Positions 1 through 64,000 of a stretch of 64,000 nucleotides of DNA are shown piece by piece (the stretch's first letter is position 1; each line of letters begins with the position of its first letter). The DNA is from Succinivibrio dextrinosolvens (lineage in GTDB: Bacteria > Pseudomonadota > Gammaproteobacteria > Enterobacterales > Succinivibrionaceae): NCBI RefSeq assembly GCF_011065405.1, contig NZ_CP047056.1:766747-830746 (forward strand), in the 5' to 3' direction. The notes under the pieces are model-generated. The model had not been told where the DNA came from. It saw nothing but the letters and a program-made list of their open reading frames with translations, and ran no database searches. A program made the position numbers and the translations under genes.

Positions 1-866
1 GGACCTAAGTCAAAAATCATATCGTCATCAGCGATATCCTTCAGATCCTTGGTAACAGCAGGGGTCTTCTCATCGAATTCCTTACCTACAACAACATCAA
101 CGAACTCAGGTAACTGAGTCTTTGCAGCTAATTCCTTAGCATTTGGAATTAATTCTTCTTCGCATAGAGACTTACCAACCTTGTTGCCAGCAGCTGCGAT
201 AAAGGTATTAGCAATACCACCGCCAACGATTAACTGGTCACAAACCTTTGATAAGGTATCTAAAACGGTTAGCTTGGTTGAAACCTTTGAACCACCAACG
301 ATTGCTACCATTGGACGAGCTGGGTTATCCATAACCTTGCCAAGAGCCTCAAGCTCAGCAGCAAGTAGAGGACCAGCACATGCAACTGGAGCAAACTGAG
401 CTACACCGTAGGTAGTAGCCTGTGCACGGTGAGCGGTACCGAAAGCATCCATTACGAATACGTCGCATAGAGCAGCATACTTCTTAGACAGGTCTTCAGC
501 GTTCTTCTTCTCGCCCTTGTTGAAACGGCAGTTCTCTAGAACAACTAGCTCGCCTTCTTTAACATCAACACCGTTTAAGTAATCTTTTTCTAAACGAACA
601 TTTACACCAGGAAGCTTAGTAGCGATGTAATCTGCAACAGGTTTTAGAGAGAATTCCTCAGCATAAACGCCCTCTTCAGGACGGCCTAAGTGAGAGATAA
701 CCATTACCTTAGCGCCCTGCTCTAGAGCCTTCTTGATTGTAGGTAATGTAGCCATAATACGTTTATCTGATTGAACCTTGCCGTCCTTTAAAGGTACATT
801 AAGATCAGCACGGATTAGAACGCGCTTGCCTTTTAGGTCAAGGTCGGTCATCTTTTTAATTGCCAT
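1..866 (-). CDS. pgk: Phosphoglycerate kinase, C-terminus beyond the window
   Basis: Phosphoglycerate kinase, the cytosolic glycolytic enzyme that transfers phosphate from 1,3-bisphosphoglycerate to ADP. About 288 of the usual ~390 residues are present; the C-terminal end lies off the left edge. The N-terminus reads [20 protein letters not shown], followed by the substrate-binding segments DLNVP and SHLGRP, an RFNKGEKKN loop and the [14 protein letters not shown] hinge region typical of Pgk. The start at 866 is supported by a GAGGAAA ribosome site a few bases upstream. Sequence identity is clear; only the missing end is unknown. Confidence 0.97.
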
Positions 867-1265
867 AGTTCGTTTTTCCTCGTATATAAATCGTCTTTGT
901 TAGACTTTAAAACTAAGCTTTAACAGTCATAGATTTTAGCACATGTTTACAACATTTCAATTTTTAGAGCGTATTTTTGGCTATTTTGAAACAAATTTTC
1001 TTAAATTGTATATAACCGTTAACAAGATCACCTTTTTTATCGTATTTTCTTAGCCTTACACTTCCGAAAAAATATAAAAATTCTGCTCAAAGATGATCCT
1101 TTTCTTACCTGAAATCCAACCTTTATCATCGTTTTCGTTTTTTCAGGAAAAGAAAGACCAAAAGCATAGAAAACGCGTTCTATCTTTTTTTGAGTTGAAT
1201 ATAAGCTAATTGCTGATAAAATCCATCTGCGAAAAATTAATGGTAAATACATACAAGATGGCATT
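867..1265. other. Intergenic region between pgk and the symporter gene
   Basis: About 400 bases separating two divergent genes, so the promoters of both should lie here. The only open frame is a minus-strand reading of 75 codons with no recognisable protein features, which I do not accept as a gene. I see no repeat or strong hairpin. Confidence 0.5.
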
Positions 1266-2705
1266 ATGTTTGTTCTGATTATTTTAATTTCATACTTTGC
1301 AATTCTTTATACCTACAGCTATTTTCACGGAGCAAAAAACTCCAATGAAACTTTTTTCAGAGGAGATAGAAATTCGCCATGGTATCTTGTTGCCTTCGGT
1401 ATGATCGGAGCCTCTTTATCAGGAATAACCTTCGTTTCTGTACCAGGTATGGTTATGTGGTCAGACATGACTTATCTTCAGACCTGTCTTGGCTATATTC
1501 TTGGATATTTTATTGTTGCCTTTGTTCTGCTGCCGATTTTCTACCGTAATAACCTGACCACCATTTACTCTTTTCTCAAAATCAGACTTGGTGAAACTTC
1601 CTACAAAACCGGAGCCTTATTTTTCCTGATTTCTAAACTCATAGGCGCTGCCGCAAGATTCTACGTAGTCTGCCTGATTTTAGACAGATTCGTCTTTAAG
1701 GAATTCAATATTCCGTTCTTTGTAACAGTTCCTTTTCTTATGACTCTAATCTGGCTGTATACCAGAAATGGAGGAATAAAAACGCTAGTACATACGGACG
1801 TAATTCAGACCTTTTTTATGCTGCTCTCACTAGGGGTTATTCTTTACGGTGTAATGGATGTTTTAGACTTCAGCCTTATGGATGCCTACAAGGAAGTTGT
1901 AGCAAGCAGTCATAGCAGAATCTTTGAGTTTTCTGATATCAAATCACCACAGAACTTCTTTAAGCAGTTTATCAGTGGAGCATTCATCGTAGTTGTTATG
2001 ACAGGACTGGATCAGGACATGATGCAGAAGAACCTAACCTGTAAGACACTGCATGAGGCAAAAAAAGATATGTGCACCTACGCCTTTGCCTTTACTCCTG
2101 TAAACATGCTGTTTATGGTTTTAGGTATTCTTCTTATCTGTGCGTTTAATACAAAGGGAATTTCAATTCCTGAAAAGTTTGACAGTCTGCTGATTGAAGC
2201 TATATCCAACGGTACTCTTGGAATAGGAGCAAAAATTTTCTTTGTAATCGGAATTGTTTCAGCAGCCTTTTCAAGTGCCGACTCTTCGCTGACTGCCCTT
2301 ACCACAACATACTGTGTAGATATAAAAGAGAAAAGTGATGATGTGGAATTGAGAAAATACACTCACACAATAATGGCGGTTCTTTTTTCATTTGCTGTGC
2401 TGATTTTTAACTATTTCAATTCAACCAGTCTGATTGATGCCATCTTTATTCTCTGCGGTTATACCTACGGACCGCTGTTAGGATTATTTACATTTGCAAT
2501 CTTTGGAAGAAGAACTGTTTCAGACAGACTTACCCCATACATAGCAATGTTCTCCCCTGTTGCCTGTTTTATTATTTCTCAGCTGACATTAAAGATATTC
2601 GGTTATAAATTTGGATATGAACTTCTGCTATTAAACGGCGCACTGACATTTGGCGGACTGTATTTATTCAGTACACAGAAAAAAAGCGTATCTGCAGAAG
2701 GTTAG
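1266..2705 (+). CDS. Sodium:solute symporter (SSS family)
   Basis: A 479-residue inner-membrane protein with about 12-13 hydrophobic segments from residue 1 to the end, as expected for the sodium:solute symporter family. The segment GIVSAAFSSADSSLTALTTT in the second half matches the conserved sodium-site helix of this family (Ser/Thr-rich with an SSADS core), and GMIGASLSGITFVSVPG in the first half matches the family's TM1/TM2 region. Substrate cannot be read from sequence; sugars, organic acids or sialic acid are all possible. It stands alone, divergent from pgk, and converges on an HD-domain gene 40 bases downstream. The start is the first ATG of the frame; its ribosome site is weak. Confidence 0.88.
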   Translation: MFVLIILISYFAILYTYSYFHGAKNSNETFFRGDRNSPWYLVAFGMIGASLSGITFVSVPGMVMWSDMTYLQTCLGYILGYFIVAFVLLPIFYRNNLTTIYSFLKIRLGETSYKTGALFFLISKLIGAAARFYVVCLILDRFVFKEFNIPFFVTVPFLMTLIWLYTRNGGIKTLVHTDVIQTFFMLLSLGVILYGVMDVLDFSLMDAYKEVVASSHSRIFEFSDIKSPQNFFKQFISGAFIVVVMTGLDQDMMQKNLTCKTLHEAKKDMCTYAFAFTPVNMLFMVLGILLICAFNTKGISIPEKFDSLLIEAISNGTLGIGAKIFFVIGIVSAAFSSADSSLTALTTTYCVDIKEKSDDVELRKYTHTIMAVLFSFAVLIFNYFNSTSLIDAIFILCGYTYGPLLGLFTFAIFGRRTVSDRLTPYIAMFSPVACFIISQLTLKIFGYKFGYELLLLNGALTFGGLYLFSTQKKSVSAEG

Positions 2706-2744
2706 GTCTACAGGGATACGCCCAAAAAGATGAGGAAATGAGCT

Positions 2745-3332
2745 CTACTCTGAGATATTTCCTTTTTTAATATTGTCTTTAAGAATACGGTCGGTAAGTT
2801 CAAACAGAATCTCAGAACCTTCTCTGGTTCTGTTATGTCTGCCGTACACAAGATCAGCCTTAACCTTATGTTCTCTCCAGTCAGCTCCATTATTACTGTT
2901 ATTTAGCATTAAAGGCTGGAGATTATCCATTGCCCTTGCAAACTTTCCCTCAGGGGTCTTTGCCTCCTCAAACTCATCAAAAAGAGCAATCAGATCCTTC
3001 TTCTGATCCTCAGGTAGCATGGAGAAAATACGCTCCTTTGCAGCATCTTCACGAGCCTTCTGAGTTTCCTTGCTTTTAGGATCATACGCATAGGTATCAC
3101 CGGCATCAATTTCAACAATATCGTGAATCAGACACATCATAAGAACTCTTGCAATATCCACCTTCTCATTTGCATGTTCTTTCAATAGGTAAGCCATAAT
3201 AGCCATGTGCCAGGCATGCTCAGCATCATTCTCTCGGCGACCGTTACCTGATAAATGAGTCTGACGGAAAATATTCTTTTCCTTATCTATCTCTAAAGCA
3301 AATTCCATCTGCTTTTTAAGTCTTTCATTCAT
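2745..3332 (-). CDS. HD-domain phosphohydrolase, YfbR-like
   Basis: A 195-residue cytosolic protein of the HD_3 type. The metal-binding histidines and aspartates are visible: NDAEHAWH around residues 35-42 and the HD pair in LIHDIVEIDAGDTYAYD around residue 70. Relatives include the deoxyribonucleoside 5'-monophosphatase YfbR and uncharacterised metal-dependent phosphohydrolases; the exact substrate is not determinable. The start at 3332 has an upstream AGGAG. Convergent with the symporter and upstream of the tkt terminator. Confidence 0.85.
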   Translation of the reverse strand: MNERLKKQMEFALEIDKEKNIFRQTHLSGNGRRENDAEHAWHMAIMAYLLKEHANEKVDIARVLMMCLIHDIVEIDAGDTYAYDPKSKETQKAREDAAKERIFSMLPEDQKKDLIALFDEFEEAKTPEGKFARAMDNLQPLMLNNSNNGADWREHKVKADLVYGRHNRTREGSEILFELTDRILKDNIKKGNISE

Positions 3333-3442
3333 TATTCATTTCTCCTGTTGTATGGCTTTGCATCTAACTGACAGATATAGGTAATTAGCTGATATATAAA
3401 ACAAAAAAATCCACCCGCTATAATAAGGATGGATTTAAGGGA

Positions 3443-3485
3443 TTTCTCGGATCAATTCCAAAGGAGCAAGAAACGATCCGAGAAA
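3443..3485 (-). terminator. Hairpin downstream of tkt
   Basis: A perfect 11-base inverted repeat (TTTCTCGGATC at 3443-3453 and GATCCGAGAAA at 3475-3485) with a 21-base loop, just after the transketolase stop codon. It lacks a strong T tract, so it may be a terminator or a 3' stabilising hairpin. Confidence 0.55.
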
Positions 3486-3513
3486 ATTATTGAACTAAAT
3501 GTTCAAATTCTTA

Positions 3514-5514
3514 CTACTTGATTACCTTCTTTGCTGCTGCAACAACATTGTCAACAGTAAAGCCGTACTTCTCAAACAGCTGAGCTGCAGGAGCAGAAGC
3601 TCCATAGTGGTCAAGACATACTGTTGTGCCATCAAGACCAACATACTTGAACCAGGTGGTTGAGATAGCAGCTTCAACTGCAACACGGGCACGTACTGAC
3701 TTAGGTAATACAGACTCTTTGTATTCCTCTGACTGACGGTCAAATACGTCAGTGCTTGGCATTGATACAACACGAGCCTTCTTGCCTTCAGCAGCCAACT
3801 TCTCAGCTGCATGGTAAGCAAGAGCAACTTCTGAACCGGTAGCAATCAGGATTACATCAGGAGTACCATCACAATCCTTTAATACATAACCACCGCGAGC
3901 AATGTTGTCAACCTGCTCTGATGAGCGAGGCATCTGCTCTAGAGTCTGACGTGACAGAATAATTGCACTTGGGCCATCCTGACGCTCGATCATCTTAGTC
4001 CATGCTGCACCGGTTTCAACCATATCACAAGGACGCCACTCATCAAAGTTAGGAATTAAACGTAAGGTTGCAATCTGCTCGATAGGCTCATGGGTAGGAC
4101 CATCTTCACCAACACCGATAGAATCGTGAGTGAATACGAACAGTGTAGGAATCTTCATCAGAGCTGACATACGTAAAGCATTCTTAGCGTAATCAGAGAA
4201 GATCAGGAAGGTACCGCCGTATGGACGGAAACCACCGTGGAGTAACATACCGTTCATAGCAGCACACATTGCGAACTCACGAACACCCCAATGGATGTAG
4301 TTACCGTTCAGCTCATGAGGCTGTACTGACTTTGAAGACTGATTGATAGTCAGATTTGATGGAGCTAAGTCAGCAGAACCACCAACTAATTCAGGAAGAA
4401 AAGATCCAAAGAAGTTCAGAGCTAACTGACCTGCCTTACGGGTAGCAACCTTAGGATCCTCAGCCTTCTGAAGTGACTGAACCCAGTCCTTTGCCTTAGC
4501 AGCGAAGTCAACTGGAAGTTTACCTGACATACGACGCTCAAACTCTGAAGCTAACTCTGGGAACTGAGCCTTATATTTTGCGAATAGCTCATTCCAGTCA
4601 GACTCAAGCTTAGCCCCCTTTTCAGTAGCATCCCACTCTTTGTAGATTTCCTGAGGAATTTCAAATGGGCCATACTTCCAGCCTAAGGCTGCCTTGGTTG
4701 CAGCAATTTCTTCATCACCTAAAGGAGCACCGTGAGAAGCAGAAGTACCAGCCTTCTTAGGAGAACCGAAACCAATAGTTGTAGGACAGATAATAATAGA
4801 TGGACGCTTGGTATCAGCCTTGGCCTGCTCAATAGCAACGCGAACCTGAGCACCGTCATTACCGTTGGCAACTTCAATTACCTGCCAGCCGTAACCTTCG
4901 AATCTCTTCTTGGTATCATCAGCAAACCAGCCCTTTACAGAACCATCGATAGAAATACCATTTGAATCATATAGAGCAATCAGCTTGCCTAAACCTAAAG
5001 TACCAGCTAAAGAGCATGCCTCATGAGAAATACCTTCCATTAAGCAGCCATCACCCATGAATACATAGGTATAGTGGTCAACAATATTCATTCCTTCACG
5101 GTTGAACTCGTTTGCAAGCATACGCTCAGCCATTGCCATTCCAACAGCATTGCCAAGGCCCATACCCAGAGGACCAGTAGTAGTTTCAACACCAGGAACC
5201 TCACCGTATTCTGGGTGACCAGGAGTTTTTGAACCTAACTGACGGAAATTCTTAAGATCTTCAATTGACAGATCGTAGCCGGTTAGGTGAAGTAAAGAAT
5301 AGATAAGCATTGAAGCGTGACCATTAGATAGAACAAAGCGGTCACGGTTTACGAATTTAGGATTCTTTGGATTGTGATTTAAAAAACCACGCCATAAGGC
5401 TTCAGCCATATCAGCCATACCCATAGGTGCGCCTGGGTGACCTGACTTAGCCTTCTGAACGCCATCCATGCTCAATGCACGAACTGCATTGGCAAGCTCT
5501 CTGTAATCTGCCAT
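3514..5514 (-). CDS. tktA: Transketolase
   Basis: Transketolase of the non-oxidative pentose phosphate pathway, moving two-carbon units between sugar phosphates with thiamine diphosphate. The 666-residue length is normal. The N-terminal domain has the [19 protein letters not shown] motif and the cofactor motif [13 protein letters not shown] ending in an Asn (ALYDSNGIS). The pyrimidine-binding domain has the catalytic-region [10 protein letters not shown] and [13 protein letters not shown]; a normal C-terminal domain follows. AAGGAG precedes the ATG at 5514. Its neighbour on the same strand is a transaldolase-type gene, so the two steps of the non-oxidative branch are encoded together, though 237 bases separate them. 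Confidence 0.97.
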
Positions 5515-5717
5515 ACAAACTCCTTGGACAAGATTTTCTATTTGTATTGTTTATTGTTAAGCGGCATTGTTATGCACTGCTGGATCTAACCGTCTGTTTA
5601 GTTTACTTGGTTTATACGTCAAGTCAAAACATTTTGAATTTAAAGAGGAATTTGTTATTTAATTGAACAGAACAAACCATCAAAACGATTAGATAAAATA
5701 GTGTTCCATATAAACCA

Positions 5718-5739
5718 ATGCCGGATAAAAATCCGGCAT
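5718..5739 (-). terminator. Hairpin downstream of the transaldolase gene
   Basis: A 9-base perfect stem (ATGCCGGAT / ATCCGGCAT, loop AAAA) 12 bases after the fsa/talC stop codon. On the minus strand the loop is T-rich and a modest T-rich stretch follows. Probable intrinsic terminator. Confidence 0.6.
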
Positions 5740-5751
5740 CAGCGACGAATA

Positions 5752-6402
5752 TTAACCGAATACTTTCTTGTAATCAGCCTGGAACTTAGCGATACCCTGA
5801 TCTGTTAGAGGGTGCTTAATCATGGTCTGGATTACGCTGTATGGAACAGTAGCAATATCAGCACCAGCTAATGCACACTGCATAACGTGGATTGGGTTAC
5901 GAACTGAAGCACAGATAATCTGAGCCTTGATGTCATTGATTGCGAACATCTCTGAAATAGTTCTGATTAAATCTAGACCATCCTCAGAAATATCATCTAG
6001 ACGACCGATGAATGGAGAAACATAGGTAGCACCAGCACGAGCTGCTAACAGAGCCTGGTTTGCTGAGAAGATCAGAGTAACATTGGTCTTGATGCCTTCC
6101 TTTGCACACTGATGGCAAGCCTTTAAGCCTTCCTCAGTCATAGGGATCTTAACAACCATGTTAGGATGGATAGCTGCGATTTCACGAGCTTCCTTCATCA
6201 TACCCTCAAAATCAAGGGTAGTTGGCTTAACTTCGCCTGAGATTGGGCCGTCAACAATTGAGGTAATCTCCTTGATAACCTCATTGAAATCTAAACCTTC
6301 TTTTGCGATTAGTGATGGATTGGTGGTTACACCGCAGATAACGCCTAAATCATTAGCCTTACGAATATCTTCTACGTGAGCTGTGTCTAGAAAAAAGCGC
6401 AT
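5752..6402 (-). CDS. fsa: Transaldolase / fructose-6-phosphate aldolase, TalC-Fsa type
   Basis: A 216-residue short transaldolase-fold enzyme. Conserved motifs include [16 protein letters not shown] at the N-terminus, [13 protein letters not shown], the Schiff-base lysine in MVVKIPMT (about residue 85) and the phosphate-binding C-terminal part. Short proteins of this kind act either as transaldolase (TalC) or as fructose-6-phosphate aldolase. Because transketolase is the neighbour and no long transaldolase is in the window, a transaldolase role in the pentose phosphate pathway is the better guess, but sequence alone does not decide. AAAGGAG precedes the start. Confidence 0.9.
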
Positions 6403-6824
6403 GATAACTCCTTTATTTAATTAATTATTTTCTAGTTTAAGAATGACCTCTAAACATTTCCAAATTTTACTCTCTTTTCTTTCGTAAACGTTTGTATTTT
6501 TTCAAATGTGTGATGCAATTCATTATTTTTTTACTAGAGAGGTATGGTTTAAAGCGAATTGTCAAATCTCAAAATAGATACGAAAATAAATTGATTTTGA
6601 AAAAATTTACAATAACTAAAAAAAATATTAATCCCCCTTATTTAAAAAAAATTAATCCCATAATTAATTGATATTTTTATATTGTAATTTCAAAAAGTTA
6701 TATAATTATTTTTATAAATAAATTTTAAATTTTTTATATGTTTTTTACAAAAATTATAGAAATTATGTTTAAATAGACTATAATCAAAAAATATTGGTAA
6801 GGTTAAATTTAAGGAATAATATTC
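6403..6824. promoter_or_regulatory. AT-rich divergent intergenic region with metK promoter
   Basis: About 420 very AT-rich bases between fsa and metK. A consensus-like -10 box TATAAT lies at 6779-6784, about 40 bases before the metK start; I do not see a good -35 at the right distance. No MetJ-box array and no SAM riboswitch structure is recognisable. Confidence 0.5.
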
Positions 6825-7970
6825 ATGTCAAGATTATTTACCTCTGAGTCTGTATCAGAAGGACATCCAGACAAAATCTGTGACCAGGTATCTGACGCAA
6901 TTCTTGATGCAATTCTCGAACAGGACAAATCAGCTCACGTTGCCTGTGAAACTCTTGTTAAAACAGGTCTTATTCTAGTTGCGGGTGAGGTTACAACCAC
7001 AGCTAATGTTGATTTTGAGGCTGTAGCACGTAAGACTGTATGCGATATCGGCTATAACAATTCTGAAGTTGGTTTCGATGGTCATTACTGCGCATTCCTG
7101 AATGCTTTAGGCAAACAGTCTCCTGATATCAATCAGGGTGTTAGCCGCACTCTTCCTGAGGATCAGGGTGCAGGAGATCAGGGTCTTATGTTCGGTTATG
7201 CAACCGATGAGACACCACAGTTTATGCCTGCAGCCATCACCTATGCTCATGAGCTGATGAAACTACAGGCAAAACTGAGAAAATACGGCACAATCTCATG
7301 GCTTCGCCCTGATGCTAAGAGTCAGGTTACTATCGCATATAAAGATGATGGTTCTATCGATTATGTTGATACCATCGTTCTTTCAACTCAGCATAACGAA
7401 GATGTTTCTCAGGAAACTGTTCACGAAGCTGTTTACGAAGAAATCATCAAGAAAGTTATCCCTGCAGAATATCTGAAAAAAGAAACCAAGATCTTCATCA
7501 ATCCTACCGGAAGATTCGTTATCGGTGGTCCTGTAGGTGATGCAGGTGTTACCGGAAGAAAGATTATTGTTGACACATACGGTGGTGCAGCAAGACACGG
7601 TGGCGGAGCTTTCTCAGGAAAAGATCCATCAAAGGTTGACCGCTCAGCAGCTTACGCAGCAAGACACGTTGCCAAGAACATTGTTGCAGCAGGTTTAGCC
7701 CACAAGGCAGAAGTTCAGGTTTCATATGCAATCGGTGTTGCTCAGCCTGTTTCAATTGCTGTTAATACCTTTGGTACCGGCAAGATCGATGACAACAAGA
7801 TTGCGGAGATCGTTCCTCACGTATTTGATTTAAGACCATACGGTCTGATCAAAGATCTAGACTTGATTCGTCCAATCTATCAGAAGACAGCAACCTACGG
7901 TCACTTCGGAAGAGATGGCTTTAGCTGGGAAGAGTTAGATAAGGTTGATGCTATAAAGCAGTCACTATAA
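6825..7970 (+). CDS. metK: S-adenosylmethionine synthetase
   Basis: Methionine adenosyltransferase, making S-adenosylmethionine from methionine and ATP in the cytosol. The 381 residues match the usual ~384. Visible signatures are the N-terminal [18 protein letters not shown] with the catalytic His, the family motif [12 protein letters not shown] near residue 118, and the glycine-rich phosphate-binding [26 protein letters not shown] precedes the ATG. The gene is monocistronic, ending at a strong terminator. Confidence 0.98.
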
Positions 7971-7991
7971 CTGAAAAATACTGATATTTAG

Positions 7992-8030
7992 ATCCTCAGA
8001 TCCCAAAAGGATTCTGAGGATTTTTTATTT
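7992..8030 (+). terminator. Rho-independent terminator of metK
   Basis: Stem ATCCTCAGA (7992-8000) pairing with TCTGAGGAT (8013-8021), followed by a run of T residues to about 8026. Textbook intrinsic terminator 21 bases after the metK stop. Confidence 0.9.
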
Positions 8031-8040
8031 GTTTAAGCGT

Positions 8041-8331
8041 TTATTTACAGTTGCAAAGATTCAGATCAACACATGACAGAAGTTTTTTAGTCTTTTCTGA
8101 GGAAATAGAATACCAGATAATATTGCCCTCTCGTTTCCCTTCAATAATTCCTGCCTCCTTCAAAATCTTCACATGCTGAGATACCAGAGCCTGGCTTATG
8201 TTAAGACGCTCTGACATTGTATTAACATTGCACTTTCCGTTTCGGTAAAGGCCGCAGGCTATATTCAGTCTTATAGGGTGGCCCAAGGCTGAAAAAATCT
8301 TTGTATATTCTTCTATATTTAATGTGTTCAT
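8041..8331 (-). CDS. ArsR/SmtB-family repressor, candidate sulfur-responsive type
   Basis: A 96-residue winged-helix repressor. The frame opens earlier (8376), but the ATG at 8331 gives the normal family start MNTLNIEEYTKIFSALGHPI; the earlier reading would add a hydrophobic extension running into the operator. The DNA-recognition helix LNISQALVSQHVKILKEAG and the wing GKREGNIIWYSI are clear. Cysteines lie at residues 26, 34, 87, 93 and 95, so a pair near the N-terminal helices and a C-terminal cluster could form a dithiol sensor, as in the persulfide sensors SqrR/BigR; a metal sensor is the alternative. It is divergent from a CoA-disulfide-reductase/rhodanese gene, which it probably represses through the inverted repeat between them. 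Confidence 0.85.
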   Translation of the reverse strand: MNTLNIEEYTKIFSALGHPIRLNIACGLYRNGKCNVNTMSERLNISQALVSQHVKILKEAGIIEGKREGNIIWYSISSEKTKKLLSCVDLNLCNCK

Positions 8332-8367
8332 GGCGCATGATGTTAACAGAAATATAAGAATTTGACA

Positions 8368-8403
8368 ATATAACAATATTGTAATATTCTAATATTGTTA
8401 TAT
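8368..8403. promoter_or_regulatory. Perfect 13-bp inverted repeat, probable ArsR operator
   Basis: ATATAACAATATT at 8368-8380 and its exact reverse complement AATATTGTTATAT at 8391-8403 with a 10-base spacer. It sits between the repressor start (8331) and the oxidoreductase start (8419), overlapping where both promoters must be. AT-rich 12-2-12-like or longer palindromes are the usual target of ArsR/SmtB proteins. Confidence 0.75.
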
Positions 8404-8418
8404 ATTTAGGAGAAGTTC

Positions 8419-10011
8419 ATGAAAACATTGATTATTGGCGGTGGTGCAGCAGGAGCAAGCTGTGCGGCAAGACTTCGCAGAAACGATGAAAAAGCGGAAA
8501 TAACTGTTTTAGAACAGACCAATGAAATATCCATCGCAAACTGCGGTCTTCCTTATTACATAGGAAACATAATTAACTCTGAAGAAACAATGCACGTTTC
8601 AGATGTTAATAAATTTAAAAACTGGTTCAATATCAATGTACTGTTAAATACCAAGGCAATAGATATCGACAGAGAAAACAGAATAGTAAAAACTTCTGAC
8701 AATCAGGAATTTTCCTATGACAGACTTGTTATTGCCACAGGCGCTTCCCCTTTTGTTCCAGCATTTGAAGGAATGAACAGAGATAAAACCTTTACATTAA
8801 GAACACTATCTGATGCCAACAGAATCAAGGAATACATCAAAGATCACAAGGTAACCAGAGCTGTTGTTATAGGAGCCGGATTTATCGGTGTTGAGATGGC
8901 AGAGAATCTTTCTGAGCTGGGGCTCAGTACAACCATCGTAGAACTTTCCGATCACATCATGCCTAATGTTGATATTGAGGTTGCCACGGTAGCACAGCAC
9001 AAACTGAAAGAAAAAGGTATTGAAATAATCTTGAATGATGGAGTTAAAGCCTTCTCAGATGATAAGGTTATTCTAGATTCTGGCATTCAGGTTCCTTTTG
9101 ATATTGCTATCATGTCAATAGGAGTCAGACCTCAGATCGAACTGGCCCAAAAGGCCGGACTTGAAGTTTCTCATGGCATCATAGTCGACAGTTCCCTTAG
9201 GACATCAGATAAAAATATTTATGCCGCAGGAGACAACGTTGAAATTACCGACTTTGCAACAGGGACAAAAGCCCTGATTCCGCTAGCAGGACCGGCAAAT
9301 CGTCAGGGACGTATCATTGCAGACAACATCTGTGGTAAAAATGAAAACTATAAAAATACCCAGGGATCATCAGTAGTAAAAATATTTGACCTGACTCTTG
9401 CTGCTGTTGGAGCAGCCGAAGCTAGATTAAAGAAGCTTAACATTCCCTATTTAAAGACCTTTATCTATGCTAATTCGCATGCCGGTTACTATCCTGGAGC
9501 AACACAGATCCTCTATAAAATGCTTTTCACAAAGGAAGGCCGAATTCTTGGACTTCAAGCCATTGGAGAGGAAGGTGTTGAAAAGAGAGTTGACGTTGTC
9601 GCAACTGTAATGAGACTTAATGGAACAGTACACGACCTACTTGATTCAGAGCTGTGTTATGCCCCTCCATTCAACTCCGCAAAAGATGCTATCAACATTC
9701 TGGGAATGAATGCACTTAATATCATAGAAGGCAAAGTTAAAATGGCTTTCCCTGAAGATCTTGAGGACAGTTATCTGATTGATGTAAGACCAAAGCCAGT
9801 ATTTATGAAGCAGACAATTGAAGGAGCTGTAAATATACCTGTAACCGAGATTAGAAATCGTCTTGATGAGATTCCTAGGGATAGGAAAGTGGTAATGTTC
9901 TGCAACACTGGATACACAAGCTATGTAGCATCGAGAATTGTAAATCAGAATGGATTTGACAATGTTTACTCCTTTGGCGGAGGAATAGTTTTTTTTAAGG
10001 CTTTAAACTAA
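8419..10011 (+). CDS. CoA-disulfide/persulfide reductase with C-terminal rhodanese domain
   Basis: A 530-residue flavoprotein. Residues 1-~440 are a pyridine nucleotide-disulfide oxidoreductase: FAD-binding LIIGGGAAGASCAARLRR at the N-terminus, the single active-site cysteine in ANCGLPYYIG (about residue 42) characteristic of CoA-disulfide reductases, a second Rossmann motif VVIGAGFIGVEMAENL, and the FAD-closing YAAGDNVE. Residues ~450-530 are a rhodanese domain with catalytic Cys in VMFCNTGYTSY. This fusion is known from CoA-disulfide and NAD(P)H persulfide/polysulfide reductases, so it probably reduces CoA-disulfide, persulfide or polysulfide. AGGAGAAG precedes the start, and the divergent ArsR repressor and inverted repeat imply regulation by sulfane sulfur or another thiol stress. 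Confidence 0.9.
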   Translation: MKTLIIGGGAAGASCAARLRRNDEKAEITVLEQTNEISIANCGLPYYIGNIINSEETMHVSDVNKFKNWFNINVLLNTKAIDIDRENRIVKTSDNQEFSYDRLVIATGASPFVPAFEGMNRDKTFTLRTLSDANRIKEYIKDHKVTRAVVIGAGFIGVEMAENLSELGLSTTIVELSDHIMPNVDIEVATVAQHKLKEKGIEIILNDGVKAFSDDKVILDSGIQVPFDIAIMSIGVRPQIELAQKAGLEVSHGIIVDSSLRTSDKNIYAAGDNVEITDFATGTKALIPLAGPANRQGRIIADNICGKNENYKNTQGSSVVKIFDLTLAAVGAAEARLKKLNIPYLKTFIYANSHAGYYPGATQILYKMLFTKEGRILGLQAIGEEGVEKRVDVVATVMRLNGTVHDLLDSELCYAPPFNSAKDAINILGMNALNIIEGKVKMAFPEDLEDSYLIDVRPKPVFMKQTIEGAVNIPVTEIRNRLDEIPRDRKVVMFCNTGYTSYVASRIVNQNGFDNVYSFGGGIVFFKALN

Positions 10012-10098
10012 GCTTTCTACCATCAGTTTAGCTCCGCAATAATTAACGTTTAACCTGCCATCTGAAAAGAGAAAAGTTGAACGCTTAGGAAGTTCTAA

Positions 10099-11388
10099 TT
10101 AATTGTTTGCGGAGTCTGAACTCTGACTTTGAGATTCCGGTTCCGAAGGTTTCAGATTTTCAGTTCCGGTTTCTTTTACAAAGTTCTTGATTTCAGATTT
10201 GATTTCCTCTGTATCAACTACAGATTTTTCTCCCAGTCTATGGAAGAGAGCCTTGTCCTTTTTGGTGTAATCCAAATCCTCATCGTATTTCTTTACCGCA
10301 AGATGAATCATCTTCTTTCGGATAAGATTTTCTGCAAGAATGTTTTTCTTTTCCTTTATCCAGGTAATAAGAAGAACTGCTAAAAGCAGCATTCCTATAT
10401 ATCCTAAGATAGGATACATAAGTGCAACCAGATTCTTAAATCCGCAGAAGCTCAAACAAAAACCAATGGTGACACTTATACAGAGCACAGTTCTGAGTTT
10501 CTTCTTATTTCGGCCGGCAAATCTTTTAGCAAAAGCGTAGAAAAGAGAGAAAGCGGTATTAAAAATCAGAGCAAAAATCGTCAGTGAATAGACAAAGGAG
10601 AATACAGGACTTATATTCTTTACGATCTGAAGCATTGGGATATCCGCATCCTTTACATTGTCTATATTGGCAAACAGAGTTACGGTAGCGCAGGTGATTA
10701 TAAGACCTATTACGGTTCCTCCTACAAGGCCGCCTTTTTCTGCCACACCGATTCTTACTACAGAGCCTCCCAGAACAAATGCCATTGATACAGCAGAAAT
10801 AGCGCACAGAGAATAATAGTTAATCACTGCAAGGAAAACATTAGGCATAGGAGATTTTATAGTCTGTGCAACAGTGTCCAAAGCTTCATAGTCATAGGTT
10901 TTGCCTACAAAGGTATATGCACAGATTATAAAAATCATAACTATTATAATCGGAGTGAAAATTCCCAGAACACGGGTGATTTTCTTAAAGTCCATAAAGG
11001 AAACTAGGATTGTAAGCATTGCACAGCCAAATGTTCCGACCCAGAAAGGAAGATTGAACTGCTGACTTAGATTTGAGCCTGCTCCAGCAAACATAACAAA
11101 GCCAACGATAAAACTTGAAACTATAAGAGATATATCAATCAGTCTATTTACTATAGGATGGGCGATTTTCTCTAAAACCTACTGATGATTTGAGGACTGA
11201 AAATAGCATCCTATTGTAATGATGATTCTTCCAAAGATAATGTGAAGAAAGCTCAGACCTAAAACACCGATAATGCCATTGATGCCATAACTTCAGAAAT
11301 ACTGAAGAATGTCCTGATCGGAAGATAAGCCAGCTCCGATCACAACTCCTACATAGGCCATTGCAATAGAAAGATATTTTCTAGTCAA
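10099..11388 (-). pseudogene. YkvI-like membrane transporter, broken by two nonsense codons
   Basis: The intact C-terminal part (10099-11094, 331 residues) has about nine membrane segments and a charged Ser/Glu-rich tail, resembling the YkvI family of APC-type transporters. The frame can be read back in register to a plausible TTG start at 11388 with GGAG upstream, giving LTRKYLSIAMAYVGVVIGAG, but it is interrupted by TGA at 11293-11295 (where the family has a Gly before SYG) and by TAG at 11179-11181 (probable former GAG before VLEK). Each is one substitution away from a sense codon. The N-terminal two membrane helices are therefore no longer joined to the rest. Internal restart at MFAGAGS is possible but would make a truncated transporter. 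Confidence 0.8.
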
Positions 11389-12260
11389 ATCCAACTCCAG
11401 ATAGAAATTATTTAATTTTTTCTGCCTGAAAAAGAATACATACCTGGAACTTTAAGCATTTTTAGCTATCAAGGTATTATTCATACAGAATTTCTTCCTA
11501 ATAAAGAAGAGCTTTGAGTAGCCGAGACAATGTCTTTCTAGGTAGCATCTGCAAAATAAAATTTGGTCCCAAAAATCATTTAAAGATATTTTGTCCAGTA
11601 CTCTCAAACAACTCACGCATGTTAAATTATAGAAGATTAAATCTCTGGATATTGAGATCTATTGCCTAAGAAATCCCTACAAAGCGGATCAAATTTCTCA
11701 TTTCAAAAATTGAGTTAACAGATTAATTCTGAATTGCAATAATCACATAGGTAATGCATTTCGACATAGACTCGTAGAGCGAAAGTTGAACCACAAAATT
11801 AAACAGGGTTAGTTTTTTTTGTAAAAAAAACTCGTAAAATCCATGATATACGCAACATTTTTGAATAAATGATCGCTACACAGTTATCATCTTTTGTACT
11901 TTCATTTTTATTTATTAAGAAGATTCTGATATTCTCGCATCATTGTTAGTTGTCCTTGTTGGATAAAATCTAACTGATGAATTTGATGTTGTGATTGGAT
12001 ATTGCAGTGCCGGCTTTGACACTGCAATTTTTTTTAGTTTTTTATAGGATCGAAAAATGGTATTTACTTATGAGAGTTAGTGAATAGTTATATTTTGGTA
12101 AAGAAAACTGCTTCAGAGTTGTTATTTAATCATGTCTAACGTCTTAAGGATCATAAGCATGATATAACCATCAGATAAAACTGACAATAATCAATAAAGA
12201 TAATATTGTGTCAGAGCAGATCAAAAGAAAAAACAGCTAACCATACATACGTTCTTGTAA
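11389..12260. other. Long gene-free stretch, apparently decayed
   Basis: About 870 bases without a credible open frame on either strand. It contains a 22-base A/T palindrome near 11812-11833 and one strong intrinsic terminator at 12001-12035 with no gene in front of it. I recognise nothing else. Confidence 0.5.
12001..12035 (+). terminator. Orphan intrinsic terminator, possible small-RNA end
   Basis: Stem ATTGCAGTG / CACTGCAAT followed by eight T residues. Upstream, GTTAG (11945-11949) can pair with CTAAC (about 11970), so a structured transcript of roughly 80-120 bases ending here is possible. No protein gene precedes it on the plus strand. Confidence 0.65.
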
Positions 12261-12551
12261 TCAGTGTTGTTTGTATCTAATCTTTACGTTTTCAGCCTTC
12301 TCAGTACCGAAAAGTTTGGAAACAGCTTCAGTACATTTCTGTCTGTTTTGCTCAACTTTATCAGGAGTTACTTTTTCTAAGTCAAAGTATTCTATATTGC
12401 AGTAATAGTCAGAATACTCGTGTCCGACTTCTACTATACGAGTGTTTAAATCTAGCTTGCCTATATTCATAAATAAGAATAGCCCGAGGACAATAGTAAA
12501 GAATCCAAATAGACCAAGTACAATAAAAAGACCTCTATCTTGCCTTCTCAT
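12261..12551 (-). CDS. Small single-span membrane protein, unknown function
   Basis: A 96-residue protein with a positively charged start (MRRQDRG), one transmembrane helix (about residues 8-28, LFIVLGLFGFFTIVLGLFLF) and a ~65-residue polar C-terminal part with two cysteines (YYCNIEYF and RQKCTEA). I do not recognise a family. It has a GGAG about 12 bases upstream of the ATG. It is on the same strand as, and downstream of, the CRISPR effector operon, but 265 bases and an inverted repeat separate them, so co-transcription is uncertain. Confidence 0.6.
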   Translation of the reverse strand: MRRQDRGLFIVLGLFGFFTIVLGLFLFMNIGKLDLNTRIVEVGHEYSDYYCNIEYFDLEKVTPDKVEQNRQKCTEAVSKLFGTEKAENVKIRYKQH

Positions 12552-12593
12552 CTAGATTATCTCCATCTGTTTTATTCTCACTTGTCTTTTATC

Positions 12594-12732
12594 TAATGAC
12601 CTTAGTGCTCTTGTTTTAGGTGGTCATTAAATCTTGTTGACGGATTTACTTCTCATTTAAAAATTCTATGTTTTTCCATTAACAAGGAAACAGGAAAAGA
12701 AGCTCACCTAAAACAGTATTAACTGACCATTA
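12594..12732. repeat. Imperfect inverted repeat, MITE-like
   Basis: A 29-base arm at 12594-12622 beginning TAATG and ending TGTTTTAGGTG (one base different) is mirrored at 12705-12732 (CACCTAAAACAG ... CATTA). The 139-base unit has no coding capacity. It may be a degenerate miniature element or the structured 3' end of the CRISPR effector operon, which stops 80 bases away. Confidence 0.4.
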
Positions 12733-12815
12733 TATACAGGATCAGTGTATCGGCTTTATGCAGTCTTTCCTATGAACTACTTTTACCTGCCCCCTGATAC
12801 AATACATCGCTTATC

Positions 12816-14537
12816 CTATTTATATTCCTTTACATGATCCGGATAAGGCAGAATCTTCTTGTGTCTATATGATGGCTGTGCGTTCTTATCTGTAGGTGAT
12901 GCCATATAAGCGGTTCGCTGTGCCCAGTCAGGATTCTCAAGGCGGTTGCAGCTGCCATCCTGTATCAGCATCATTTCACGAAGATCAACTATAGACTGTA
13001 TTTCTTCATAAGAATAACTTTCTCCAAGATAAATGCTGTCACAGACATACTTTTCAAAGTTATCAATAAGATTATCTCTATCCTTTTCAGATATCGAATT
13101 ATCTGTATTAGACAGTCTTTGAGAAATACTGTTGTAACGGGAACTATCCTTCTGCAGATCATACTTCTGAACTGTAATCTTTACTGAGCCATAGCCATAT
13201 GGTTTTGCCATACCGATTTTGCAGGCACTGTTATCAGGTAGATTCAGTAACTCAAGAATTGCGCCTAATTCAAATTCATTAACGGAATTCAGAGTAATTC
13301 TGAAGGTTCCCTCAGCACCTTTATCAACAGGAATAAAGTTGGTTACAACATCCTTATTCTCGGTATTGGTATTCTGCAGCTGGGTTTTACGATGCCAGTA
13401 GAATTTGCGACCACGAAGAGCATTTCCTTTTTGATATGCCTCTAGCTGATCGGCATCATTTTTCTTTTTATATTTGGATGGAACATCGCCTTCATCTACC
13501 CACTGATCTACATAGTGCTGAACACAGGTAGGATGAGGACCTCCAAGAATCAGACTCTTTGTGCCTAACTCTTTTGCATTATTTAGGCGGCATTCAGAGA
13601 AAGACAGTTTTCCTTTTTTAGCCTTCTGATTCTTGTTTTTTCCATCAACATAGCCAAAGAGCTGTGCACAGAAATCGTCACTTTTAAATTCACCTGCCAT
13701 CTGAGCAGGAGTCTGCGGATAAGGAATTCTAAGGTATCTGGCAACACCGAGCTCTTTTACTTGGCCTTTTCTTTCTCCATCTTTGTAATAGATACAGAAA
13801 ACTCTGGCATAGCCGTTGTTATTTAATTTGTTCTGTTCTCTACTCCAGATCTTCTTCTGTTCATTATTTGAATTTACTTCATTCAGGAAACGATTTACGA
13901 TTTCATCATCTAGAAATTCTCCTTCACCATAAGGTTCTCCAAAATAATAGCCCTTATTCTTTCGGAACATTCTGCCTGTGCAATAAGCTTCCTTATCATG
14001 TTCGGGGATTCTGGTAATATCTTCGGCTTTATAAAACTTATATCTGGCACCGATTTTTTTCAGGAATCCACCTGTAGGCTCCTCTTCGAATGAGTCTTTA
14101 TAAACTCCAGCTCCCTTTCCTTTTCCTGTTACGTTACGCCAGTAAATATAGGAATCAATTACAGGATGCATAACTGAACATGAAAAAGCCTCAATATAGC
14201 TTCGAAACATTCCTTTAATTGAAGATCCCTGAATAATCTTTTTATTGTCAACTTCAAGAAATTTTCTTACACCATTCTTCTCGTTGCGATCAGAAGGTCC
14301 TGCTACCATGATTGGAGTAAGAGCCTTTAGCGTACAGGTAATTGTTCCTGAATACAGATCTTTGCCTTCATCACTTACTGCTTTTGTTGAGAGTGTTTTA
14401 TAGGTTTTTGGATCATCACCCTCGTAAGGCAGGCTTACAAAGTTATAAGGTGCTGTTGCAATCTTGTCATCCACATCCCTTGCAGGATTACCATTCCTCT
14501 GATATCCGCCGTGGCCCTTATTGTTGATATATCCCAT
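12816..14537 (-). CDS. Large type III-D Cas7-like RAMP protein (Cas7 with insertion)
   Basis: A 573-residue RAMP-fold subunit of the type III effector. The N-terminal half has SGTITCTLKALTPIMVAG followed by QGSSIKGMFRSYIEAF, the usual RAMP strand plus G-x-S-x-K-G-x-x-R helix; the C-terminal end has the glycine-rich loop IGMAKPYGYGSVKI. A long insertion rich in aromatic and charged residues lies between, as in the TIGR03986-like Cas7-insertion subunit of type III-D complexes. The frame opens at 14564, but the ATG at 14537 has GGAG seven bases upstream and avoids overlap with the preceding gene. It is the last gene of the effector operon and probably forms part of the backbone that holds crRNA and cuts target RNA. 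Confidence 0.8.
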   Translation of the reverse strand: MGYINNKGHGGYQRNGNPARDVDDKIATAPYNFVSLPYEGDDPKTYKTLSTKAVSDEGKDLYSGTITCTLKALTPIMVAGPSDRNEKNGVRKFLEVDNKKIIQGSSIKGMFRSYIEAFSCSVMHPVIDSYIYWRNVTGKGKGAGVYKDSFEEEPTGGFLKKIGARYKFYKAEDITRIPEHDKEAYCTGRMFRKNKGYYFGEPYGEGEFLDDEIVNRFLNEVNSNNEQKKIWSREQNKLNNNGYARVFCIYYKDGERKGQVKELGVARYLRIPYPQTPAQMAGEFKSDDFCAQLFGYVDGKNKNQKAKKGKLSFSECRLNNAKELGTKSLILGGPHPTCVQHYVDQWVDEGDVPSKYKKKNDADQLEAYQKGNALRGRKFYWHRKTQLQNTNTENKDVVTNFIPVDKGAEGTFRITLNSVNEFELGAILELLNLPDNSACKIGMAKPYGYGSVKITVQKYDLQKDSSRYNSISQRLSNTDNSISEKDRDNLIDNFEKYVCDSIYLGESYSYEEIQSIVDLREMMLIQDGSCNRLENPDWAQRTAYMASPTDKNAQPSYRHKKILPYPDHVKEYK

Positions 14538-14542
14538 GTTGA

Positions 14543-15001
14543 TTACTCCTTTGCAAAGCCGCATAATCTTGAGTGTTTAAGTAATGGCATACCTGATGAT
14601 GGATCATCTGTGAAGTATTCTCTATACAGCAGTTTTGAGAGCTTCTGCTCCTGAAGCTGAGGTATGGCTTTAGTATAGTTAGTCAGATAACTGAAGTCTC
14701 TGCAGCGTCCCTCACAGTTTGCGTCGGAGACCTCATCTGCGATTACTCGCATTGTAAGATCCTGTGCTGTAGGATCTTCTTTTTCAACTCTGACTTCCCA
14801 TTTCTCTGTGCATACAGTAAGACTTATAAGATCACGTGCCCAGTCAGATGGAAGTTTAGAGAGTTCATCTACCTGATAGCCTGAATATCTCTCAAGCAGG
14901 AACCATACAGGTTTATCTGTGCCAAGCTCAGAGAATTTCAAAATAGCATCCTGTGGGGAAGAGATTTTTGTAACGCCCACAAAATAATTTACTGTTGTCA
15001 T
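14543..15001 (-). CDS. csx19: Csx19-like type III-D protein
   Basis: A 152-residue protein without RAMP motifs. The arrangement KPVWFLLERYSGYQVDEL near residues 30-50 and REYFTDDPSSGMPLLKHSRL near the C-terminus resembles the Csx19 family, a marker of subtype III-D, and the position between the double Cas7 and the large Cas7 is where csx19 is expected. The assignment is from memory of the family plus context. In the structurally known III-Dv complex Csx19 packs against the backbone; catalytic activity is not known. Confidence 0.6.
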   Translation of the reverse strand: MTTVNYFVGVTKISSPQDAILKFSELGTDKPVWFLLERYSGYQVDELSKLPSDWARDLISLTVCTEKWEVRVEKEDPTAQDLTMRVIADEVSDANCEGRCRDFSYLTNYTKAIPQLQEQKLSKLLYREYFTDDPSSGMPLLKHSRLCGFAKE

Positions 15002-15017
15002 TCTAGTAATCCCCTGT

Positions 15018-16454
15018 TCAGTCTAACTTTTTGAGGAAGTCTACAAAGCCGCAGGCGGATATATCCTGTCCATCCCAGGCTCCTGTAAACTTCAGTTCAG
15101 AGGCGGATAAAGCCTGCTCTAATCCAGAGTCAAGACCTGTTATCTTCAGACTTCCGTTGCCTCGGTTGGTACCACCTCCAACAGGCAGCATGCCAGTGCA
15201 GAGATCTAACAGTGCATGACTGAGCAGTTTTGCCTGATTCTTAGTGATACCTGTTACTTTAAGTTTTAAAGGAATCTTAAGACCGGATGCGAATACAGGT
15301 TTTTCATCAAACAGAGCACTATCCAGTGCACCTCCGGTGAATCTGTCGATAGCCACGTGCTGTAAGCGTAATGCTCTTGCCTGCTTCAGATAGATATCCT
15401 CAATCTGCACCTTGCCGCTGGCAGCTTTCTTTTCCTTATCCTTGCCATTGATATAACCAAACAGCTCATCAACTTCCTTCTGCGCATCAAGTTTCAGAGC
15501 TTTGGCTACCTTATAAACTCCATGGCGCAGTACACCACGGAATGAGGAGCCTGGTAAGGTATAGCAGTAATTGATTTTCTGCTGTCCTTCATAATCAAGA
15601 TAAGGTGTAGTCAGACAGACCATATCAACTTCCTGATCCTGCTCTTTTAGGTTGGTGCCTCCGACCATGACAGGACCGTCGGTCTCCAGAGGAAGCTCAA
15701 GATCAAATGAGATGTCTGCTGCAGAATATACAGGAGAATTCTTCTCAAGGCTGATTCTGGTACCATCCTTTAATGATAGAGATGGAGCTTTTGGAATATT
15801 CAGATAAGCCTCAAGTTCATTTGCTTTCTTCAGATCATATTCCATGCAGATAAAAGATGGATTGCCGGATTTGAAGTTACAGCTGAACCTGCCATAACCA
15901 CTAACCTTCTTGCCGCCAAATGTGACTTCACCACTGGCTATAGCACTGCAAAGCTTTATGAAAGCCTGCTTTTCATCATCAGTAAGCTCCTTCTCCCATC
16001 CGTCCAGACGCAGCTCCAGAAAGAAACGGGTTCCAGGAGGGATGATTTCCTCATCATATTTACATCCTTCTTTTGCTGTAGAGGTATTAAGATCAATATT
16101 TACATGATCACGTACAAATGGTCCTAGGGCACTGACCTTCTCTCCATTGAGCTGCTTGCAGTATGCAAGCTTCATGTCAAAATCAAGCTGATAGGCATCC
16201 ATACACCATACAATGGAGGCTTTGTTATCTTTATTGGATTCTCTGGATGAAGTTGATGCATATCCGAAAAGAACATTCTCAAGCTCAGGAGCACTCTTCT
16301 TCAGATAATTTCTGAGAATACCAGCTATAGATGAGCCTGGTATACGCCAGAAGCCAAATGCATCTCTGGTGACAATCTGATCAAAGACAGGATCATCACC
16401 GCCTCCGCAGTGTAGAGGAGTTAGTGTTTCGAGAATAAATCTGGTGATAATCAT
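15018..16454 (-). CDS. Double Cas7 (two fused RAMP domains), Cas7-2x type
   Basis: A 478-residue fusion of two Csm3-like domains. Domain 1 (about 1-230) has LTPLHCGGGDDPVFDQIVTR, PGSSIAGILRNYLKK and the glycine loop GGKKVSGYGRF. Domain 2 (about 240-478) repeats the pattern with DGPVMVGGT, PGSSFRGVLRHGVYK and the loop GGGTNRGNGSLKI. Both domains keep an Asp in the loop where Csm3 has its target-RNA-cutting Asp (PVFDQIV and QEVDMVC), so both may be nucleolytic. Two fused Cas7 domains are characteristic of type III-D systems. Its start overlaps the end of the csx10-like gene by four bases. Confidence 0.85.
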   Translation of the reverse strand: MIITRFILETLTPLHCGGGDDPVFDQIVTRDAFGFWRIPGSSIAGILRNYLKKSAPELENVLFGYASTSSRESNKDNKASIVWCMDAYQLDFDMKLAYCKQLNGEKVSALGPFVRDHVNIDLNTSTAKEGCKYDEEIIPPGTRFFLELRLDGWEKELTDDEKQAFIKLCSAIASGEVTFGGKKVSGYGRFSCNFKSGNPSFICMEYDLKKANELEAYLNIPKAPSLSLKDGTRISLEKNSPVYSAADISFDLELPLETDGPVMVGGTNLKEQDQEVDMVCLTTPYLDYEGQQKINYCYTLPGSSFRGVLRHGVYKVAKALKLDAQKEVDELFGYINGKDKEKKAASGKVQIEDIYLKQARALRLQHVAIDRFTGGALDSALFDEKPVFASGLKIPLKLKVTGITKNQAKLLSHALLDLCTGMLPVGGGTNRGNGSLKITGLDSGLEQALSASELKFTGAWDGQDISACGFVDFLKKLD

Positions 16455-18112
16455 TTTGTTTCTCCTGACTGTTTCTCTGTTGTCTTACGTGCAGCCTTAT
16501 CCCACTGCTTTAACAGCTCTAAAAGAGAGAGCTTCTGGAACTCTTCATAGAAGTAGTCAAGTTCACTGTCTATGTTCGTGGCTAGGCACGACTCTTTTAT
16601 CTCAGAGACATTTACAATTCCATATGTACGGAAGAATTCCGGATTAAGCAGATCTTTCATGATCACTTCAAGATTTGCAGTTGAGCCCTTCCATTTTGCA
16701 TAGGAGTTCTTCCATTGTTTTACTACTGGCAGCTTGTCATCTTTCTTCAGGAGATTATCAAACCACTCTCGCCATTTTGATGATGGTTTTGAGACCAGAA
16801 GCATTCTGAGATTTCCTCTCTGTGATGCCTTTGGACCTATCTTCATCATGTTAGGGCTCTCATTGATGAATTTCTGCATATTCTCAGATGAAACAAACTC
16901 TATCGCCTTCTGCTGTGCAAGTCTGCTTAAGGTACGATGTGTAACCGCTTTTACCAGCATATTAACAGCAGGATCCTGCTTTACATTCTCAGTCTTTTCA
17001 TCCTGCTGCATAGCCAATGGCTTAGGACGAGGGAATTTATCGGCGAGTACCTTAGGATCAATTTCGAATCTGCCAAAGCCTTCAGCAGTAAAAGCTCCCA
17101 GGGCACAGACACTCTTGCATGATGTTGAGCTGGTTTTAACCTGAATAATACTGCCGGCACTTATGCATCTGCGGGTTCTTCTAGGAAGTTTCTGCATACT
17201 GTTAAAGCCTGCAACATCGGTATAACCGCAGCTTAGTTTGTTCTCTACGATTTCAAGGTTATCATCCCCAAAATATTTCTTTAAATCCTCTTTAAGTCCT
17301 TCAAGTGGAGAAAGCCAGCTTAAGGCAGGAGTGTAATGAGAAAGTAAAAAGACATTGTGGATATTGGTGTCAGCTGAAAGCTTTTGTTCTACAAAATCCT
17401 GTTCACCCTTTAACTCACAGGAAACATTACCATAACCCGCACTACGGGAATGACCAACTCTCAGTCTGTCTGCAGCTGCTAAAAGCTGCTTTAAGTCTGC
17501 AGTTCTTTCTTCTTTACAGCAGATAACTGTGGAGCTGAATTTTACTCCGGCACTTACTGAACTGTATCCAAACATCTGATGTTCTGCCGCCATTCGTTTA
17601 TCCATAGCCACATGAGTATTCCACTGATGAGATACAGCTGTCTGACAGAATGATTCAGGATCAATAAAGGTTCTATCAAGCTTTTTAGGCTTGATTACTT
17701 CATCTTTGCCTAATCCCCATTCAGCAGGAGCACTATCCTTAATTGTATCCTCAGCATCCAGCTGCAGAAGGTTAAAGACACGGCAGTTAGAAGCATCCTC
17801 ATCTCCGTAATAAGGGAGCCCTGAGTAGTTTTTTATTTTCTGGAAGGATAAAGGCAGAGGTACAGAAGTTCTGTCGCCGACCATAGGGCAGGCATTTCCC
17901 CATTTTACTGTTCCGTTTAAGAACAGATCTTCAAATTCAGGATTACCATCGGTCTGCTCTCCTTTATGCAGCTGTTTCCAGAGATTTACAAATGCACCTA
18001 AAAGCATGTTTCCAGGAATATAATCCAAAGTCTGATGTGACATTCCCTCAGAGGAACCGTCTGTAAGCACCAGCTGATCTAAAGCTTTAAGATTTAATAC
18101 ATACTGTTTCAT
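16451..18112 (-). CDS. csx10: Csx10-like Cas5 subunit with helical C-terminal (Cas11-like) region
   Basis: A 553-residue RAMP protein. Residues 1-~380 are Cas5/Csx10-like: HQTLDYIPGNMLLGAFVNLW at the start, the glycine loop GHSRSAGYGNVSCEL near residue 220 and a second loop GAFTAEGFGRFEI near 350. Residues ~395-553 change character to a lysine-rich, almost all-helical stretch without RAMP motifs, which could be the small subunit (Cas11) fused at the C-terminus. Cas5 caps the 5' tag of crRNA. The gene overlaps both neighbours by four bases, so it is translationally coupled. The Cas11 reading is inference from helix content and from the Cas7-Cas5-Cas11 order of III-Dv fusions. Confidence 0.75.
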   Translation of the reverse strand: MKQYVLNLKALDQLVLTDGSSEGMSHQTLDYIPGNMLLGAFVNLWKQLHKGEQTDGNPEFEDLFLNGTVKWGNACPMVGDRTSVPLPLSFQKIKNYSGLPYYGDEDASNCRVFNLLQLDAEDTIKDSAPAEWGLGKDEVIKPKKLDRTFIDPESFCQTAVSHQWNTHVAMDKRMAAEHQMFGYSSVSAGVKFSSTVICCKEERTADLKQLLAAADRLRVGHSRSAGYGNVSCELKGEQDFVEQKLSADTNIHNVFLLSHYTPALSWLSPLEGLKEDLKKYFGDDNLEIVENKLSCGYTDVAGFNSMQKLPRRTRRCISAGSIIQVKTSSTSCKSVCALGAFTAEGFGRFEIDPKVLADKFPRPKPLAMQQDEKTENVKQDPAVNMLVKAVTHRTLSRLAQQKAIEFVSSENMQKFINESPNMMKIGPKASQRGNLRMLLVSKPSSKWREWFDNLLKKDDKLPVVKQWKNSYAKWKGSTANLEVIMKDLLNPEFFRTYGIVNVSEIKESCLATNIDSELDYFYEEFQKLSLLELLKQWDKAARKTTEKQSGETK

Positions 18113-18756
18113 ACCAGTGCCTCCACTTCCTTTGGAAGAGTTATTTTCTGAGGTTTTTCTCCATTGATAAGTATTTCGCAGTTGCCAAGTCCTCTGGAAC
18201 GATTTGCGCCCATGCTTTTTACTGTGGCACAGACTGCAGTGAAATACTGCTTAATCCATTCATCTGAGACTTTTAAACCAGTACTGTCAATCTCCAGTTC
18301 ACTTTCAAAGACCAGCCCCGGAATACCGCATTCAGCTGATCTAAGTGAACCGTCCTTTACCTGATCATCCTCTAAAGCTGTCTGGATACGGTTACAGGTC
18401 AGATCTGATATGACTCCCTCACAGGCTCCTCTGTCCTTTGGTAACAGAGAGGTTAAAGCCTCTGGTAACTGAGCTGATCGGATATAGGTTATGCCAGAGT
18501 GATTCTCCTTTGGATTATCTTTTCTGTTATCCTTTCCTGTTCCAAAAAATAAATCCAGAGCATCTTTTAAATCTTTTCGGCCTGACTTTGACAAGATCCA
18601 GGCGCCTTCTCTTAAAGCACCTTTCAATGCTCTTCCAGGGATATAAGGCAGACCTTTATCGTTTCTAACCAGCATGGAATCGGCCAGATAGCCATCACCT
18701 ATTCCGCTTGATATCTGCCAGTCGGAGAGGAAGGTTACGGTAAGTTTGCTTCTCAT
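18109..18756 (-). CDS. Csm3-like Cas7 subunit
   Basis: A compact 215-residue Cas7. Residues 1-55 show the standard opening: LTVTFLSDWQISSGIG, an Asp in YLADSMLVRN at the position of the Csm3 cleavage Asp, and YIPGRALKGALREGAW. The C-terminal glycine loop is GANRSRGLGNCEI. It probably forms a single backbone segment and cuts target RNA. It begins two bases after cas10 and overlaps csx10 by four bases. Confidence 0.85.
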   Translation of the reverse strand: MRSKLTVTFLSDWQISSGIGDGYLADSMLVRNDKGLPYIPGRALKGALREGAWILSKSGRKDLKDALDLFFGTGKDNRKDNPKENHSGITYIRSAQLPEALTSLLPKDRGACEGVISDLTCNRIQTALEDDQVKDGSLRSAECGIPGLVFESELEIDSTGLKVSDEWIKQYFTAVCATVKSMGANRSRGLGNCEILINGEKPQKITLPKEVEALV

Positions 18757-18758
18757 TA

Positions 18759-20441
18759 TTATTTCTCCTCACCATCTTTCAATAGAGCCAGATAACGTTC
18801 TACTCTTACAGAGTAACTGCGTTCATCATGATAATTAGGTAGAAGATGTGCCAGTTCCAGCCAGTCTCCCACATAGGTTGCCTCTACACTCTTACCTGCA
18901 ATCTCCTTATGAACCGTTGTAAAGAAGGAGTTATCAGGGAATACCGACTTAAACTCATCAGGAGACATCAGATTTGAGTCTTTGCGTCCGCCAAGCTCTC
19001 TTCTAATATTGCGTTCAAGTGTTTCAAAGGCAGACCTGCTTTCATCCTTACCCTTTCTACACTGATTCAATGCAGGACGAACAGTTGAACGTGGTAATTT
19101 ATTCAGAACCATCAGTCCCTTATCCACAAAGTCATGCAGATTATTGTGACTTAAAATCAGAGGTTTTGCTGTCAGCATTGTCTTCTTGTCTGCAGTCTTT
19201 GCGATATGGTGGCGAATCAGTTCAAGATCGTTCTCAACCTCATTGGTAATCACAAGATAATCCAAAGAACTTGGTCTTACGGCTTCATCCTTGGTTAATT
19301 CCTTTGCATTCTTTAAAAGCTCTTCAGACAGATTAAAGGCTCTGATGAAAGGATAGCCCTTCTGGCAGATGACCATACCGGCACCCACAGATAGCTGAAT
19401 CTCCTTGTTGCTTAGCTTACAAACAGCTTCCTTCTCAAAGGTATTAACAAATCTGCTTATAAACAGCAGCGCAAGATCGGCTCTCATAACTATTGTTACA
19501 TCATCGCCGCCCTGAACTAAAGGACGGGCTGGGACAACAAGCTTATTCCTGCCTTTTTCCTGCCATACCTTTACCTCATACTCGTAGCTCATGATAGCCT
19601 TCAGACCTTCATCCATGGCTTTTCTTGTGGAGCTTTCTACAAGTTTTGACAGATCAGCCATAGCTTTGATACTGTCCTGAACATTGAGATTCTTATAATC
19701 ATCACTTTCAAGGAATGATCTGAACAGTTTTCCAAGATCATTACCGTCGATATGGATATAGGCAATCTTATCGCCGCTACCTGCAAGCTCCTCTATATCG
19801 TCTGTCCAGATAACCTTTACCTCTGAAGGCAGGACTGTCTCAAAACGCTGACGCAGACGTTCATCTGCAGCTTCAAGTAAATCTCTGCTCTGACGGGATT
19901 TTGAACAGACTGAAATGAAATCGTCACCGATTCTATCTACGGCAGGAAGACCATCCAGTCCGGCCATCTGACATAATGGCAGCATCGACATACCGGTATT
20001 CACAGGGGCATTGTTTCTAAGTTTTGTAATACCTTTCTGAGCAGAAGCACGACACTGTCTATAGCTATCCTTATCAGTCCATGTACAGTTATGCTCTTCA
20101 TCATTCAGAGCTCCGAACAGAGGAATACCTGGATAGTCAGAACTTATTTTAAAAATGAAATGACTGATAAATTTTTTTGCGATTTCTCTTGAAGAGAACA
20201 GAAGATGAATTTCACCTGCGTTACGCTGAAGGGCGAGAACTTTATTGCCTGTAGGTTCTGTAGCGTTCTGAGGTTCTATTAAGTCCAGATTTAATGCTTT
20301 ACATTCCCTTTCAAGGATCCCTTTGGAGAGATCTTCAATCAGTTGAGATCCTCCAATCATTTCTCGCAGTTTTCCGGTAGATAGAATATAGTTTTGAATT
20401 CCACCTACCTCGACGATAGCATAGGTAAGGTCGTTGGCCAT
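18759..20441 (-). CDS. cas10: Cas10 large subunit without HD domain, cyclase motif intact
   Basis: A 560-residue signature protein of type III CRISPR. The frame opens at 20462, but the ATG at 20441 has AGGAG five bases upstream and gives MANDLTYAIVEVGGIQNYIL, the usual first palm strand. There is no N-terminal HD nuclease domain: the protein begins directly in the first palm domain. The second palm has IHIDGNDLGKLF (about 230-241) and an intact GGDD (about 311-314), so synthesis of cyclic oligoadenylate is expected while Cas10 DNase activity is not. Csm6 and a CARF-sigma54 protein in the same island are candidate readers of the signal. First gene of the effector operon. Confidence 0.92.
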   Translation of the reverse strand: MANDLTYAIVEVGGIQNYILSTGKLREMIGGSQLIEDLSKGILERECKALNLDLIEPQNATEPTGNKVLALQRNAGEIHLLFSSREIAKKFISHFIFKISSDYPGIPLFGALNDEEHNCTWTDKDSYRQCRASAQKGITKLRNNAPVNTGMSMLPLCQMAGLDGLPAVDRIGDDFISVCSKSRQSRDLLEAADERLRQRFETVLPSEVKVIWTDDIEELAGSGDKIAYIHIDGNDLGKLFRSFLESDDYKNLNVQDSIKAMADLSKLVESSTRKAMDEGLKAIMSYEYEVKVWQEKGRNKLVVPARPLVQGGDDVTIVMRADLALLFISRFVNTFEKEAVCKLSNKEIQLSVGAGMVICQKGYPFIRAFNLSEELLKNAKELTKDEAVRPSSLDYLVITNEVENDLELIRHHIAKTADKKTMLTAKPLILSHNNLHDFVDKGLMVLNKLPRSTVRPALNQCRKGKDESRSAFETLERNIRRELGGRKDSNLMSPDEFKSVFPDNSFFTTVHKEIAGKSVEATYVGDWLELAHLLPNYHDERSYSVRVERYLALLKDGEEK

Positions 20442-20494
20442 TCTTACTCCTAAAGTTGTCAAAGTTTCTTTTTTTATTTCAGATCTATATTACG

Positions 20495-20507
20495 CTATCA
20501 GTGATAG
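20495..20507. promoter_or_regulatory. 13-bp palindrome upstream of cas10, operator-like
   Basis: CTATCA-G-TGATAG, perfectly symmetric, 54-66 bases before the cas10 start. The minus-strand hexamer TAATAT at 20487-20492 could be a -10 box, which would place the palindrome in the promoter spacer. The core is the same as that of the TetR operator tetO2. No TetR gene is visible in the window. Confidence 0.5.
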
Positions 20508-21014
20508 TTTCCACGTGATCTGGACTGAGTTTTAACCCTTTGTGTTTAAATAAAAAAAACAGATTAAGCTCAATTATAGATCTGAGTTTGTATCTGCACT
20601 AGAAATGCCGTCAGTACTAAGAGTCCATAACCGCATCCTCTCTAGATTTATAGATTTCAATTTACATGCCAGTCTGAAAGTAATTGATTATTTGCTTACA
20701 GATTAAATAGTTAATTAAGAACAAACCTCATTATGGAGATTATATACAAAGGGAAAAATTTATACAATTGAATAATATATTATTTATTCTCATAAAAAGA
20801 GAGCATATATAAAGCGATAAACTGCATTCTTGTCAGTTGGATTCTTAGATTAAGGAGTTAATGTAATCCGTCGTTTTATCACAGGCTTTTCATTGTACTG
20901 ATATCAGAAGTGGTAATCCTATATAACTTGTAGGAAGAAATGAATCTGTATAGAGCTGATTTCATTACAGTTACCCCAGTCTATGTTTTATGTGTCTAAT
21001 TCTGCATGGCGATG
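20508..21014. other. Intergenic region between cas6 and cas10
   Basis: About 500 AT-rich bases with stops in all frames. The cas10 operon promoter must lie at its left edge. I see no second CRISPR array or gene. Confidence 0.5.
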
Positions 21015-21884
21015 TTATGCGTTGGGAATTCTTATCTGTCTTGCTGGATTTAATTCAGGGATAACGTAAAATCCGTTCCCAAATCTTCGGTCCTGTCCTA
21101 AACCAAGGTACTGTCCCATTACAAGTCTCTGTGCTAAACATGCTGAATTAAGCTTTCCTTTAAATGTAACTGTACCTGTAACACCATCAAGATGTATCTG
21201 CCTGTCTTTGCTGTATTTGAATTCTGTCCACTCGGTTTCACAGCTCCATGGAACCGGGATTGCCATTCCTATCGAAGCTTCACGGTCAAATTCGCCGAGG
21301 TCTTTGATAGACGATATTATGTGCATTAAGGAAGCGTCATCTGCTGCAAAGAAATCCTCTTTGCACAATTTATCGATTTTTGGAGCTGTTTTTAATTTTT
21401 TTCCTGCAGGCAGCAGCAGTCTTAAAGGAGAAATAAAGTTAAGCGTAAAATATTGATAGCATAAAAGAGCCTGTATTTCGTCCTCTACACTTTCAGCGGT
21501 GAAAGGAATAAAGGAATTCTCCGGACCTTCTCTAGGATCAATCTCTCTACCGCTTACTCCATCATAGACTGCACACAGGCGCAGGGTTTCGGACGAAAAT
21601 TCACCTTTACCGGAGGTAACTGCCAGTGCACTGCAGATACCTGATAATTTATGTATACCTTCTGCTGTGAGGATCAGTCTTAGAGTTACATACTGTCCTT
21701 CAAGAATTATTTTTTTTCCTTTTCTAAAAGGCTGCAGAGCAATACAGCATTCATTAAAAGACACATCAACCGTACGGCAGGCAAAACGCAGATATGCAGA
21801 AAACCTTGCGCCATGATATTCGGGAAGTGATTTTATAGGGGTTAAAGCTTCAAAGAGAAGATCTGCAAAATATATATTTTCCAT
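21015..21884 (-). CDS. cas6: Cas6 crRNA-processing endoribonuclease
   Basis: A 289-residue Cas6-type RAMP protein. The C-terminal part is diagnostic: GVTGTVTFKGKLNSACLAQ, then LVMGQYLGLGQDRRFGNGFY, the glycine-rich loop of the family; LTFISPLR-like strands (TLNFISPLRLLLPAGKK) precede it. It should cut the array transcript 8 nucleotides before each spacer, just 3' of the CCTCA/TGAGG hairpin in the repeat. It lies about 100 bases downstream of cas2 on the same strand. The catalytic His is not certain from sequence. Confidence 0.82.
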   Translation of the reverse strand: MENIYFADLLFEALTPIKSLPEYHGARFSAYLRFACRTVDVSFNECCIALQPFRKGKKIILEGQYVTLRLILTAEGIHKLSGICSALAVTSGKGEFSSETLRLCAVYDGVSGREIDPREGPENSFIPFTAESVEDEIQALLCYQYFTLNFISPLRLLLPAGKKLKTAPKIDKLCKEDFFAADDASLMHIISSIKDLGEFDREASIGMAIPVPWSCETEWTEFKYSKDRQIHLDGVTGTVTFKGKLNSACLAQRLVMGQYLGLGQDRRFGNGFYVIPELNPARQIRIPNA

Positions 21885-21987
21885 CTGGTTATCTGTGTAT
21901 CTTTTGTTAAAAACATTAGCGTTAGAGAATAGAACTGATTGCCAAGTAATATTATGCTACTTTTAACGTCCCTTAAATAGAAGGATC

Positions 21988-22260
21988 CTAACAGACAATC
22001 GTAATCCTTTTCTTCCCTGAATAAATTCTGGCATCCTCATAGCTTATCTTGGTGCAAGGCATAATAAGAACATTATCTTCTGCAGTAAGTTTCTCTGAAA
22101 ACATCATTTCAAGATGAACAAGCTTTTCACTGTTACCCTCGTAAAAGAAAACCGATTTCTGCAGATGAATGGCTATTTTCTTAAGTCTTCTGAAGAAATA
22201 ACCTCTTAGTCTGTTATCAGCTATGTCATAGCTAATGAGAAAACATTGCTCCATTTCCAA
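21988..22260 (-). CDS. cas2: Cas2
   Basis: A 90-residue Cas2 with the family opening CFLISYDIADNRLRGYFFRR (the conserved Asp is in YDI) and LQKSVFFYEG. It partners Cas1 in the spacer-integration complex. The reading frame overlaps the end of cas1 by 29 bases, so the two are coupled. An in-frame ATG two codons later is an equally plausible start. Confidence 0.9.
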   Translation of the reverse strand: MEMEQCFLISYDIADNRLRGYFFRRLKKIAIHLQKSVFFYEGNSEKLVHLEMMFSEKLTAEDNVLIMPCTKISYEDARIYSGKKRITIVC

Positions 22261-23299
22261 TACTCCAGGTTTGAAAGCTCATTTTATCCTGCAGCGACAT
22301 AACGTAGTTTTCTGCACAGTCCTCGATTATATCGTTAGAGGATTTCATTACCTTTTCAGATTTACTGCCATTACAGCAGTAAAATATTTTTACATCATTA
22401 AACATTTCCTCAAATATCCCTAGGATCTTGGGGAAAGCTGAACCAGATATGATTGAAATACTGTTTTCTTTGCAGGAGAAATCATCTGGTTTTATAATTT
22501 TCTTTCGAATAGCTCCTAGAACAGTAGTATCAACCAGAGCTCGAAACTGTTCCATTAGATCTGAAGACAGGGCTGCGTGACAACCTCTTGATATATGGTA
22601 AAAGCCAAGTCTTGGATTTAAACCTTTGGATTTTAATGCAGAAGTCAGTCGGTTTCGTAAAAGTGTATATCCCAAAGATAGTACTGCGTTAATGGAATCA
22701 GTAGCAGGATGCTTAATTCTTCCGGTCCATTCAAAGTCTTTTACAATACCGCTCCAAAGTGAAAAATAATGTTTTGCGGCTATTCCTTCAATCCCCCTCA
22801 GGGAATCCTTGCTATCCGCAGAATTTATCATCTGCATGAATTTTTTGTAATCAAAATCAGAGGATACTTTATCTTTTCTTCTTCTGATAATCTCATGGCA
22901 ATTATGAATTTTTGTTTTTACTATCGTCCTAGCAAAGACAAGAGAATTTAATGAATCCTTAAATTTTTCCTGAGATAAATAATAAGTCTTAATCTCATCA
23001 TTATCAGGTAAAAGCTGTCCTGTTGTCCTCCCGAATAAATCAAGAAAATCTACGGGTATTCTTTTAATCATCATGCGATGCAGAACCAGATAAGACAAAT
23101 TTGTGACTTTGCCAATCAGAACCATTCGCCTAATACAGTCTATATTTACCAGTTGACAGGTTCCATCTTCCTTCTCTATACAGATTTGATTGTCATTTTT
23201 CAAAGTTGCACTGATGGTTCTGCATGTTAAATATACTGTAACTTTAAGGTTAGATATGTAATCTGCCATTGAATATTTCTCTACACAATTAGATAACAT
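22232..23299 (-). CDS. cas1: Cas1 integrase
   Basis: A 355-residue Cas1. The metal-binding residues of the C-terminal helical domain are in place: Glu171 in GIEGIAAKHYF, His235 in GFYHISRGCHAAL, and Asp247/Glu250 in SDLMEQFRALVD. The N-terminal ~100 residues form the usual beta domain. AGGAGAG precedes the start at 23299. It is not fused to a reverse transcriptase. With Cas2 it should acquire spacers for the single array, now separated from it by an insertion sequence. Confidence 0.92.
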   Translation of the reverse strand: MLSNCVEKYSMADYISNLKVTVYLTCRTISATLKNDNQICIEKEDGTCQLVNIDCIRRMVLIGKVTNLSYLVLHRMMIKRIPVDFLDLFGRTTGQLLPDNDEIKTYYLSQEKFKDSLNSLVFARTIVKTKIHNCHEIIRRRKDKVSSDFDYKKFMQMINSADSKDSLRGIEGIAAKHYFSLWSGIVKDFEWTGRIKHPATDSINAVLSLGYTLLRNRLTSALKSKGLNPRLGFYHISRGCHAALSSDLMEQFRALVDTTVLGAIRKKIIKPDDFSCKENSISIISGSAFPKILGIFEEMFNDVKIFYCCNGSKSEKVMKSSNDIIEDCAENYVMSLQDKMSFQTWSIGNGAMFSH

Positions 23300-23371
23300 A
23301 ACACTCTCCTATGCGCAAAAGTTTTAATCTTAAACTTCATTAAGCTGATTCTATGTCATTGGCAGCTGTCC

Positions 23372-23509
23372 CTATGTTTTATCTTTTTCCTCTAATGCAT
23401 GAACTTCATGTGCATAGCACGTGAAACCTATCACAGTCCCAACAGCTTTAACAGTAGAAATAGAGATAGCAAAAATAGAGTCGAAAATAAAAAAAGGCAT
23501 AGAATCCAT
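23372..23509 (-). CDS. Candidate 45-residue small protein upstream of cas1
   Basis: An open frame of 45 codons beginning MDSMPFFIFDSIFAISISTV, hydrophobic through residue ~30 and then charged, ending EVHALEEKDKT. GAGG lies a suitable distance upstream of the ATG, and the frame is on the same strand as cas1, ending 72 bases before it. It could be a small membrane protein or merely the cas1 leader. No family recognised. Confidence 0.3.
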   Translation of the reverse strand: MDSMPFFIFDSIFAISISTVKAVGTVIGFTCYAHEVHALEEKDKT

Positions 23510-23531
23510 AGTAAAACCTCACAATAATTAA

Positions 23532-25366
23532 CCTAGGATAAATATAAAAGTAACACTATAGTCACATTTTATCAATAACTTTGCTTATTGATTGTTCTTT
23601 AACAGTAAAATGCCTAGATATTCCTGCTTTATATATATTATAATAGCACTATATAGTGTTATGTAATCTTTAAAACAAGGTGTTTTGTATGGCATTTATC
23701 CGAATTCAGAAATTAAAAAAGGATGAAAGTGGAAAAATTCTGTCTGGTTCTGCATCCATTATTGATGTGAATTATGATCCAAAAGCAAAATACCATGCGC
23801 AGCAAAGAGTTCGAGAAAAGCTTGGTAAGGTTATTGAACTCTACAGTAAACGCTGTGGTTTATTTCAATCACCAACTAGAGGTCTTGTTATCTATGATGC
23901 TGATACCGATAGATTTTCTTCTCCTCTGACCAGAGAGGCAGCTGAAGAGCAGTTTAATGACGAAAAGCTCATAGAGCAGATTTTTCCTTCTGCAGATGTA
24001 CATACTGTATTCGGAGACGGTTATCTAGTTGCTGAGGTATTGAAGAGTTCTGGATTATGGGATGTAATCTGTACCGCCTTTCCTGAAAAAGTTACACAGG
24101 AGAGATTATTCTGTCATCTAATTTACGGAATACTTCGTGATGGTTCCAGAATAAGCTGTGAAGATTTTATAGCAAAATCTTTTCTTTTCTACTGTGTACA
24201 GGACATTCCTTTATCGAGTCTAAAATCTGATACAAGATACTTTTCGGCTATGGGTGAAGATTCTGCAAGAATGGACTTCTTCAGAGCATACTGCGATTAC
24301 ATGAGAAAACAGAATCCATCTTTTGGCAAGGGCTGCTTTGTTGATTCCACTCCGCTTCCAAATAAAATTGATTCTCCTTTTAACGCTCTGTGTTCTCACG
24401 GTGTAGCTTCAACCTCTATACAGATGCGACTTGTAATGGTTCTTGATGAAGAAACACTGCAACCTATTTGGTACGACGTTATCCCTGGTAATATTTTAGA
24501 TATCAGTACACTAAAACTATCAGCAAAGACGTAGAGGTAAGTCTGGGTATTACAATCAACGGATATACTCTGGATGCAGGTTATGCATCTAAAGAGCTGA
24601 TTATGGCTTTTGAACTCCAGAAAGAACAGGAGCCTATTCCAGAAAAGAAGTATCTTGTAAGGATGCCTTCCAAAGAGGATATCCCTACAGGGAACTTTAT
24701 CAGGAGTTTAAAGAGCAGTTTAATCAGGCTAAATACAGTTTTGTCAGAGGAGGACATATATACTTTGGCAGAGCTGTAACCAAGATGATATTTGGTACGC
24801 CGGTTCGCTGCTATGTATATGTCGATAAGTACAATGCTTTAAAAGGTCATACTTCATATATGATGGAGCATCCTGAAGAATATGAGGCATTAACAAATCG
24901 GGAAAAGAACTGGTACCAGGCTAAATTCGGCTATTTTGTACTTATAGCAAATTACCTAAAAACACCATCTCAGATGCTTGATGAATACTTTTGCAGAACC
25001 AATATTGAAACCGCTTTTAAGACGGATAAAGAGTACCTGAAGCTACTGCCTTTATGTAAATGGAGTGATTTGACTGTAAGAGGAAAAATCCTCAGTGATG
25101 TTATAGATTCCATCTTAAGAAGCAAAATTCAGCAGATAAGAAAAGGCTCAGTATACTCATTGTCTGCAATGATTGGTAAATGTCAGTCACTAATGTGTTT
25201 CCGAGACAAAAACTCTGAGCAGGTATATGTTGAGGTGGCAAACAAGCAGGTTAGGACCTGCTATGAGGAATTGGGAGTAACAGTACCTCAAAAGATCGAT
25301 CTGAAATCATATATGACCGATCTTTTTGATCAAAATTTATAGTGTTACTTTTGTGTTTATCTTAGG
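23532..25366 (+). mobile_element. IS4/IS1634-type insertion sequence, copy 1
   Basis: A 1835-base element with 29-base terminal inverted repeats (left begins CCTAGGATAAA, right ends TTTATCTTAGG; three mismatches between ends) and a 5-base target duplication ATTAA at 23527-23531 and 25367-25371. It is nearly identical to the copy at 30305-32140 but lacks one A in a short run near 24672. It lies between cas1 and the array leader. Confidence 0.93.
23689..25342 (+). pseudogene. DDE transposase of IS copy 1, two frame breaks
   Basis: IS4-superfamily DDE transposase. The first frame (from the ATG at 23689, with AAGG upstream) carries the first catalytic Asp in CFVDSTPLPN and stops at 24532-24534. 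The continuation in the -1 frame carries the second Asp in LDAGYASKEL and the Glu in RTNIETAFKTDK. The first frame change, at ACTAAAAC near 24510-24517, is shared with copy 2 and may be programmed. A second break, a missing A near 24672 relative to copy 2, is unique to this copy and should inactivate it. Confidence 0.8.
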
Positions 25367-25831
25367 ATTAATAGATATATCTATAAAAGCAATAGTAATA
25401 CCAACTTTTTACTTATTGTTTTTAAAGGAAATATTTTTTGTTAGCTATCTTAAACTATTATTTAAGATATGATTTTATGAATTTTCATAAATATTGATTC
25501 AATCTAAAAAAAGTAACAAATCATCCGCAAAATTTATCAACAAAGAAATGTCATATATTTCAGTAGGCTTTAAAAATCTAATTTAAGCGGATGATAAAAA
25601 GAGAAAAATCAACGAAGGAAGTAATTCGTCAAATCACTTGTATTTATGGGACTAGACAGTCATTTTTTTTAATTTAAAGTATCCAATCACTCGCAAATAT
25701 GTCCAGATAATAGCTCTGAAGATGTTTGAAGAAGATTTTCCAAGAAAAAAAGCAGAAATTCATAATTAAATGCTGATATTCGCAAAAATCGCAAAAAAAA
25801 TGTTATGAATTCAATAGCTATTTAGGGTAAT
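25367..25831 (+). promoter_or_regulatory. Probable CRISPR leader
   Basis: About 465 AT-rich bases without a gene between the IS end and the first repeat. The repeats next to it are perfect while the far end of the array is degenerate, so this is the leader side and should hold the array promoter and the integration site for new spacers. Only the last ~150 bases are likely to be needed. Confidence 0.65.
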
Positions 25832-27272
25832 ATTGCAATGAGCCTCAGAAATGAGGTAGTTACGACCAAATGTCATCAGTAGATGCTCTATAACCACACT
25901 ATTGCAATGAGCCTCAGAAATGAGGTAGTTACGACTAACCACGGCCATAGCCTGGTCTATTGGTTGAATTGCAATGAGCCTCAGAAATGAGGTAGTTACG
26001 ACTAACCACGGCCATAGCCTGGTCTATTGGTTGAATTGCAATGAGCCTCAGAAATGAGGTAGTTACGACGGTAACGACTGCGCCCTCCGGTAGAACGTCT
26101 AAAATTGCAATGAGCCTCAGAAATGAGGTAGTTACGACTCAACTCGGTAGGCTCTTCTGTCAGTTGCAAATTGCAATGAGCCTCAGAAATGAGGTAGTTA
26201 CGACAATCATGTTCTGAACAGCCTTAATGCGGTTTCATTGCAATGAGCCTCAGAAATGAGGTAGTTACGACTGAGGCACGTAACTCATCAAGAGTAACCT
26301 TATATTGCAATGAGCCTCAGAAATGAGGTAGTTACGACATGCTGTCTCTCTTTAACAAAATTCAGGTCTAATTGCATTGAGCCTCAGAAATGAGGTAGTT
26401 ACGACTTACTCTGTAGAGTTTCATAAATATCTCCTAATTGCAATGAGCCTCAGAAATGAGGTAGTTACGACTCCTCACATTCCATGTTTGGTTTGCAGTT
26501 AAGCATTGCAATGAGCCTCAGAAATGAGGTAGTTACGACCAATCTTCTCCGTTAGGAGTGTACATACTCAATTGCAATGAGCCTCAGAAATGAGGTAGTT
26601 ACGACTCCTCACATTCCATGTTTGGTTTGCAGTTAAGCATTGCAATGAGCCTCAGAAATGAGGTAGTTACGACCAATCTTCTCCGTTAGGAGTGTACATA
26701 CTCAATTGCAATGAGCCTCAGAAATGAGGTAGTTACGACTATACATGGATGTCTCATCTAAGTGAGCTACTATTGCAATGAGCCTCAGAAATGAGGTAGT
26801 TACGACATATAAATTGTGTCCTTCTCCAGAGTCTCAGGATTGCAATGAGTCTCAGAAATGAGGTAGTTACGACTCTTCAACCCAGTATGTATTGGAACCC
26901 ACTCGGATTGCAATGAGCCTCAGAAATGAGGTAGTTACGACGTCTGGTGGCGAACAATTATCCCCTTTTTGATTGCAATGAGCCTCAGAAATGAGGTAGT
27001 TACGACTTACCACAGGTATTGAAATACATTGAAGTAAAATTGCAATGAGCCTCAGAAATGAGGTAGTTACGACAATGCACTGTATCACTTTCCTAATGAG
27101 TCTTATTGCAATGAGCCTCAGAAATGAGGTAGTTACGACAATGCACTGTATCGCTTTCCTAATGAGTCCTATTGCAATGAGCCTCAGAAATGAGGTAGTT
27201 ACGACCTCCTGTAAGTTGCATCAGCTCAAACAGATCTATTGCAATTAGCCCCAGGAATGAGGTATTTACAAT
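25832..27272 (+). CRISPR. CRISPR array, 22 repeats of 35 bp, 21 spacers
   Basis: The 35-base repeat begins ATTGCAATGAG, contains the hairpin CCTCA-GAAA-TGAGG and ends TAGTTACGAC. Spacers are 30-34 bases. Repeat starts are 25832, 25901, 25968, 26035, 26104, 26170, 26237, 26304, 26371, 26437, 26505, 26571, 26639, 26705, 26772, 26839, 26907, 26972, 27039, 27105, 27171 and 27238. The repeats at 26371 and 26839 have one substitution each; the last has six, marking the distal end and plus-strand transcription. Cleavage by Cas6 just after the hairpin would leave the 8-base tag GTTACGAC. Several spacers are duplicated: 2=3, 10=12, 11=13, and 19 is close to 20. Confidence 0.98.
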
Positions 27273-28026
27273 GCTTGGTTTGTGACTATCTTTCTTTTAT
27301 TATCCTTTCCATTTTTGTTTAGTATTATTGAATATTTGGGAAGAAAATCTGTTGTAGCTTAATAGATGGAGATTGGAGAGAACAGTGATTTGATGTTCTT
27401 CATTCTGATAAAACATTACTTTTTACCCTGCTTCAACAAGATAAAGATCTGTCTAAGTTCAAAACACAATTCCAGAAAGTGAATCCGCTTTTATTATTAT
27501 TACTATTTTTTATGAAATTTAATAACACTATTACAGCCAGAATTATTGCTAACTATCTGAAATTAAAAGATAACTATAAAAGAATATCATTCTTGGCACA
27601 GCAATTGCTATTTATAAACTATCAGTTTTAAAGGAGTAGCAGATATATGTGATTTAACGGTAACCGAAAATGGATCTGAAGTTGGAACCGAAAAAAGAAG
27701 GGACAGTGAAAGACTTCACGATAAGGGCTCAGCTACATTTCCATCAGAATCGCTCTAAGGCCTAGCCTAAATGAGAAGATTGACCGATACCGTTTAATCG
27801 CTCAGACAATGTCAGTTTATAAATATTACACTCCTAAGTAATAAGTTCAGGGGGATAAAAAAAAGTAATTTCTAACTATATCCGTCTAGAGATCTGGGGT
27901 ATTTAAGGATAACTGATGGAAATATTGTGCAAGATCTCGCTAAAAAAAGTATATGAGTAGACTTGAATTTTCATTTAATATACGTCAATTGTGAAAACGC
28001 TTAATAACTATATAGGAAAAAAAAAC
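27273..28026. other. Gene-free region after the array
   Basis: About 750 bases with many stops on both strands. Around 27650-27765 a short open stretch could be a gene remnant, but I cannot name it. The promoter of the exported protein at 28027 should be at its right end. Confidence 0.4.
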
Positions 28027-28557
28027 ATGAAGAAATTATTAATCACCGCAGCTGGTGCACTAGCTTTAATTACCAATGTCGCAAACGCTGATCCAAAACC
28101 ATTAGGACTGGAAATCGGTAAAGCAACAATCAGTGACTTTGAACAGAAGTTTCCACAGGCAACCTACATTGACAATAACCTATATACTTCTGGAAGGATG
28201 TATAGCCTGAACAGTAGAGAGGTGGCGCTTGAAGGTTTACAAAAAGATGTTGTATTCATTTTCAATAGGGATGAATCTCTGGCAGGAGTTTTAATGACAT
28301 TCAATAAAGATAAATTCAATGAATTAAATGGCCAGCTAAAAAAGAAATACAAGAAAGTCATCAAGTCTGTTATCCCATTTGTTGGTAATAAACTGGTTAA
28401 ATACAAGGACGGAAATTCTGTTGTTGAGTTAAATGCTCCGCATCTAAGCTTTGAGATGGAATTAAGTTACCTGTCAGACAGCTTTATCAAGACTATAAAC
28501 GCTCAGATTCAGAAAAATGAAAATGCGAAAAAACAGCAGGAGAGCGAACTGTTATAG
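28027..28557 (+). CDS. Exported protein of unknown function
   Basis: A 176-residue protein with a clear signal peptide, MKKLLITAAGALALITNVANA followed by DPKPLG. The frame opens at 27991, but the ATG at 28027 gives the signal peptide directly. The mature part is about 155 residues, mixed alpha/beta, with a lysine-rich stretch (LKKKYKKVIKSV) and a charged C-terminal tail. The mature start GLEIGKATISDFEQKFP resembles the opening of several small periplasmic proteins whose function is unknown. Followed by two lipoprotein genes on the same strand. Confidence 0.7.
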   Translation: MKKLLITAAGALALITNVANADPKPLGLEIGKATISDFEQKFPQATYIDNNLYTSGRMYSLNSREVALEGLQKDVVFIFNRDESLAGVLMTFNKDKFNELNGQLKKKYKKVIKSVIPFVGNKLVKYKDGNSVVELNAPHLSFEMELSYLSDSFIKTINAQIQKNENAKKQQESELL

Positions 28558-28626
28558 CTTTCTACTGACGGTTCAGAATATTGTAAATAATAAATTTTAG
28601 GTAATTGTGAAAAAGGCATTCAATTG

Positions 28627-29337
28627 ATGAGTAAGAAAATCTTAATAACAGCCGCACTTGTAGCCACCTTAGAACTAACAGCCTGCTCAACTGGTTCTGC
28701 AGACAGATTTGGAACCGCATTAGGTGATATTAAGAAGCTGCAGCAGATTTACACCCTTAACTCTTCAGATATCAGCTCTGTACGTGAAGTTTTAGGCACA
28801 CCTAATTACTCTGCATCTACAGACTCTGGTAAAGATTTATATGTGTATACCTATAAGGTTAATTATCCATTTGAAGGATTAAGCAGTTTTAGCTGGTTCA
28901 ATACATCCATGCATAATAAAGACAATGTATTGAATAATGAAATTGAGGCTGTCCCAACAACGACAAAAATCCTTGCTCTATTAGTAGATAATAATGGCGT
29001 TGTAACTGATGACTACCGTTTTGGCTTTAAGTATATCTTCAGTAAGAAAGCTGCAGAGTCCAACAACAGTTATTGTATTACTGATTTAACTGAATCTGAA
29101 ATGACCGATTATGTGAATTTCTCTCAGTACGAAATCGAATCAGTTGCAGACAAGAATACACTGGCATCAACATTTAATGATGCTTTAAAGACAAGATTAG
29201 AACAACATTTTGGAGGACTTCATAATTTAAACAATCACGTTTCGATTTTAAAAGAGGATGGAGCTTCTGTAGCTTCCCGTCCTAAGATTTCAAAGCAGAC
29301 TTACTGTAATGAGATCACCTGTAATAAACAGTTTTGA
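28627..29337 (+). CDS. Lipoprotein with BamE/SmpA-like motif
   Basis: A 236-residue protein with a lipoprotein signal (MSKKILITAALVATLELTAC, lipobox LTAC), so it should be lipid-anchored. The frame has a TTG one codon before the ATG at 28627. The segment DISSVREVLGTPNYSAS soon after the signal resembles the VRxxLGxP motif of BamE/SmpA-type domains. A Cys pair near residues 168 and 226-231 may form disulfides. It is similar in layout to the following lipoprotein gene, and the two are likely paralogues. Confidence 0.7.
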   Translation: MSKKILITAALVATLELTACSTGSADRFGTALGDIKKLQQIYTLNSSDISSVREVLGTPNYSASTDSGKDLYVYTYKVNYPFEGLSSFSWFNTSMHNKDNVLNNEIEAVPTTTKILALLVDNNGVVTDDYRFGFKYIFSKKAAESNNSYCITDLTESEMTDYVNFSQYEIESVADKNTLASTFNDALKTRLEQHFGGLHNLNNHVSILKEDGASVASRPKISKQTYCNEITCNKQF

Positions 29338-29363
29338 TTTAGGTATTTTAAAGGAAATATATT

Positions 29364-30101
29364 ATGTTCAAGAAAATCGCTTTAGTTTTAGGTCTATTAG
29401 GCTCTGTTCTGATGTTTACAGGTTGTACTACTGCTAATACAACCCGTGACGATAAAATGCTGGATGTTTCTCGTGTTGAGAAGTTTGTAGCAAAAGGAAC
29501 TACTAATCTTTCTGAGGTTAGAGAACTGATTGGCACTCCTGGCATTACAGGAAAAACTATTGACGGCAAGGATTTTGTTGGTTTTGCTGTAGTTGGTAAG
29601 CAGAGTGGTGGAGAAGAGGCTGGTAAGTTTGCTGCATCAGTATTAACCTTTGGTATTGTTGATGATGACGAATCCAGATATACACAGAAAAATGTTTTCT
29701 TTGTGTTAGATGATAACAAGACTGTTCAGGATATTAAGTATGACGGATATGTTTACCTAAGTCAGAAAAACTTCACAGGCTTTGTAAGTTTATGCCAGAG
29801 AAGATTATCTGATGAAGAATTACGCAGCACAACCAATTACTCAAAGGATTACATTATTAACTCATGGAAAAAGTATGTAACAGAAGTTAAGCCTGCAGAT
29901 GTCGTAGCAGTTGCACAGAAAGAGAAAACCACAATTGATAAGCTAGATTATGATGATGTTGAATATCCTGATTTCGGTTTTCCTGCATATCTGCAGATAA
30001 GTGCTCATAACCTGTTCGGTGATTACACCAATGAAGAACTTAACAGCGTAAGTGGCCGACAGGATAAAGACGGCTCAAAGAAGGCTCTGTTAGGTCTATA
30101 A
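29364..30101 (+). CDS. Lipoprotein with BamE/SmpA-like motif, paralogue of the previous gene
   Basis: A 245-residue lipoprotein: signal MFKKIALVLGLLGSVLMFTGC with lipobox FTGC, then NLSEVRELIGTPGITGKTID, the same VRxxLGTP motif as the gene before it. The middle contains a strand-rich region and the C-terminal third is acidic. It starts 26 bases after the upstream stop and ends at a terminator, so the lipoprotein pair is probably an operon. BamE helps assemble outer-membrane proteins; whether these do is unknown, since they are much longer than BamE. Confidence 0.72.
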   Translation: MFKKIALVLGLLGSVLMFTGCTTANTTRDDKMLDVSRVEKFVAKGTTNLSEVRELIGTPGITGKTIDGKDFVGFAVVGKQSGGEEAGKFAASVLTFGIVDDDESRYTQKNVFFVLDDNKTVQDIKYDGYVYLSQKNFTGFVSLCQRRLSDEELRSTTNYSKDYIINSWKKYVTEVKPADVVAVAQKEKTTIDKLDYDDVEYPDFGFPAYLQISAHNLFGDYTNEELNSVSGRQDKDGSKKALLGL

Positions 30102-30124
30102 AGAATTAACATATGCTCCTTAAT

Positions 30125-30159
30125 AAAAAGCAGATCCTATAATGGTCTGCTTTTCTTTT
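30125..30159 (+). terminator. Terminator after the lipoprotein genes
   Basis: AAAAGCAGA pairing with TCTGCTTTT, followed by a T-rich tail (CTTTT), 24 bases after the second lipoprotein stop codon. Confidence 0.8.
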
Positions 30160-30304
30160 AAAAGGAAACATAAAATCCTCAAACAGCGTTGACTCTCTGA
30201 AAGCTCACAGCAATCTTAAAATATTCTTCCTTGCTAATTCATATGAATCATGGGAATATTAAAGATGATTCAGTCTTATTTAAGGAAAAAAAATAATCAA
30301 TAAG

Positions 30305-32140
30305 CCTAGGATAAATATAAAAGTAACACTATAGTCACATTTTATCAATAACTTTGCTTATTGATTGTTCTTTAACAGTAAAATGCCTAGATATTCCTGC
30401 TTTATATATATTATAATAGCACTATATAGTGTTATGTAATCTTTAAAACAAGGTGTTTTGTATGGCATTTATCCGAATTCAGAAATTAAAAAAGGATGAA
30501 AGTGGAAAAATTCTGTCTGGTTCTGCATCCATTATTGATGTGAATTATGATCCAAAAGCAAAATACCATGCGCAGCAAAGAGTTCGAGAAAAGCTTGGTA
30601 AGGTTATTGAACTCTACAGTAAACGCTGTGGTTTATTTCAATCACCAACTAGAGGTCTTGTTATCTATGATGCTGATACCGATAGATTTTCTTCTCCTCT
30701 GACCAGAGAGGCAGCTGAAGAGCAGTTTAATGACGAAAAGCTCATAGAGCAGATTTTTCCTTCTGCAGATGTACATACTGTATTCGGAGACGGTTATCTA
30801 GTTGCTGAGGTATTGAAGAGTTCTGGATTATGGGATGTAATCTGTACCGCCTTTCCTGAAAAAGTTACACAGGAGAGATTATTCTGTCATCTAATTTACG
30901 GAATACTTCGTGATGGTTCCAGAATAAGCTGTGAAGATTTTATAGCAAAATCTTTTCTTTTCTACTGTGTACAGGACATTCCTTTATCGAGTCTAAAATC
31001 TGATACAAGATACTTTTCGGCTATGGGTGAAGATTCTGCAAGAATGGACTTCTTCAGAGCATACTGCGATTACATGAGAAAACAGAATCCATCTTTTGGC
31101 AAGGGCTGCTTTGTTGATTCCACTCCGCTTCCAAATAAAATTGATTCTCCTTTTAACGCTCTGTGTTCTCACGGTGTAGCTTCAACCTCTATACAGATGC
31201 GACTTGTAATGGTTCTTGATGAAGAAACACTGCAACCTATTTGGTACGACGTTATCCCTGGTAATATTTTAGATATCAGTACACTAAAACTATCAGCAAA
31301 GACGTAGAGGTAAGTCTGGGTATTACAATCAACGGATATACTCTGGATGCAGGTTATGCATCTAAAGAGCTGATTATGGCTTTTGAACTCCAGAAAGAAC
31401 AGGAGCCTATTCCAGAAAAGAAGTATCTTGTAAGGATGCCTTCCAAAAGAGGATATCCCTACAGGGAACTTTATCAGGAGTTTAAAGAGCAGTTTAATCA
31501 GGCTAAATACAGTTTTGTCAGAGGAGGACATATATACTTTGGCAGAGCTGTAACCAAGATGATATTTGGTACGCCGGTTCGCTGCTATGTATATGTCGAT
31601 AAGTACAATGCTTTAAAAGGTCATACTTCATATATGATGGAGCATCCTGAAGAATATGAGGCATTAACAAATCGGGAAAAGAACTGGTACCAGGCTAAAT
31701 TCGGCTATTTTGTACTTATAGCAAATTACCTAAAAACACCATCTCAGATGCTTGATGAATACTTTTGCAGAACCAATATTGAAACCGCTTTTAAGACGGA
31801 TAAAGAGTACCTGAAGCTACTGCCTTTATGTAAATGGAGTGATTTGACTGTAAGAGGAAAAATCCTCAGTGATGTTATAGATTCCATCTTAAGAAGCAAA
31901 ATTCAGCAGATAAGAAAAGGCTCAGTATACTCATTGTCAGCAATGATTGGTAAATGTCAGTCACTAATGTGTTTCCGAGACAAAAACTCTGAGCAGGTAT
32001 ATGTTGAGGTGGCAAACAAGCAGGTTAGGACCTGCTATGAGGAATTGGGAGTAACAGTACCTCAAAAGATCGATCTGAAATCATATATGACCGATCTTTT
32101 TGATCAAAATTTATAGTGTTACTTTTGTGTTTATCTTAGG
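30305..32140 (+). mobile_element. IS4/IS1634-type insertion sequence, copy 2
   Basis: A 1836-base element with the same 29-base inverted ends as copy 1 and a different 5-base target duplication, ATAAG, at 30300-30304 and 32141-32145. It is in the same orientation as copy 1 and sits 58 bases before the csm6 start. One extra A and one substitution (near 31940) are the only differences from copy 1 that I noticed. Confidence 0.94.
30462..32116 (+). CDS. DDE transposase of IS copy 2, expressed only through a -1 frameshift
   Basis: First frame from the ATG at 30462 to a stop at 31305-31307, with the first catalytic Asp in CFVDSTPLPN. The second frame is open from 31265 to 32116, with the second Asp in LDAGYASKEL and Glu in RTNIETAFK. 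A -1 slip at CTA-AAA-C (31284-31290) would join them into one ~550-residue IS4-superfamily transposase reading through GNILDISTLK into SKDVEVSLGI. Both genomic copies share this arrangement, so it is either programmed frameshifting or a shared defect. Confidence 0.75.
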
Positions 32141-32198
32141 ATAAGTTAATTGCTTATTAAGTAAGCTAAAACATCATCGGATTTATTAGGATGTGAAA

Positions 32199-33629
32199 AT
32201 GTCAAAAAAAGTTTTATTTTCCCCTATAGGCGGAAACGATCCTATTTCTCAGAAAAACTGCTTTGATGGTTCTATGCTGCATATATGCAGACATTACAGA
32301 CCAGACATAGTATATCTGTATCTTTCAGCAGATATGCTAACCACTGAAGATAAAGATCACCGTTATACAGAATCACTCAAGCTTCTTTCAACAAAACTGA
32401 ATCAGCCTATTGAAGTAAAACTTATTACCAGACCAGAGCTGACAGATCCACATGACTTTAACTACTTCTTCGAAGACTTTAGAAACGAGATAAAAGCTAT
32501 AGTTTCATCACTGGATGAGGATGACAAGCTGCTGATCAATATTTCATCCGGAACTCCTGGGATGAAAAGCGCTCTGAACGTAATGTCCACATTAGGTGAG
32601 TTCAGATGCACATGTATTCAGATTCCTAATCCGGAAATAAAACGCACCTACAATGAAAATTATGACCTAAATACCCTTTGGGAATTAGATCCGGACAATG
32701 AAGATACAGCAAAAAACCGCAGCACTGTGGTTAAATGTCCTAATCTGCTCTTATTAAAGGGAGAACAGACTATAAAGTCCTTCCTAAGACAGTATGACTA
32801 TCATGCAGCATATTCTCTGGCAAAAGATCTTGAGAAGACTCACTCCAAGGAAGCTGTTGCAAGATATATTGATTATCTTGAGTTTGCAAAAGAACGCAGC
32901 GCTTTTAAGAATGTTAGTTCTTTAGAGCACAAATTAAAGGATGTCTCAGAACTGTTACCTATCTCGGGACTAAACAGAGCTGTATTTGAATATGCATTAC
33001 TGTGCGATTTAAAGTGGAAACGAGGAGAATTGTCTGACTTTGTCCGCTCATTATCGCCACTGATTCAGGAACTGTTTCTGAGAGTCGTGGATGAGAACAT
33101 TTACCCTGTTTCATTAAAGCTGATTAAGGATAAAAACGAACTAGTTCCTAGCAGGAAAAAAAGTAACAAGAAGGACAGAATTGAAGGAGACAGTCATGAA
33201 GTCTGGGATTTTGCCACAATGGAAATTCTTGCAGAACATGATGAAACTGTAAGGTCCATTCTTAATGTTTTTAAAAAATACTTTAAAAGAAATTTTTACT
33301 CTGAAGACAGATATACCTATGTTTCCTCTGAAAGCCTATATAGGATTATTGATGAATTAGATAAAGATAAAGAGCTGAGAAATGACGTCTACACACTGCG
33401 AAATGATGTCGAAAGCTCAGTCAGAAATCTTCTGGCTCACAAGATTGTCTACATTGACGAGGACTGGATTAAACGTTCCACCGGAAATCTGAATGAAGAG
33501 AAGATCATGAAGCTGATAAAGAAAGTCTTCCGTTACACAGATGTTAATGTAAAAGATGAGTACTGGGACTCATATGACAGAATGAATGATTTTATTATTG
33601 CCAAGATTGAAGGATTGAAAATCAGCTAA
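32199..33629 (+). CDS. csm6: Csm6-type CARF-HEPN ribonuclease
   Basis: A 476-residue ancillary effector. The N-terminal ~160 residues are a CARF domain: KVLFSPIGGNDPIS at the start and the ring-nucleotide-binding motif ISSGTPGMKSALNV near residues 116-129. The C-terminal part is HEPN, with the catalytic R-x4-H as Arg409/His414 in VRNLLAHKI. Proteins of this architecture cut RNA non-specifically when cyclic oligoadenylate made by Cas10 binds the CARF dimer. The frame opens with GTG at 32193, but the ATG at 32199 with AGGA upstream is preferred. IS copy 2 lies immediately upstream and may have changed its promoter. Confidence 0.9.
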   Translation: MSKKVLFSPIGGNDPISQKNCFDGSMLHICRHYRPDIVYLYLSADMLTTEDKDHRYTESLKLLSTKLNQPIEVKLITRPELTDPHDFNYFFEDFRNEIKAIVSSLDEDDKLLINISSGTPGMKSALNVMSTLGEFRCTCIQIPNPEIKRTYNENYDLNTLWELDPDNEDTAKNRSTVVKCPNLLLLKGEQTIKSFLRQYDYHAAYSLAKDLEKTHSKEAVARYIDYLEFAKERSAFKNVSSLEHKLKDVSELLPISGLNRAVFEYALLCDLKWKRGELSDFVRSLSPLIQELFLRVVDENIYPVSLKLIKDKNELVPSRKKSNKKDRIEGDSHEVWDFATMEILAEHDETVRSILNVFKKYFKRNFYSEDRYTYVSSESLYRIIDELDKDKELRNDVYTLRNDVESSVRNLLAHKIVYIDEDWIKRSTGNLNEEKIMKLIKKVFRYTDVNVKDEYWDSYDRMNDFIIAKIEGLKIS

Positions 33630-33654
33630 TTCACGACACTTCTGTTCATAACTA

Positions 33655-33670
33655 ATGACAGGGGTGTCAT
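33655..33670 (+). terminator. Short palindrome after csm6
   Basis: ATGACA-GGGG-TGTCAT followed by a T-rich stretch, 26 bases after the csm6 stop. A weak terminator candidate that would separate csm6 from the CARF-sigma54 gene. Confidence 0.4.
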
Positions 33671-33832
33671 ATTTATTTTGATATATCTGTATTTTTCAGG
33701 CAAACACCATAATTTAGTACAAATAACTTCTTGATTTATAGAAGTATAGGCTTATTATTTGTATAGAAAAATTTATTATATTTAATAAAATATTATTAAA
33801 TATAATGAGACTAATGAAAGAAGAGGCCTATT

Positions 33833-35386
33833 ATGACAGAAGCAGAATCAGATTTGCCTATATACGTAAGCTGGATTGGTACAACAGATATTTACTGTAT
33901 GGAATCCTGGAGAGTAACAGAAGGGCTTGATCCTGCTCCTGACAACTCCAGCAGACTCACCGTTCCTTTTAAAGAAGAACCCGGACTGAACGGACCAATA
34001 AGAACCTTCACAGACAACAAAAAATTCTCAAAAATTTATCTTCTGTCCAGCAAAGAATACGAATCTATTTCCTCTCAGGTAAAAGACTGGATCTGCCGAG
34101 GAACTAAAAGTAAATGTCAGATTATCAACACACCAGTTGAAGATCCAACCTCTTATGATGAGGTATACAAGGCTTTGGATAAATTTTTATCCAAATACTG
34201 GAGTGCGGATACTGCTTCACGATTTGTATTTAATTTAACGCCAGGAACTCCTGCCATGCAGGCTATCCTCTTCTACATGTCTCAGGTGAGGTATTCAGGA
34301 GGAAAAACATATCGCACCGTTCCCCAAAAATATGCCAGGAACAATAAACAGATCCTTGAGGTAACAGCTCCTTTCAGCTTAAAACCGGATTTATATCTGA
34401 ATACCCAGACAGAATGTCCACAGTCTGATGAAATTGAAAAAGTAATAGAGCTATATGCCCCAGTAAAAGCAATCAATATTCTGCTGTTAGGTGAAAGCGG
34501 TGTAGGTAAGTCATCTGCAGCAGAAAAGATCCATTACCGCTGCGGAGGAAAGAAGGATAACTTTATTACAGCAAACTGTGCAGAGCTTGCCGCAGGTGAT
34601 GCCAATATGTTCAGAGCAGAACTGTTTGGAGCAAAGAAAGGATCTTTTACAGGCTGTACTGAAGATAAGACAGGATTATTTGAACAGGCTCAGAACGGAA
34701 CAATCTTTCTAGATGAAGTTGCAGAGATTCCTTTACCAAGTCAATCGGTACTTTTACGTGCTCTTCAGAATAAAGAAATTATGAGCATCGGCAGTAAAAA
34801 AGAGGTCAGACTGAATAATGTCAGAGTTATATCGGCAACCAATCATAATCTCCTTGAGGATGTAAAAAACGGAAAATTCAGAGAGGATCTGTATTATCGA
34901 CTGGCAATGTGCTCTATCACTCTGCCTAATCTTAGAGAAATAGCCTGTACTAACAGAGAGTATTTTAGACAACTGGTTACGACCATTTTGAACGATCTTA
35001 AAAAAGAAGACCCTAAGCTCAAAGACACAGATTTTAAACTGACTCAGGATGCCTGGGACTGTCTTTTGAGCAGCCAGTGGCCAGGTAATATCAGACAGTT
35101 GCGACATGTGCTGCTGTTATCTACTGTATATGCGTTAAATACAGGTAAATCCGAGATCAATGGTAAGATTATCTCCTTACACCTCTCTAAAGTAACCACA
35201 GTATCTTCCAGTAGTTCACCGGCAGATGATTTTATTCCTAATGATCTTAATCAGTGGCTTGCAGAGCAGAAAGACAAGATTATAAAAAACGCCTTGAAAT
35301 TAACCAGAGATAATACTTCAAAAGCAGCGAAGATACTGGGAATGAATGAGCAGACACTATACTCTTATCTGAAAAAGGCTAAGTAA
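33833..35386 (+). CDS. CARF-domain sigma54-dependent transcription activator (RtcR-like)
   Basis: A 517-residue three-part regulator. Residues 1-~190 are a CARF-like sensor with VFNLTPGTPAMQAILFYMS (about 133-151), the same GTPxM motif seen in the neighbouring Csm6. Residues ~205-440 are a sigma54 AAA+ domain: Walker A GESGVGKS (220-227), the sigma54-contact loop GSFTGC (270-275, consensus GAFTGA), Walker B GTIFLDE (289-295) and WPGNIRQLRHVL (416-427). Residues ~484-513 are a Fis-type helix-turn-helix. Domain order is that of RtcR, whose CARF binds RNA-derived ligands, but no rtcA/rtcB genes are here. Next to Csm6 and a cyclase-competent Cas10, it is probably switched by cyclic oligoadenylate. 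Targets are unknown. Confidence 0.85.
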   Translation: MTEAESDLPIYVSWIGTTDIYCMESWRVTEGLDPAPDNSSRLTVPFKEEPGLNGPIRTFTDNKKFSKIYLLSSKEYESISSQVKDWICRGTKSKCQIINTPVEDPTSYDEVYKALDKFLSKYWSADTASRFVFNLTPGTPAMQAILFYMSQVRYSGGKTYRTVPQKYARNNKQILEVTAPFSLKPDLYLNTQTECPQSDEIEKVIELYAPVKAINILLLGESGVGKSSAAEKIHYRCGGKKDNFITANCAELAAGDANMFRAELFGAKKGSFTGCTEDKTGLFEQAQNGTIFLDEVAEIPLPSQSVLLRALQNKEIMSIGSKKEVRLNNVRVISATNHNLLEDVKNGKFREDLYYRLAMCSITLPNLREIACTNREYFRQLVTTILNDLKKEDPKLKDTDFKLTQDAWDCLLSSQWPGNIRQLRHVLLLSTVYALNTGKSEINGKIISLHLSKVTTVSSSSSPADDFIPNDLNQWLAEQKDKIIKNALKLTRDNTSKAAKILGMNEQTLYSYLKKAK

Positions 35387-35584
35387 TCTTAGTAAACAGA
35401 ACAAAAGCTTTAATAGTTGAGAGAAATGCCGTTTTCTCTAAGGAAAACAGCAAGTCATCAAGCAGACTGAAGTTATAGAAAATATTACACATCGAGAACA
35501 TAGCTGTCATTGCAACGGAGTAAATAAACAACAGCTATAAACAATCACAGATTCAGAATAGGATCCTCCTGAGTGTTGTAAAAT

Positions 35585-36448
35585 TTACCCTCTACTAGAC
35601 TGCCATATTGTAAAAACAAAGGAAAATAGAGTTGATAAAGTTGCAACAATAGATAAATACAGCATTAAATTGTTTAGCCTGTCTATTTTCTTGCTGTTTT
35701 CCAATCTGGATATTTCTCTTAACTTTTCTTCCATCTCTCTGACAGAATCTTCTATACCGAAATGAGTATATAAATCCTCCCACATAAAAAACAGTTCTAT
35801 TACACGATTTGTCTGAAGAGGCTTTCTATAAAAGTAACGCGTTTTCCAATCCTGCATTTCACTATAGGTTTTAATCGCAAGTTTTGGATTAGCTGTAATT
35901 CGCCTTACGAACTCATCAAGCTTATAGACATAGGCATTAGCCAGAATATAAATCAGAGCAAGTCTACAGCTGGAGCATTCAATAATTGGAGCAATCTGAG
36001 AGATTATCAGTTCCTGATTGTTAACAATAAGATTAGAACACTTTCTCTGGACCTGAGGAGAATTCCTATCACAAGTTACCTGACTAACAATATTCTTTTT
36101 AATCTCTAGCAACTTAGATTTATTCTGAAATCTCTCGTCAGAATCACTCTCCCTAAAGACTTCAAGATTATTATCCTGATTTCTTCTAACAGAATATTTA
36201 AGTCCGAATAGTTTTATTAACAGAACATCCCAGTTTCCATAAATTGAATCATCCTCAAAATTAGGCAATTCCTGATTATTCTTTACGACAGATACAAAAA
36301 ATTCACTATAAAGTGCATCCTTAAAAAAGCGAATCATCCATTTTTTTGTTTGACCGTTCAAAAACCAGCATTCGTGAACAGATCTCCAGGAGTGTGGTTC
36401 ATATTCACCGTTCAAAAAATCTTTTTCAATGTTTTTACTATCTGACAT
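35585..36448 (-). CDS. Unknown protein with C-terminal membrane anchor
   Basis: A 287-residue protein, convergent with the CARF-sigma54 gene. Residues 1-~225 are soluble and rich in aromatic residues (for example KKWMIRFFKDALYSEFFVSV). A predicted coiled coil (MEEKLREISRLENSKKIDRL) leads into a single transmembrane helix near the end (LYLSIVATLSTLFSFVFTIW). The layout faintly recalls CorA-like or other membrane effectors found with type III CRISPR, but the CorA GMN motif is absent and I recognise no family. The frame opens with TTG at 36493; the ATG at 36448 has GGA upstream. Its place at the edge of the island suggests, but does not show, a defence role. Confidence 0.6.
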   Translation of the reverse strand: MSDSKNIEKDFLNGEYEPHSWRSVHECWFLNGQTKKWMIRFFKDALYSEFFVSVVKNNQELPNFEDDSIYGNWDVLLIKLFGLKYSVRRNQDNNLEVFRESDSDERFQNKSKLLEIKKNIVSQVTCDRNSPQVQRKCSNLIVNNQELIISQIAPIIECSSCRLALIYILANAYVYKLDEFVRRITANPKLAIKTYSEMQDWKTRYFYRKPLQTNRVIELFFMWEDLYTHFGIEDSVREMEEKLREISRLENSKKIDRLNNLMLYLSIVATLSTLFSFVFTIWQSSRG

Positions 36449-36901
36449 ACGGAAATCCAAAGGGAAAAAAGAGTATATTTGAGGTATAGCCAATAGTATA
36501 GTATTTTTTTCTTAATACCGTAAACCACGAAAAAAAAAGCGCACAGGTCTGACATATTCTTGAGACTCATCACAAATCAGACATTTTTTATAAAAATTAT
36601 TTCTCAAAGATAACAGAAACAAATCAGTCATTCTCAATTCTCACTAAATTCCACATGACGACTCACCACTGCTAGAGACGGTTTGTATAATACATTGTCT
36701 GTCATTTGACCGATTTCAGTCAGACAGAATAACTATCCTCCATATTTCAGTCAGAAAAATGATTAAACAAAACCGCATAAACATCACTTATCACATTTAT
36801 TCACAAGTATTAAAAAAAAACTAAGATATACTTAAAGTAGATTTAAATCAGTCAATATAACTATATATAACCATCAATCAAACAAACATATCGGAGTTTT
36901 T
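36449..36901. promoter_or_regulatory. Divergent intergenic region with a direct repeat
   Basis: About 450 bases between the membrane-anchored protein and the kinase pseudogene. ATTTCAGTCAGA occurs twice (36713-36724 and 36744-36755), 31 bases apart, with a -10-like TATAAT at 36686-36691 nearby. These may be regulator sites for the downstream acid-sugar operon. Confidence 0.4.
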
Positions 36902-38205
36902 ATGACACAGTGTGTTGTTATAGCTGTCGATCTGACAGGTGGAAACGCCACGGGTGTCCAGCTAAAACAGAGTGACTTCAACTCAATAAGTATCCTTAAC
37001 TCTTCAATGATAGATAATATGAAATCAGATGATGTTGACTGTATTATCTATCCTACCGACAGCAGAGCCATTACAAAGAAAGATTCCTACAACAGAATAT
37101 ATGATGTTGCGAAAAACTTAAAAGTCGTGACACCAAGGTATATTCAAAAAGAATCGACAGTACTCTAAGAGGAAATATCGGAGCAGAAACCGATGCAATG
37201 CTGGATTCTTTAGGAGAACAGTACACAGCCATTGTGGTTCCCACCTTTCCCTCCTCAGGCAGAACAGTAGTAGGAGGATATCTGCTGGTAAACGGAGCCC
37301 TGCTGCACAAAACAGATATAGCCATTGATCCTAAATGCCCTGTTAAGGTAGCTAAAGTCTCAACAATCATCAAGCAGCAGTCCAAATACAGAACCACCAA
37401 TATCTACTCTGAAGACATGATGAACGGTAAACATCATCTGGCCGACATCATCAAGGAAAAAATCAGTAAAGGAAACAGAATAATCATCTTTGATGCGGTA
37501 ACACAGGAAGCTCTCGATCTGATTGCTGACGCCGTTATGACCAGTAAACAGAAGGTTCTGGCTGTAGATTCAGGAGCATTCACTGCAGCCTTAGCCCGTA
37601 AGGCCATAAAACCAAAGAACCAGATTGCAAAAAGTCACGTACTGGTGGTTGTAGGAAGTGTCCATCCAACCACTGCAAGTCAGGTGGACAAACTGAAGAT
37701 TATGCAGAGAACCGTCAGCGAAACAGTGGTTACAAAGGAATTTTTAGAATCTGACGAGCGACGTGAGAAAGAAATAACCAGAGTTGTCGAAGCTATTGTT
37801 GAGAACTACGACAAATTCCCTATCTCAACAGTTATCGGAGATGGACTTGATCTTAAGAAAAGAATTGATTTTAAACCTTATATGAAGAAAATGAATCTTT
37901 CCTTAGATGAAGTATCCGCAATCATCAATGATGCCTTTGCTGAGATTACCATCCGAATCTTTGACAGAGTTAAAGCCTTTAAGGGACTCTACTGCTGCGG
38001 TGGAGACATTACAGTTGCAGTCTGTGAGAAAGTGAAGGCAGCTGGTATCACTCTTGAGGATGAGGTTCTTCCACTTGCAGCCTACGGCTATATCAAGGGA
38101 GGTCCTCTTGATGGCTGTCATATCTTTACCAAAGGCGGAAGTCAGGGAAATCAGGCCGCGCTCATAGACTGCGTCAACTACCTGAAGAAGAGATTATCAA
38201 TTTAA
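36902..38205 (+). pseudogene. Four-carbon acid sugar kinase (DUF1537, OtnK/DtnK type), frameshifted
   Basis: The kinase that phosphorylates D-threonate, D-erythronate or a relative, split into two frames. The first 88 codons (36902-37168) start with IAVDLTGGNATGV, the DUF1537 opening (usually DDLTGANATG), and run out of frame after LKVVTPR. The rest resumes one frame over with YSKRIDSTLRGNIGAETDAM and continues to 38205 with the glycine-rich GGDITVAV and FTKGGSQGN nucleotide-binding end. One missing A in the run near 37135 explains the break. The loss of the first Asp of the DDLTG motif is a second lesion or variant. It heads an operon with pdxA2 and a permease. Confidence 0.85.
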
Positions 38206-38229
38206 CGTAAAGTTTAGGAGAAACAGGAA

Positions 38230-39228
38230 ATGACAAAACCACTAATTGCTGTACCAATCGGTGATCCGGCCGGTGTCGGTCCAGAGATTGTTGTAAAGAC
38301 TCTGGTATCCGATGAAGCAATGAATGTTGCTGATGTAATAGTTATTGGTGATCATCAGATCATCGAGCAGGCAATTAAAATCACAAAAGTAAATCTGAGT
38401 GTAAATATTGTTAACTCTCCTAAGGAAGGAAAATACCAGAAAGGTGTTCTTAATCTGATTGACCTTAACAATATTGATATGTCCAGATTTGCTTTTGGAA
38501 AAGTAAACGGCATGTGCGGCAAAGCTGCCTATGAATACATTGCAAAATCCATAGAGTTTGCAATGAACCGTGAAGTACTTGCAGTGGCAACACCTCCTAT
38601 CAACAAGGAATCTCTGCGTGCTGGCAACATCAATTTCATAGGTCATACCGAAATCTTCGGTGCGCTAACCAAGACACCAGATCCTCTGACCCTCTTCCAG
38701 GTTCACAAGCTTCGAGTGTTCTTCCTGACAAGACATGTCTCTCTTCTTGAAATGCTGGGCATGATCAAAAAGGATCGTATCAAGGATTATGTAAAACGCT
38801 GCACCGATGCGCTAAAGAAGCTTGGTGTAACTGAAGGCACCATGGCTGTTGCAGGTTTAAATCCTCATTCAGGTGAGCATGGACTTTTCGGCTGTGAAGA
38901 GGTGAACGTAATTGCACCTGCCTGTAAGGAGCTTCAGGATGAAGGATTCAACGTGGTTGGACCAGTTCCTGCTGATTCAGTTTTCCACCAGGCTCATCAG
39001 GGAAGATACAACAGCGTTCTGTCTCTGTACCACGATCAGGGCCATATCGCCACCAAGACACTGGACTTTGAAAGAATCATTTCCATCACTGCAGGAATGC
39101 CTATTTTAAGAACCTCTGTAGATCACGGCACGGCATTTGATATTGCAGGAAAGAATATTGTTAGCGAGGTAAGTATGGTAGAGGCCGTTAAACTGTCCGC
39201 TGAATACGGACCAAACTATAACAGGTAA
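38230..39228 (+). CDS. pdxA2: 4-phospho-D-threonate/erythronate dehydrogenase, PdxA2 type
   Basis: A 332-residue PdxA-family dehydrogenase, intact. Motifs: [11 protein letters not shown] at the N-terminus, the metal-binding His in [15 protein letters not shown] and YHDQGH, and [10 protein letters not shown] near the C-terminus. Because it lies between a DUF1537 kinase and a Gnt-type permease, the acid-sugar role (oxidising 4-phospho-D-threonate or -erythronate to dihydroxyacetone phosphate) is much more likely than pyridoxine synthesis. AGGAGAAACAGGAA precedes the ATG. It is the only gene of the three without a lesion. Confidence 0.9.
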
Positions 39229-39266
39229 AACACCACTAAACACAAACAAACACAAATGAGTTAATT

Positions 39267-40666
39267 ATGATTGAAGGACTAAACGGAGGCCAGATGCTGT
39301 TAGGTCTGTTTATCGGACTTGCAGTTCTATTCTTCCTGGTACTCAAAACCAAGGTTCACAGCTTTGTAGCTCTGATTATTGCAACTGTAATCATAGGCGT
39401 TGTTGGAGGAATGCCTGTTAACACCACTAAATTTGCAGACGGAAATACCCTTGGAATTATAAAATCTATCGCCTCAGGTTTCGGAGGAACTTTAGGTGGT
39501 ATAGGTATCATCATCGGCTTTGGTGTTATCTTAGGACAGATATTTGAAATGTCTGGAGCTGCAAAGCGTATGGCATATACCTTTATCAAGCTGTTCGGAA
39601 AGAAAAAGGAAGAAGAGGCAATGGCAATTACCGGATTCTTCGTTTCAATTCCAATTTTCTGCGACTCTGGTTTCGTTATCCTCTCACCTATTGCCAAGGC
39701 AATTGCAAAAGTTGTAAATAAATCAGTTGTTGCAATCAGTGCAGCTTTAGCAGCAGGTCTTGTTATCACCCACACCATGGTGCACCTACTCCAGGTCCTC
39801 TTGGTGTAGCTGGTATCTTTTCCATTGATGTCGGTACCTTCATTCTGATTAATCTGGTTCTATCCATCCCAATGGTTCTGGGTGTACTGTTCTATGCAAA
39901 GACCTACCTGAACAAGCACTTTGATCTGGTTCCAAATGACAAGGGCTTTTTGGAGAAGATTGTCGGCGACTACAATCCAGATGCAGCCTTAAATGAGGAT
40001 GACTCAAATCTGCCAAGTGCATTCATGGCATTTACTCCTCTGGTACTGCCAATTCTCCTGATTCTGATGAATACCATTCTTTCAGCACAGGGATTAAAGG
40101 AAGGTATCTTTAATATCATCATCTTCCTAGGTCAGCCAATTATCGCTGTAGGCATAGGCTGACTGATTGCTATCGCAACCCTGATTCCAACAGTTGATAA
40201 GGAAACTGCCGTAAAAGAGATGGAAAAAGGCATGGCCTCTGCAGGTATCATCCTTCTGGTTACCGGAGCCGGTGGTGCCTTAGGTCAGATTATCAAGGAC
40301 TCAGGACTTGGTACCTATATTGCTCAGGGCTTTGCAGCAGCAAGCATTCCAGTAGTTCTACTGCCAATGATTATTGCAACCTGTGTTCGCTTCATTCAGG
40401 GTTCTGGTACTGTAGCAATGATTACTGCAGCAGGTATTACCGCTCCAATCGTAATTGCAGCCGGTGCTAACCCAATGTTAGGCGCAATCGCCTGCTGCGT
40501 AGGCTCATTATTCGCCAGCTAATTCAACGACTCATTCTTCTGGGTTGTAAACAGACTGCTGGGTATCAGTCAGGTAAAGGATCAGCTGAAGGTCTGGACC
40601 GCTCCAACCACCATTGCCTGGGCTATCGGCTGTGTTGAAGTTCTGATTCTGTCAGTCTTCATGTAA
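39267..40666 (+). pseudogene. Gluconate/acid-sugar permease (GntP family), three lesions
   Basis: A ~466-residue GntP-type transporter that no longer reads through. The first 180 codons (39267-39809) lose frame at HTMV, where the family motif PPTPGPLGVAG can be recovered with one extra C near 39782. The continuation is then stopped by TGA at 40160-40162 (probable former Trp) and TAA at 40520-40522 (probable former Tyr in FASYFND). The remaining frame ends normally at 40664-40666. It presumably imported the acid sugar used by the upstream kinase and dehydrogenase. Confidence 0.88.
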
Positions 40667-40709
40667 GCAGGAATAAAAACAGACTATAAAATCTGTTTAA
40701 CACCTTAGT

Positions 40710-40745
40710 AAAGAGCTCTCTAAAAAAAAGGAGGCTCTTTTCATT
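40710..40745 (+). terminator. Terminator of the acid-sugar operon
   Basis: AAAGAGC (40710-40716) pairs with GCTCTTT (40734-40740), followed by TCATTT. It is 43 bases past the permease stop codon. Confidence 0.65.
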
Positions 40746-40955
40746 TAAGCAGATTTCCCCTGTGAATTAGGATATTAGCTCCAGTTACAGTAGGCGTTCA
40801 GCATAAAAATCATGTTTTATCGGATGCATTTTTGGTTAATTCTGTGTACTTCAACGGTCAATTTACTATACGTTTTATAATTTTTTCCGGCGTATACTTG
40901 GCATCAAAAGCAAGACATTTGTTGTTCCTAATTCAAACAGGCTAAGGAGCTTAAT

Positions 40956-41312
40956 ATGACGGAACATTATTGTCCACCAAGAGCTATAACAGACAAAACA
41001 ATAATAAAAAGACGCTTCTACATATGCAGTCTGATTGTTTTTCTGATTATCTTCTCCATAAGCTGTGTAACCAGCTGGGGAGCACAAGATTTAATAGATA
41101 ATATTGTAAGTCCCGAAGAGCTGCTTATTTACACCGTAATTGGCTTTATGCCAGCTCTGGTATTATTTGTTTACGCTTATTATTTTCTGACCGGAAGATT
41201 AAGAGACTGCGGAAAGAACACCTACCATGCCTGGTTTATTCTGATTCCACTGTTTGGATTGGGATACTGTATCTATCTGTGTTTCCCAGGATCTAAAGAG
41301 ATTACTACATAG
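40956..41312 (+). CDS. DUF805-like membrane protein
   Basis: A 118-residue protein with three hydrophobic segments (about 26-46, 62-84 and 92-110). GRLRDCGKNTYHAWFILIPL matches the conserved RLRDxG...W...P signature of DUF805. The family's function is unknown. It stands alone between the acid-sugar operon and a TnpB element. Confidence 0.75.
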   Translation: MTEHYCPPRAITDKTIIKRRFYICSLIVFLIIFSISCVTSWGAQDLIDNIVSPEELLIYTVIGFMPALVLFVYAYYFLTGRLRDCGKNTYHAWFILIPLFGLGYCIYLCFPGSKEITT

Positions 41313-41453
41313 CAACAGCTGGTGCGCATTCATCAAAAAAAATAGCAGAGCGGAAACCTCAGACTTAAGTCTGAGGCGGAGCTCTGCCAACTCAGGCTAT
41401 ATATCTTAAAGAATTTCTTTACAATAACTGTTAGAATATAGGGATTATATGGC

Positions 41454-42683
41454 TTGGAGAAAACTGTTTTGATATTTACAAAAACATTAAAAATAAGAAT
41501 TAATGTACCTTCAGAACAGGAAACACTGTTACGTCAGATGACGGAGCAGTATCGACAGGCATGTAATTTTATTTCAGAATACGTTTTTACCCATTCCTTT
41601 GACTTGAACTTCTTCAGTCTCAATAAAGTACTGTACAGGGATATAAGAGGAAAGTATAGACTTAAATCTCAGCTTGCACAGTCATCCATCAAAACAGTTA
41701 TTGCAAGATATAATACTGTAAAAGAACAGCTTTTAGAGCATCCATACTGCTATAAAGACGAGAAAGGCGAATGGCAGCGCATACCAAAGACACTGGAATG
41801 GCTTTTTAAGCCGGTGTATTTCAGCAGACCACAGACAGATTTGGTTCGCAACAGAGATTACAGTTTTGTTGAAAATGGAAGTCTGTTATCAATCAATACC
41901 CTTGGTGAAAGGATCAAATTTACTTATGAGAGAGAACATTTCAAAGAATATTTTGATGGCAGCTGGAGATTTGGAACAGCGAAGCTTGTGAAACTCAAAG
42001 GCCTATGGTATCTGCATATTCCTGTAACCAGAGAAAAAGAAGATTTCAAAAAAGAGAATGTAAAACATATAGTGGGAATAGACAGAGGCTTACGCTTTCT
42101 GTCTGTAAGCTATGATGAAGAAGGAAAGACCGAATTTATAAGCGGAAAGAAGATTGCAACAAAGCGAAACAAATTCCTTGAGCTGAGACGACAGCTTCAG
42201 GCTAAAGGAACAAAATCAGCAAGACGAAGACTAAAAGCTATATCCGGACGAGAAAACCGCTGGATGTCAGATGTAAACCATCAGATATCAAAGACACTCG
42301 TGAGGAAGTATGGCAAAGATACACTCTTTGTTCTTGAGGATTTAACCGGTGTAAGTTTTGATGAGCGCAATCTTTCAAGAACAGCAAAAAAGAGATATGA
42401 CCTAAGAAGCTGGAGCTTCTACCAGCTGGAGCAGTTTCTAAAATACAAAGCTCAAGAGACGGGCTCTGAAGTACTTAGGGTAAGTGCAAAATACACATCT
42501 CAGAGATGTCCCGTATGTGGAAGGATCCACAAACAGAGCAGAGATCATAACAGACATCTGTATAGCTGCCCATGCGGCTATAAATCCAATGATGACAGAG
42601 TTGGAGCCATGAATATTCAGAATCTTGGAAAGAGATGGCTGTCAGGAGAAAAGAATCCTAGATACAAAAAGGATAATAACTGA
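41454..42683 (+). CDS. tnpB: TnpB RNA-guided nuclease, all catalytic residues present
   Basis: A 409-residue IS605 OrfB/TnpB. RuvC catalytic residues are Asp210 (IVGIDRGLRFLSV), Glu295 (FVLEDLTGV) and Asp381 (SNDDRVGAMNI). The zinc ribbon between the last two has RCPVCGRIHK and YSCPCGYK. The N-terminal ~60 residues carry the usual helical wedge. The start used is TTG at 41454; GGGA and GAGA-like sites nearby are not decisive and a later start would remove conserved sequence. TnpB proteins are omega-RNA-guided DNA nucleases, ancestors of Cas12. With no transposase gene nearby, this copy must rely on TnpA elsewhere or has become stationary. Confidence 0.92.
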   Translation: MEKTVLIFTKTLKIRINVPSEQETLLRQMTEQYRQACNFISEYVFTHSFDLNFFSLNKVLYRDIRGKYRLKSQLAQSSIKTVIARYNTVKEQLLEHPYCYKDEKGEWQRIPKTLEWLFKPVYFSRPQTDLVRNRDYSFVENGSLLSINTLGERIKFTYEREHFKEYFDGSWRFGTAKLVKLKGLWYLHIPVTREKEDFKKENVKHIVGIDRGLRFLSVSYDEEGKTEFISGKKIATKRNKFLELRRQLQAKGTKSARRRLKAISGRENRWMSDVNHQISKTLVRKYGKDTLFVLEDLTGVSFDERNLSRTAKKRYDLRSWSFYQLEQFLKYKAQETGSEVLRVSAKYTSQRCPVCGRIHKQSRDHNRHLYSCPCGYKSNDDRVGAMNIQNLGKRWLSGEKNPRYKKDNN

Positions 42684-42825
42684 TTAAGAGTAAACTCTTT
42701 TTCAAAGCGGGCATTGTCAATTGTCCGATGATGCTGGCAGTGTAGGGAGATTACCAATTGGTATCGCTTGTACCTATATTATGCTGACTAGCAAGCCCTC
42801 GGATTTATCCGAGGGTATTTGACAG
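42684..42825 (+). ncRNA. Probable omega-RNA (TnpB guide RNA) region
   Basis: The ~130 bases from the tnpB stop to the right-end hairpin (42796-42815) are non-coding and where the omega-RNA of IS605 elements lies; its scaffold usually begins inside the 3' end of tnpB. The guide would be the first ~16 bases beyond the element's end, just after about 42825. Boundaries are inferred. Confidence 0.5.
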
Positions 42826-42932
42826 AACAAATACATAAAAGTGTACCAGCTGAACTTTACACAGATTCAAACTGCTCAGGTACTAGTCTCTGAAGTCAAC
42901 AAATACTTGCTGTCCTGAGCAATTCTCTATAA

Positions 42933-43175
42933 TTAGCCTTTGAAGAAAACCTCTGTACGGGCGTCACGGCTTTCCTTTAAATACTCATCAAAGTCAATCT
43001 TGAGATTGATGTAGTCTTCATAAGGTTTTACCAGACGAGGATCAGGATGACCTTTCATATTGATATCGAAAAAGGCCTTAATTGAAGCCATTTCCTCAAT
43101 TCGTCTGTTTTTTTCGATTTCCTCTGCAGAAGTCAGCTCTGCTGATGATAGTTCTGCTGTAGATAGTTCGCTCAT
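42933..43175 (-). CDS. Small acidic protein with Glu-Leu-Ser/Thr-rich repeat start
   Basis: An 80-residue protein with an excellent ribosome site (AAGGAG). The first 20 residues repeat the pattern ELSxAEL (MSELSTAELSSAELTSAEE) and are followed by a charged, probably helical body. It has no signal peptide or membrane helix. No family recognised; small helical regulators or antitoxins look like this, but no partner toxin is adjacent. Confidence 0.55.
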   Translation of the reverse strand: MSELSTAELSSAELTSAEEIEKNRRIEEMASIKAFFDINMKGHPDPRLVKPYEDYINLKIDFDEYLKESRDARTEVFFKG

Positions 43176-43723
43176 AAAGTGCTCCTTAATGTTGTTTTTA
43201 TGTTTGTTATGCTGATATTTTCTATGAACCGCACAAATAAAACTTGTGATCCTGTCATAAAAATAAAGATTCCATTCCCAAAGAAAAGAAACAACCTCTT
43301 ATTTCAATAGATATTACTTTTATTTCATCAGGTTACTTATATCGCTTTTTTTGAGTTGAAATTCATCTTGCTACCGTAAAAGTTTAGGCTTGAAAAATTT
43401 GTATAGCATTAGTGATGTATGAGAATTGCATGGCAAAAATGGCTTGATTTCGCGGGAAAATAAGCCAGATTTCAAATTTGAAGACTTAAATCAAGCCTTA
43501 AGATGCAGACAAATAAACGAATCTTGCACGTGAAACTTTAAGTAAAATGTATGTATATTTTTATTTTTTTGTAAAATTTATCTTAAATATCAGGTAGTTG
43601 ATTATATATAATGTGCACTATGATCTAGCCCTATACTTAATCTAACAGAGAAAAATCTAAGTTTTTTCTAAGAGTTAAATCTTATTCTTCAAACAAACAT
43701 ACAACCTGTATAGGAGAATAAAA
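43176..43723. other. Gene-free region containing a nested inverted repeat
   Basis: About 550 bases. GGCTTGATTT (43441-43450) and AAATCAAGCC (43488-43497) form a perfect 10-bp stem enclosing the palindrome TTCAAATTTGAA (43471-43482). The promoter of the His-rich protein should lie at the right end. Nothing else is recognisable. Confidence 0.5.
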
Positions 43724-44221
43724 ATGAAGTTCAAGACAGTATTAGTGTTAGCAGCATTATCAGCAGCAATAAATCTGGCAAATGCGGCAGATGACACATC
43801 TTTAGATGTAACATACAGTACCGGTGATACCTCTATAAGTGTAAGTAAAAATACTGGTACCACAACCTCTTCTGCACCACTTCCACCTCATCATGAACCA
43901 GGACATGATTTTGACAAACATCATCCTGACTTTGCTCATGAACCTCCTCATGACGGAAAAGGACCACACCACCCAGATGGTAAGGAACCTCATCACTTTG
44001 ATGGCAAGGCTCCAGCACATCCTGACGGAAAAGGCCCAGATTTTCACGCTAAGGATGGGAAACATGGAAATCCAGATCTGAAGGACAACCATCATGAGAA
44101 GGACCTTCACAAAAATGATGTTGCTCACAACGGAAAGGCTTCCCCACAAAAACAGATCGAAGGAAAGCACGAGGCTATTAAAGCATCCAGCCAGTACAAG
44201 GATTTAAACAGAAAAGGTTAA
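43724..44221 (+). CDS. His-rich exported protein, candidate metal binder
   Basis: A 165-residue protein with a signal peptide (MKFKTVLVLAALSAAINLANA, then ADD). After a Ser/Thr-rich stretch, residues ~50-140 are a low-complexity region with repeated HPDGK/HHP/DGKG units and about 25 histidines. It is expected in the periplasm, probably as a metal (Zn, Ni or Cu) buffer; no catalytic motif is visible. It ends at a strong terminator. It is not near any metal transporter in this window. Confidence 0.7.
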   Translation: MKFKTVLVLAALSAAINLANAADDTSLDVTYSTGDTSISVSKNTGTTTSSAPLPPHHEPGHDFDKHHPDFAHEPPHDGKGPHHPDGKEPHHFDGKAPAHPDGKGPDFHAKDGKHGNPDLKDNHHEKDLHKNDVAHNGKASPQKQIEGKHEAIKASSQYKDLNRKG

Positions 44222-44251
44222 ATAATATCTTAATTTATGAAGCTATAGATT

Positions 44252-44281
44252 CTGCCTCAGATTTATGAGGCAGTTTTTTTT
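44252..44281 (+). terminator. Intrinsic terminator after the His-rich gene
   Basis: CTGCCTCA (44252-44259) pairs with TGAGGCAG (44266-44273), followed by eight T residues. It touches the stop codon of the convergent pyridoxal kinase gene. Confidence 0.9.
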
Positions 44282-45095
44282 ATAAGAGATCCAGACAGCT
44301 TTCTACAGGAAGACCTTCAAGCTTGTCCTCTTTGTTTTTGAATCGCTCGACCATTCGTCCAACTGCATTCATTGCAACCTCAATACTTTGTTTTACGGGC
44401 TCGCCTTTTAAAATGTGGCCCATAAAAACGGAGCAGAATATATCACCGGTTCCAGAGAAGGAAACAGGGATCTCCTCATAAGGCAGATTGAAATACTCTT
44501 CTGACTTTGGATCGAAACAGCAGACCTGCTTTCTGTTATCAACAAAGGCACTGGTAACCACAATTGTGCCTGAAGTGAATTTTCTCAAGGCATCAATCAG
44601 ATCACGCATCTGTGCTGAAGAAACAGAACCACTCTGATAAGGTATTCCTGCAAGAAAACAGGCTTCTGTATAGTTAGGAACTATATAGTCAGCCACACCG
44701 ATAAGTTCACGCATATAGCTGATAATACTCTCGGAGATACCGTGATAAAGCTCACCGTTATCAGCCATCACAGGATCAGAGAAAACAGTGATACCCTTGG
44801 CTTTGAGGAACTTGCAGTATTCATTGACAATCTCAAGCTGCTCATGAGAGATAACAATACCGGTACCTACGGCATCAAATCTGAAATCATGCTTCTGCCA
44901 TACAGCGATAGACTTTCGCATATAGTCAGTGGTATCTAAAAGAGCATAATCCCCATAGGCAAAGTTATTTGAAACCAGAGCCGTAGGGAGATTAAAAAGG
45001 CTGTATCCCATATGTGAAAGAATAGGGATCATGGCTGTCATGGCAACCTTTGTCTGCCCTGCCATATCAGTAATCAGTAAAACTCTTTTCGGCAT
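44280..45095 (-). CDS. pdxY: Pyridoxal/pyridoxine kinase
   Basis: A 271-residue PfkB/ribokinase-like vitamin B6 kinase. The frame opens at 45158, but MPKRVLLITDMAGQTKVAMT at 45095 is the normal family start. The substrate-side motifs are LPTALVSNN and GTGIV; the acceptor region FSDPVMADNGELYHG and DYIVPNYTEACFLAG are typical; the anion-hole motif SGTGDIFCSVFMG carries the catalytic Asp. PdxY and PdxK are hard to separate; the symbol is the closer guess. It phosphorylates pyridoxal, pyridoxine or pyridoxamine with ATP. Confidence 0.85.
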   Translation of the reverse strand: MPKRVLLITDMAGQTKVAMTAMIPILSHMGYSLFNLPTALVSNNFAYGDYALLDTTDYMRKSIAVWQKHDFRFDAVGTGIVISHEQLEIVNEYCKFLKAKGITVFSDPVMADNGELYHGISESIISYMRELIGVADYIVPNYTEACFLAGIPYQSGSVSSAQMRDLIDALRKFTSGTIVVTSAFVDNRKQVCCFDPKSEEYFNLPYEEIPVSFSGTGDIFCSVFMGHILKGEPVKQSIEVAMNAVGRMVERFKNKEDKLEGLPVESCLDLL

Positions 45096-45198
45096 AGAAA
45101 TGACTCTAAAAAAAATCCTCAAATATATTTGAGGACTTATTCTACTACAAAGCATCACATCAAACTATTTTAGGTCCAATGTGATGCATATCGAAATC

Positions 45199-46041
45199 TT
45201 AAACCACAACGGTCTGAGTTAAAACACTAACCTCAGGATCATCTAAAGTTCCGTTCTCTACTGCCTTTACGATGTCAGCCTGAGAATACTTGTCTTCAGG
45301 ATAAACAACCACAACGGCCTTATCCTGATTCTGAAGGAAGTTGTGTTCGCCATAGTCTGTATAGCGTGTAGCACCTACTGACACCATGATCTGAGATGGG
45401 AACCCGGCCTCTGCAAGATAGCTGTTAATCATTTCTGCAGGACCTTCGTTCTGCTGGTTGTTCAGTTTATCAATAAGCCACTCAATCAGCTTACCGTAAA
45501 TGTAGCTGTAGTCACGAACCGCACTATCTTCACCATAAGGATGAACTACACCGTCACGAACTAAGAATGAAGCGATTCTGTAACGGTTTAATATGCCTTT
45601 GTCATCAAAACGGTCGATTGCAATAGCATTGTCAGAAAAGCCCTTGGATGAAGCTCCCCAGTTCTTTTTCTGAGAAATCTTCTTTGCACCTTCCTTACGG
45701 ATTGAGCAGTCATTGGAGGCGCCAAAGAATACAGGAGTCAGAGAAATAACCTTGCCTTTAGACCATTCAACATCACAGATAATTGCACACTCAGGTTCAA
45801 TCTGAAGCTTCTGTTCACCCTGAGGGAAAATAATCTTGGATGAATCAAAAGGAAATACGCCTAAAAACTCAGGGGTAACTTTTGATGCATGAGGAATAAA
45901 TGTTGGGAAAACAGCTTTTGGAGCCTTAGCTTCTGCAGTTTTAACATTGGTAAAATCAACAGCCTCACCAGCCTGTTCTAAATGTCCGGTAAAATTACCC
46001 GCTACACCGAAGGTAGCCATCATTTTCAAGTTAATAGCCAT
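45199..46041 (-). CDS. DUF5718 family protein
   Basis: A 280-residue cytosolic protein. The start MKMMATFGVAGNFTGHLEQAGEA-like (after MAINL), together with EPECAIICDVEWS, NDCSIRKEGAKKISQKKNWG and SVGATRYTDYGEHNFL, matches what I know of DUF5718, a conserved family without an assigned function. AAGGAG precedes the start. It lies just upstream of the pyridoxal kinase on the same strand, about 100 bases away, so the two may be co-transcribed. Confidence 0.75.
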   Translation of the reverse strand: MAINLKMMATFGVAGNFTGHLEQAGEAVDFTNVKTAEAKAPKAVFPTFIPHASKVTPEFLGVFPFDSSKIIFPQGEQKLQIEPECAIICDVEWSKGKVISLTPVFFGASNDCSIRKEGAKKISQKKNWGASSKGFSDNAIAIDRFDDKGILNRYRIASFLVRDGVVHPYGEDSAVRDYSYIYGKLIEWLIDKLNNQQNEGPAEMINSYLAEAGFPSQIMVSVGATRYTDYGEHNFLQNQDKAVVVVYPEDKYSQADIVKAVENGTLDDPEVSVLTQTVVV

Positions 46042-46193
46042 ATAAAACTCCTTAATCAGCTAGAGGTATTTTAGCAATTTTTTACCAGAATTACATTGCT
46101 ATCAGACTATCGCATACTTAAAATATAGCCCACCAAAACAAAGTTTTTCACTTACGAGAACCTTAACCGGACATAAAGTCTACACAACATCGC

Positions 46194-46967
46194 ATGAAAA
46201 AAATACTGGCTCTATCCTTTATAACGCTTCTTTGCAGCCTAACCTCTGTCCATGCGGATCAGCAGCACAAATCCTTCCGCGAAGCCAAGCTGAATATGGT
46301 AGAAATCTTTAGAAGGCTGGAAGCCCCTAAAACACTCTACTGCGGATGCAGCATAAAGTTCCCAAAACGTGGCGGTTATATGCCTGATCTTGAAAGTTGC
46401 GGATACCATTCCGACAAAAACGCACAAAACGCAAAAAGAATTGAGGCTGAACATATTATGCCTGCATGGGAGTTCGGACATAAAAGAAACTGCTGGTTAC
46501 GTGGTCATAGAAAGAACTGCGAACACACTGATACAGAGTTTCAGCAAATGCACGCTGATTTACACAATCTATATCCAGCTATAGGAGAGGTCAACAGTGA
46601 CCGAAACAACTACAGCTTTACAGATAAACTCTCAGATGACAATTACTACAGAGACTTTACCTCAAACAGAAAGGTAAAGAACTACTCTAGACACAAGATA
46701 AATGGCTACGGTCACTGTGAGATGGTAATTGACCGAACTAGAGAAGAGGCAATGCCTCCTGTAAGAGCCAGAGGCATAATTGCCAGAGCATATCTTTATA
46801 TGAGTTCACGATATAATATATCTCTGAGTAAAGAAAAACAGCAACTTTTCCAAAAATGGAATAAAATGTACGCTCCTGATAAAAATGAGTGCCTAATAAA
46901 CAGCATGATCAGAAAAATTCAGGGACATGACAATCCATTTGTAAGCAGATCATGCAATTACCGATAA
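46194..46967 (+). CDS. endA: Endonuclease I, periplasmic
   Basis: A 257-residue secreted nuclease with signal peptide MKKILALSFITLLCSLTSVHA. The active-site region of the endonuclease I family is present: RIEAEHIMPAWEFG, then MHADLHNLYPAIGEVNSDRNNYSF with the conserved His and Asn residues. Eight cysteines in the mature part, including YCGCSI, CWLRGHRKNCEH, fit a disulfide-rich periplasmic enzyme that cuts double-stranded DNA. Confidence 0.9.
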   Translation: MKKILALSFITLLCSLTSVHADQQHKSFREAKLNMVEIFRRLEAPKTLYCGCSIKFPKRGGYMPDLESCGYHSDKNAQNAKRIEAEHIMPAWEFGHKRNCWLRGHRKNCEHTDTEFQQMHADLHNLYPAIGEVNSDRNNYSFTDKLSDDNYYRDFTSNRKVKNYSRHKINGYGHCEMVIDRTREEAMPPVRARGIIARAYLYMSSRYNISLSKEKQQLFQKWNKMYAPDKNECLINSMIRKIQGHDNPFVSRSCNYR

Positions 46968-47047
46968 GCAGGAAAACTGACTTTACAAAAGAATGTATAA
47001 TAACGAATTTCCTCTCGTCTCTGACTAAATAATAGCCGAGTATATTT

Positions 47048-47776
47048 ATGAGAACCGTAAGAATTTGCCAGTATAACTCTTCCCTATCCCTAAACACTGA
47101 GCTGGAGCTTGATGAAGATGGCTTCGGTCACCTTGTCAGGGTTTTACGCTTCAAAGAGGGTGATCCCTTTGTGGTTTTTGACGGTAAAGGACACGAGTAC
47201 GAGGCAGTAATCTGTTCAGCATCAAAATCAAAGGCTACCTATAAATGTGTAAAGGAGATTCAAAGAAATGTTGAATCCCCTCTTTATATTGAGCTTGGCC
47301 AGGTTATAAGTCGCGGCGATAAAATGGAATTCACTATTCAGAAGGCCTGTGAGCTTGGAATCAGCGAGATAACCCCTCTTTATTCAGCAAGATGCGGTGT
47401 TAAGCTTGATGAAAAACGCCAGTCTAAAAAAGTTGAGCAGTGGCAGAAGATTGCTATCTCAGCATGTGAACAGTCAGGAAGAAATGTTGTTCCCCGAGTC
47501 AATGAAATCACTAACATTGATGACTGGTATGCGAAGAACCCAGAGGCATTGTCATTAACGCTTGATCCAAGAGCAAATAAGAAGCTTACCGAGCTTGAAA
47601 TCAGGCGGCATTTAAGACTTTTAATCGGACCTGAAGGTGGCCTTGATGCAGATGAAATTTCAAAGGCAAAAGATAACAGCTTTATTGGAGTTACATTAGG
47701 TCCTAGAATTTTAAGAACGGAGACTGCAGCCTTAGCAGCACTATGTATTCTCGGAAGCAAATACGGAGATCTGTAA
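47048..47776 (+). CDS. rsmE: 16S rRNA (uracil1498-N3)-methyltransferase
   Basis: A 242-residue SPOUT methyltransferase. The N-terminal PUA-like domain has HLVRVLRFKEGDPFVVFDG; the knotted C-terminal domain has ISRGDKMEFTIQKACELG, LLIGPEGGLDADEI and LGPRILRTETAALAAL, the SAM-binding knot. It methylates U1498 in 16S rRNA. Its stop codon is directly followed by the queF ATG with no gap, so the two are coupled. Confidence 0.95.
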   Translation: MRTVRICQYNSSLSLNTELELDEDGFGHLVRVLRFKEGDPFVVFDGKGHEYEAVICSASKSKATYKCVKEIQRNVESPLYIELGQVISRGDKMEFTIQKACELGISEITPLYSARCGVKLDEKRQSKKVEQWQKIAISACEQSGRNVVPRVNEITNIDDWYAKNPEALSLTLDPRANKKLTELEIRRHLRLLIGPEGGLDADEISKAKDNSFIGVTLGPRILRTETAALAALCILGSKYGDL

Positions 47777-48604
47777 ATGGAGAATTCACCACTGGTTCTT
47801 GGAAAAAATACAACCTACGACAACGAGTACGCTCCTTCGAGACTTCACAGAATTGAAAGAGCATTAGGCCGTTCCGCCATAAAACATCTTAAGACTTTCT
47901 TCGGTATGGATATCTGGCGTCTTTATGAGATGACTTATCTTAATTTAAACGGTCTTCCAAAAGTCTGCATGGGAATTATGAAAGTCCCTGCTTCAAGCAG
48001 ATACATTGTTGAATCAAAGTCGTTAAAACTTTATGAGCTCTCCTTTACCATGACAAAATTTGAATCCTTAAAGGATGTGGAGACTGTTTTTGCAAGAGAC
48101 CTGTCTAGACTGCTTGAGTGCGAAGTTGAAGTAAAACTGTTTGAGGTCAAAAACAAGGAATTTGATTTTGAAAATCCAAAAGGCATCTGCCTTGAGGAAC
48201 AGAATTTTGCCCAAAACATGAGTTTTAAGAGCTACGAGTATTCCCCAAAGGTTCTTAAAGCAGCAGAAGTCAAAAAAGCAGTAAGCAAAACCTATTACAC
48301 AAATCTGTTCAGGTCACTGTGCCCTGTCACCTCTCAGCCGGATCACGCTACTGTAATGATTGAATATAAGGGTTTTGCACCTAACGAAGAGTCTCTTCTG
48401 AATTATCTGGTTTCACTAAGAAATCACCAGGGATTCCATGAGCAGTGTGTTGAGCTTATCTACTCTGATATCATGCATGCATTAGAGCCATCAGAGCTCA
48501 CCGTTTCAGCCTTCTTCACCAGAAGAGGCGGAATTGATATCAATCCAGTCAGAACCAATCAAAAATCTCTTAAATTCCCATCTGTAAGGTTTATTAGACA
48601 ATAA
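47777..48604 (+). CDS. queF: NADPH-dependent 7-cyano-7-deazaguanine reductase
   Basis: A 275-residue bimodular QueF, which reduces preQ0 to preQ1 in queuosine synthesis. The C-terminal T-fold module has the catalytic Cys in RSLCPVTSQPDHATV, the substrate-binding Glu region in YLVSLRNHQGFHEQCVE, and FFTRRGGIDINPVRTN. The N-terminal module (YIVESKSLKLYELSF) has the QueF signature S-K-S-x-K-L-Y. The ~280-residue form is the proteobacterial type. It begins immediately after the rsmE stop. Confidence 0.96.
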   Translation: MENSPLVLGKNTTYDNEYAPSRLHRIERALGRSAIKHLKTFFGMDIWRLYEMTYLNLNGLPKVCMGIMKVPASSRYIVESKSLKLYELSFTMTKFESLKDVETVFARDLSRLLECEVEVKLFEVKNKEFDFENPKGICLEEQNFAQNMSFKSYEYSPKVLKAAEVKKAVSKTYYTNLFRSLCPVTSQPDHATVMIEYKGFAPNEESLLNYLVSLRNHQGFHEQCVELIYSDIMHALEPSELTVSAFFTRRGGIDINPVRTNQKSLKFPSVRFIRQ

Positions 48605-48709
48605 CCACTTATTATTTCGGGATTTTTTTCAAAAGTCCATACTCGTCAAATACAGGCCCGCTTCTGCGGGCTATAATCAAACAGTAATAACTATAAATAA
48701 GGAGCCCAT

Positions 48710-50086
48710 ATGAGTATTGTTGATGTATGGCCATCAGGTTCCATGGCTTTGTTAACCCAAAGCGAAGCCGATGCTTTGTCTCTATCCAGTAAGGGAGAGC
48801 TTTACGAGCTCTACCGCAACTGCTCTCTTGCCGTGCTGAACAGCGGCAACATAACAGACAATTCAAAAGAATTACTGGATAATTTCAGTGATTTTGAAAT
48901 CAGCATTATCAGAAACGAACGAGGTTTGAAGCTTGAGCTTATCAACCCTCCAAAGAGTGCCGTTGTTGAAGGTGTGGTGATAAAAAAACTAAGAAATCAT
49001 CTTTATTCGGTTCTAAGAGATATCGTTCAGTTACAGTCACTCGGAAAGGATGGAGAGAATTTTCTGCGTAAACAGTACGATTCTGAAAGTGCCTATATTA
49101 CCAACCTTATCTTTATAATGCTGAGAAATGCAGGCGTACTCAAGGCAGGTGTAAAACCAAACATCGCTGTCTGCTGGGGAGGACACTCTATTTCTCAGTC
49201 GGAATACGAGTATGCATACAATGTAGGCTTAGAGTTAGGTTTAAGAAAAATCGATATCTGTACAGGATGCGGTCCAGGAGTGATGGAAGCACCAATGAAG
49301 GGTTCATTCCAGGGATTCTCAGAGCAGTGTGAGCAGGATAAATGCCGCATGATTGGACTTACCGAACCATCCATCATTGCAGCTGAACCACCTAATGCAA
49401 TGGTAAGTGAGCTGGTCATTCTTCCTGATATCGAAAAACGTCTTGAGTCCTTCGTAAGACTGGGACATACAATGATCATATTCCCTGGTGGACCTGGTAC
49501 TGCAGAAGAGCTTCTGTATATTCTTGCCATAAAAATGAGCAATGAGAACAAACATAACTTCCTGCCGCTGATCCTAACAGGAAACAAGGAATCAGAGGAA
49601 TACTTCAGCGCCTTAACCGAATTCCTGGTTCTATGCTTTGGACCAGAGGTAACCAGATATTACGATCTGATTATTGATGATCCTGTTGCAGTAGCCACCA
49701 AGGTTAAACAGAATAATGAATCTGTTCTTGATCACAGAACTATTACTCATGATTCTTACTGTTTCAACTGGACCTTAAAGATCCCTTATGAACTGCAGGT
49801 CTCACAGCCTGTTTCTCATGAGTTCATGGCAAGTCTGAACCTCAAACGAGAGCAGGAGCCTTGGAAGCTTGCCTGCAATCTGAGATCAGCCTTCTCAGGT
49901 ATTGTGGCAGGTAACGTCAAGGAATACGGTATCAAGCTTGTTGCCCAGAAGGGACCATTCAAGCTCCACGGCGACAAGGATATCATCAGATCAATGGATA
50001 AGCTTCTACGCAGCTACATCAAACAGGGACGTGTTCTTCTGTCAAAGAAGGAATACAAACCTTGTTACGAACTGTGCAAAGACTAG
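48710..50086 (+). CDS. ppnN: Nucleotide 5'-monophosphate nucleosidase
   Basis: A 458-residue PpnN/YgdH protein, which splits purine and pyrimidine monophosphates into base and ribose 5-phosphate; its activity in E. coli is tuned by (p)ppGpp. The central LOG-like Rossmann domain has CWGGHSISQSEYEYAY, TGCGPGVMEAPMKG and FPGGPGTAEELLYIL with the PGGxGTxxE motif. The N-terminal domain (VWPSGSMALLTQSEA) and a C-terminal domain are also present, as in the full-length family. AGGAG precedes the start. A -10-like TATAAT lies at 48672-48677. Confidence 0.95.
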   Translation: MSIVDVWPSGSMALLTQSEADALSLSSKGELYELYRNCSLAVLNSGNITDNSKELLDNFSDFEISIIRNERGLKLELINPPKSAVVEGVVIKKLRNHLYSVLRDIVQLQSLGKDGENFLRKQYDSESAYITNLIFIMLRNAGVLKAGVKPNIAVCWGGHSISQSEYEYAYNVGLELGLRKIDICTGCGPGVMEAPMKGSFQGFSEQCEQDKCRMIGLTEPSIIAAEPPNAMVSELVILPDIEKRLESFVRLGHTMIIFPGGPGTAEELLYILAIKMSNENKHNFLPLILTGNKESEEYFSALTEFLVLCFGPEVTRYYDLIIDDPVAVATKVKQNNESVLDHRTITHDSYCFNWTLKIPYELQVSQPVSHEFMASLNLKREQEPWKLACNLRSAFSGIVAGNVKEYGIKLVAQKGPFKLHGDKDIIRSMDKLLRSYIKQGRVLLSKKEYKPCYELCKD

Positions 50087-50100
50087 CCTGAAATACAAAA

Positions 50101-50150
50101 AAACAGAGAACTCCGTGCCTGCTTTGCAGCATGGATTCTCTGTTTGTCTT
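50101..50150 (+). terminator. Intrinsic terminator of ppnN
   Basis: AAACAGAGAA (50101-50110) pairs with TTCTCTGTTT (50136-50145), followed by GTCTTTTC. An inner GC pairing extends the stem. Confidence 0.8.
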
Positions 50151-50175
50151 TTCTATGTTCAAGGATCAGATTGTC

Positions 50176-50485
50176 TTACAGCTCGGCAATCAGCTCAACA
50201 AAATCTGAAGCATTCTTCTTACCGAAAACCACCTTTGAATCATTGAGAATAATACAAGGTACACTCATGATATTGTATTTATCCTTTAAATCTGGATAGT
50301 ACTGAATATCGTACATCTGAGCCTTAACTCTGGTATTGAGGGAAGCAATTCTCTGTGATCCCATTACAGCTTCGGGACACATGGTGCAGCTTAAAGAAAC
50401 CACAACTTTGATATCTACATCCTTATCAATTGCCTTTATTGAGGCTAAGAGAGATTCATCAATAGCCTGTCCTGGACCTGCAGTA
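50176..50485 (-). pseudogene. C-terminal fragment of a thioredoxin-fold (AhpF-like) protein, cut by an IS
   Basis: About 100 codons ending at 50176. VKVVVSLSCTMCPEAV-like sequence (KVVVSLSCTMCPEAVMGSQR) followed by IMSVPCIILND and FGKKNASDFVELI is the fold and redox CxxC of the AhpF N-terminal domain and of thioredoxin-reductase-linked glutaredoxin-like domains. Upstream, the reading frame runs into the terminal repeat of the IS at 50486 and its natural start is missing; only 39 bases remain between the other IS end and fliR. A chimeric start inside the IS is possible, so some product may still be made. Confidence 0.75.
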
Positions 50486-52812
50486 TTACCTGTGTTTTGC
50501 AGCAATAGGGGTAAAAAATAAGGCTCAAACCTTGTCTGATAAGGAATGAGCCATTTTGATTTTGCACGTATAAAATTATTCTGCTGAATTCGGTGTAAAC
50601 AGTTCCAGATTCTTAACACCAAATACCTTTCTTAAATCTTCATCGGAATTATAGTGATTCAGTTTACCTCCATCTATTACTTCGGTAAGCAAGTCAGTCA
50701 CATTCATCTTGTATCCATTAACCTTTCCTGTGGTTGATACCTCCATCCTGCGGACAGTCAGTTTCTCATAAACGTTGATATTGTTTCTCACTGTGTAGGA
50801 CAGTCTGGCATCGTTCAGACCAGAGCAGATCGCATTCTCTGACAGATGGATCCCTTTTTCCTCGAGTTTCTTCTGAATCAGTCTCAGCATAATCAGAGAG
50901 ATAATGCAGATTAGGACATGAGCATTGATATGAGCTTCTGTTCTAACAAACATTGGTCTGATTGAGAAGTTAGACTTCATGATTCTGAAACATCTTTCAA
51001 TCTGTACCAGGTGATGATAAACATTGGACATATCAACGTTATCCAGTCCATTTCTTCCGACGATTCCAAGCTCAGGTTTTGTCTCCTCCTTAGGAGACTG
51101 AAGCCAGATCAGCTCTTCCTTAGTTGGTACATCATGGTAAATTACAGCTGCGAAGCCGGCACGTTTTCTGTGTTTTTCAATAAGCTTCATTTTGATCTTT
51201 TTGGCTATCAGCTTTTTGGTATCAATATCAGCACTTAAAAAGGATGAGAAGCCTTTATTTACGGTCTTGATTTTAGCGCCATCTGCAACAGCCTTTCTGG
51301 CTTTACCAAACTTTTCCTCAAGGACTGCGAGATCGTGCTGCTGTCTTTTCTTGCTGAAGGTAAGCAGCATCTTATTTTGAATTACTACGGTCACAGGAGA
51401 GTTTTCTGGATGCTCCTCGTTAATGATTTTGTACTTCTGTGGATAGTCAATGATCCTGTACATATAATTCAGAGGATTACCCTGGGCATCAGTTTTTTCA
51501 GTGTATTTGCTCAGGTCGGTTATATCTGCTTCCATCTTCTTTGGAAGAGATAGAGCTGATTTAGAGAGGGTATAACCGAAGCCGTTCTTTAGCAGCATAT
51601 ACATGTTTGGTACAGAGTTCAAAACAGAATCTGCAACAATGATGGACTCAGTAATGTTGTAGGTGCTCTTGAGGCGGTCTATTGAGTTAACCATGTTTGT
51701 TTTTTCAGACTTATTTCCTGCAAAGACCATAAAGTCCACAGGAAAAGCGTTACTGTCAATGATCAGTGCTACTGAGACCATTGGTAAATCATAACGAAGC
51801 TCTTTGCTAAGACCTCTCATTCTAATGGCCTCACCATATTCCTCTCTACACTTCTCATAGATTTCGATAAGGGAAGGCTCTTTTTCCAGAAGAGCATTCA
51901 CCTCATCAGGAGCAACCTCATAACCTTCATCTCTTAAAAGTTCACAGAAGTCCTGTTTAGCATAACGGGTAAAGGTCTGCTCATCATCCAGAGGAGTCTC
52001 AAAATAGCAGTTGGTGGTATCGTAGAAAAGCAGAGAATTCTGACGGGGATAGAGTCCTTCTACCTTTCTGTTGATGTGAGCCAGAATTGATCCCTTATTG
52101 GCATACAGATAATCAAGACATCTGTACAGAGAGGATAGCTCCAGTTCAGTAATGCCTGTACCAATATATGAGGATAAAGAACTGTAGGCATGAAAGTGAG
52201 ACTGAGGCTCAACCATTTTCTGCACTGCCAGATAACAGGTAAGCTTAGAGGCATCAAACTGAATATCGGTATCATTTCTGGTTTTCAGATATCTGAAAAA
52301 CTCGGTCATACCAAGAGAATCTCTCCAGAGAGGATTAAGGATTAGGCTTGAATAATTCAGCAGCAGGCTTTCCTCACTGTCTCCGACTCCGGCAGAAAGA
52401 GAATTAACCAGACGCTCAAAGTTATCATTGCGAGCCAGGGCTTCCTTAGCTTTAACATTGGAGTACTTCTCCTCAAGCTCTCTTAAAACCTCTGGAGACT
52501 GCTCTTTAAGCTTTTCATAATTACCATAATTCTTAATAACCTTCTTACGATTGGTCTTGGTATTAGGATCACGATAGCATTCCACCAATCTGATATAGGT
52601 ATTCTTACCGCTTTTGAATTTTTCCAAATACATACAAACACCTCATGAGCCTAATTCTTAACAGATATTATAACATATATGCAAGGTGTAATATACGTGC
52701 ATTATTAACACAGATAATCAGGTCACAAAAATAGGCTAGCTCCTTGTCAAATAAGGAAGTTAGCCTTCGCTAATTAGTCAAATTTTGGTGTTTTGCTGCA
52801 AAATACAGGTAA
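50486..52812 (-). mobile_element. IS1634-type insertion sequence
   Basis: The ends are 20-base inverted repeats differing at one base: TTACCTGTGTTTTGCAGCAA at 50486-50505 and its counterpart at 52793-52812. Inside each end is a second hairpin (GGCTCA/TGAGCC on the left, GGCTA/TAGCC on the right). I see no target duplication, so the ends may have been rearranged. It carries one full-length transposase. Confidence 0.85.
50576..52633 (-). CDS. IS1634-family transposase, full length
   Basis: A 685-residue DDE transposase of the IS1634 group. The N-terminus MYLEKFKSGKNTYIRLVECY is typical. Catalytic residues are likely the Asp in LLFYDTTNCYFET (about 208), the Asp in SIIVADSVLNSVPN (about 335) and the Glu in LVQIERCFRIMKSNF, the usual Y-(2)-R-(3)-E-(6)-K region. 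No frameshift or internal stop is present, so the element may be active. It is a different element from the two copies around the CRISPR array. Confidence 0.9.
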   Translation of the reverse strand: MYLEKFKSGKNTYIRLVECYRDPNTKTNRKKVIKNYGNYEKLKEQSPEVLRELEEKYSNVKAKEALARNDNFERLVNSLSAGVGDSEESLLLNYSSLILNPLWRDSLGMTEFFRYLKTRNDTDIQFDASKLTCYLAVQKMVEPQSHFHAYSSLSSYIGTGITELELSSLYRCLDYLYANKGSILAHINRKVEGLYPRQNSLLFYDTTNCYFETPLDDEQTFTRYAKQDFCELLRDEGYEVAPDEVNALLEKEPSLIEIYEKCREEYGEAIRMRGLSKELRYDLPMVSVALIIDSNAFPVDFMVFAGNKSEKTNMVNSIDRLKSTYNITESIIVADSVLNSVPNMYMLLKNGFGYTLSKSALSLPKKMEADITDLSKYTEKTDAQGNPLNYMYRIIDYPQKYKIINEEHPENSPVTVVIQNKMLLTFSKKRQQHDLAVLEEKFGKARKAVADGAKIKTVNKGFSSFLSADIDTKKLIAKKIKMKLIEKHRKRAGFAAVIYHDVPTKEELIWLQSPKEETKPELGIVGRNGLDNVDMSNVYHHLVQIERCFRIMKSNFSIRPMFVRTEAHINAHVLICIISLIMLRLIQKKLEEKGIHLSENAICSGLNDARLSYTVRNNINVYEKLTVRRMEVSTTGKVNGYKMNVTDLLTEVIDGGKLNHYNSDEDLRKVFGVKNLELFTPNSAE

Positions 52813-52851
52813 AGATAAAACAGCGAAGAAAGCAAGTAAAAAGCTTAAGTA

Positions 52852-53646
52852 CTAATGAAGAATATCAGAGCAGTCTCTGCCTACCAAAGAACAGGCTGTA
52901 GAGAACAGATCATTGAAATTATTAGTGAAATTACTCATGAAGGCACCTAGGGAGAAAGTAAGTACCGAAATGCCCACAATCATGGATATAGCAAAACCCA
53001 AAGAGAAGATATTAAGCTGAGGAGCTGCTTTGGTCATAACACCAAGTGTGAAATTAACAACCAGCATGGTACAGATTGCACTCATGGACATTGCAAGACC
53101 AGCTTTAAACATTGAACCTGAGAAAAACATCAGATCATTTAAACTCTGAGTAGGAATAAAAGAGCCCATAGGCAGAGTAGTAAAGCTATCCATGAGTAGA
53201 TTAAAAAACAGCAGATGCCCGTTTATAGAAAAGAAAACCAGAGTACATAGAACAGTAAAGAACTGGCCTACAACAGGAGTATTTGTTCCTGATACAGGAT
53301 CAACCAGAGATGCAAAGCCAAGACCTGTCTGCATAGCAACAGCCTGACCGGCAATAATGAAGGCCTGAGAAACAAACAGCGTTACCATGCCTAAAGCAAG
53401 ACCGATTAAAACTTCCTTAATAGTAATGAGAATTCCGTAAACACTAAAAGGTTCAGTATTTGGAGCCAGATCAGGAATATTAGGAAGCATGCACAGGGTA
53501 ATAGCAAAGGCAGATAGAGTCTTAGTCATCGTAGGAATACTACGTGAGGAGATCGCAAACATGCTACCAAAAAAAGCAGCAATTCTGCACAAGGGCCAGA
53601 CAATCTGAGCTATGGCAGTAAGAGATATTGGCTCTAAAAAATTCAT
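52852..53646 (-). CDS. fliR: Flagellar export gate protein FliR
   Basis: A 264-residue membrane protein of the flagellar type III export gate, with about six hydrophobic segments and the FliR signatures LGMVTLFVSQAFIIAGQAVAMQ and ASLVDPVSGTNTPVVGQF. It shares its start region with the fliQ stop (overlap at 53646). It is the last flagellar gene here; flhB does not follow, because an IS and a truncated thioredoxin-fold gene come next. Confidence 0.95.
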   Translation of the reverse strand: MNFLEPISLTAIAQIVWPLCRIAAFFGSMFAISSRSIPTMTKTLSAFAITLCMLPNIPDLAPNTEPFSVYGILITIKEVLIGLALGMVTLFVSQAFIIAGQAVAMQTGLGFASLVDPVSGTNTPVVGQFFTVLCTLVFFSINGHLLFFNLLMDSFTTLPMGSFIPTQSLNDLMFFSGSMFKAGLAMSMSAICTMLVVNFTLGVMTKAAPQLNIFSLGFAISMIVGISVLTFSLGAFMSNFTNNFNDLFSTACSLVGRDCSDILH

Positions 53647-53915
53647 TACCCGATAGACTGAGGAATCAGATCAATAATAAGTCTGAAAAATGACATAAGC
53701 TTTTCAAGGCCCCAGTGAGCACCGAAAATCAAAGCACCCACTGTTACCACAAGACGAGGCAGGAAAGATAAGGTCTGCTCGTTAATTGATGTTGCAGCCT
53801 GAAAAACAGACACAATCAAACCAACACACAGAGAAGGGATAATACTGGCACTAACCAGAATAGCCACCAACCCTAAAGCTTCTCTGACAATATCAACAAA
53901 AACCTCGGCTTCCAT
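53646..53915 (-). CDS. fliQ: Flagellar export gate protein FliQ
   Basis: An 89-residue protein with two transmembrane helices (about 16-36 and 55-75) and the FliQ core LCVGLIVSVFQAATSINEQT. Part of the FliP5-FliQ4-FliR1 gate. It is one base from fliP and abuts fliR. Confidence 0.95.
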   Translation of the reverse strand: MEAEVFVDIVREALGLVAILVSASIIPSLCVGLIVSVFQAATSINEQTLSFLPRLVVTVGALIFGAHWGLEKLMSFFRLIIDLIPQSIG

Positions 53916-53916
53916 A

Positions 53917-54768
53917 TTATGTACCTCCGACGCCTATACCAAAGCTTGTCATCAGTGTTCCCATGATAAGAGACCAGCCGTCAACAAGCACAAAAAGCAT
54001 CAGTTTAAATGGAAGAGACACAATCATAGGCGAGAGCATCATCATACCCATAGCCATAAGTATGGATGCGACCACCAGATCGATAATCAGAAACGGCAGG
54101 AACAGCATAAATCCAATCTGAAATGCTGTTTTAAGCTCACTGATGATGAAAGCAGGGATAACAACTCTCATTGGTACATCATCGAGCTTGTCAATTTTTA
54201 CATTTGCATACTCTGAAAATGCATTAAGATCAGACATACGGGTCTGATTCAGCATAAACTTGTGGAGAGGTTTCTGAGCAAGAGAAAAAGCTTCCCTGGC
54301 CTCAATTTTCTCTTCCATATAAGGCTCAATAGCTGTGGTATACATATCATCAAAAACAGGTGTCATTACGAATATTGTCATGAACAGAGCTATACCGATA
54401 ACAACCTGATTGGAAGGAGCCGCCTGAAGACCGATAGCCTGACGCAGAATTCCAATTACAATTACAATTCTGGTAAAGGATGTCATCATAACCAGAATGG
54501 ATGGAATGAATGACAGAAGGCCCATCAGAATTACAACCTGAAGGTTCAGGGCATAATCAGAGGTGCCGTCAGGATTGACTTTTACTGTAAAGGCATTGAT
54601 ATCAAGATTACCTGCAGCTGAGGCTGTAGGGACAAAATAAAGAATTCCTGCACTAACAAGTGCAATACAAAGACTAATGGCAAAAGTTTTCTTAAGGGAT
54701 GCCAGGGTATTAAAAAGTCGCCTGGTATTTTCCATAAGGTCATGATCAGTGGTCTTTTGTAGAATCAT
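53917..54768 (-). CDS. fliP: Flagellar export gate protein FliP
   Basis: A 283-residue FliP, longer than the usual ~245 at the N-terminus. The core is standard: LQVVILMGLLSFIPSILVMM, TSFTRIVIVIGILRQAIGLQ, and LPFKLMLFVLVDGWSLI near the end, with an N-terminal signal sequence (residues ~30-50, ending ASA). The ATG at 54768 overlaps fliO by 23 bases; the in-frame ATG at 54735 would avoid this and shorten the extra N-terminus. FliP forms the ring of the export gate. Confidence 0.95.
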   Translation of the reverse strand: MILQKTTDHDLMENTRRLFNTLASLKKTFAISLCIALVSAGILYFVPTASAAGNLDINAFTVKVNPDGTSDYALNLQVVILMGLLSFIPSILVMMTSFTRIVIVIGILRQAIGLQAAPSNQVVIGIALFMTIFVMTPVFDDMYTTAIEPYMEEKIEAREAFSLAQKPLHKFMLNQTRMSDLNAFSEYANVKIDKLDDVPMRVVIPAFIISELKTAFQIGFMLFLPFLIIDLVVASILMAMGMMMLSPMIVSLPFKLMLFVLVDGWSLIMGTLMTSFGIGVGGT

Positions 54769-55162
54769 TCTCTTTCAAGCTCTTTTGTGTCTGAGCATCT
54801 GCCCCGGACATAATCTTTTCAAATTCCAGTTTTACATCATCAACGTCAGTAAGATAGGTTATCTGATTCTGGGTAACACCAAGCAGAACTTTTTTACTGC
54901 CGGCTTTTACAATAACAACTCTCTGCTTGGGTCCAACATAAAGCTGATTCTCTATTCCCAAAGTCCCCTTGTTGACTTTTACAAAGCGAGTCTTTCTAAG
55001 AAGATAAGCTAATGCAACTATCAAAGACAGGATTGCAAAGGTTGATATTACCCATGAAAAAATAGAGGCTGTGTCCAGTACAGGACCACCAGCCTTATCC
55101 TCTGCAGCTAAAACAGGTGCCACAGCAAAAATACAAAAAGCGCATAAAAAACGTCTAATCAT
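54746..55162 (-). CDS. fliO: Flagellar biosynthesis protein FliO
   Basis: About 138 residues. The frame opens at 55192, but the ATG at 55162 gives a clean N-terminal signal (MIRRFLCAFCIFAVAPVLAA) and a four-base gap to fliN. One transmembrane helix (IFSWVISTFAILSLIVALAY) is followed by the FliO cytoplasmic domain (LYVGPKQRVVIVKAGSKKVL). FliO assists FliP ring assembly. Confidence 0.88.
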   Translation of the reverse strand: MIRRFLCAFCIFAVAPVLAAEDKAGGPVLDTASIFSWVISTFAILSLIVALAYLLRKTRFVKVNKGTLGIENQLYVGPKQRVVIVKAGSKKVLLGVTQNQITYLTDVDDVKLEFEKIMSGADAQTQKSLKENDSTKDH

Positions 55163-55166
55163 ATGA

Positions 55167-55574
55167 CTACTGCAATTTCTTGATACGCTCAACCTGACTA
55201 ATTACATCAGTTAAACGGATACCAAATTTATCGTTAACTACAACAACCTCACCATGAGCAATCAGGGTACCGTTTACCAGCACATCCAATGGTTCACCTG
55301 CCATACGCTCAAGCTCAATAACAGAACCTTGATTCAGCTGTAGCAGATTTCTAATAGATATCTTTGCGTGACCAACTTCCATTGTAATAGTTACCGGAAT
55401 ATCCAGAATGGAATCCAGTTTTTTTCGCTCTTCAGCAGTCAAAGGAGACTTGCTCTGAGCCCCGCCCTCTTCCTCAAATTCTTCAACTGGAGGAGAAACG
55501 GGATCTTCACTGCCACCTTCCTGTGCACCAAGAGCCGCAGCCCACTCGTCGGCTAATTTCTGATCATCTGACAT
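55167..55574 (-). CDS. fliN: Flagellar switch protein FliN
   Basis: A 135-residue FliN. The C-terminal SpoA domain is clear: ILDIPVTITMEVGHAKISI, LNQGSVIELERMAGEPLDV, NGTLIAHGEVVVVNDKFGI. The acidic N-terminal linker is typical. FliN forms the lower C-ring of the motor switch, where CheY-P acts and cargo docks via FliH. Confidence 0.96.
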   Translation of the reverse strand: MSDDQKLADEWAAALGAQEGGSEDPVSPPVEEFEEEGGAQSKSPLTAEERKKLDSILDIPVTITMEVGHAKISIRNLLQLNQGSVIELERMAGEPLDVLVNGTLIAHGEVVVVNDKFGIRLTDVISQVERIKKLQ

Positions 55575-55584
55575 ACATCACCTT

Positions 55585-56631
55585 CTAATCGTCATCAAAA
55601 TCTTCCATCTCATCTTCATCAGCAATATTAACTCCATTACCTTTAATAAAGCTGAAGTCATTCTTAGCACTCTTAGGTCTTTCCAGTACCTCAGAGATTC
55701 TGATGGCCATCTTATCTTTTGACTGTCCAAGCTTGGCATGATAGCTTGGAAGATCCTCTACATATACCAGAAGATTATCCGGGATATCAACGTTTAAAAC
55801 ATCTCCAACCTTAAAATCCATCACATCGCGTAAGGAAACAAGTGTGTCGAGAAGCTTTACTCGCATATCCACGCTGACATCCATAACCTCTTCACGTAGA
55901 GCTTTATTCCATCTTACATCAGTATCGCCCTTGTCTGACTGGACACCAGCATCCAGAAGCTCCCTGATAGGTTCAATCATGGAATATGGGAAGCAGATAT
56001 GCAGATCTCCGCCACCACCATCCAGATCCACATGGAACTGATTTACAACCAGGACTTCTGATGGAGAAACAATGTTTGCCATCGAAGGGTTAACTTCAGA
56101 ATCAAGGTATTCGAACTCAACATCCATTACAGGAGACCATGCATCCTTGTAATCAGCGAACACCATCTTCAGAAGTTTCTGAGTAATTCGTCTTTCTGTA
56201 GGAGTAAATTCACGACCTTCAATCTTGGTTCTGAATCTACCATCACCACCGAAAAAGTTTTCAACCAGAATAAATACCAGTCTGGCTTCCAGCGTGATCA
56301 GAGCAGTACCCTTTAAAGGACGGAAACGAACCATGTTCAAGGAGGTAGGCACGAACAGAGTCTGAGTATATTCACCAAACTTCATCATATTCACGCCAGT
56401 CCAGGTAACTTCAGCACTGTGACGCATCATGTTAAAAAGGCTGATACGCATGTGACGGGCAAAACGTTCGTCCACAAGCTCAAGAGTTGGCATACGGCCA
56501 CGAACAATACGTTCCTGAGAGCCAAAGTCAAAACTCTTGACGCCAGTAGTTTCCTGGGGTTTTTCCTCTTCAACATCATCCGCTCCGTGTAACAGAGCAT
56601 CGATTTCGTCCTGAGATAAAAACTCGGTCAC
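55585..56631 (-). CDS. fliM: Flagellar switch protein FliM
   Basis: A 348-residue FliM with the N-terminal CheY-P-binding segment LSQDEIDALLHG, the middle CheC-like domain (RFARHMRISLFNMMRHSAEV ... FGGDGRFRTKIEGREFTPTE) and a C-terminal SpoA domain (VDIPDNLLVYVEDLPSYHAK). Standard length. A short acidic tail (DEDEMEDFDDD) ends the protein. It lies 10 bases before fliN. Confidence 0.97.
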   Translation of the reverse strand: MTEFLSQDEIDALLHGADDVEEEKPQETTGVKSFDFGSQERIVRGRMPTLELVDERFARHMRISLFNMMRHSAEVTWTGVNMMKFGEYTQTLFVPTSLNMVRFRPLKGTALITLEARLVFILVENFFGGDGRFRTKIEGREFTPTERRITQKLLKMVFADYKDAWSPVMDVEFEYLDSEVNPSMANIVSPSEVLVVNQFHVDLDGGGGDLHICFPYSMIEPIRELLDAGVQSDKGDTDVRWNKALREEVMDVSVDMRVKLLDTLVSLRDVMDFKVGDVLNVDIPDNLLVYVEDLPSYHAKLGQSKDKMAIRISEVLERPKSAKNDFSFIKGNGVNIADEDEMEDFDDD

Positions 56632-56643
56632 GTTATAAGCTCC

Positions 56644-57192
56644 TTACTGCAGAACAAAGCTGGTAAAAAGGATCTGGTCTACGACCGGAGTCTTGTTTAT
56701 CTCTGTCATCTTTGCCCTTACAGCATCCAGTAAATCACGCTTTAGTCTCTGTCTTCCTGAAGGAAGCAGTAGGGCGTCGTATGACTGGGCTGAAAGTCTC
56801 TCAAAAATAACACTGTTCATAAGTGTCAGATGTTTCTTGGCTAAAGCTTCATTCTCTTCACCAATAACAACCAGTACCACCTGAACCTGTCCGGTATGAA
56901 TTCTTCTGTCACTCTTTATAGAAAAAGTGAAAGTCTGATCGAAAGGAACATAAATGTCACGCTGAAGCAACATCTTTTCCTTTTCCTCAGCTGCCTTCTG
57001 TGCGGCTATTTCCTCAGGGGTTGGCCCAGGAGGTTCAAAAGGAGGGAGATGCATGAAATACGCAGCTCCAAAATAACCGCCAACACCAACAATCAGCAGC
57101 AGAACAACAGCTATGATTAAGAAAAGTTTACCTTTCTTTTTAGGAGCATCATCTGAATCTGCTACATCAACATTATCTTTTTCTTTAGCCAT
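56644..57192 (-). CDS. fliL: Flagellar basal-body-associated protein FliL
   Basis: A 182-residue inner-membrane protein: Lys-rich cytoplasmic start, one transmembrane helix (LFLIIAVVLLLIVGVGGYFG), and a periplasmic domain with IYVPFDQTFTFSIKSDRRIH and QVVLVVIGEENEALAK. FliL surrounds the stators. AGGAGAG precedes its ATG. Confidence 0.94.
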   Translation of the reverse strand: MAKEKDNVDVADSDDAPKKKGKLFLIIAVVLLLIVGVGGYFGAAYFMHLPPFEPPGPTPEEIAAQKAAEEKEKMLLQRDIYVPFDQTFTFSIKSDRRIHTGQVQVVLVVIGEENEALAKKHLTLMNSVIFERLSAQSYDALLLPSGRQRLKRDLLDAVRAKMTEINKTPVVDQILFTSFVLQ

Positions 57193-57257
57193 AATTCTCT
57201 CCTTTTTTTTATATTATGGCACACAGATAAAAATATTCATTTAATTATCATATATTT

Positions 57258-59072
57258 CTACGCAAAATAGCTTACTGTATTACTATTTTGTGAGTTATTT
57301 AAATTTTCATTATTCTCTATATGATGTTTTTCTGACACCTCGGTCTCAATTTTTCCTCTTGCAAAGATTGTGCCGTTATCAGATTGATTTTCTTCATTTT
57401 CTTTATGATGCTTCTGATTCTGTCCTGAATTCTGAGAGAATTCTTCCGATGAAGAGCCATTAAATGACCTTTCCTCATCGTATTCAGCAACTTCAGTTTT
57501 TGCAAAAATACTATTTGATTCAAGCAGATTCTTTAGAACATCAATACCGCTTTCAAGCATTGCACGTGTTCCCGAATGAGAAGCACTGATAGAAATTTTA
57601 GTTATTTCTTCTGCTGATTGAGCATCGATGACAATTCGCATCTTGCCTAAGCCTTCAGGATTCAAGGTCAGATCCAGTGACTTGAGATTTCGGGAAGACA
57701 TCTCCATCACTTTCATTGCTAGTGCTTTAGCATTCTCCTTAAGATCAGATGACATATTCAGCAAATCAAGCTTAGACTGCTCCATAGCAGAAAGATTGAA
57801 CTCGCTGGCGTTCTTTGTCATAGAAGCTAGGGCCCCTAAACCATGCTGTCCGGGGTGACTGAACATCGAAGAGCTATTTCCCTGTTCAGAAAAGGATTTA
57901 GAGAAAAGAGTATCTGTACTGATCCCTACCCCACTCTCTGAGTGCATTCGAGGATTAGCAGCAAAGGCATCCACTCTGGCAGATGACATTTCAGACTTCA
58001 ATTCTGACTCCACCGAAGAACCACTAACAACCTTCTGAAGAAGAGCTACGGACTTTTCAAAATTATTCTGAAGACTCTCCTTTTTATTGTCGAGAATTGA
58101 TTCAATCTTGGTCTTTATATCCTCTTTTGCAAGAATTTCATCAAGACTAATGGAAGTCTTAATGCTATCCTCGATTACCTCAAAATCCTTTGCTCCAAAG
58201 TCCTCGGTCATAGAGAATAGAGGCTTTTCAGCATTAACCTTAACAGTGCCGTCAAGTTCTTTAATCATACTCATTACATCATCAGCAGCAGAGAACGGCT
58301 GAATATCAGGAGAACTTTCGTTGGCGAGGAAGGTCTTTAAGGCCAGAACATCCCCCTTAAGGAACTGCACGGCAGCCTCTTCAAATGCCTTTGAATCAAA
58401 ATTCTTCAAAGGATTTGCAGACATCTTGTAAACAAGCTCATTTAAAACCTTTGGATCTACCGTTGTCAGATCAATACCATTTTCCTGTGCAAGCTCAGAC
58501 ACTTTTGAAAATACATTTAAGTTCTGAATCTTTGCTTCAGGCAGCATTTCAGCATCTGACAATTTCTCTGATACAGACTCAGCTTCAGGTCCCACTGATT
58601 TTGTAGCAATAAGTGAAACCACCTCTGCAGAGGAATTACCATTTTCAGAGTTTATATATTTCTCTTCTGATAACAGAACAGTATCTGTTGACTTAACTGA
58701 TTCAGACTGAGCAACTGTCTTCTCTGTTTTTTCTGAAAACTCTGCTTCAGTGGAGACATAAGTATCAGCACGAGTTTCCGCTTTAGCAGTCTTCTGCTCC
58801 ATGTTTTTGTTAGGATAATCTCTTGTGGAGATAACCTTTTCTTTGTGTGAATTCGAATCTGATCTTTTTCCCTTAACGTCTCTGTTTTGAAGCTCTCGCT
58901 TCTGAACATGATTAGAAGATTCTTTTGATGTTCTGTCTGACTGAGAGAAAGAAATATCTTTCAGAATCTTAGAAAAATCTAATCCAGAATTCATGGCAGA
59001 CTGATATTTCAGATTGCCACTTATGGCAACCTTTGCATCTTCAAGTTGATATGAGCTGCTTACTGATTGCAT
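57258..59072 (-). CDS. fliK: Flagellar hook-length control protein FliK
   Basis: A 604-residue FliK. The long N-terminal ~430 residues are Ser/Glu/Lys-rich and low in hydrophobic content, as in the ruler region. The conserved C-terminal domain begins near residue 450: LKSLDLTLNPEGLGKMRIVI, then SGTRAMLESGIDVLKNLLES. The tail is Asn/Gln/His-rich. AAGGAG precedes the ATG. The next gene upstream in the operon (fliJ) is about 2.4 kb away because of an inserted element. Confidence 0.9.
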   Translation of the reverse strand: MQSVSSSYQLEDAKVAISGNLKYQSAMNSGLDFSKILKDISFSQSDRTSKESSNHVQKRELQNRDVKGKRSDSNSHKEKVISTRDYPNKNMEQKTAKAETRADTYVSTEAEFSEKTEKTVAQSESVKSTDTVLLSEEKYINSENGNSSAEVVSLIATKSVGPEAESVSEKLSDAEMLPEAKIQNLNVFSKVSELAQENGIDLTTVDPKVLNELVYKMSANPLKNFDSKAFEEAAVQFLKGDVLALKTFLANESSPDIQPFSAADDVMSMIKELDGTVKVNAEKPLFSMTEDFGAKDFEVIEDSIKTSISLDEILAKEDIKTKIESILDNKKESLQNNFEKSVALLQKVVSGSSVESELKSEMSSARVDAFAANPRMHSESGVGISTDTLFSKSFSEQGNSSSMFSHPGQHGLGALASMTKNASEFNLSAMEQSKLDLLNMSSDLKENAKALAMKVMEMSSRNLKSLDLTLNPEGLGKMRIVIDAQSAEEITKISISASHSGTRAMLESGIDVLKNLLESNSIFAKTEVAEYDEERSFNGSSSEEFSQNSGQNQKHHKENEENQSDNGTIFARGKIETEVSEKHHIENNENLNNSQNSNTVSYFA

Positions 59073-59341
59073 TCCACATCTCCTTTTTCCATAAATAGTT
59101 CCAGGATATTACATTTATAATCAAATGGTTATGGATTTTTTTAATCTAAAATCCACAAACCATGACATCATAAATGCAATTTATCTGCCAATTTCTAATA
59201 AAAAAAAATCTGAAGAAAAATTTTTATTAGAAAAAGAACCCACAGGATGAAGAGGATTTATAAGTATAAAAAAACTCACCATTTAAGTGCAGCCGCATAA
59301 TAACTTTTACAAAATTATGCAATAACACTATTTTTATCTTT
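59073..59341. other. Intergenic remnant between fliK and the IS605-type element
   Basis: About 270 AT-rich bases with no open frame. With fliJ cut off by the element, a replacement promoter for fliK-R may lie here, but I cannot identify one. Confidence 0.4.
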
Positions 59342-60790
59342 GCCGCCGGAAGACCCCTTGTTTTAACAATGGGGATGTAAGGCGGCTAAAAAGTATGTTA
59401 TAATATATATATTGTTCAATAAAGTTTAAAAATAATAAATATATATATGACAGATACAAATCTAGCAAAACTTGCTTTTAAATTTAAGCTTGAGCCTAAT
59501 GGAGAACAGCGTCGTTTTTTCAGCAGGACAGCAGGTTGTACCAGATTTGTATATAACCATTTACTCTTCAAATGCAGGGTAGACTTCAGAGAATATCTTG
59601 AGGAAATAGATTCCAGACAGAGTAATGGTGAAGCCTTAAACAGGGATGAAGCCAAGAAGCTTAGTTTCAGACCTTTGTGCTATAAATGTATTACAGGATT
59701 AAACTATCTGCTTCCTGATTTAAGGAAAGAATATCCTTTTTTACAGGAATGTCCTGCTCAGGCTTTACAGCAGAAAGCTCAGGATTTGATGAGGGCCTAC
59801 CATAGATTCTTCGATGGAAAAGGTGGTTTACCAAGATTCAAAAGAAGGCTCTTCATAACAGCTTCAGATTTCCTCAGGGCTTTGAACTTGATGAAGACAG
59901 AAAGAAGATATGGCTACCCAAGATTGGCTGGGTTAAGTACCGTAAATCCAGAAACATCTTTGGTAAACCAAAGAATGTAACAGTTTCACTGAACCATGGA
60001 GACTGGTATATCTCTGTTCAGACAGAGTTTGAATTAAAGCCTCTGATCCAGGAGCTTAATTTTAATACAGCTGTAGGTATTGATATGGGAGTGGTCAGAT
60101 TTGCCACCTTATCAGATGAAAACTACATACCGTCATTAAAAGACAGGCTGAATCCTGTTTATGAAAAAATAGAAAAACTGCAGAGGAGATTAAGCAGAAA
60201 GAAAAAAGATTCAAAAAGATACATTAAACTCAGAATAAAACTCTCTAAGCTTCATAAGAAACTTACTGATATCAGATACGATTACCTTCAGAAAGAATCT
60301 ACACGTCTAGTCAAAAACCACGACATTATATGTGTAGAAGACCTGAAGGTTAAGAATATGATCAAATCAGCTAAGGGAACTATTGAAGAGCCTGGCAGAA
60401 ACGTAAAACAGAAGTCAGGCTTAAACAGAGAGATTTTAAAAGAGTCATGGTCTATGTTCTTTAAACAGCTTGAGTACAAACTTAAGCTTAAGGGAGGCAT
60501 CTTCGTGCAGATCCCTGCTAAGAACACCAGCAGAGCCTGTCATGTATGCGGCTATGTTGATAAGGAGAACCGAAAGACTCAGGCTGAGTTTAAATGTATC
60601 CACTGCGGTCACACTGAAAACGCAGATGTGAACGCAGCTAAAAATATAAAAAGGGCAGGTCTTGCCCAGATCGCTCGCCAAGTGAACTGTAATAGCAGTC
60701 AGCAACGAGAAGCCATAGAGGCCTAGTTAACATTAGAAAAAATAGTTAACGGGCGGTATTGAATCCCCTGGCTTCAGCCATGGGGAGCAG
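59342..60790 (+). mobile_element. IS200/IS605-type element with broken tnpB
   Basis: The left end has a nested hairpin: outer stem GCCGCC (59342-59347)/GGCGGC (59381-59386), inner stem CCCCTTGTT (59354-59362)/AACAATGGGG (59365-59374). The right end has CCCCTGGCT (60765-60773)/AGCCATGGGG (60776-60785), then GTCAA, a common IS605 right-end pattern. It lies between fliJ and fliK, on the opposite strand to the operon. Confidence 0.85.
59447..60726 (+). pseudogene. tnpB: tnpB with a single-base frameshift
   Basis: The N-terminal part (59447 on, MTDTNLAKLAFKFKLEPNGE) carries the OrfB helix region and reaches GGLPRFKRRL before losing frame; one missing T near 59852 restores HNSFRFPQGFELDEDRKK and joins the next frame. 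The C-terminal part has all RuvC residues: GIDMGVVRFA (Asp), ICVEDLKVKN (Glu), NADVNAAKNI (Asp) and the zinc ribbon CHVCGY/CIHCGH. The product is therefore probably inactive, although the downstream guide-RNA region looks intact. Confidence 0.88.
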
Positions 60791-61504
60791 GTCAATTACT
60801 GATAAAATCAGGCAAAACGTAGAAATGTATAAAATTTTAGGCAAGAATAAGATAAAAAATAGGCATGTAAAAGTTAAGTAAGGTTAGGTATATTTTCTCA
60901 AAAATTATACTTATCAGATTTAGGCTAAGCTTTCTATGTACGAGAAATCAGGCATACGTAAAGATAGTTCTACAAAAAATATTCAGACATTCTGGAGTAC
61001 ACAGTTGTTACGTTAGCTCTTAGACCGGCTTACAGCTAAGTTTAAAGATCTATCGAACGGAAAACTTTTTCACTTTAGGTAGCAGGTCACTAGGTGCCTC
61101 CCCTAATCAGTTTTCCTTTACCAAAGATTGCCAAAAAAGTCCCATGGCTTTAGACATGTGGAGATGTCAACTGCGTTGTATTTATTTTTGCATATCTACT
61201 GTTCGATGACAGAATTTTATGGGAAGGCGTTGCAGCCTTGATTTGCCTTGCTGTCTATGCAGTTTCACCATGTTCACTGTTACTCGATCATAATGGTGTT
61301 CCAAGAATGGATAATGCTGATTAACATTGATGAACTTTCAGATCAGCTTTAGATTCAAAAAAAGACTAAAAGCTGATCTGCTATAATATTAAGCTCTATC
61401 CTCAACTTTTTTTGCAAAGCAAAGTAATCTCAAAAAACACCTTTCGTATAATCAACATAATAGTCTTAGAAATTAGGACTTAATTTAATCAGAAATTGAG
61501 GCGT
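60791..61504. other. Decayed intergenic DNA before fliJ
   Basis: About 700 bases. At 61140-61170 the sequence TCCCATGGCTTTAGACATGT followed by GGAGATGTCAA looks like a degenerate IS605 right end. From about 61197 to 61324 an open stretch ends DHNGVPRMDNAD and is hydrophobic before that, so it may be the 3' end of a lost membrane-protein gene. No complete gene is present. Confidence 0.45.
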
Positions 61505-61957
61505 TTACTTCATCTTTTCAATTAGAAGTCTTGCCTGTTTAGATGAGACAATATCGTCACTGAGTTTCTGCTCTGCCTTAGCTTCAAGGCGTTCGCGCTC
61601 AAGACGATGCTTTTCTATAAGAGATTCAATGATCTTTCGCTGCTGCTGTTTATCAAGATAATTGGAACGAGCTCTATTCTCCTGTTCCTGAAGCTTTACA
61701 AGACCAGCTTCCTGTCTTTCCTTAATCGTCTCAAGCTTATTAATGAACTGTTGGTATGCAAGGTAGGTGCTCATATCCAGCTGAAACTTGGATTTTGCCT
61801 TCATCTCCTCAATATAGATGTTTTCAAATTCCTTTAACTGAGCTATCTGTCGTTCGAAAGAAGCCACATTATTCTGAGCTTCCAGCAGAAGCTCTAAGGC
61901 ATCATCTTCCTCTCGCTTTCTTAAATCAAGAACAAGATTAAGCGCTTTATCACTCAT
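61505..61957 (-). CDS. fliJ: Flagellar export chaperone FliJ
   Basis: A 150-residue, almost entirely coiled-coil protein (EEDDALELLLEAQNNVASFE, LETIKERQEAGLVKLQEQE). It is identified by its place directly after fliI (seven-base gap), its size and its helical character, all standard for FliJ, the stalk-like protein of the export ATPase complex. Downstream, the operon is interrupted by the IS605-type element. Confidence 0.88.
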   Translation of the reverse strand: MSDKALNLVLDLRKREEDDALELLLEAQNNVASFERQIAQLKEFENIYIEEMKAKSKFQLDMSTYLAYQQFINKLETIKERQEAGLVKLQEQENRARSNYLDKQQQRKIIESLIEKHRLERERLEAKAEQKLSDDIVSSKQARLLIEKMK

Positions 61958-61964
61958 AGGCTAT

Positions 61965-63401
61965 CTACTTAACCTTTACAAACTGATTGGTTGCAGGCTG
62001 TGCGCCTTTGGATGGTACAGGAGCTGGTGCCTGCCCCTTCTTGACAGTCAGTGCATCAACTCTTTTCTGAGCATCATTGATTAGGATCATGGAGAGCTGT
62101 TCAAGCCCCTCTAAAGACTGTTTAAAAGGAACAATCTCCTTCATGTCCTGAACTGTAAACTCATCAATAAAAGGCTTAATCATAATGGCCTGATCAATAT
62201 TAGGATCAGAACCTTTCTGATAGGCTCCAATCTGAATCAGCTCCTTACTCTGAGAATACTGAGATACACACTGCCTTATAGTTCTAGCCATAATCATATG
62301 CTCTGCAGTAACAACTGCAGGCATAACACGACTTACAGACTTTTCAATATCAATTGCGGGGAAGTGACCAGAGTCTGCAAGCTGACGGGATAAAACAATA
62401 TGACCATCCAGAATAGCTCGGGCAGAGTCTGCAATTGGATCCTGAAGATCATCGCCTTCAACCAGCACTGTGAAAAAAGCTGTAATAGAGCCCTGGCCTT
62501 CGCCACCATTTCCGGCGCGCTCAACTAAGGCAGGCATCTTAGCAAACACAGAAGGAGGATAGCCTTTAGTTGCAGGAGGTTCACCTACAGCCAAGGCAAT
62601 TTCACGCTGAGCCATTGCATAACGGGTAAGAGAATCAATCATCAGCAGAACATTGTAGCCCTGATCTCTGAAGTACTCGGCAATAGAAAGAGTTGTTTCA
62701 CATCCCTTAAGACGCATCAGAGGAGATGCATCTGCAGGAGCTGCCACAACCACTGCACGAGCTCGACCTTCCTCACCAAGAATATCATCTATAAACTCTT
62801 TAACCTCACGGCTACGCTCTCCTATCAGACCGACAACTACAACATCTGCATTTGTGCCACGTGTCATCATGCCTAAAAGTACAGATTTTCCAACGCCGGA
62901 ACCTGCAAAAAGACCAATACGCTGTCCCTGTCCTATGGTAAGCATTGAATTTATTGCTTTGATACCTACATCCAGAGGCTTCTTGATTGGACGTCTGGCC
63001 ATCGGATTAAGCTTAACAGGATTCCATTTGGTTGCGGTTTCAGCGGTAAGTGGCCCCTTGTCATCAATAGGATTCCCAAGACCATCAACAACTCTTCCTA
63101 AAAGATGAAGCCCATAGGGATAGGAATCAGAACTTGAGATGGGAGTAACCAGATCTCCATTCTGAACATCAATAATATCTGTTGTAGGCATCAGATAGGT
63201 AGTTTCACCAGAAAATCCAACCACTTCAGCTAGCATTGGACCGCCGTTGGTATCAATGCGGCATCTCTGGCCTAAGGGAACTTTTATTCCTACAGCTTCC
63301 AGGGTAAGGCCTACCACACGAGTAAGTCTTCCAGACAAAACAGGACTCTGCTCGCGATCTGGAAGGCTTACGGACTGAAGACGAGATAAAAGATTACTCA
63401 T
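61965..63401 (-). CDS. fliI: Flagellar export ATPase FliI
   Basis: A 478-residue F1-beta-like ATPase. Walker A is GLFAGSGVGKSVLLGMM (about residues 165-180), Walker B LLMIDSLTRYAMAQREIALA, and the catalytic region VGLIGERSREVKEFI is intact. The C-terminal ~40 residues are a Lys/Pro/Ala-rich extension (KKGQAPAPVPSKGAQPATNQ). It powers unloading of export substrates. It lies 11 bases after fliH. Confidence 0.97.
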   Translation of the reverse strand: MSNLLSRLQSVSLPDREQSPVLSGRLTRVVGLTLEAVGIKVPLGQRCRIDTNGGPMLAEVVGFSGETTYLMPTTDIIDVQNGDLVTPISSSDSYPYGLHLLGRVVDGLGNPIDDKGPLTAETATKWNPVKLNPMARRPIKKPLDVGIKAINSMLTIGQGQRIGLFAGSGVGKSVLLGMMTRGTNADVVVVGLIGERSREVKEFIDDILGEEGRARAVVVAAPADASPLMRLKGCETTLSIAEYFRDQGYNVLLMIDSLTRYAMAQREIALAVGEPPATKGYPPSVFAKMPALVERAGNGGEGQGSITAFFTVLVEGDDLQDPIADSARAILDGHIVLSRQLADSGHFPAIDIEKSVSRVMPAVVTAEHMIMARTIRQCVSQYSQSKELIQIGAYQKGSDPNIDQAIMIKPFIDEFTVQDMKEIVPFKQSLEGLEQLSMILINDAQKRVDALTVKKGQAPAPVPSKGAQPATNQFVKVK

Positions 63402-63412
63402 AGTGTCTCCCG

Positions 63413-64000
63413 TTAAGCCCTAGGCTGAACATCTGCTGTAACTTCAGCTTCCGCCACAGGATCACTTCCAATAGGAACACCATTTTCATCAACATAGACT
63501 CGGTTATTGTTTTCATCAAAGTAATAAAGCTGTCCATCAGGAGACTGATAAACAGGATGACCAAAATCATCAACATAAGGAGCAGGATCATCTGTCAGTG
63601 GAGCCTGCTGTTGCATGGTCTGAGCAAGATTATCCTGATCTAAAGCTTCCTGAGGTTCCGAAGGAGTAACCTCTGCAGAAGCAGTTGTCTGAGCCTTGCT
63701 CTTTAAGACATCACTAATATCATTAAGATTTCTTGGGGCCAGAGCTTTCTTAGGCAGCTCATTGTATTCAGGGCAACCATCTATTGATTCACGAAGAGCT
63801 GAATCGACACTTGGATAAACCTTTGCAAGGAAATCCTCGAGCAAAGAATCAATTCTGTCGTTGATTCTCCAGTTTATTTCTGAATTATCATTAACAACTC
63901 TGATATCTCCGGGAGAAAGTTTGTCTGATTCTTTTAAATCCCAGCCCTGTTCCTTAATATAATCATTGCCTATTGCCGCATTTATAACCGCGTAATCCTC
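63413..64000 (-). CDS. fliH: FliH, C-terminal part; N-terminus beyond the window
   Basis: The frame stays open to the window edge, reading in order GWDLKESDKLSPGDIRVVND, NSEINWRINDRIDSLLEDFL and AKVYPSVDSA, the C-terminal FliI-binding part of FliH. It then continues about 125 residues further than typical FliH: an Ala/Gln/Glu-rich linker and DDFGHPVYQSPDGQLYYFDE followed by VYVDENGVPIGSDP. The ATG at 63844 is internal. FliH regulates the export ATPase and links it to FliN. Confidence 0.85.
   Translation of the reverse strand, partial: EDYAVINAAIGNDYIKEQGWDLKESDKLSPGDIRVVNDNSEINWRINDRIDSLLEDFLAKVYPSVDSALRESIDGCPEYNELPKKALAPRNLNDISDVLKSKAQTTASAEVTPSEPQEALDQDNLAQTMQQQAPLTDDPAPYVDDFGHPVYQSPDGQLYYFDENNNRVYVDENGVPIGSDPVAEAEVTADVQPRA

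Follow-up and report, generated by a model that had tools for sequence, protein, structure and literature searches.

The type III CRISPR region of Succinivibrio dextrinosolvens contains a gene for a sigma54 activator with a CARF-like sensor, which raises the question of which genes such a protein would control and to what signal it would respond. Here, we analyzed a stretch of 64,000 nucleotides (the window) together with the whole genome, a single contig of 3,468,545 bp estimated to be 99.45% complete, and the genomes of relatives. On the basis of sequence comparison, we consider it probable that type III immunity has recruited the protein as a sigma54 enhancer-binding activator, which would drive cas1-cas2-csm6-cas10-csm2-5, pif1 and small hydrophobic proteins via a palindrome.

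Domain architecture and fold of the activator

The gene under study is the following:

33833-35386, plus strand: CARF-sigma54 AAA+-HTH activator, copy 1 (PADLOC RtcR_PspF2), ATG start, 517 aa

A preliminary description had read this ORF as a CARF-like sensor joined to a sigma54 AAA+ domain and a Fis-type HTH, and profile searches bore this out. Pfam matches were obtained for the RtcR N-terminal domain (1.1e-8, residues 65-171), Sigma54_activat (1.1e-51, residues 199-362) and the Fis-type HTH_8 (4.2e-5, residues 482-515), as well as for Csm6 CARF (5.1e-6, residues 94-152), which scored 26.6 bits against a cut-off of 27.5 and 29.2 bits in the genome-wide search. The PADLOC profile RtcR_PspF2--CARF_AAA_HTH, whose name reportedly stems from a 2020 CARF classification, matched over its full length (activator residues 11-516, profile positions 4-478 of 481, 2.4e-99). 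The AAA+ domain contains Walker A (GESGVGKS) and Walker B (DEVAEIP) motifs, and the sigma54-contact loop reads GSFTGC in both activator copies of this genome, as against GAFTGA, a departure that we counted against the activator reading; most relatives have GAYTGA, GSYTGA, GAFTGS and the like, and the loop is missing in G002. The genome also encodes rpoN (PF04552, 1.3e-66).

Structure prediction for residues 1-199 gave an AlphaFold model with a mean pLDDT of 85.3. A structure search with this model returned 41 matches at E <= 0.001, with modest TM-scores (0.37-0.56 by query), and the best PDB matches were Csm6, followed by Card1, Can2, Cad1, Cam1 and other CARF proteins. As modelled, the N-terminal domain has a CARF fold.

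E. coli RtcR, the activator of rtcBA, has the same CARF-AAA+-HTH order, sigma54 dependence and a glutamine at the CARF lysine position, and is encoded divergently from its target promoter, as is the second copy of our activator from a predicted one (see below). That the protein is an ordinary RtcR of an RNA-repair system, as the domain order and the RtcR N-terminal match might suggest, is nevertheless contradicted for this genome and highly improbable: identity to E. coli RtcR was 22%, the NCBIfam RtcR equivalog (NF038308) gave 232.5 bits, well under its curated cut-off of 650, the predicted targets are cas genes and pif1, and, in agreement with the earlier remark that no rtcB is present, a genome-wide profile search detected no RtcB match.

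Organization of the two type III loci

The neighbourhood of the activator in the window comprises:

32193-33629, plus strand: Csm6 (CARF-HEPN; RNLLAH), the ORF directly upstream of the activator; TIGR02672 375 bits, cut-off 150
35585-36493, minus strand: protein X, 302 aa, convergent with the activator
22232-23299, minus strand: cas1 of a type III-D-like system (family profile matches)
18759-20462, minus strand: cas10 with GGDD motif, 567 aa (profile matches and motif)
12816-18756, minus strand: RAMP genes and one 152-aa gene, type III-D-like effector (profile matches)
25832-27205: CRISPR array, plus one degenerate repeat to about 27272

Thus, the Csm6 and the type III system with a GGDD Cas10 named in the preliminary description are both there. 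The type III-D-like operon occupies about 12.8-23.3 kb of the minus strand and includes cas1, cas2, cas6, cas10 and the RAMP genes, which gave Csx10-, Csx7- and TIGR03986-like matches, the cut-off being passed by the TIGR03986-like one only. The operon lies in the same region as csm6 and the activator; it does not adjoin them, since the array, three small ORFs and two IS copies intervene before csm6. By eye, the three small ORFs are of a secreted or lipoprotein type. Protein X, which appears by eye to have a C-terminal hydrophobic segment, had no family match in Pfam, NCBIfam or PADLOC profile searches.

A second copy of the activator, 89% identical to the first, was found at genome position 659770-661320 in a type III-A locus. 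The gene order there is array, cas1, cas2, csm6, csm1 (GGDD), csm2-5, a transposase-like gene, a Sel1 protein and the activator, followed by a Pif1 helicase, cas6, another array and a homologue of protein X. NCBIfam cut-offs were passed by Csm2-6, Cas1, Cas2, Cas6 and the searched part of Csm1. The two loci have in common the DNA of the activator (82% identity), of protein X (81%, L003 15131-16008) and of csm6 (78%), which are spread across some 18 kb in the copy 2 locus, csm6 being located about 10.5 kb upstream of the activator. Their effector complexes differ; thus, csm6, the activator and X accompany two different effector complexes, and a Cas10 with GGDD is encoded at both loci.

Candidate enhancers and predicted regulon

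Inspection of the two loci revealed the palindrome TTATGA-N4-TCATAA upstream of sigma54-type promoter sites. The relevant features in the window are:

27510-27525, plus strand: candidate enhancer (UAS), one mismatch, preceding the 27594 site by 68 bp
27594-27609, plus strand: sigma54 -24/-12 site TGGCACAGCAATTGCT, exact TGGCAC-N5-TTGC (pattern search)
27647-27835, plus strand: decayed cas1 5' end that follows the 27594 site (DNA alignment)
25475-25490, minus strand: candidate enhancer (UAS), exact palindrome, 71 bp upstream of the 25403-25388 site
25388-25403, minus strand: sigma54-like site TGGTATTACTATTGCT, directed towards cas1 of the type III-D-like system (pattern scoring)
23526-25368: IS copy between the 25403-25388 site and the genes it faces, 99.8% identical to 30299-32142
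23372-23509, minus strand: 45-aa hydrophobic ORF (prediction only), beyond the IS and before cas1

The exact palindrome occurs at four places in the 3.47 Mb genome, three of them inside the two type III loci; the fourth, at 256922, has no sigma54-type site (best score 9.2). With up to one mismatch, 33 places were found in the genome, compared with 17 for the reversed-pattern control. For all five such copies in the two loci, an oriented sigma54-type site (score >=12.5) follows after 62, 64, 67, 68 or 71 bp, as against 1 of the 28 copies elsewhere (gap 47 bp) and 10 of 603 random positions. A Fisher test of locus copies versus those elsewhere gave 2.5e-5. Three of the five copies had been spotted visually (those before the cas1 and pif1 promoters and the degenerate one at 27510), and they also served to set the gap range; the two sites found after the motif choice gave 0.007 on their own. 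The sigma54 consensus and weights used for scoring were chosen by us rather than fitted. Because the motif was picked by eye, we also tested all 4096 palindrome arms against the 17 sigma54-type sites in 94 kb (the window, L038 and L003) with the gap fixed at 62-71: TTATGA precedes five sites, one arm precedes two, ten arms one each and the rest none.

Exact TGGCAC-N5-TTGC was found 10 times in the genome (reversed-pattern control, 4) and twice in the two loci, once 37 bp ahead of the III-A cas1 start codon (ATG) and once at window 27594. The type III-A locus, from its sigma54 site into the start of cas1, aligns with 27593-27835 at 69% identity (E 1.6e-19). The two cas1 starts align only from the sigma54 site onward, yet each has the palindrome, at 67 and 68 bp, respectively.

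Five targets are predicted from these pairs. First, the cas1-cas2-csm6-csm1(cas10)-csm2-5 genes of the III-A locus would be controlled by the promoter before cas1. Second, the site about 36 bp before the ATG of pif1 would serve the Pif1 helicase. Third, a hydrophobic ORF of 56 aa, which runs divergently from the second activator copy, is a putative target. Fourth, the type III-D-like side of the window would be served by a promoter that is now separated by the IS from the 45-aa hydrophobic ORF and cas1. Finally, the site at 27594 would face the decayed cas1, with the three small ORFs further on. The targets are presumed to be operons and both small hydrophobic ORFs to be genes. The location of the sites suggests that they are used by this activator rather than by another one; at least three other sigma54 activators are encoded in the genome and could use the same sites, which we counted against this explanation. 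Taken as a candidate regulon, the enhancer-promoter pairs in the loci support a link between type III CRISPR and a sigma54-driven transcriptional response. Since sigma54 promoters are silent without their activator, the proposal is directly testable.

Some minor observations were made in the course of these searches. ATTAA, read by eye, flanks both sides of the IS copy at 23526-25368. An exact sigma54 site at genome position 2688423 has a 10/12 enhancer-like word, follows the gene of another sigma54 activator and precedes sugar-kinase- and aldolase-like ORFs; it was taken as chance. A strong sigma54 site in G002 precedes a flagellar-rod-like gene and was left uncounted.

The same promoter and enhancer are present before a closely similar type III-A operon in G011 (L142; proteins 78-100% identical); the candidate enhancer is established only in this genome, with the same sequence recurring in G011. 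No activator was found in the G011 assembly (210 contigs, 95% complete), which was counted against our reading. A pattern search detected no palindrome with up to one mismatch in the loci of the other genomes carrying the CARF domain of the activator (carriers, see below); the palindrome-like copy in G012 matches at 8 of 12 positions, a level also reached in non-carriers. A sigma54-like site precedes the SSB gene that diverges from the activator in G012 (by 38 bp) and a type III-D-like cas1 in G007 (by 40 bp), the latter counting in favour of our reading; both lack a significant palindrome copy, and the HTH helices of the activators in these genomes differ. In the loci of genus g5 (G042, G046, G050 and G022), no sigma54 site with a score >=13 was found before an annotated cas gene. 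Seven cas1 starts were inspected, including those of two non-carriers (G011 with a site, G025 without); the cas1 starts of the carriers G012 (score 11.2) and G022 (10.7) have no strong sigma54 site. The lack of the palindrome in the loci of the other carriers, and of strong sites in genus g5 and at these two cas1 starts, likewise counts against our reading.

Co-occurrence with Cas10 and history of the family

The CARF domain of the activator was detected in 9 of 56 genomes of the family, many of which are fragmented. Cas10 was present in 7 of the 9 carriers and 7 of the 47 others (one-sided P = 4e-4, a statistic that ignores kinship). Within the genus, 3 of 5 carriers and 1 of 14 others had it (P = 0.037, kinship likewise ignored). 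Cas10 was counted as a near-full-profile match with E<1e-6. An initial count of 8/9 and 12/47, based on PF22335 at E<=1e-4, was discarded, and only near-full matches were retained, because PF22335 also matched in E. coli, gave partial matches elsewhere, which are probably typical of GGDEF proteins, and had weak matches at loci (L140, L141, L151-L156) with no homologue of the Cas proteins of this genome. G030 (9.6e-5, near-full profile, no Cas homologue alongside) was left out; its inclusion would give 8/47. Two carriers, G017 and G002, had no near-full Cas10 match, which was counted against the link. RtcB is not neutral either, being found in 5 of 9 carriers versus 10 of 47 others (P = 0.048), a bias that would fit an RNA-repair role. 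A pattern in which homologues always accompany rtcB and never cas10 was not seen.

Further support for a link came from a Desulfovibrio MAG (L121), in which the genes next to an activator 46% identical to ours include homologues of each of the six type III-D-like effector genes, its Cas10 being 48% identical to that of the window. At the class level, a whole-profile PADLOC search matched at least 313 of 369 genomes and was swamped by other sigma54 activators; among the matches listed, we followed the six that spanned nearly the whole profile (28-32% identical). Four of these six precede type I restriction genes and the other two lie beside genes with weaker HerA-, mad8-, MkoA- or kinase-like matches in the defence library, and BLAST detected no homologue of the Cas proteins of this genome beside any of them. 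Our activator has the full-length profile match of RtcR_PspF2 members; in contrast to these six, both copies here are linked to type III CRISPR.

These neighbourhoods bear on the possibility that the protein is a general defence-island regulator, which would answer infection or stress independently of type III activity and lie among the defence genes by chance. Relatives in the family are also found beside Drt2-like, AbiP2-like and type IIG restriction genes, and the RtcR-like family has been described as often linked to restriction and exceptional among CARF families in not adjoining cas genes (Makarova 2014; PMC4012209). On the other hand, the activator gene is present in both type III loci, it is predicted to act on cas genes, and an unrooted tree of 21 proteins (the relatives L047-L049 from G079, G075 and G077 being left out) separates 12 proteins from the family and Desulfovibrio, including all CRISPR-linked ones, from the restriction-linked ones with a support of 0.996. 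We therefore regard a general defence-island regulator as unlikely. Based on the restriction-linked class-level relatives, the tree split and the description of 2014, the activator appears to belong to a CRISPR-linked branch of a restriction-linked family.

Candidate signals for the CARF domain

In the preferred explanation, that of an activator recruited to type III immunity, the HTH would bind TTATGA-N4-TCATAA 62-71 bp upstream of sigma54 promoters, and the CARF domain would receive a signal made during type III interference that lifts a block on the AAA+ domain. Sigma54 RNA polymerase could then transcribe cas1-cas2-csm6-cas10-csm2-5, the Pif1 helicase and the small hydrophobic proteins. 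CRISPR interference, once triggered, would thereby boost its own machinery and induce spacer acquisition. Binding of the sites by the activator, activation and the type III origin of the signal are all predictions from sequence. The fuller version, in which a type III second messenger drives a sigma54 positive-feedback regulon (cas1-cas2, Pif1 helicase or, in a relative, SSB, csm6 and cas10) and recognition of phage RNA amplifies interference and opens a window for spacer acquisition, is offered tentatively, its chance being somewhat short of even.

The preliminary description had proposed a transcriptional arm of CRISPR defence triggered by cyclic oligoadenylate (cOA) made by Cas10. The first part has gained support from the duplication, the Desulfovibrio linkage, the co-occurrence with Cas10 and the enhancer-promoter pairs; cOA as the direct ligand has gained no such support. 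The preliminary description had also held that the CARF motif of the activator (NLTPGTPAMQAI, residues 134-145) matches that of the window Csm6, which contains ISSGTPGMKSAL. What the two have in common is GTP: Csm6 reads GTPGMK and the activator GTPAMQ, with glutamine in place of the lysine. None of 17 aligned rows (14 distinct) has K/R at this motif II position, and E. coli RtcR also has a glutamine there (GTHVAQ). K/R after strand 4 is usual in most CARF families; RtcR families are mostly without it too (PMC4012209), and the missing residue thus does not exclude CARF membership.

Direct sensing, in which CARF binds cOA and this alone lifts the repression of the AAA+ domain, is possible, with odds slightly on the unfavourable side. 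The resemblance of the 1-199 model to Csm6 and other CARF proteins, the strand-1 motif GTTD, which by eye is like GNTD of Enterococcus italicus Csm6 (EiCsm6) and unlike GTVLD of RtcR, the GGDD Cas10 at both loci and the Cas10 of most carriers all agree with it. The lack of the lysine does not, since in Thermus thermophilus Csm6 the K137A change is reported to abolish cA4 binding (PMC10897365). EiCsm6 is reported to bind cA6 (PMC7101355) and has E at the lysine position (GTPQME), so that the absence of the lysine speaks against cA4 in particular and not against cOA in general. The activator has A at the position of EiCsm6 Gln116, which is described as needed for the full cA6 response (PMC7101355), and E. 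coli RtcR is reported to bind cOA very weakly without being activated by it (PMC9650030); both count against direct sensing. By sequence, the closest solved relative of the window Csm6 is the cA6-binding Csm6 of E. italicus (6tug), and under direct sensing cA6 might be the ligand, given the kind of Csm6 alongside.

A two-step relay, in which Cas10 makes cOA, Csm6 cuts RNA to 2',3'-cyclic phosphate ends and CARF senses the fragments, has similar odds and is held with about the same reserve. RNA with a 2',3'-cyclic phosphate end has been proposed as the ligand of RtcR (PMC7790460, PMC9650030), Csm6 cleavage could supply such ends, and a relay through a HEPN RNase has been proposed for CoCoNuT-linked RtcR homologues (PMC11090510). 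A relay would also explain why csm6 and the activator travel together, csm6 being near both copies here and on the activator contig in G012, and it is consistent with the RtcR-like glutamine. Moreover, among nine genomes with more distant relatives of the activator, a near-full Cas10 match was found in only two and any match (E <= 0.001) in six. Evidence against a relay is the Csm6-like strand-1 motif and the lack of RtcB in this genome, while E. coli RtcR is described as needing RtcA and RtcB (PMC9650030). In addition, a csm6 reference search detected no Csm6 on the examined contigs, which are short, of carriers other than G012, nor on that of the Desulfovibrio MAG.

Comparison with known transcriptional links

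A search of freely accessible literature, covering titles, beginnings of abstracts and passages, returned no description of a CRISPR-linked CARF-sigma54 activator. The main text of the 2025 classification (PMC12669027) contains no RtcR or sigma54 term and mentions transcriptional regulators in general only. The transcriptional links published so far, in the sources cited here, are Csa3 and sigma factors released by proteolysis. If our proposal is true, a ligand-gated sigma54 activator with a defined enhancer and promoter before cas1-cas2-csm6-cas10 would represent a different answer to the timing of adaptation. It would also illustrate how CRISPR took over an RtcR- or restriction-type regulator and reveal the ligand of a CARF domain that lacks the lysine.

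Csa3 (CARF-wHTH) is likewise a transcription factor with a CARF domain; it is associated with cas1/cas2 and DNA-repair genes, and cOA binding is reported for it (PMC9704534, PMC10013973, PMC8699464). Unlike our activator, with its sigma54 AAA+ domain and Fis-type HTH, it has an HTH without AAA+ and sigma54 and often occurs with type I-A systems. In CalpL-CalpT-CalpS, a type III signal is also converted into a sigma-factor transcriptional response (PMC11229360); there, a SAVED-Lon protease frees the sigma factor, in contrast to a CARF enhancer-binding protein. For the type III-E CASP-sigma (Csx29-Csx30), binding motifs suggest positive autoregulation of defence genes including cas1 (PMC10028731), as predicted here, whereas its ECF-like sigma factor is held by Csx30 and freed by proteolysis instead of being a ligand-gated sigma54 activator. 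As described in these sources, none of the three uses a sigma54 enhancer-binding protein. In each of them, type III signals are shown or suggested to act on transcription, and for Csa3 and CASP-sigma this extends to cas1.

Genes and insertion sequences at the activator loci

A protein of some 300 residues that, judged by eye, ends in a hydrophobic segment at its C-terminus, here called protein X, is encoded at both activator loci of the genome, that is, in the window and in the type III-A locus (L003) that holds the second activator copy. No family match was obtained for it, and BLAST revealed no homologues in the relatives' loci examined.

Window 35585-36493: protein X
L003 15111-15995: protein X

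The window also carries two copies of an insertion sequence (IS) and three small ORFs judged by eye to be of secreted or lipoprotein type.

23526-25368: IS with inverted ends, first copy
27991-30101: three small ORFs
30299-32142: IS with inverted ends, second copy

The IS copies are 99.8% identical to each other and are bordered by repeats read by eye as ATTAA and ATAAG; one of them sits between a sigma54-like site and the cas1 side of the III-D-like system. The predicted sigma54 site at 27594 is upstream of the small ORFs, which have the CRISPR array on one side and csm6 on the other; no convincing family match was found for them.

CARF-sigma54 genes and further observations in other genomes and contigs

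In one carrier genome (G002, 92% complete), the GAFTGA-type loop of the activator (L046/L192) is missing in the alignment, and a near-full Cas10 match was not found.

L041 (G042) 1966-8722: CARF-sigma54 gene and divergent genes

Divergent from this CARF-sigma54 gene are the genes for a YceG/trypsin-like protein and for one of 1050 aa that has Csx1-like CARF-HEPN matches. In two other genomes (L045 of G017 and L039 of G012), CARF-sigma54 stands next to Pif1 and to defence genes of the reverse-transcriptase kind (AbiP2-like, Drt2-like). On an IMG/VR contig filed as viral (L050), a CARF-sigma54 protein (9965-11584, 31% identical) is neighboured by ORFs of about 1000-1250 aa.

In a Syntrophorhabdaceae MAG, a Cas10 homologue has a short way upstream of it a protein (L129 4338-5768) that combines a Lon-type protease domain with a CARF match at the C-terminus. 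At L136 (G050) 16140-16945, an AIG1-like GTPase gene, preceded at 41 bp by a sigma54-like site, shares its contig with a type III operon.
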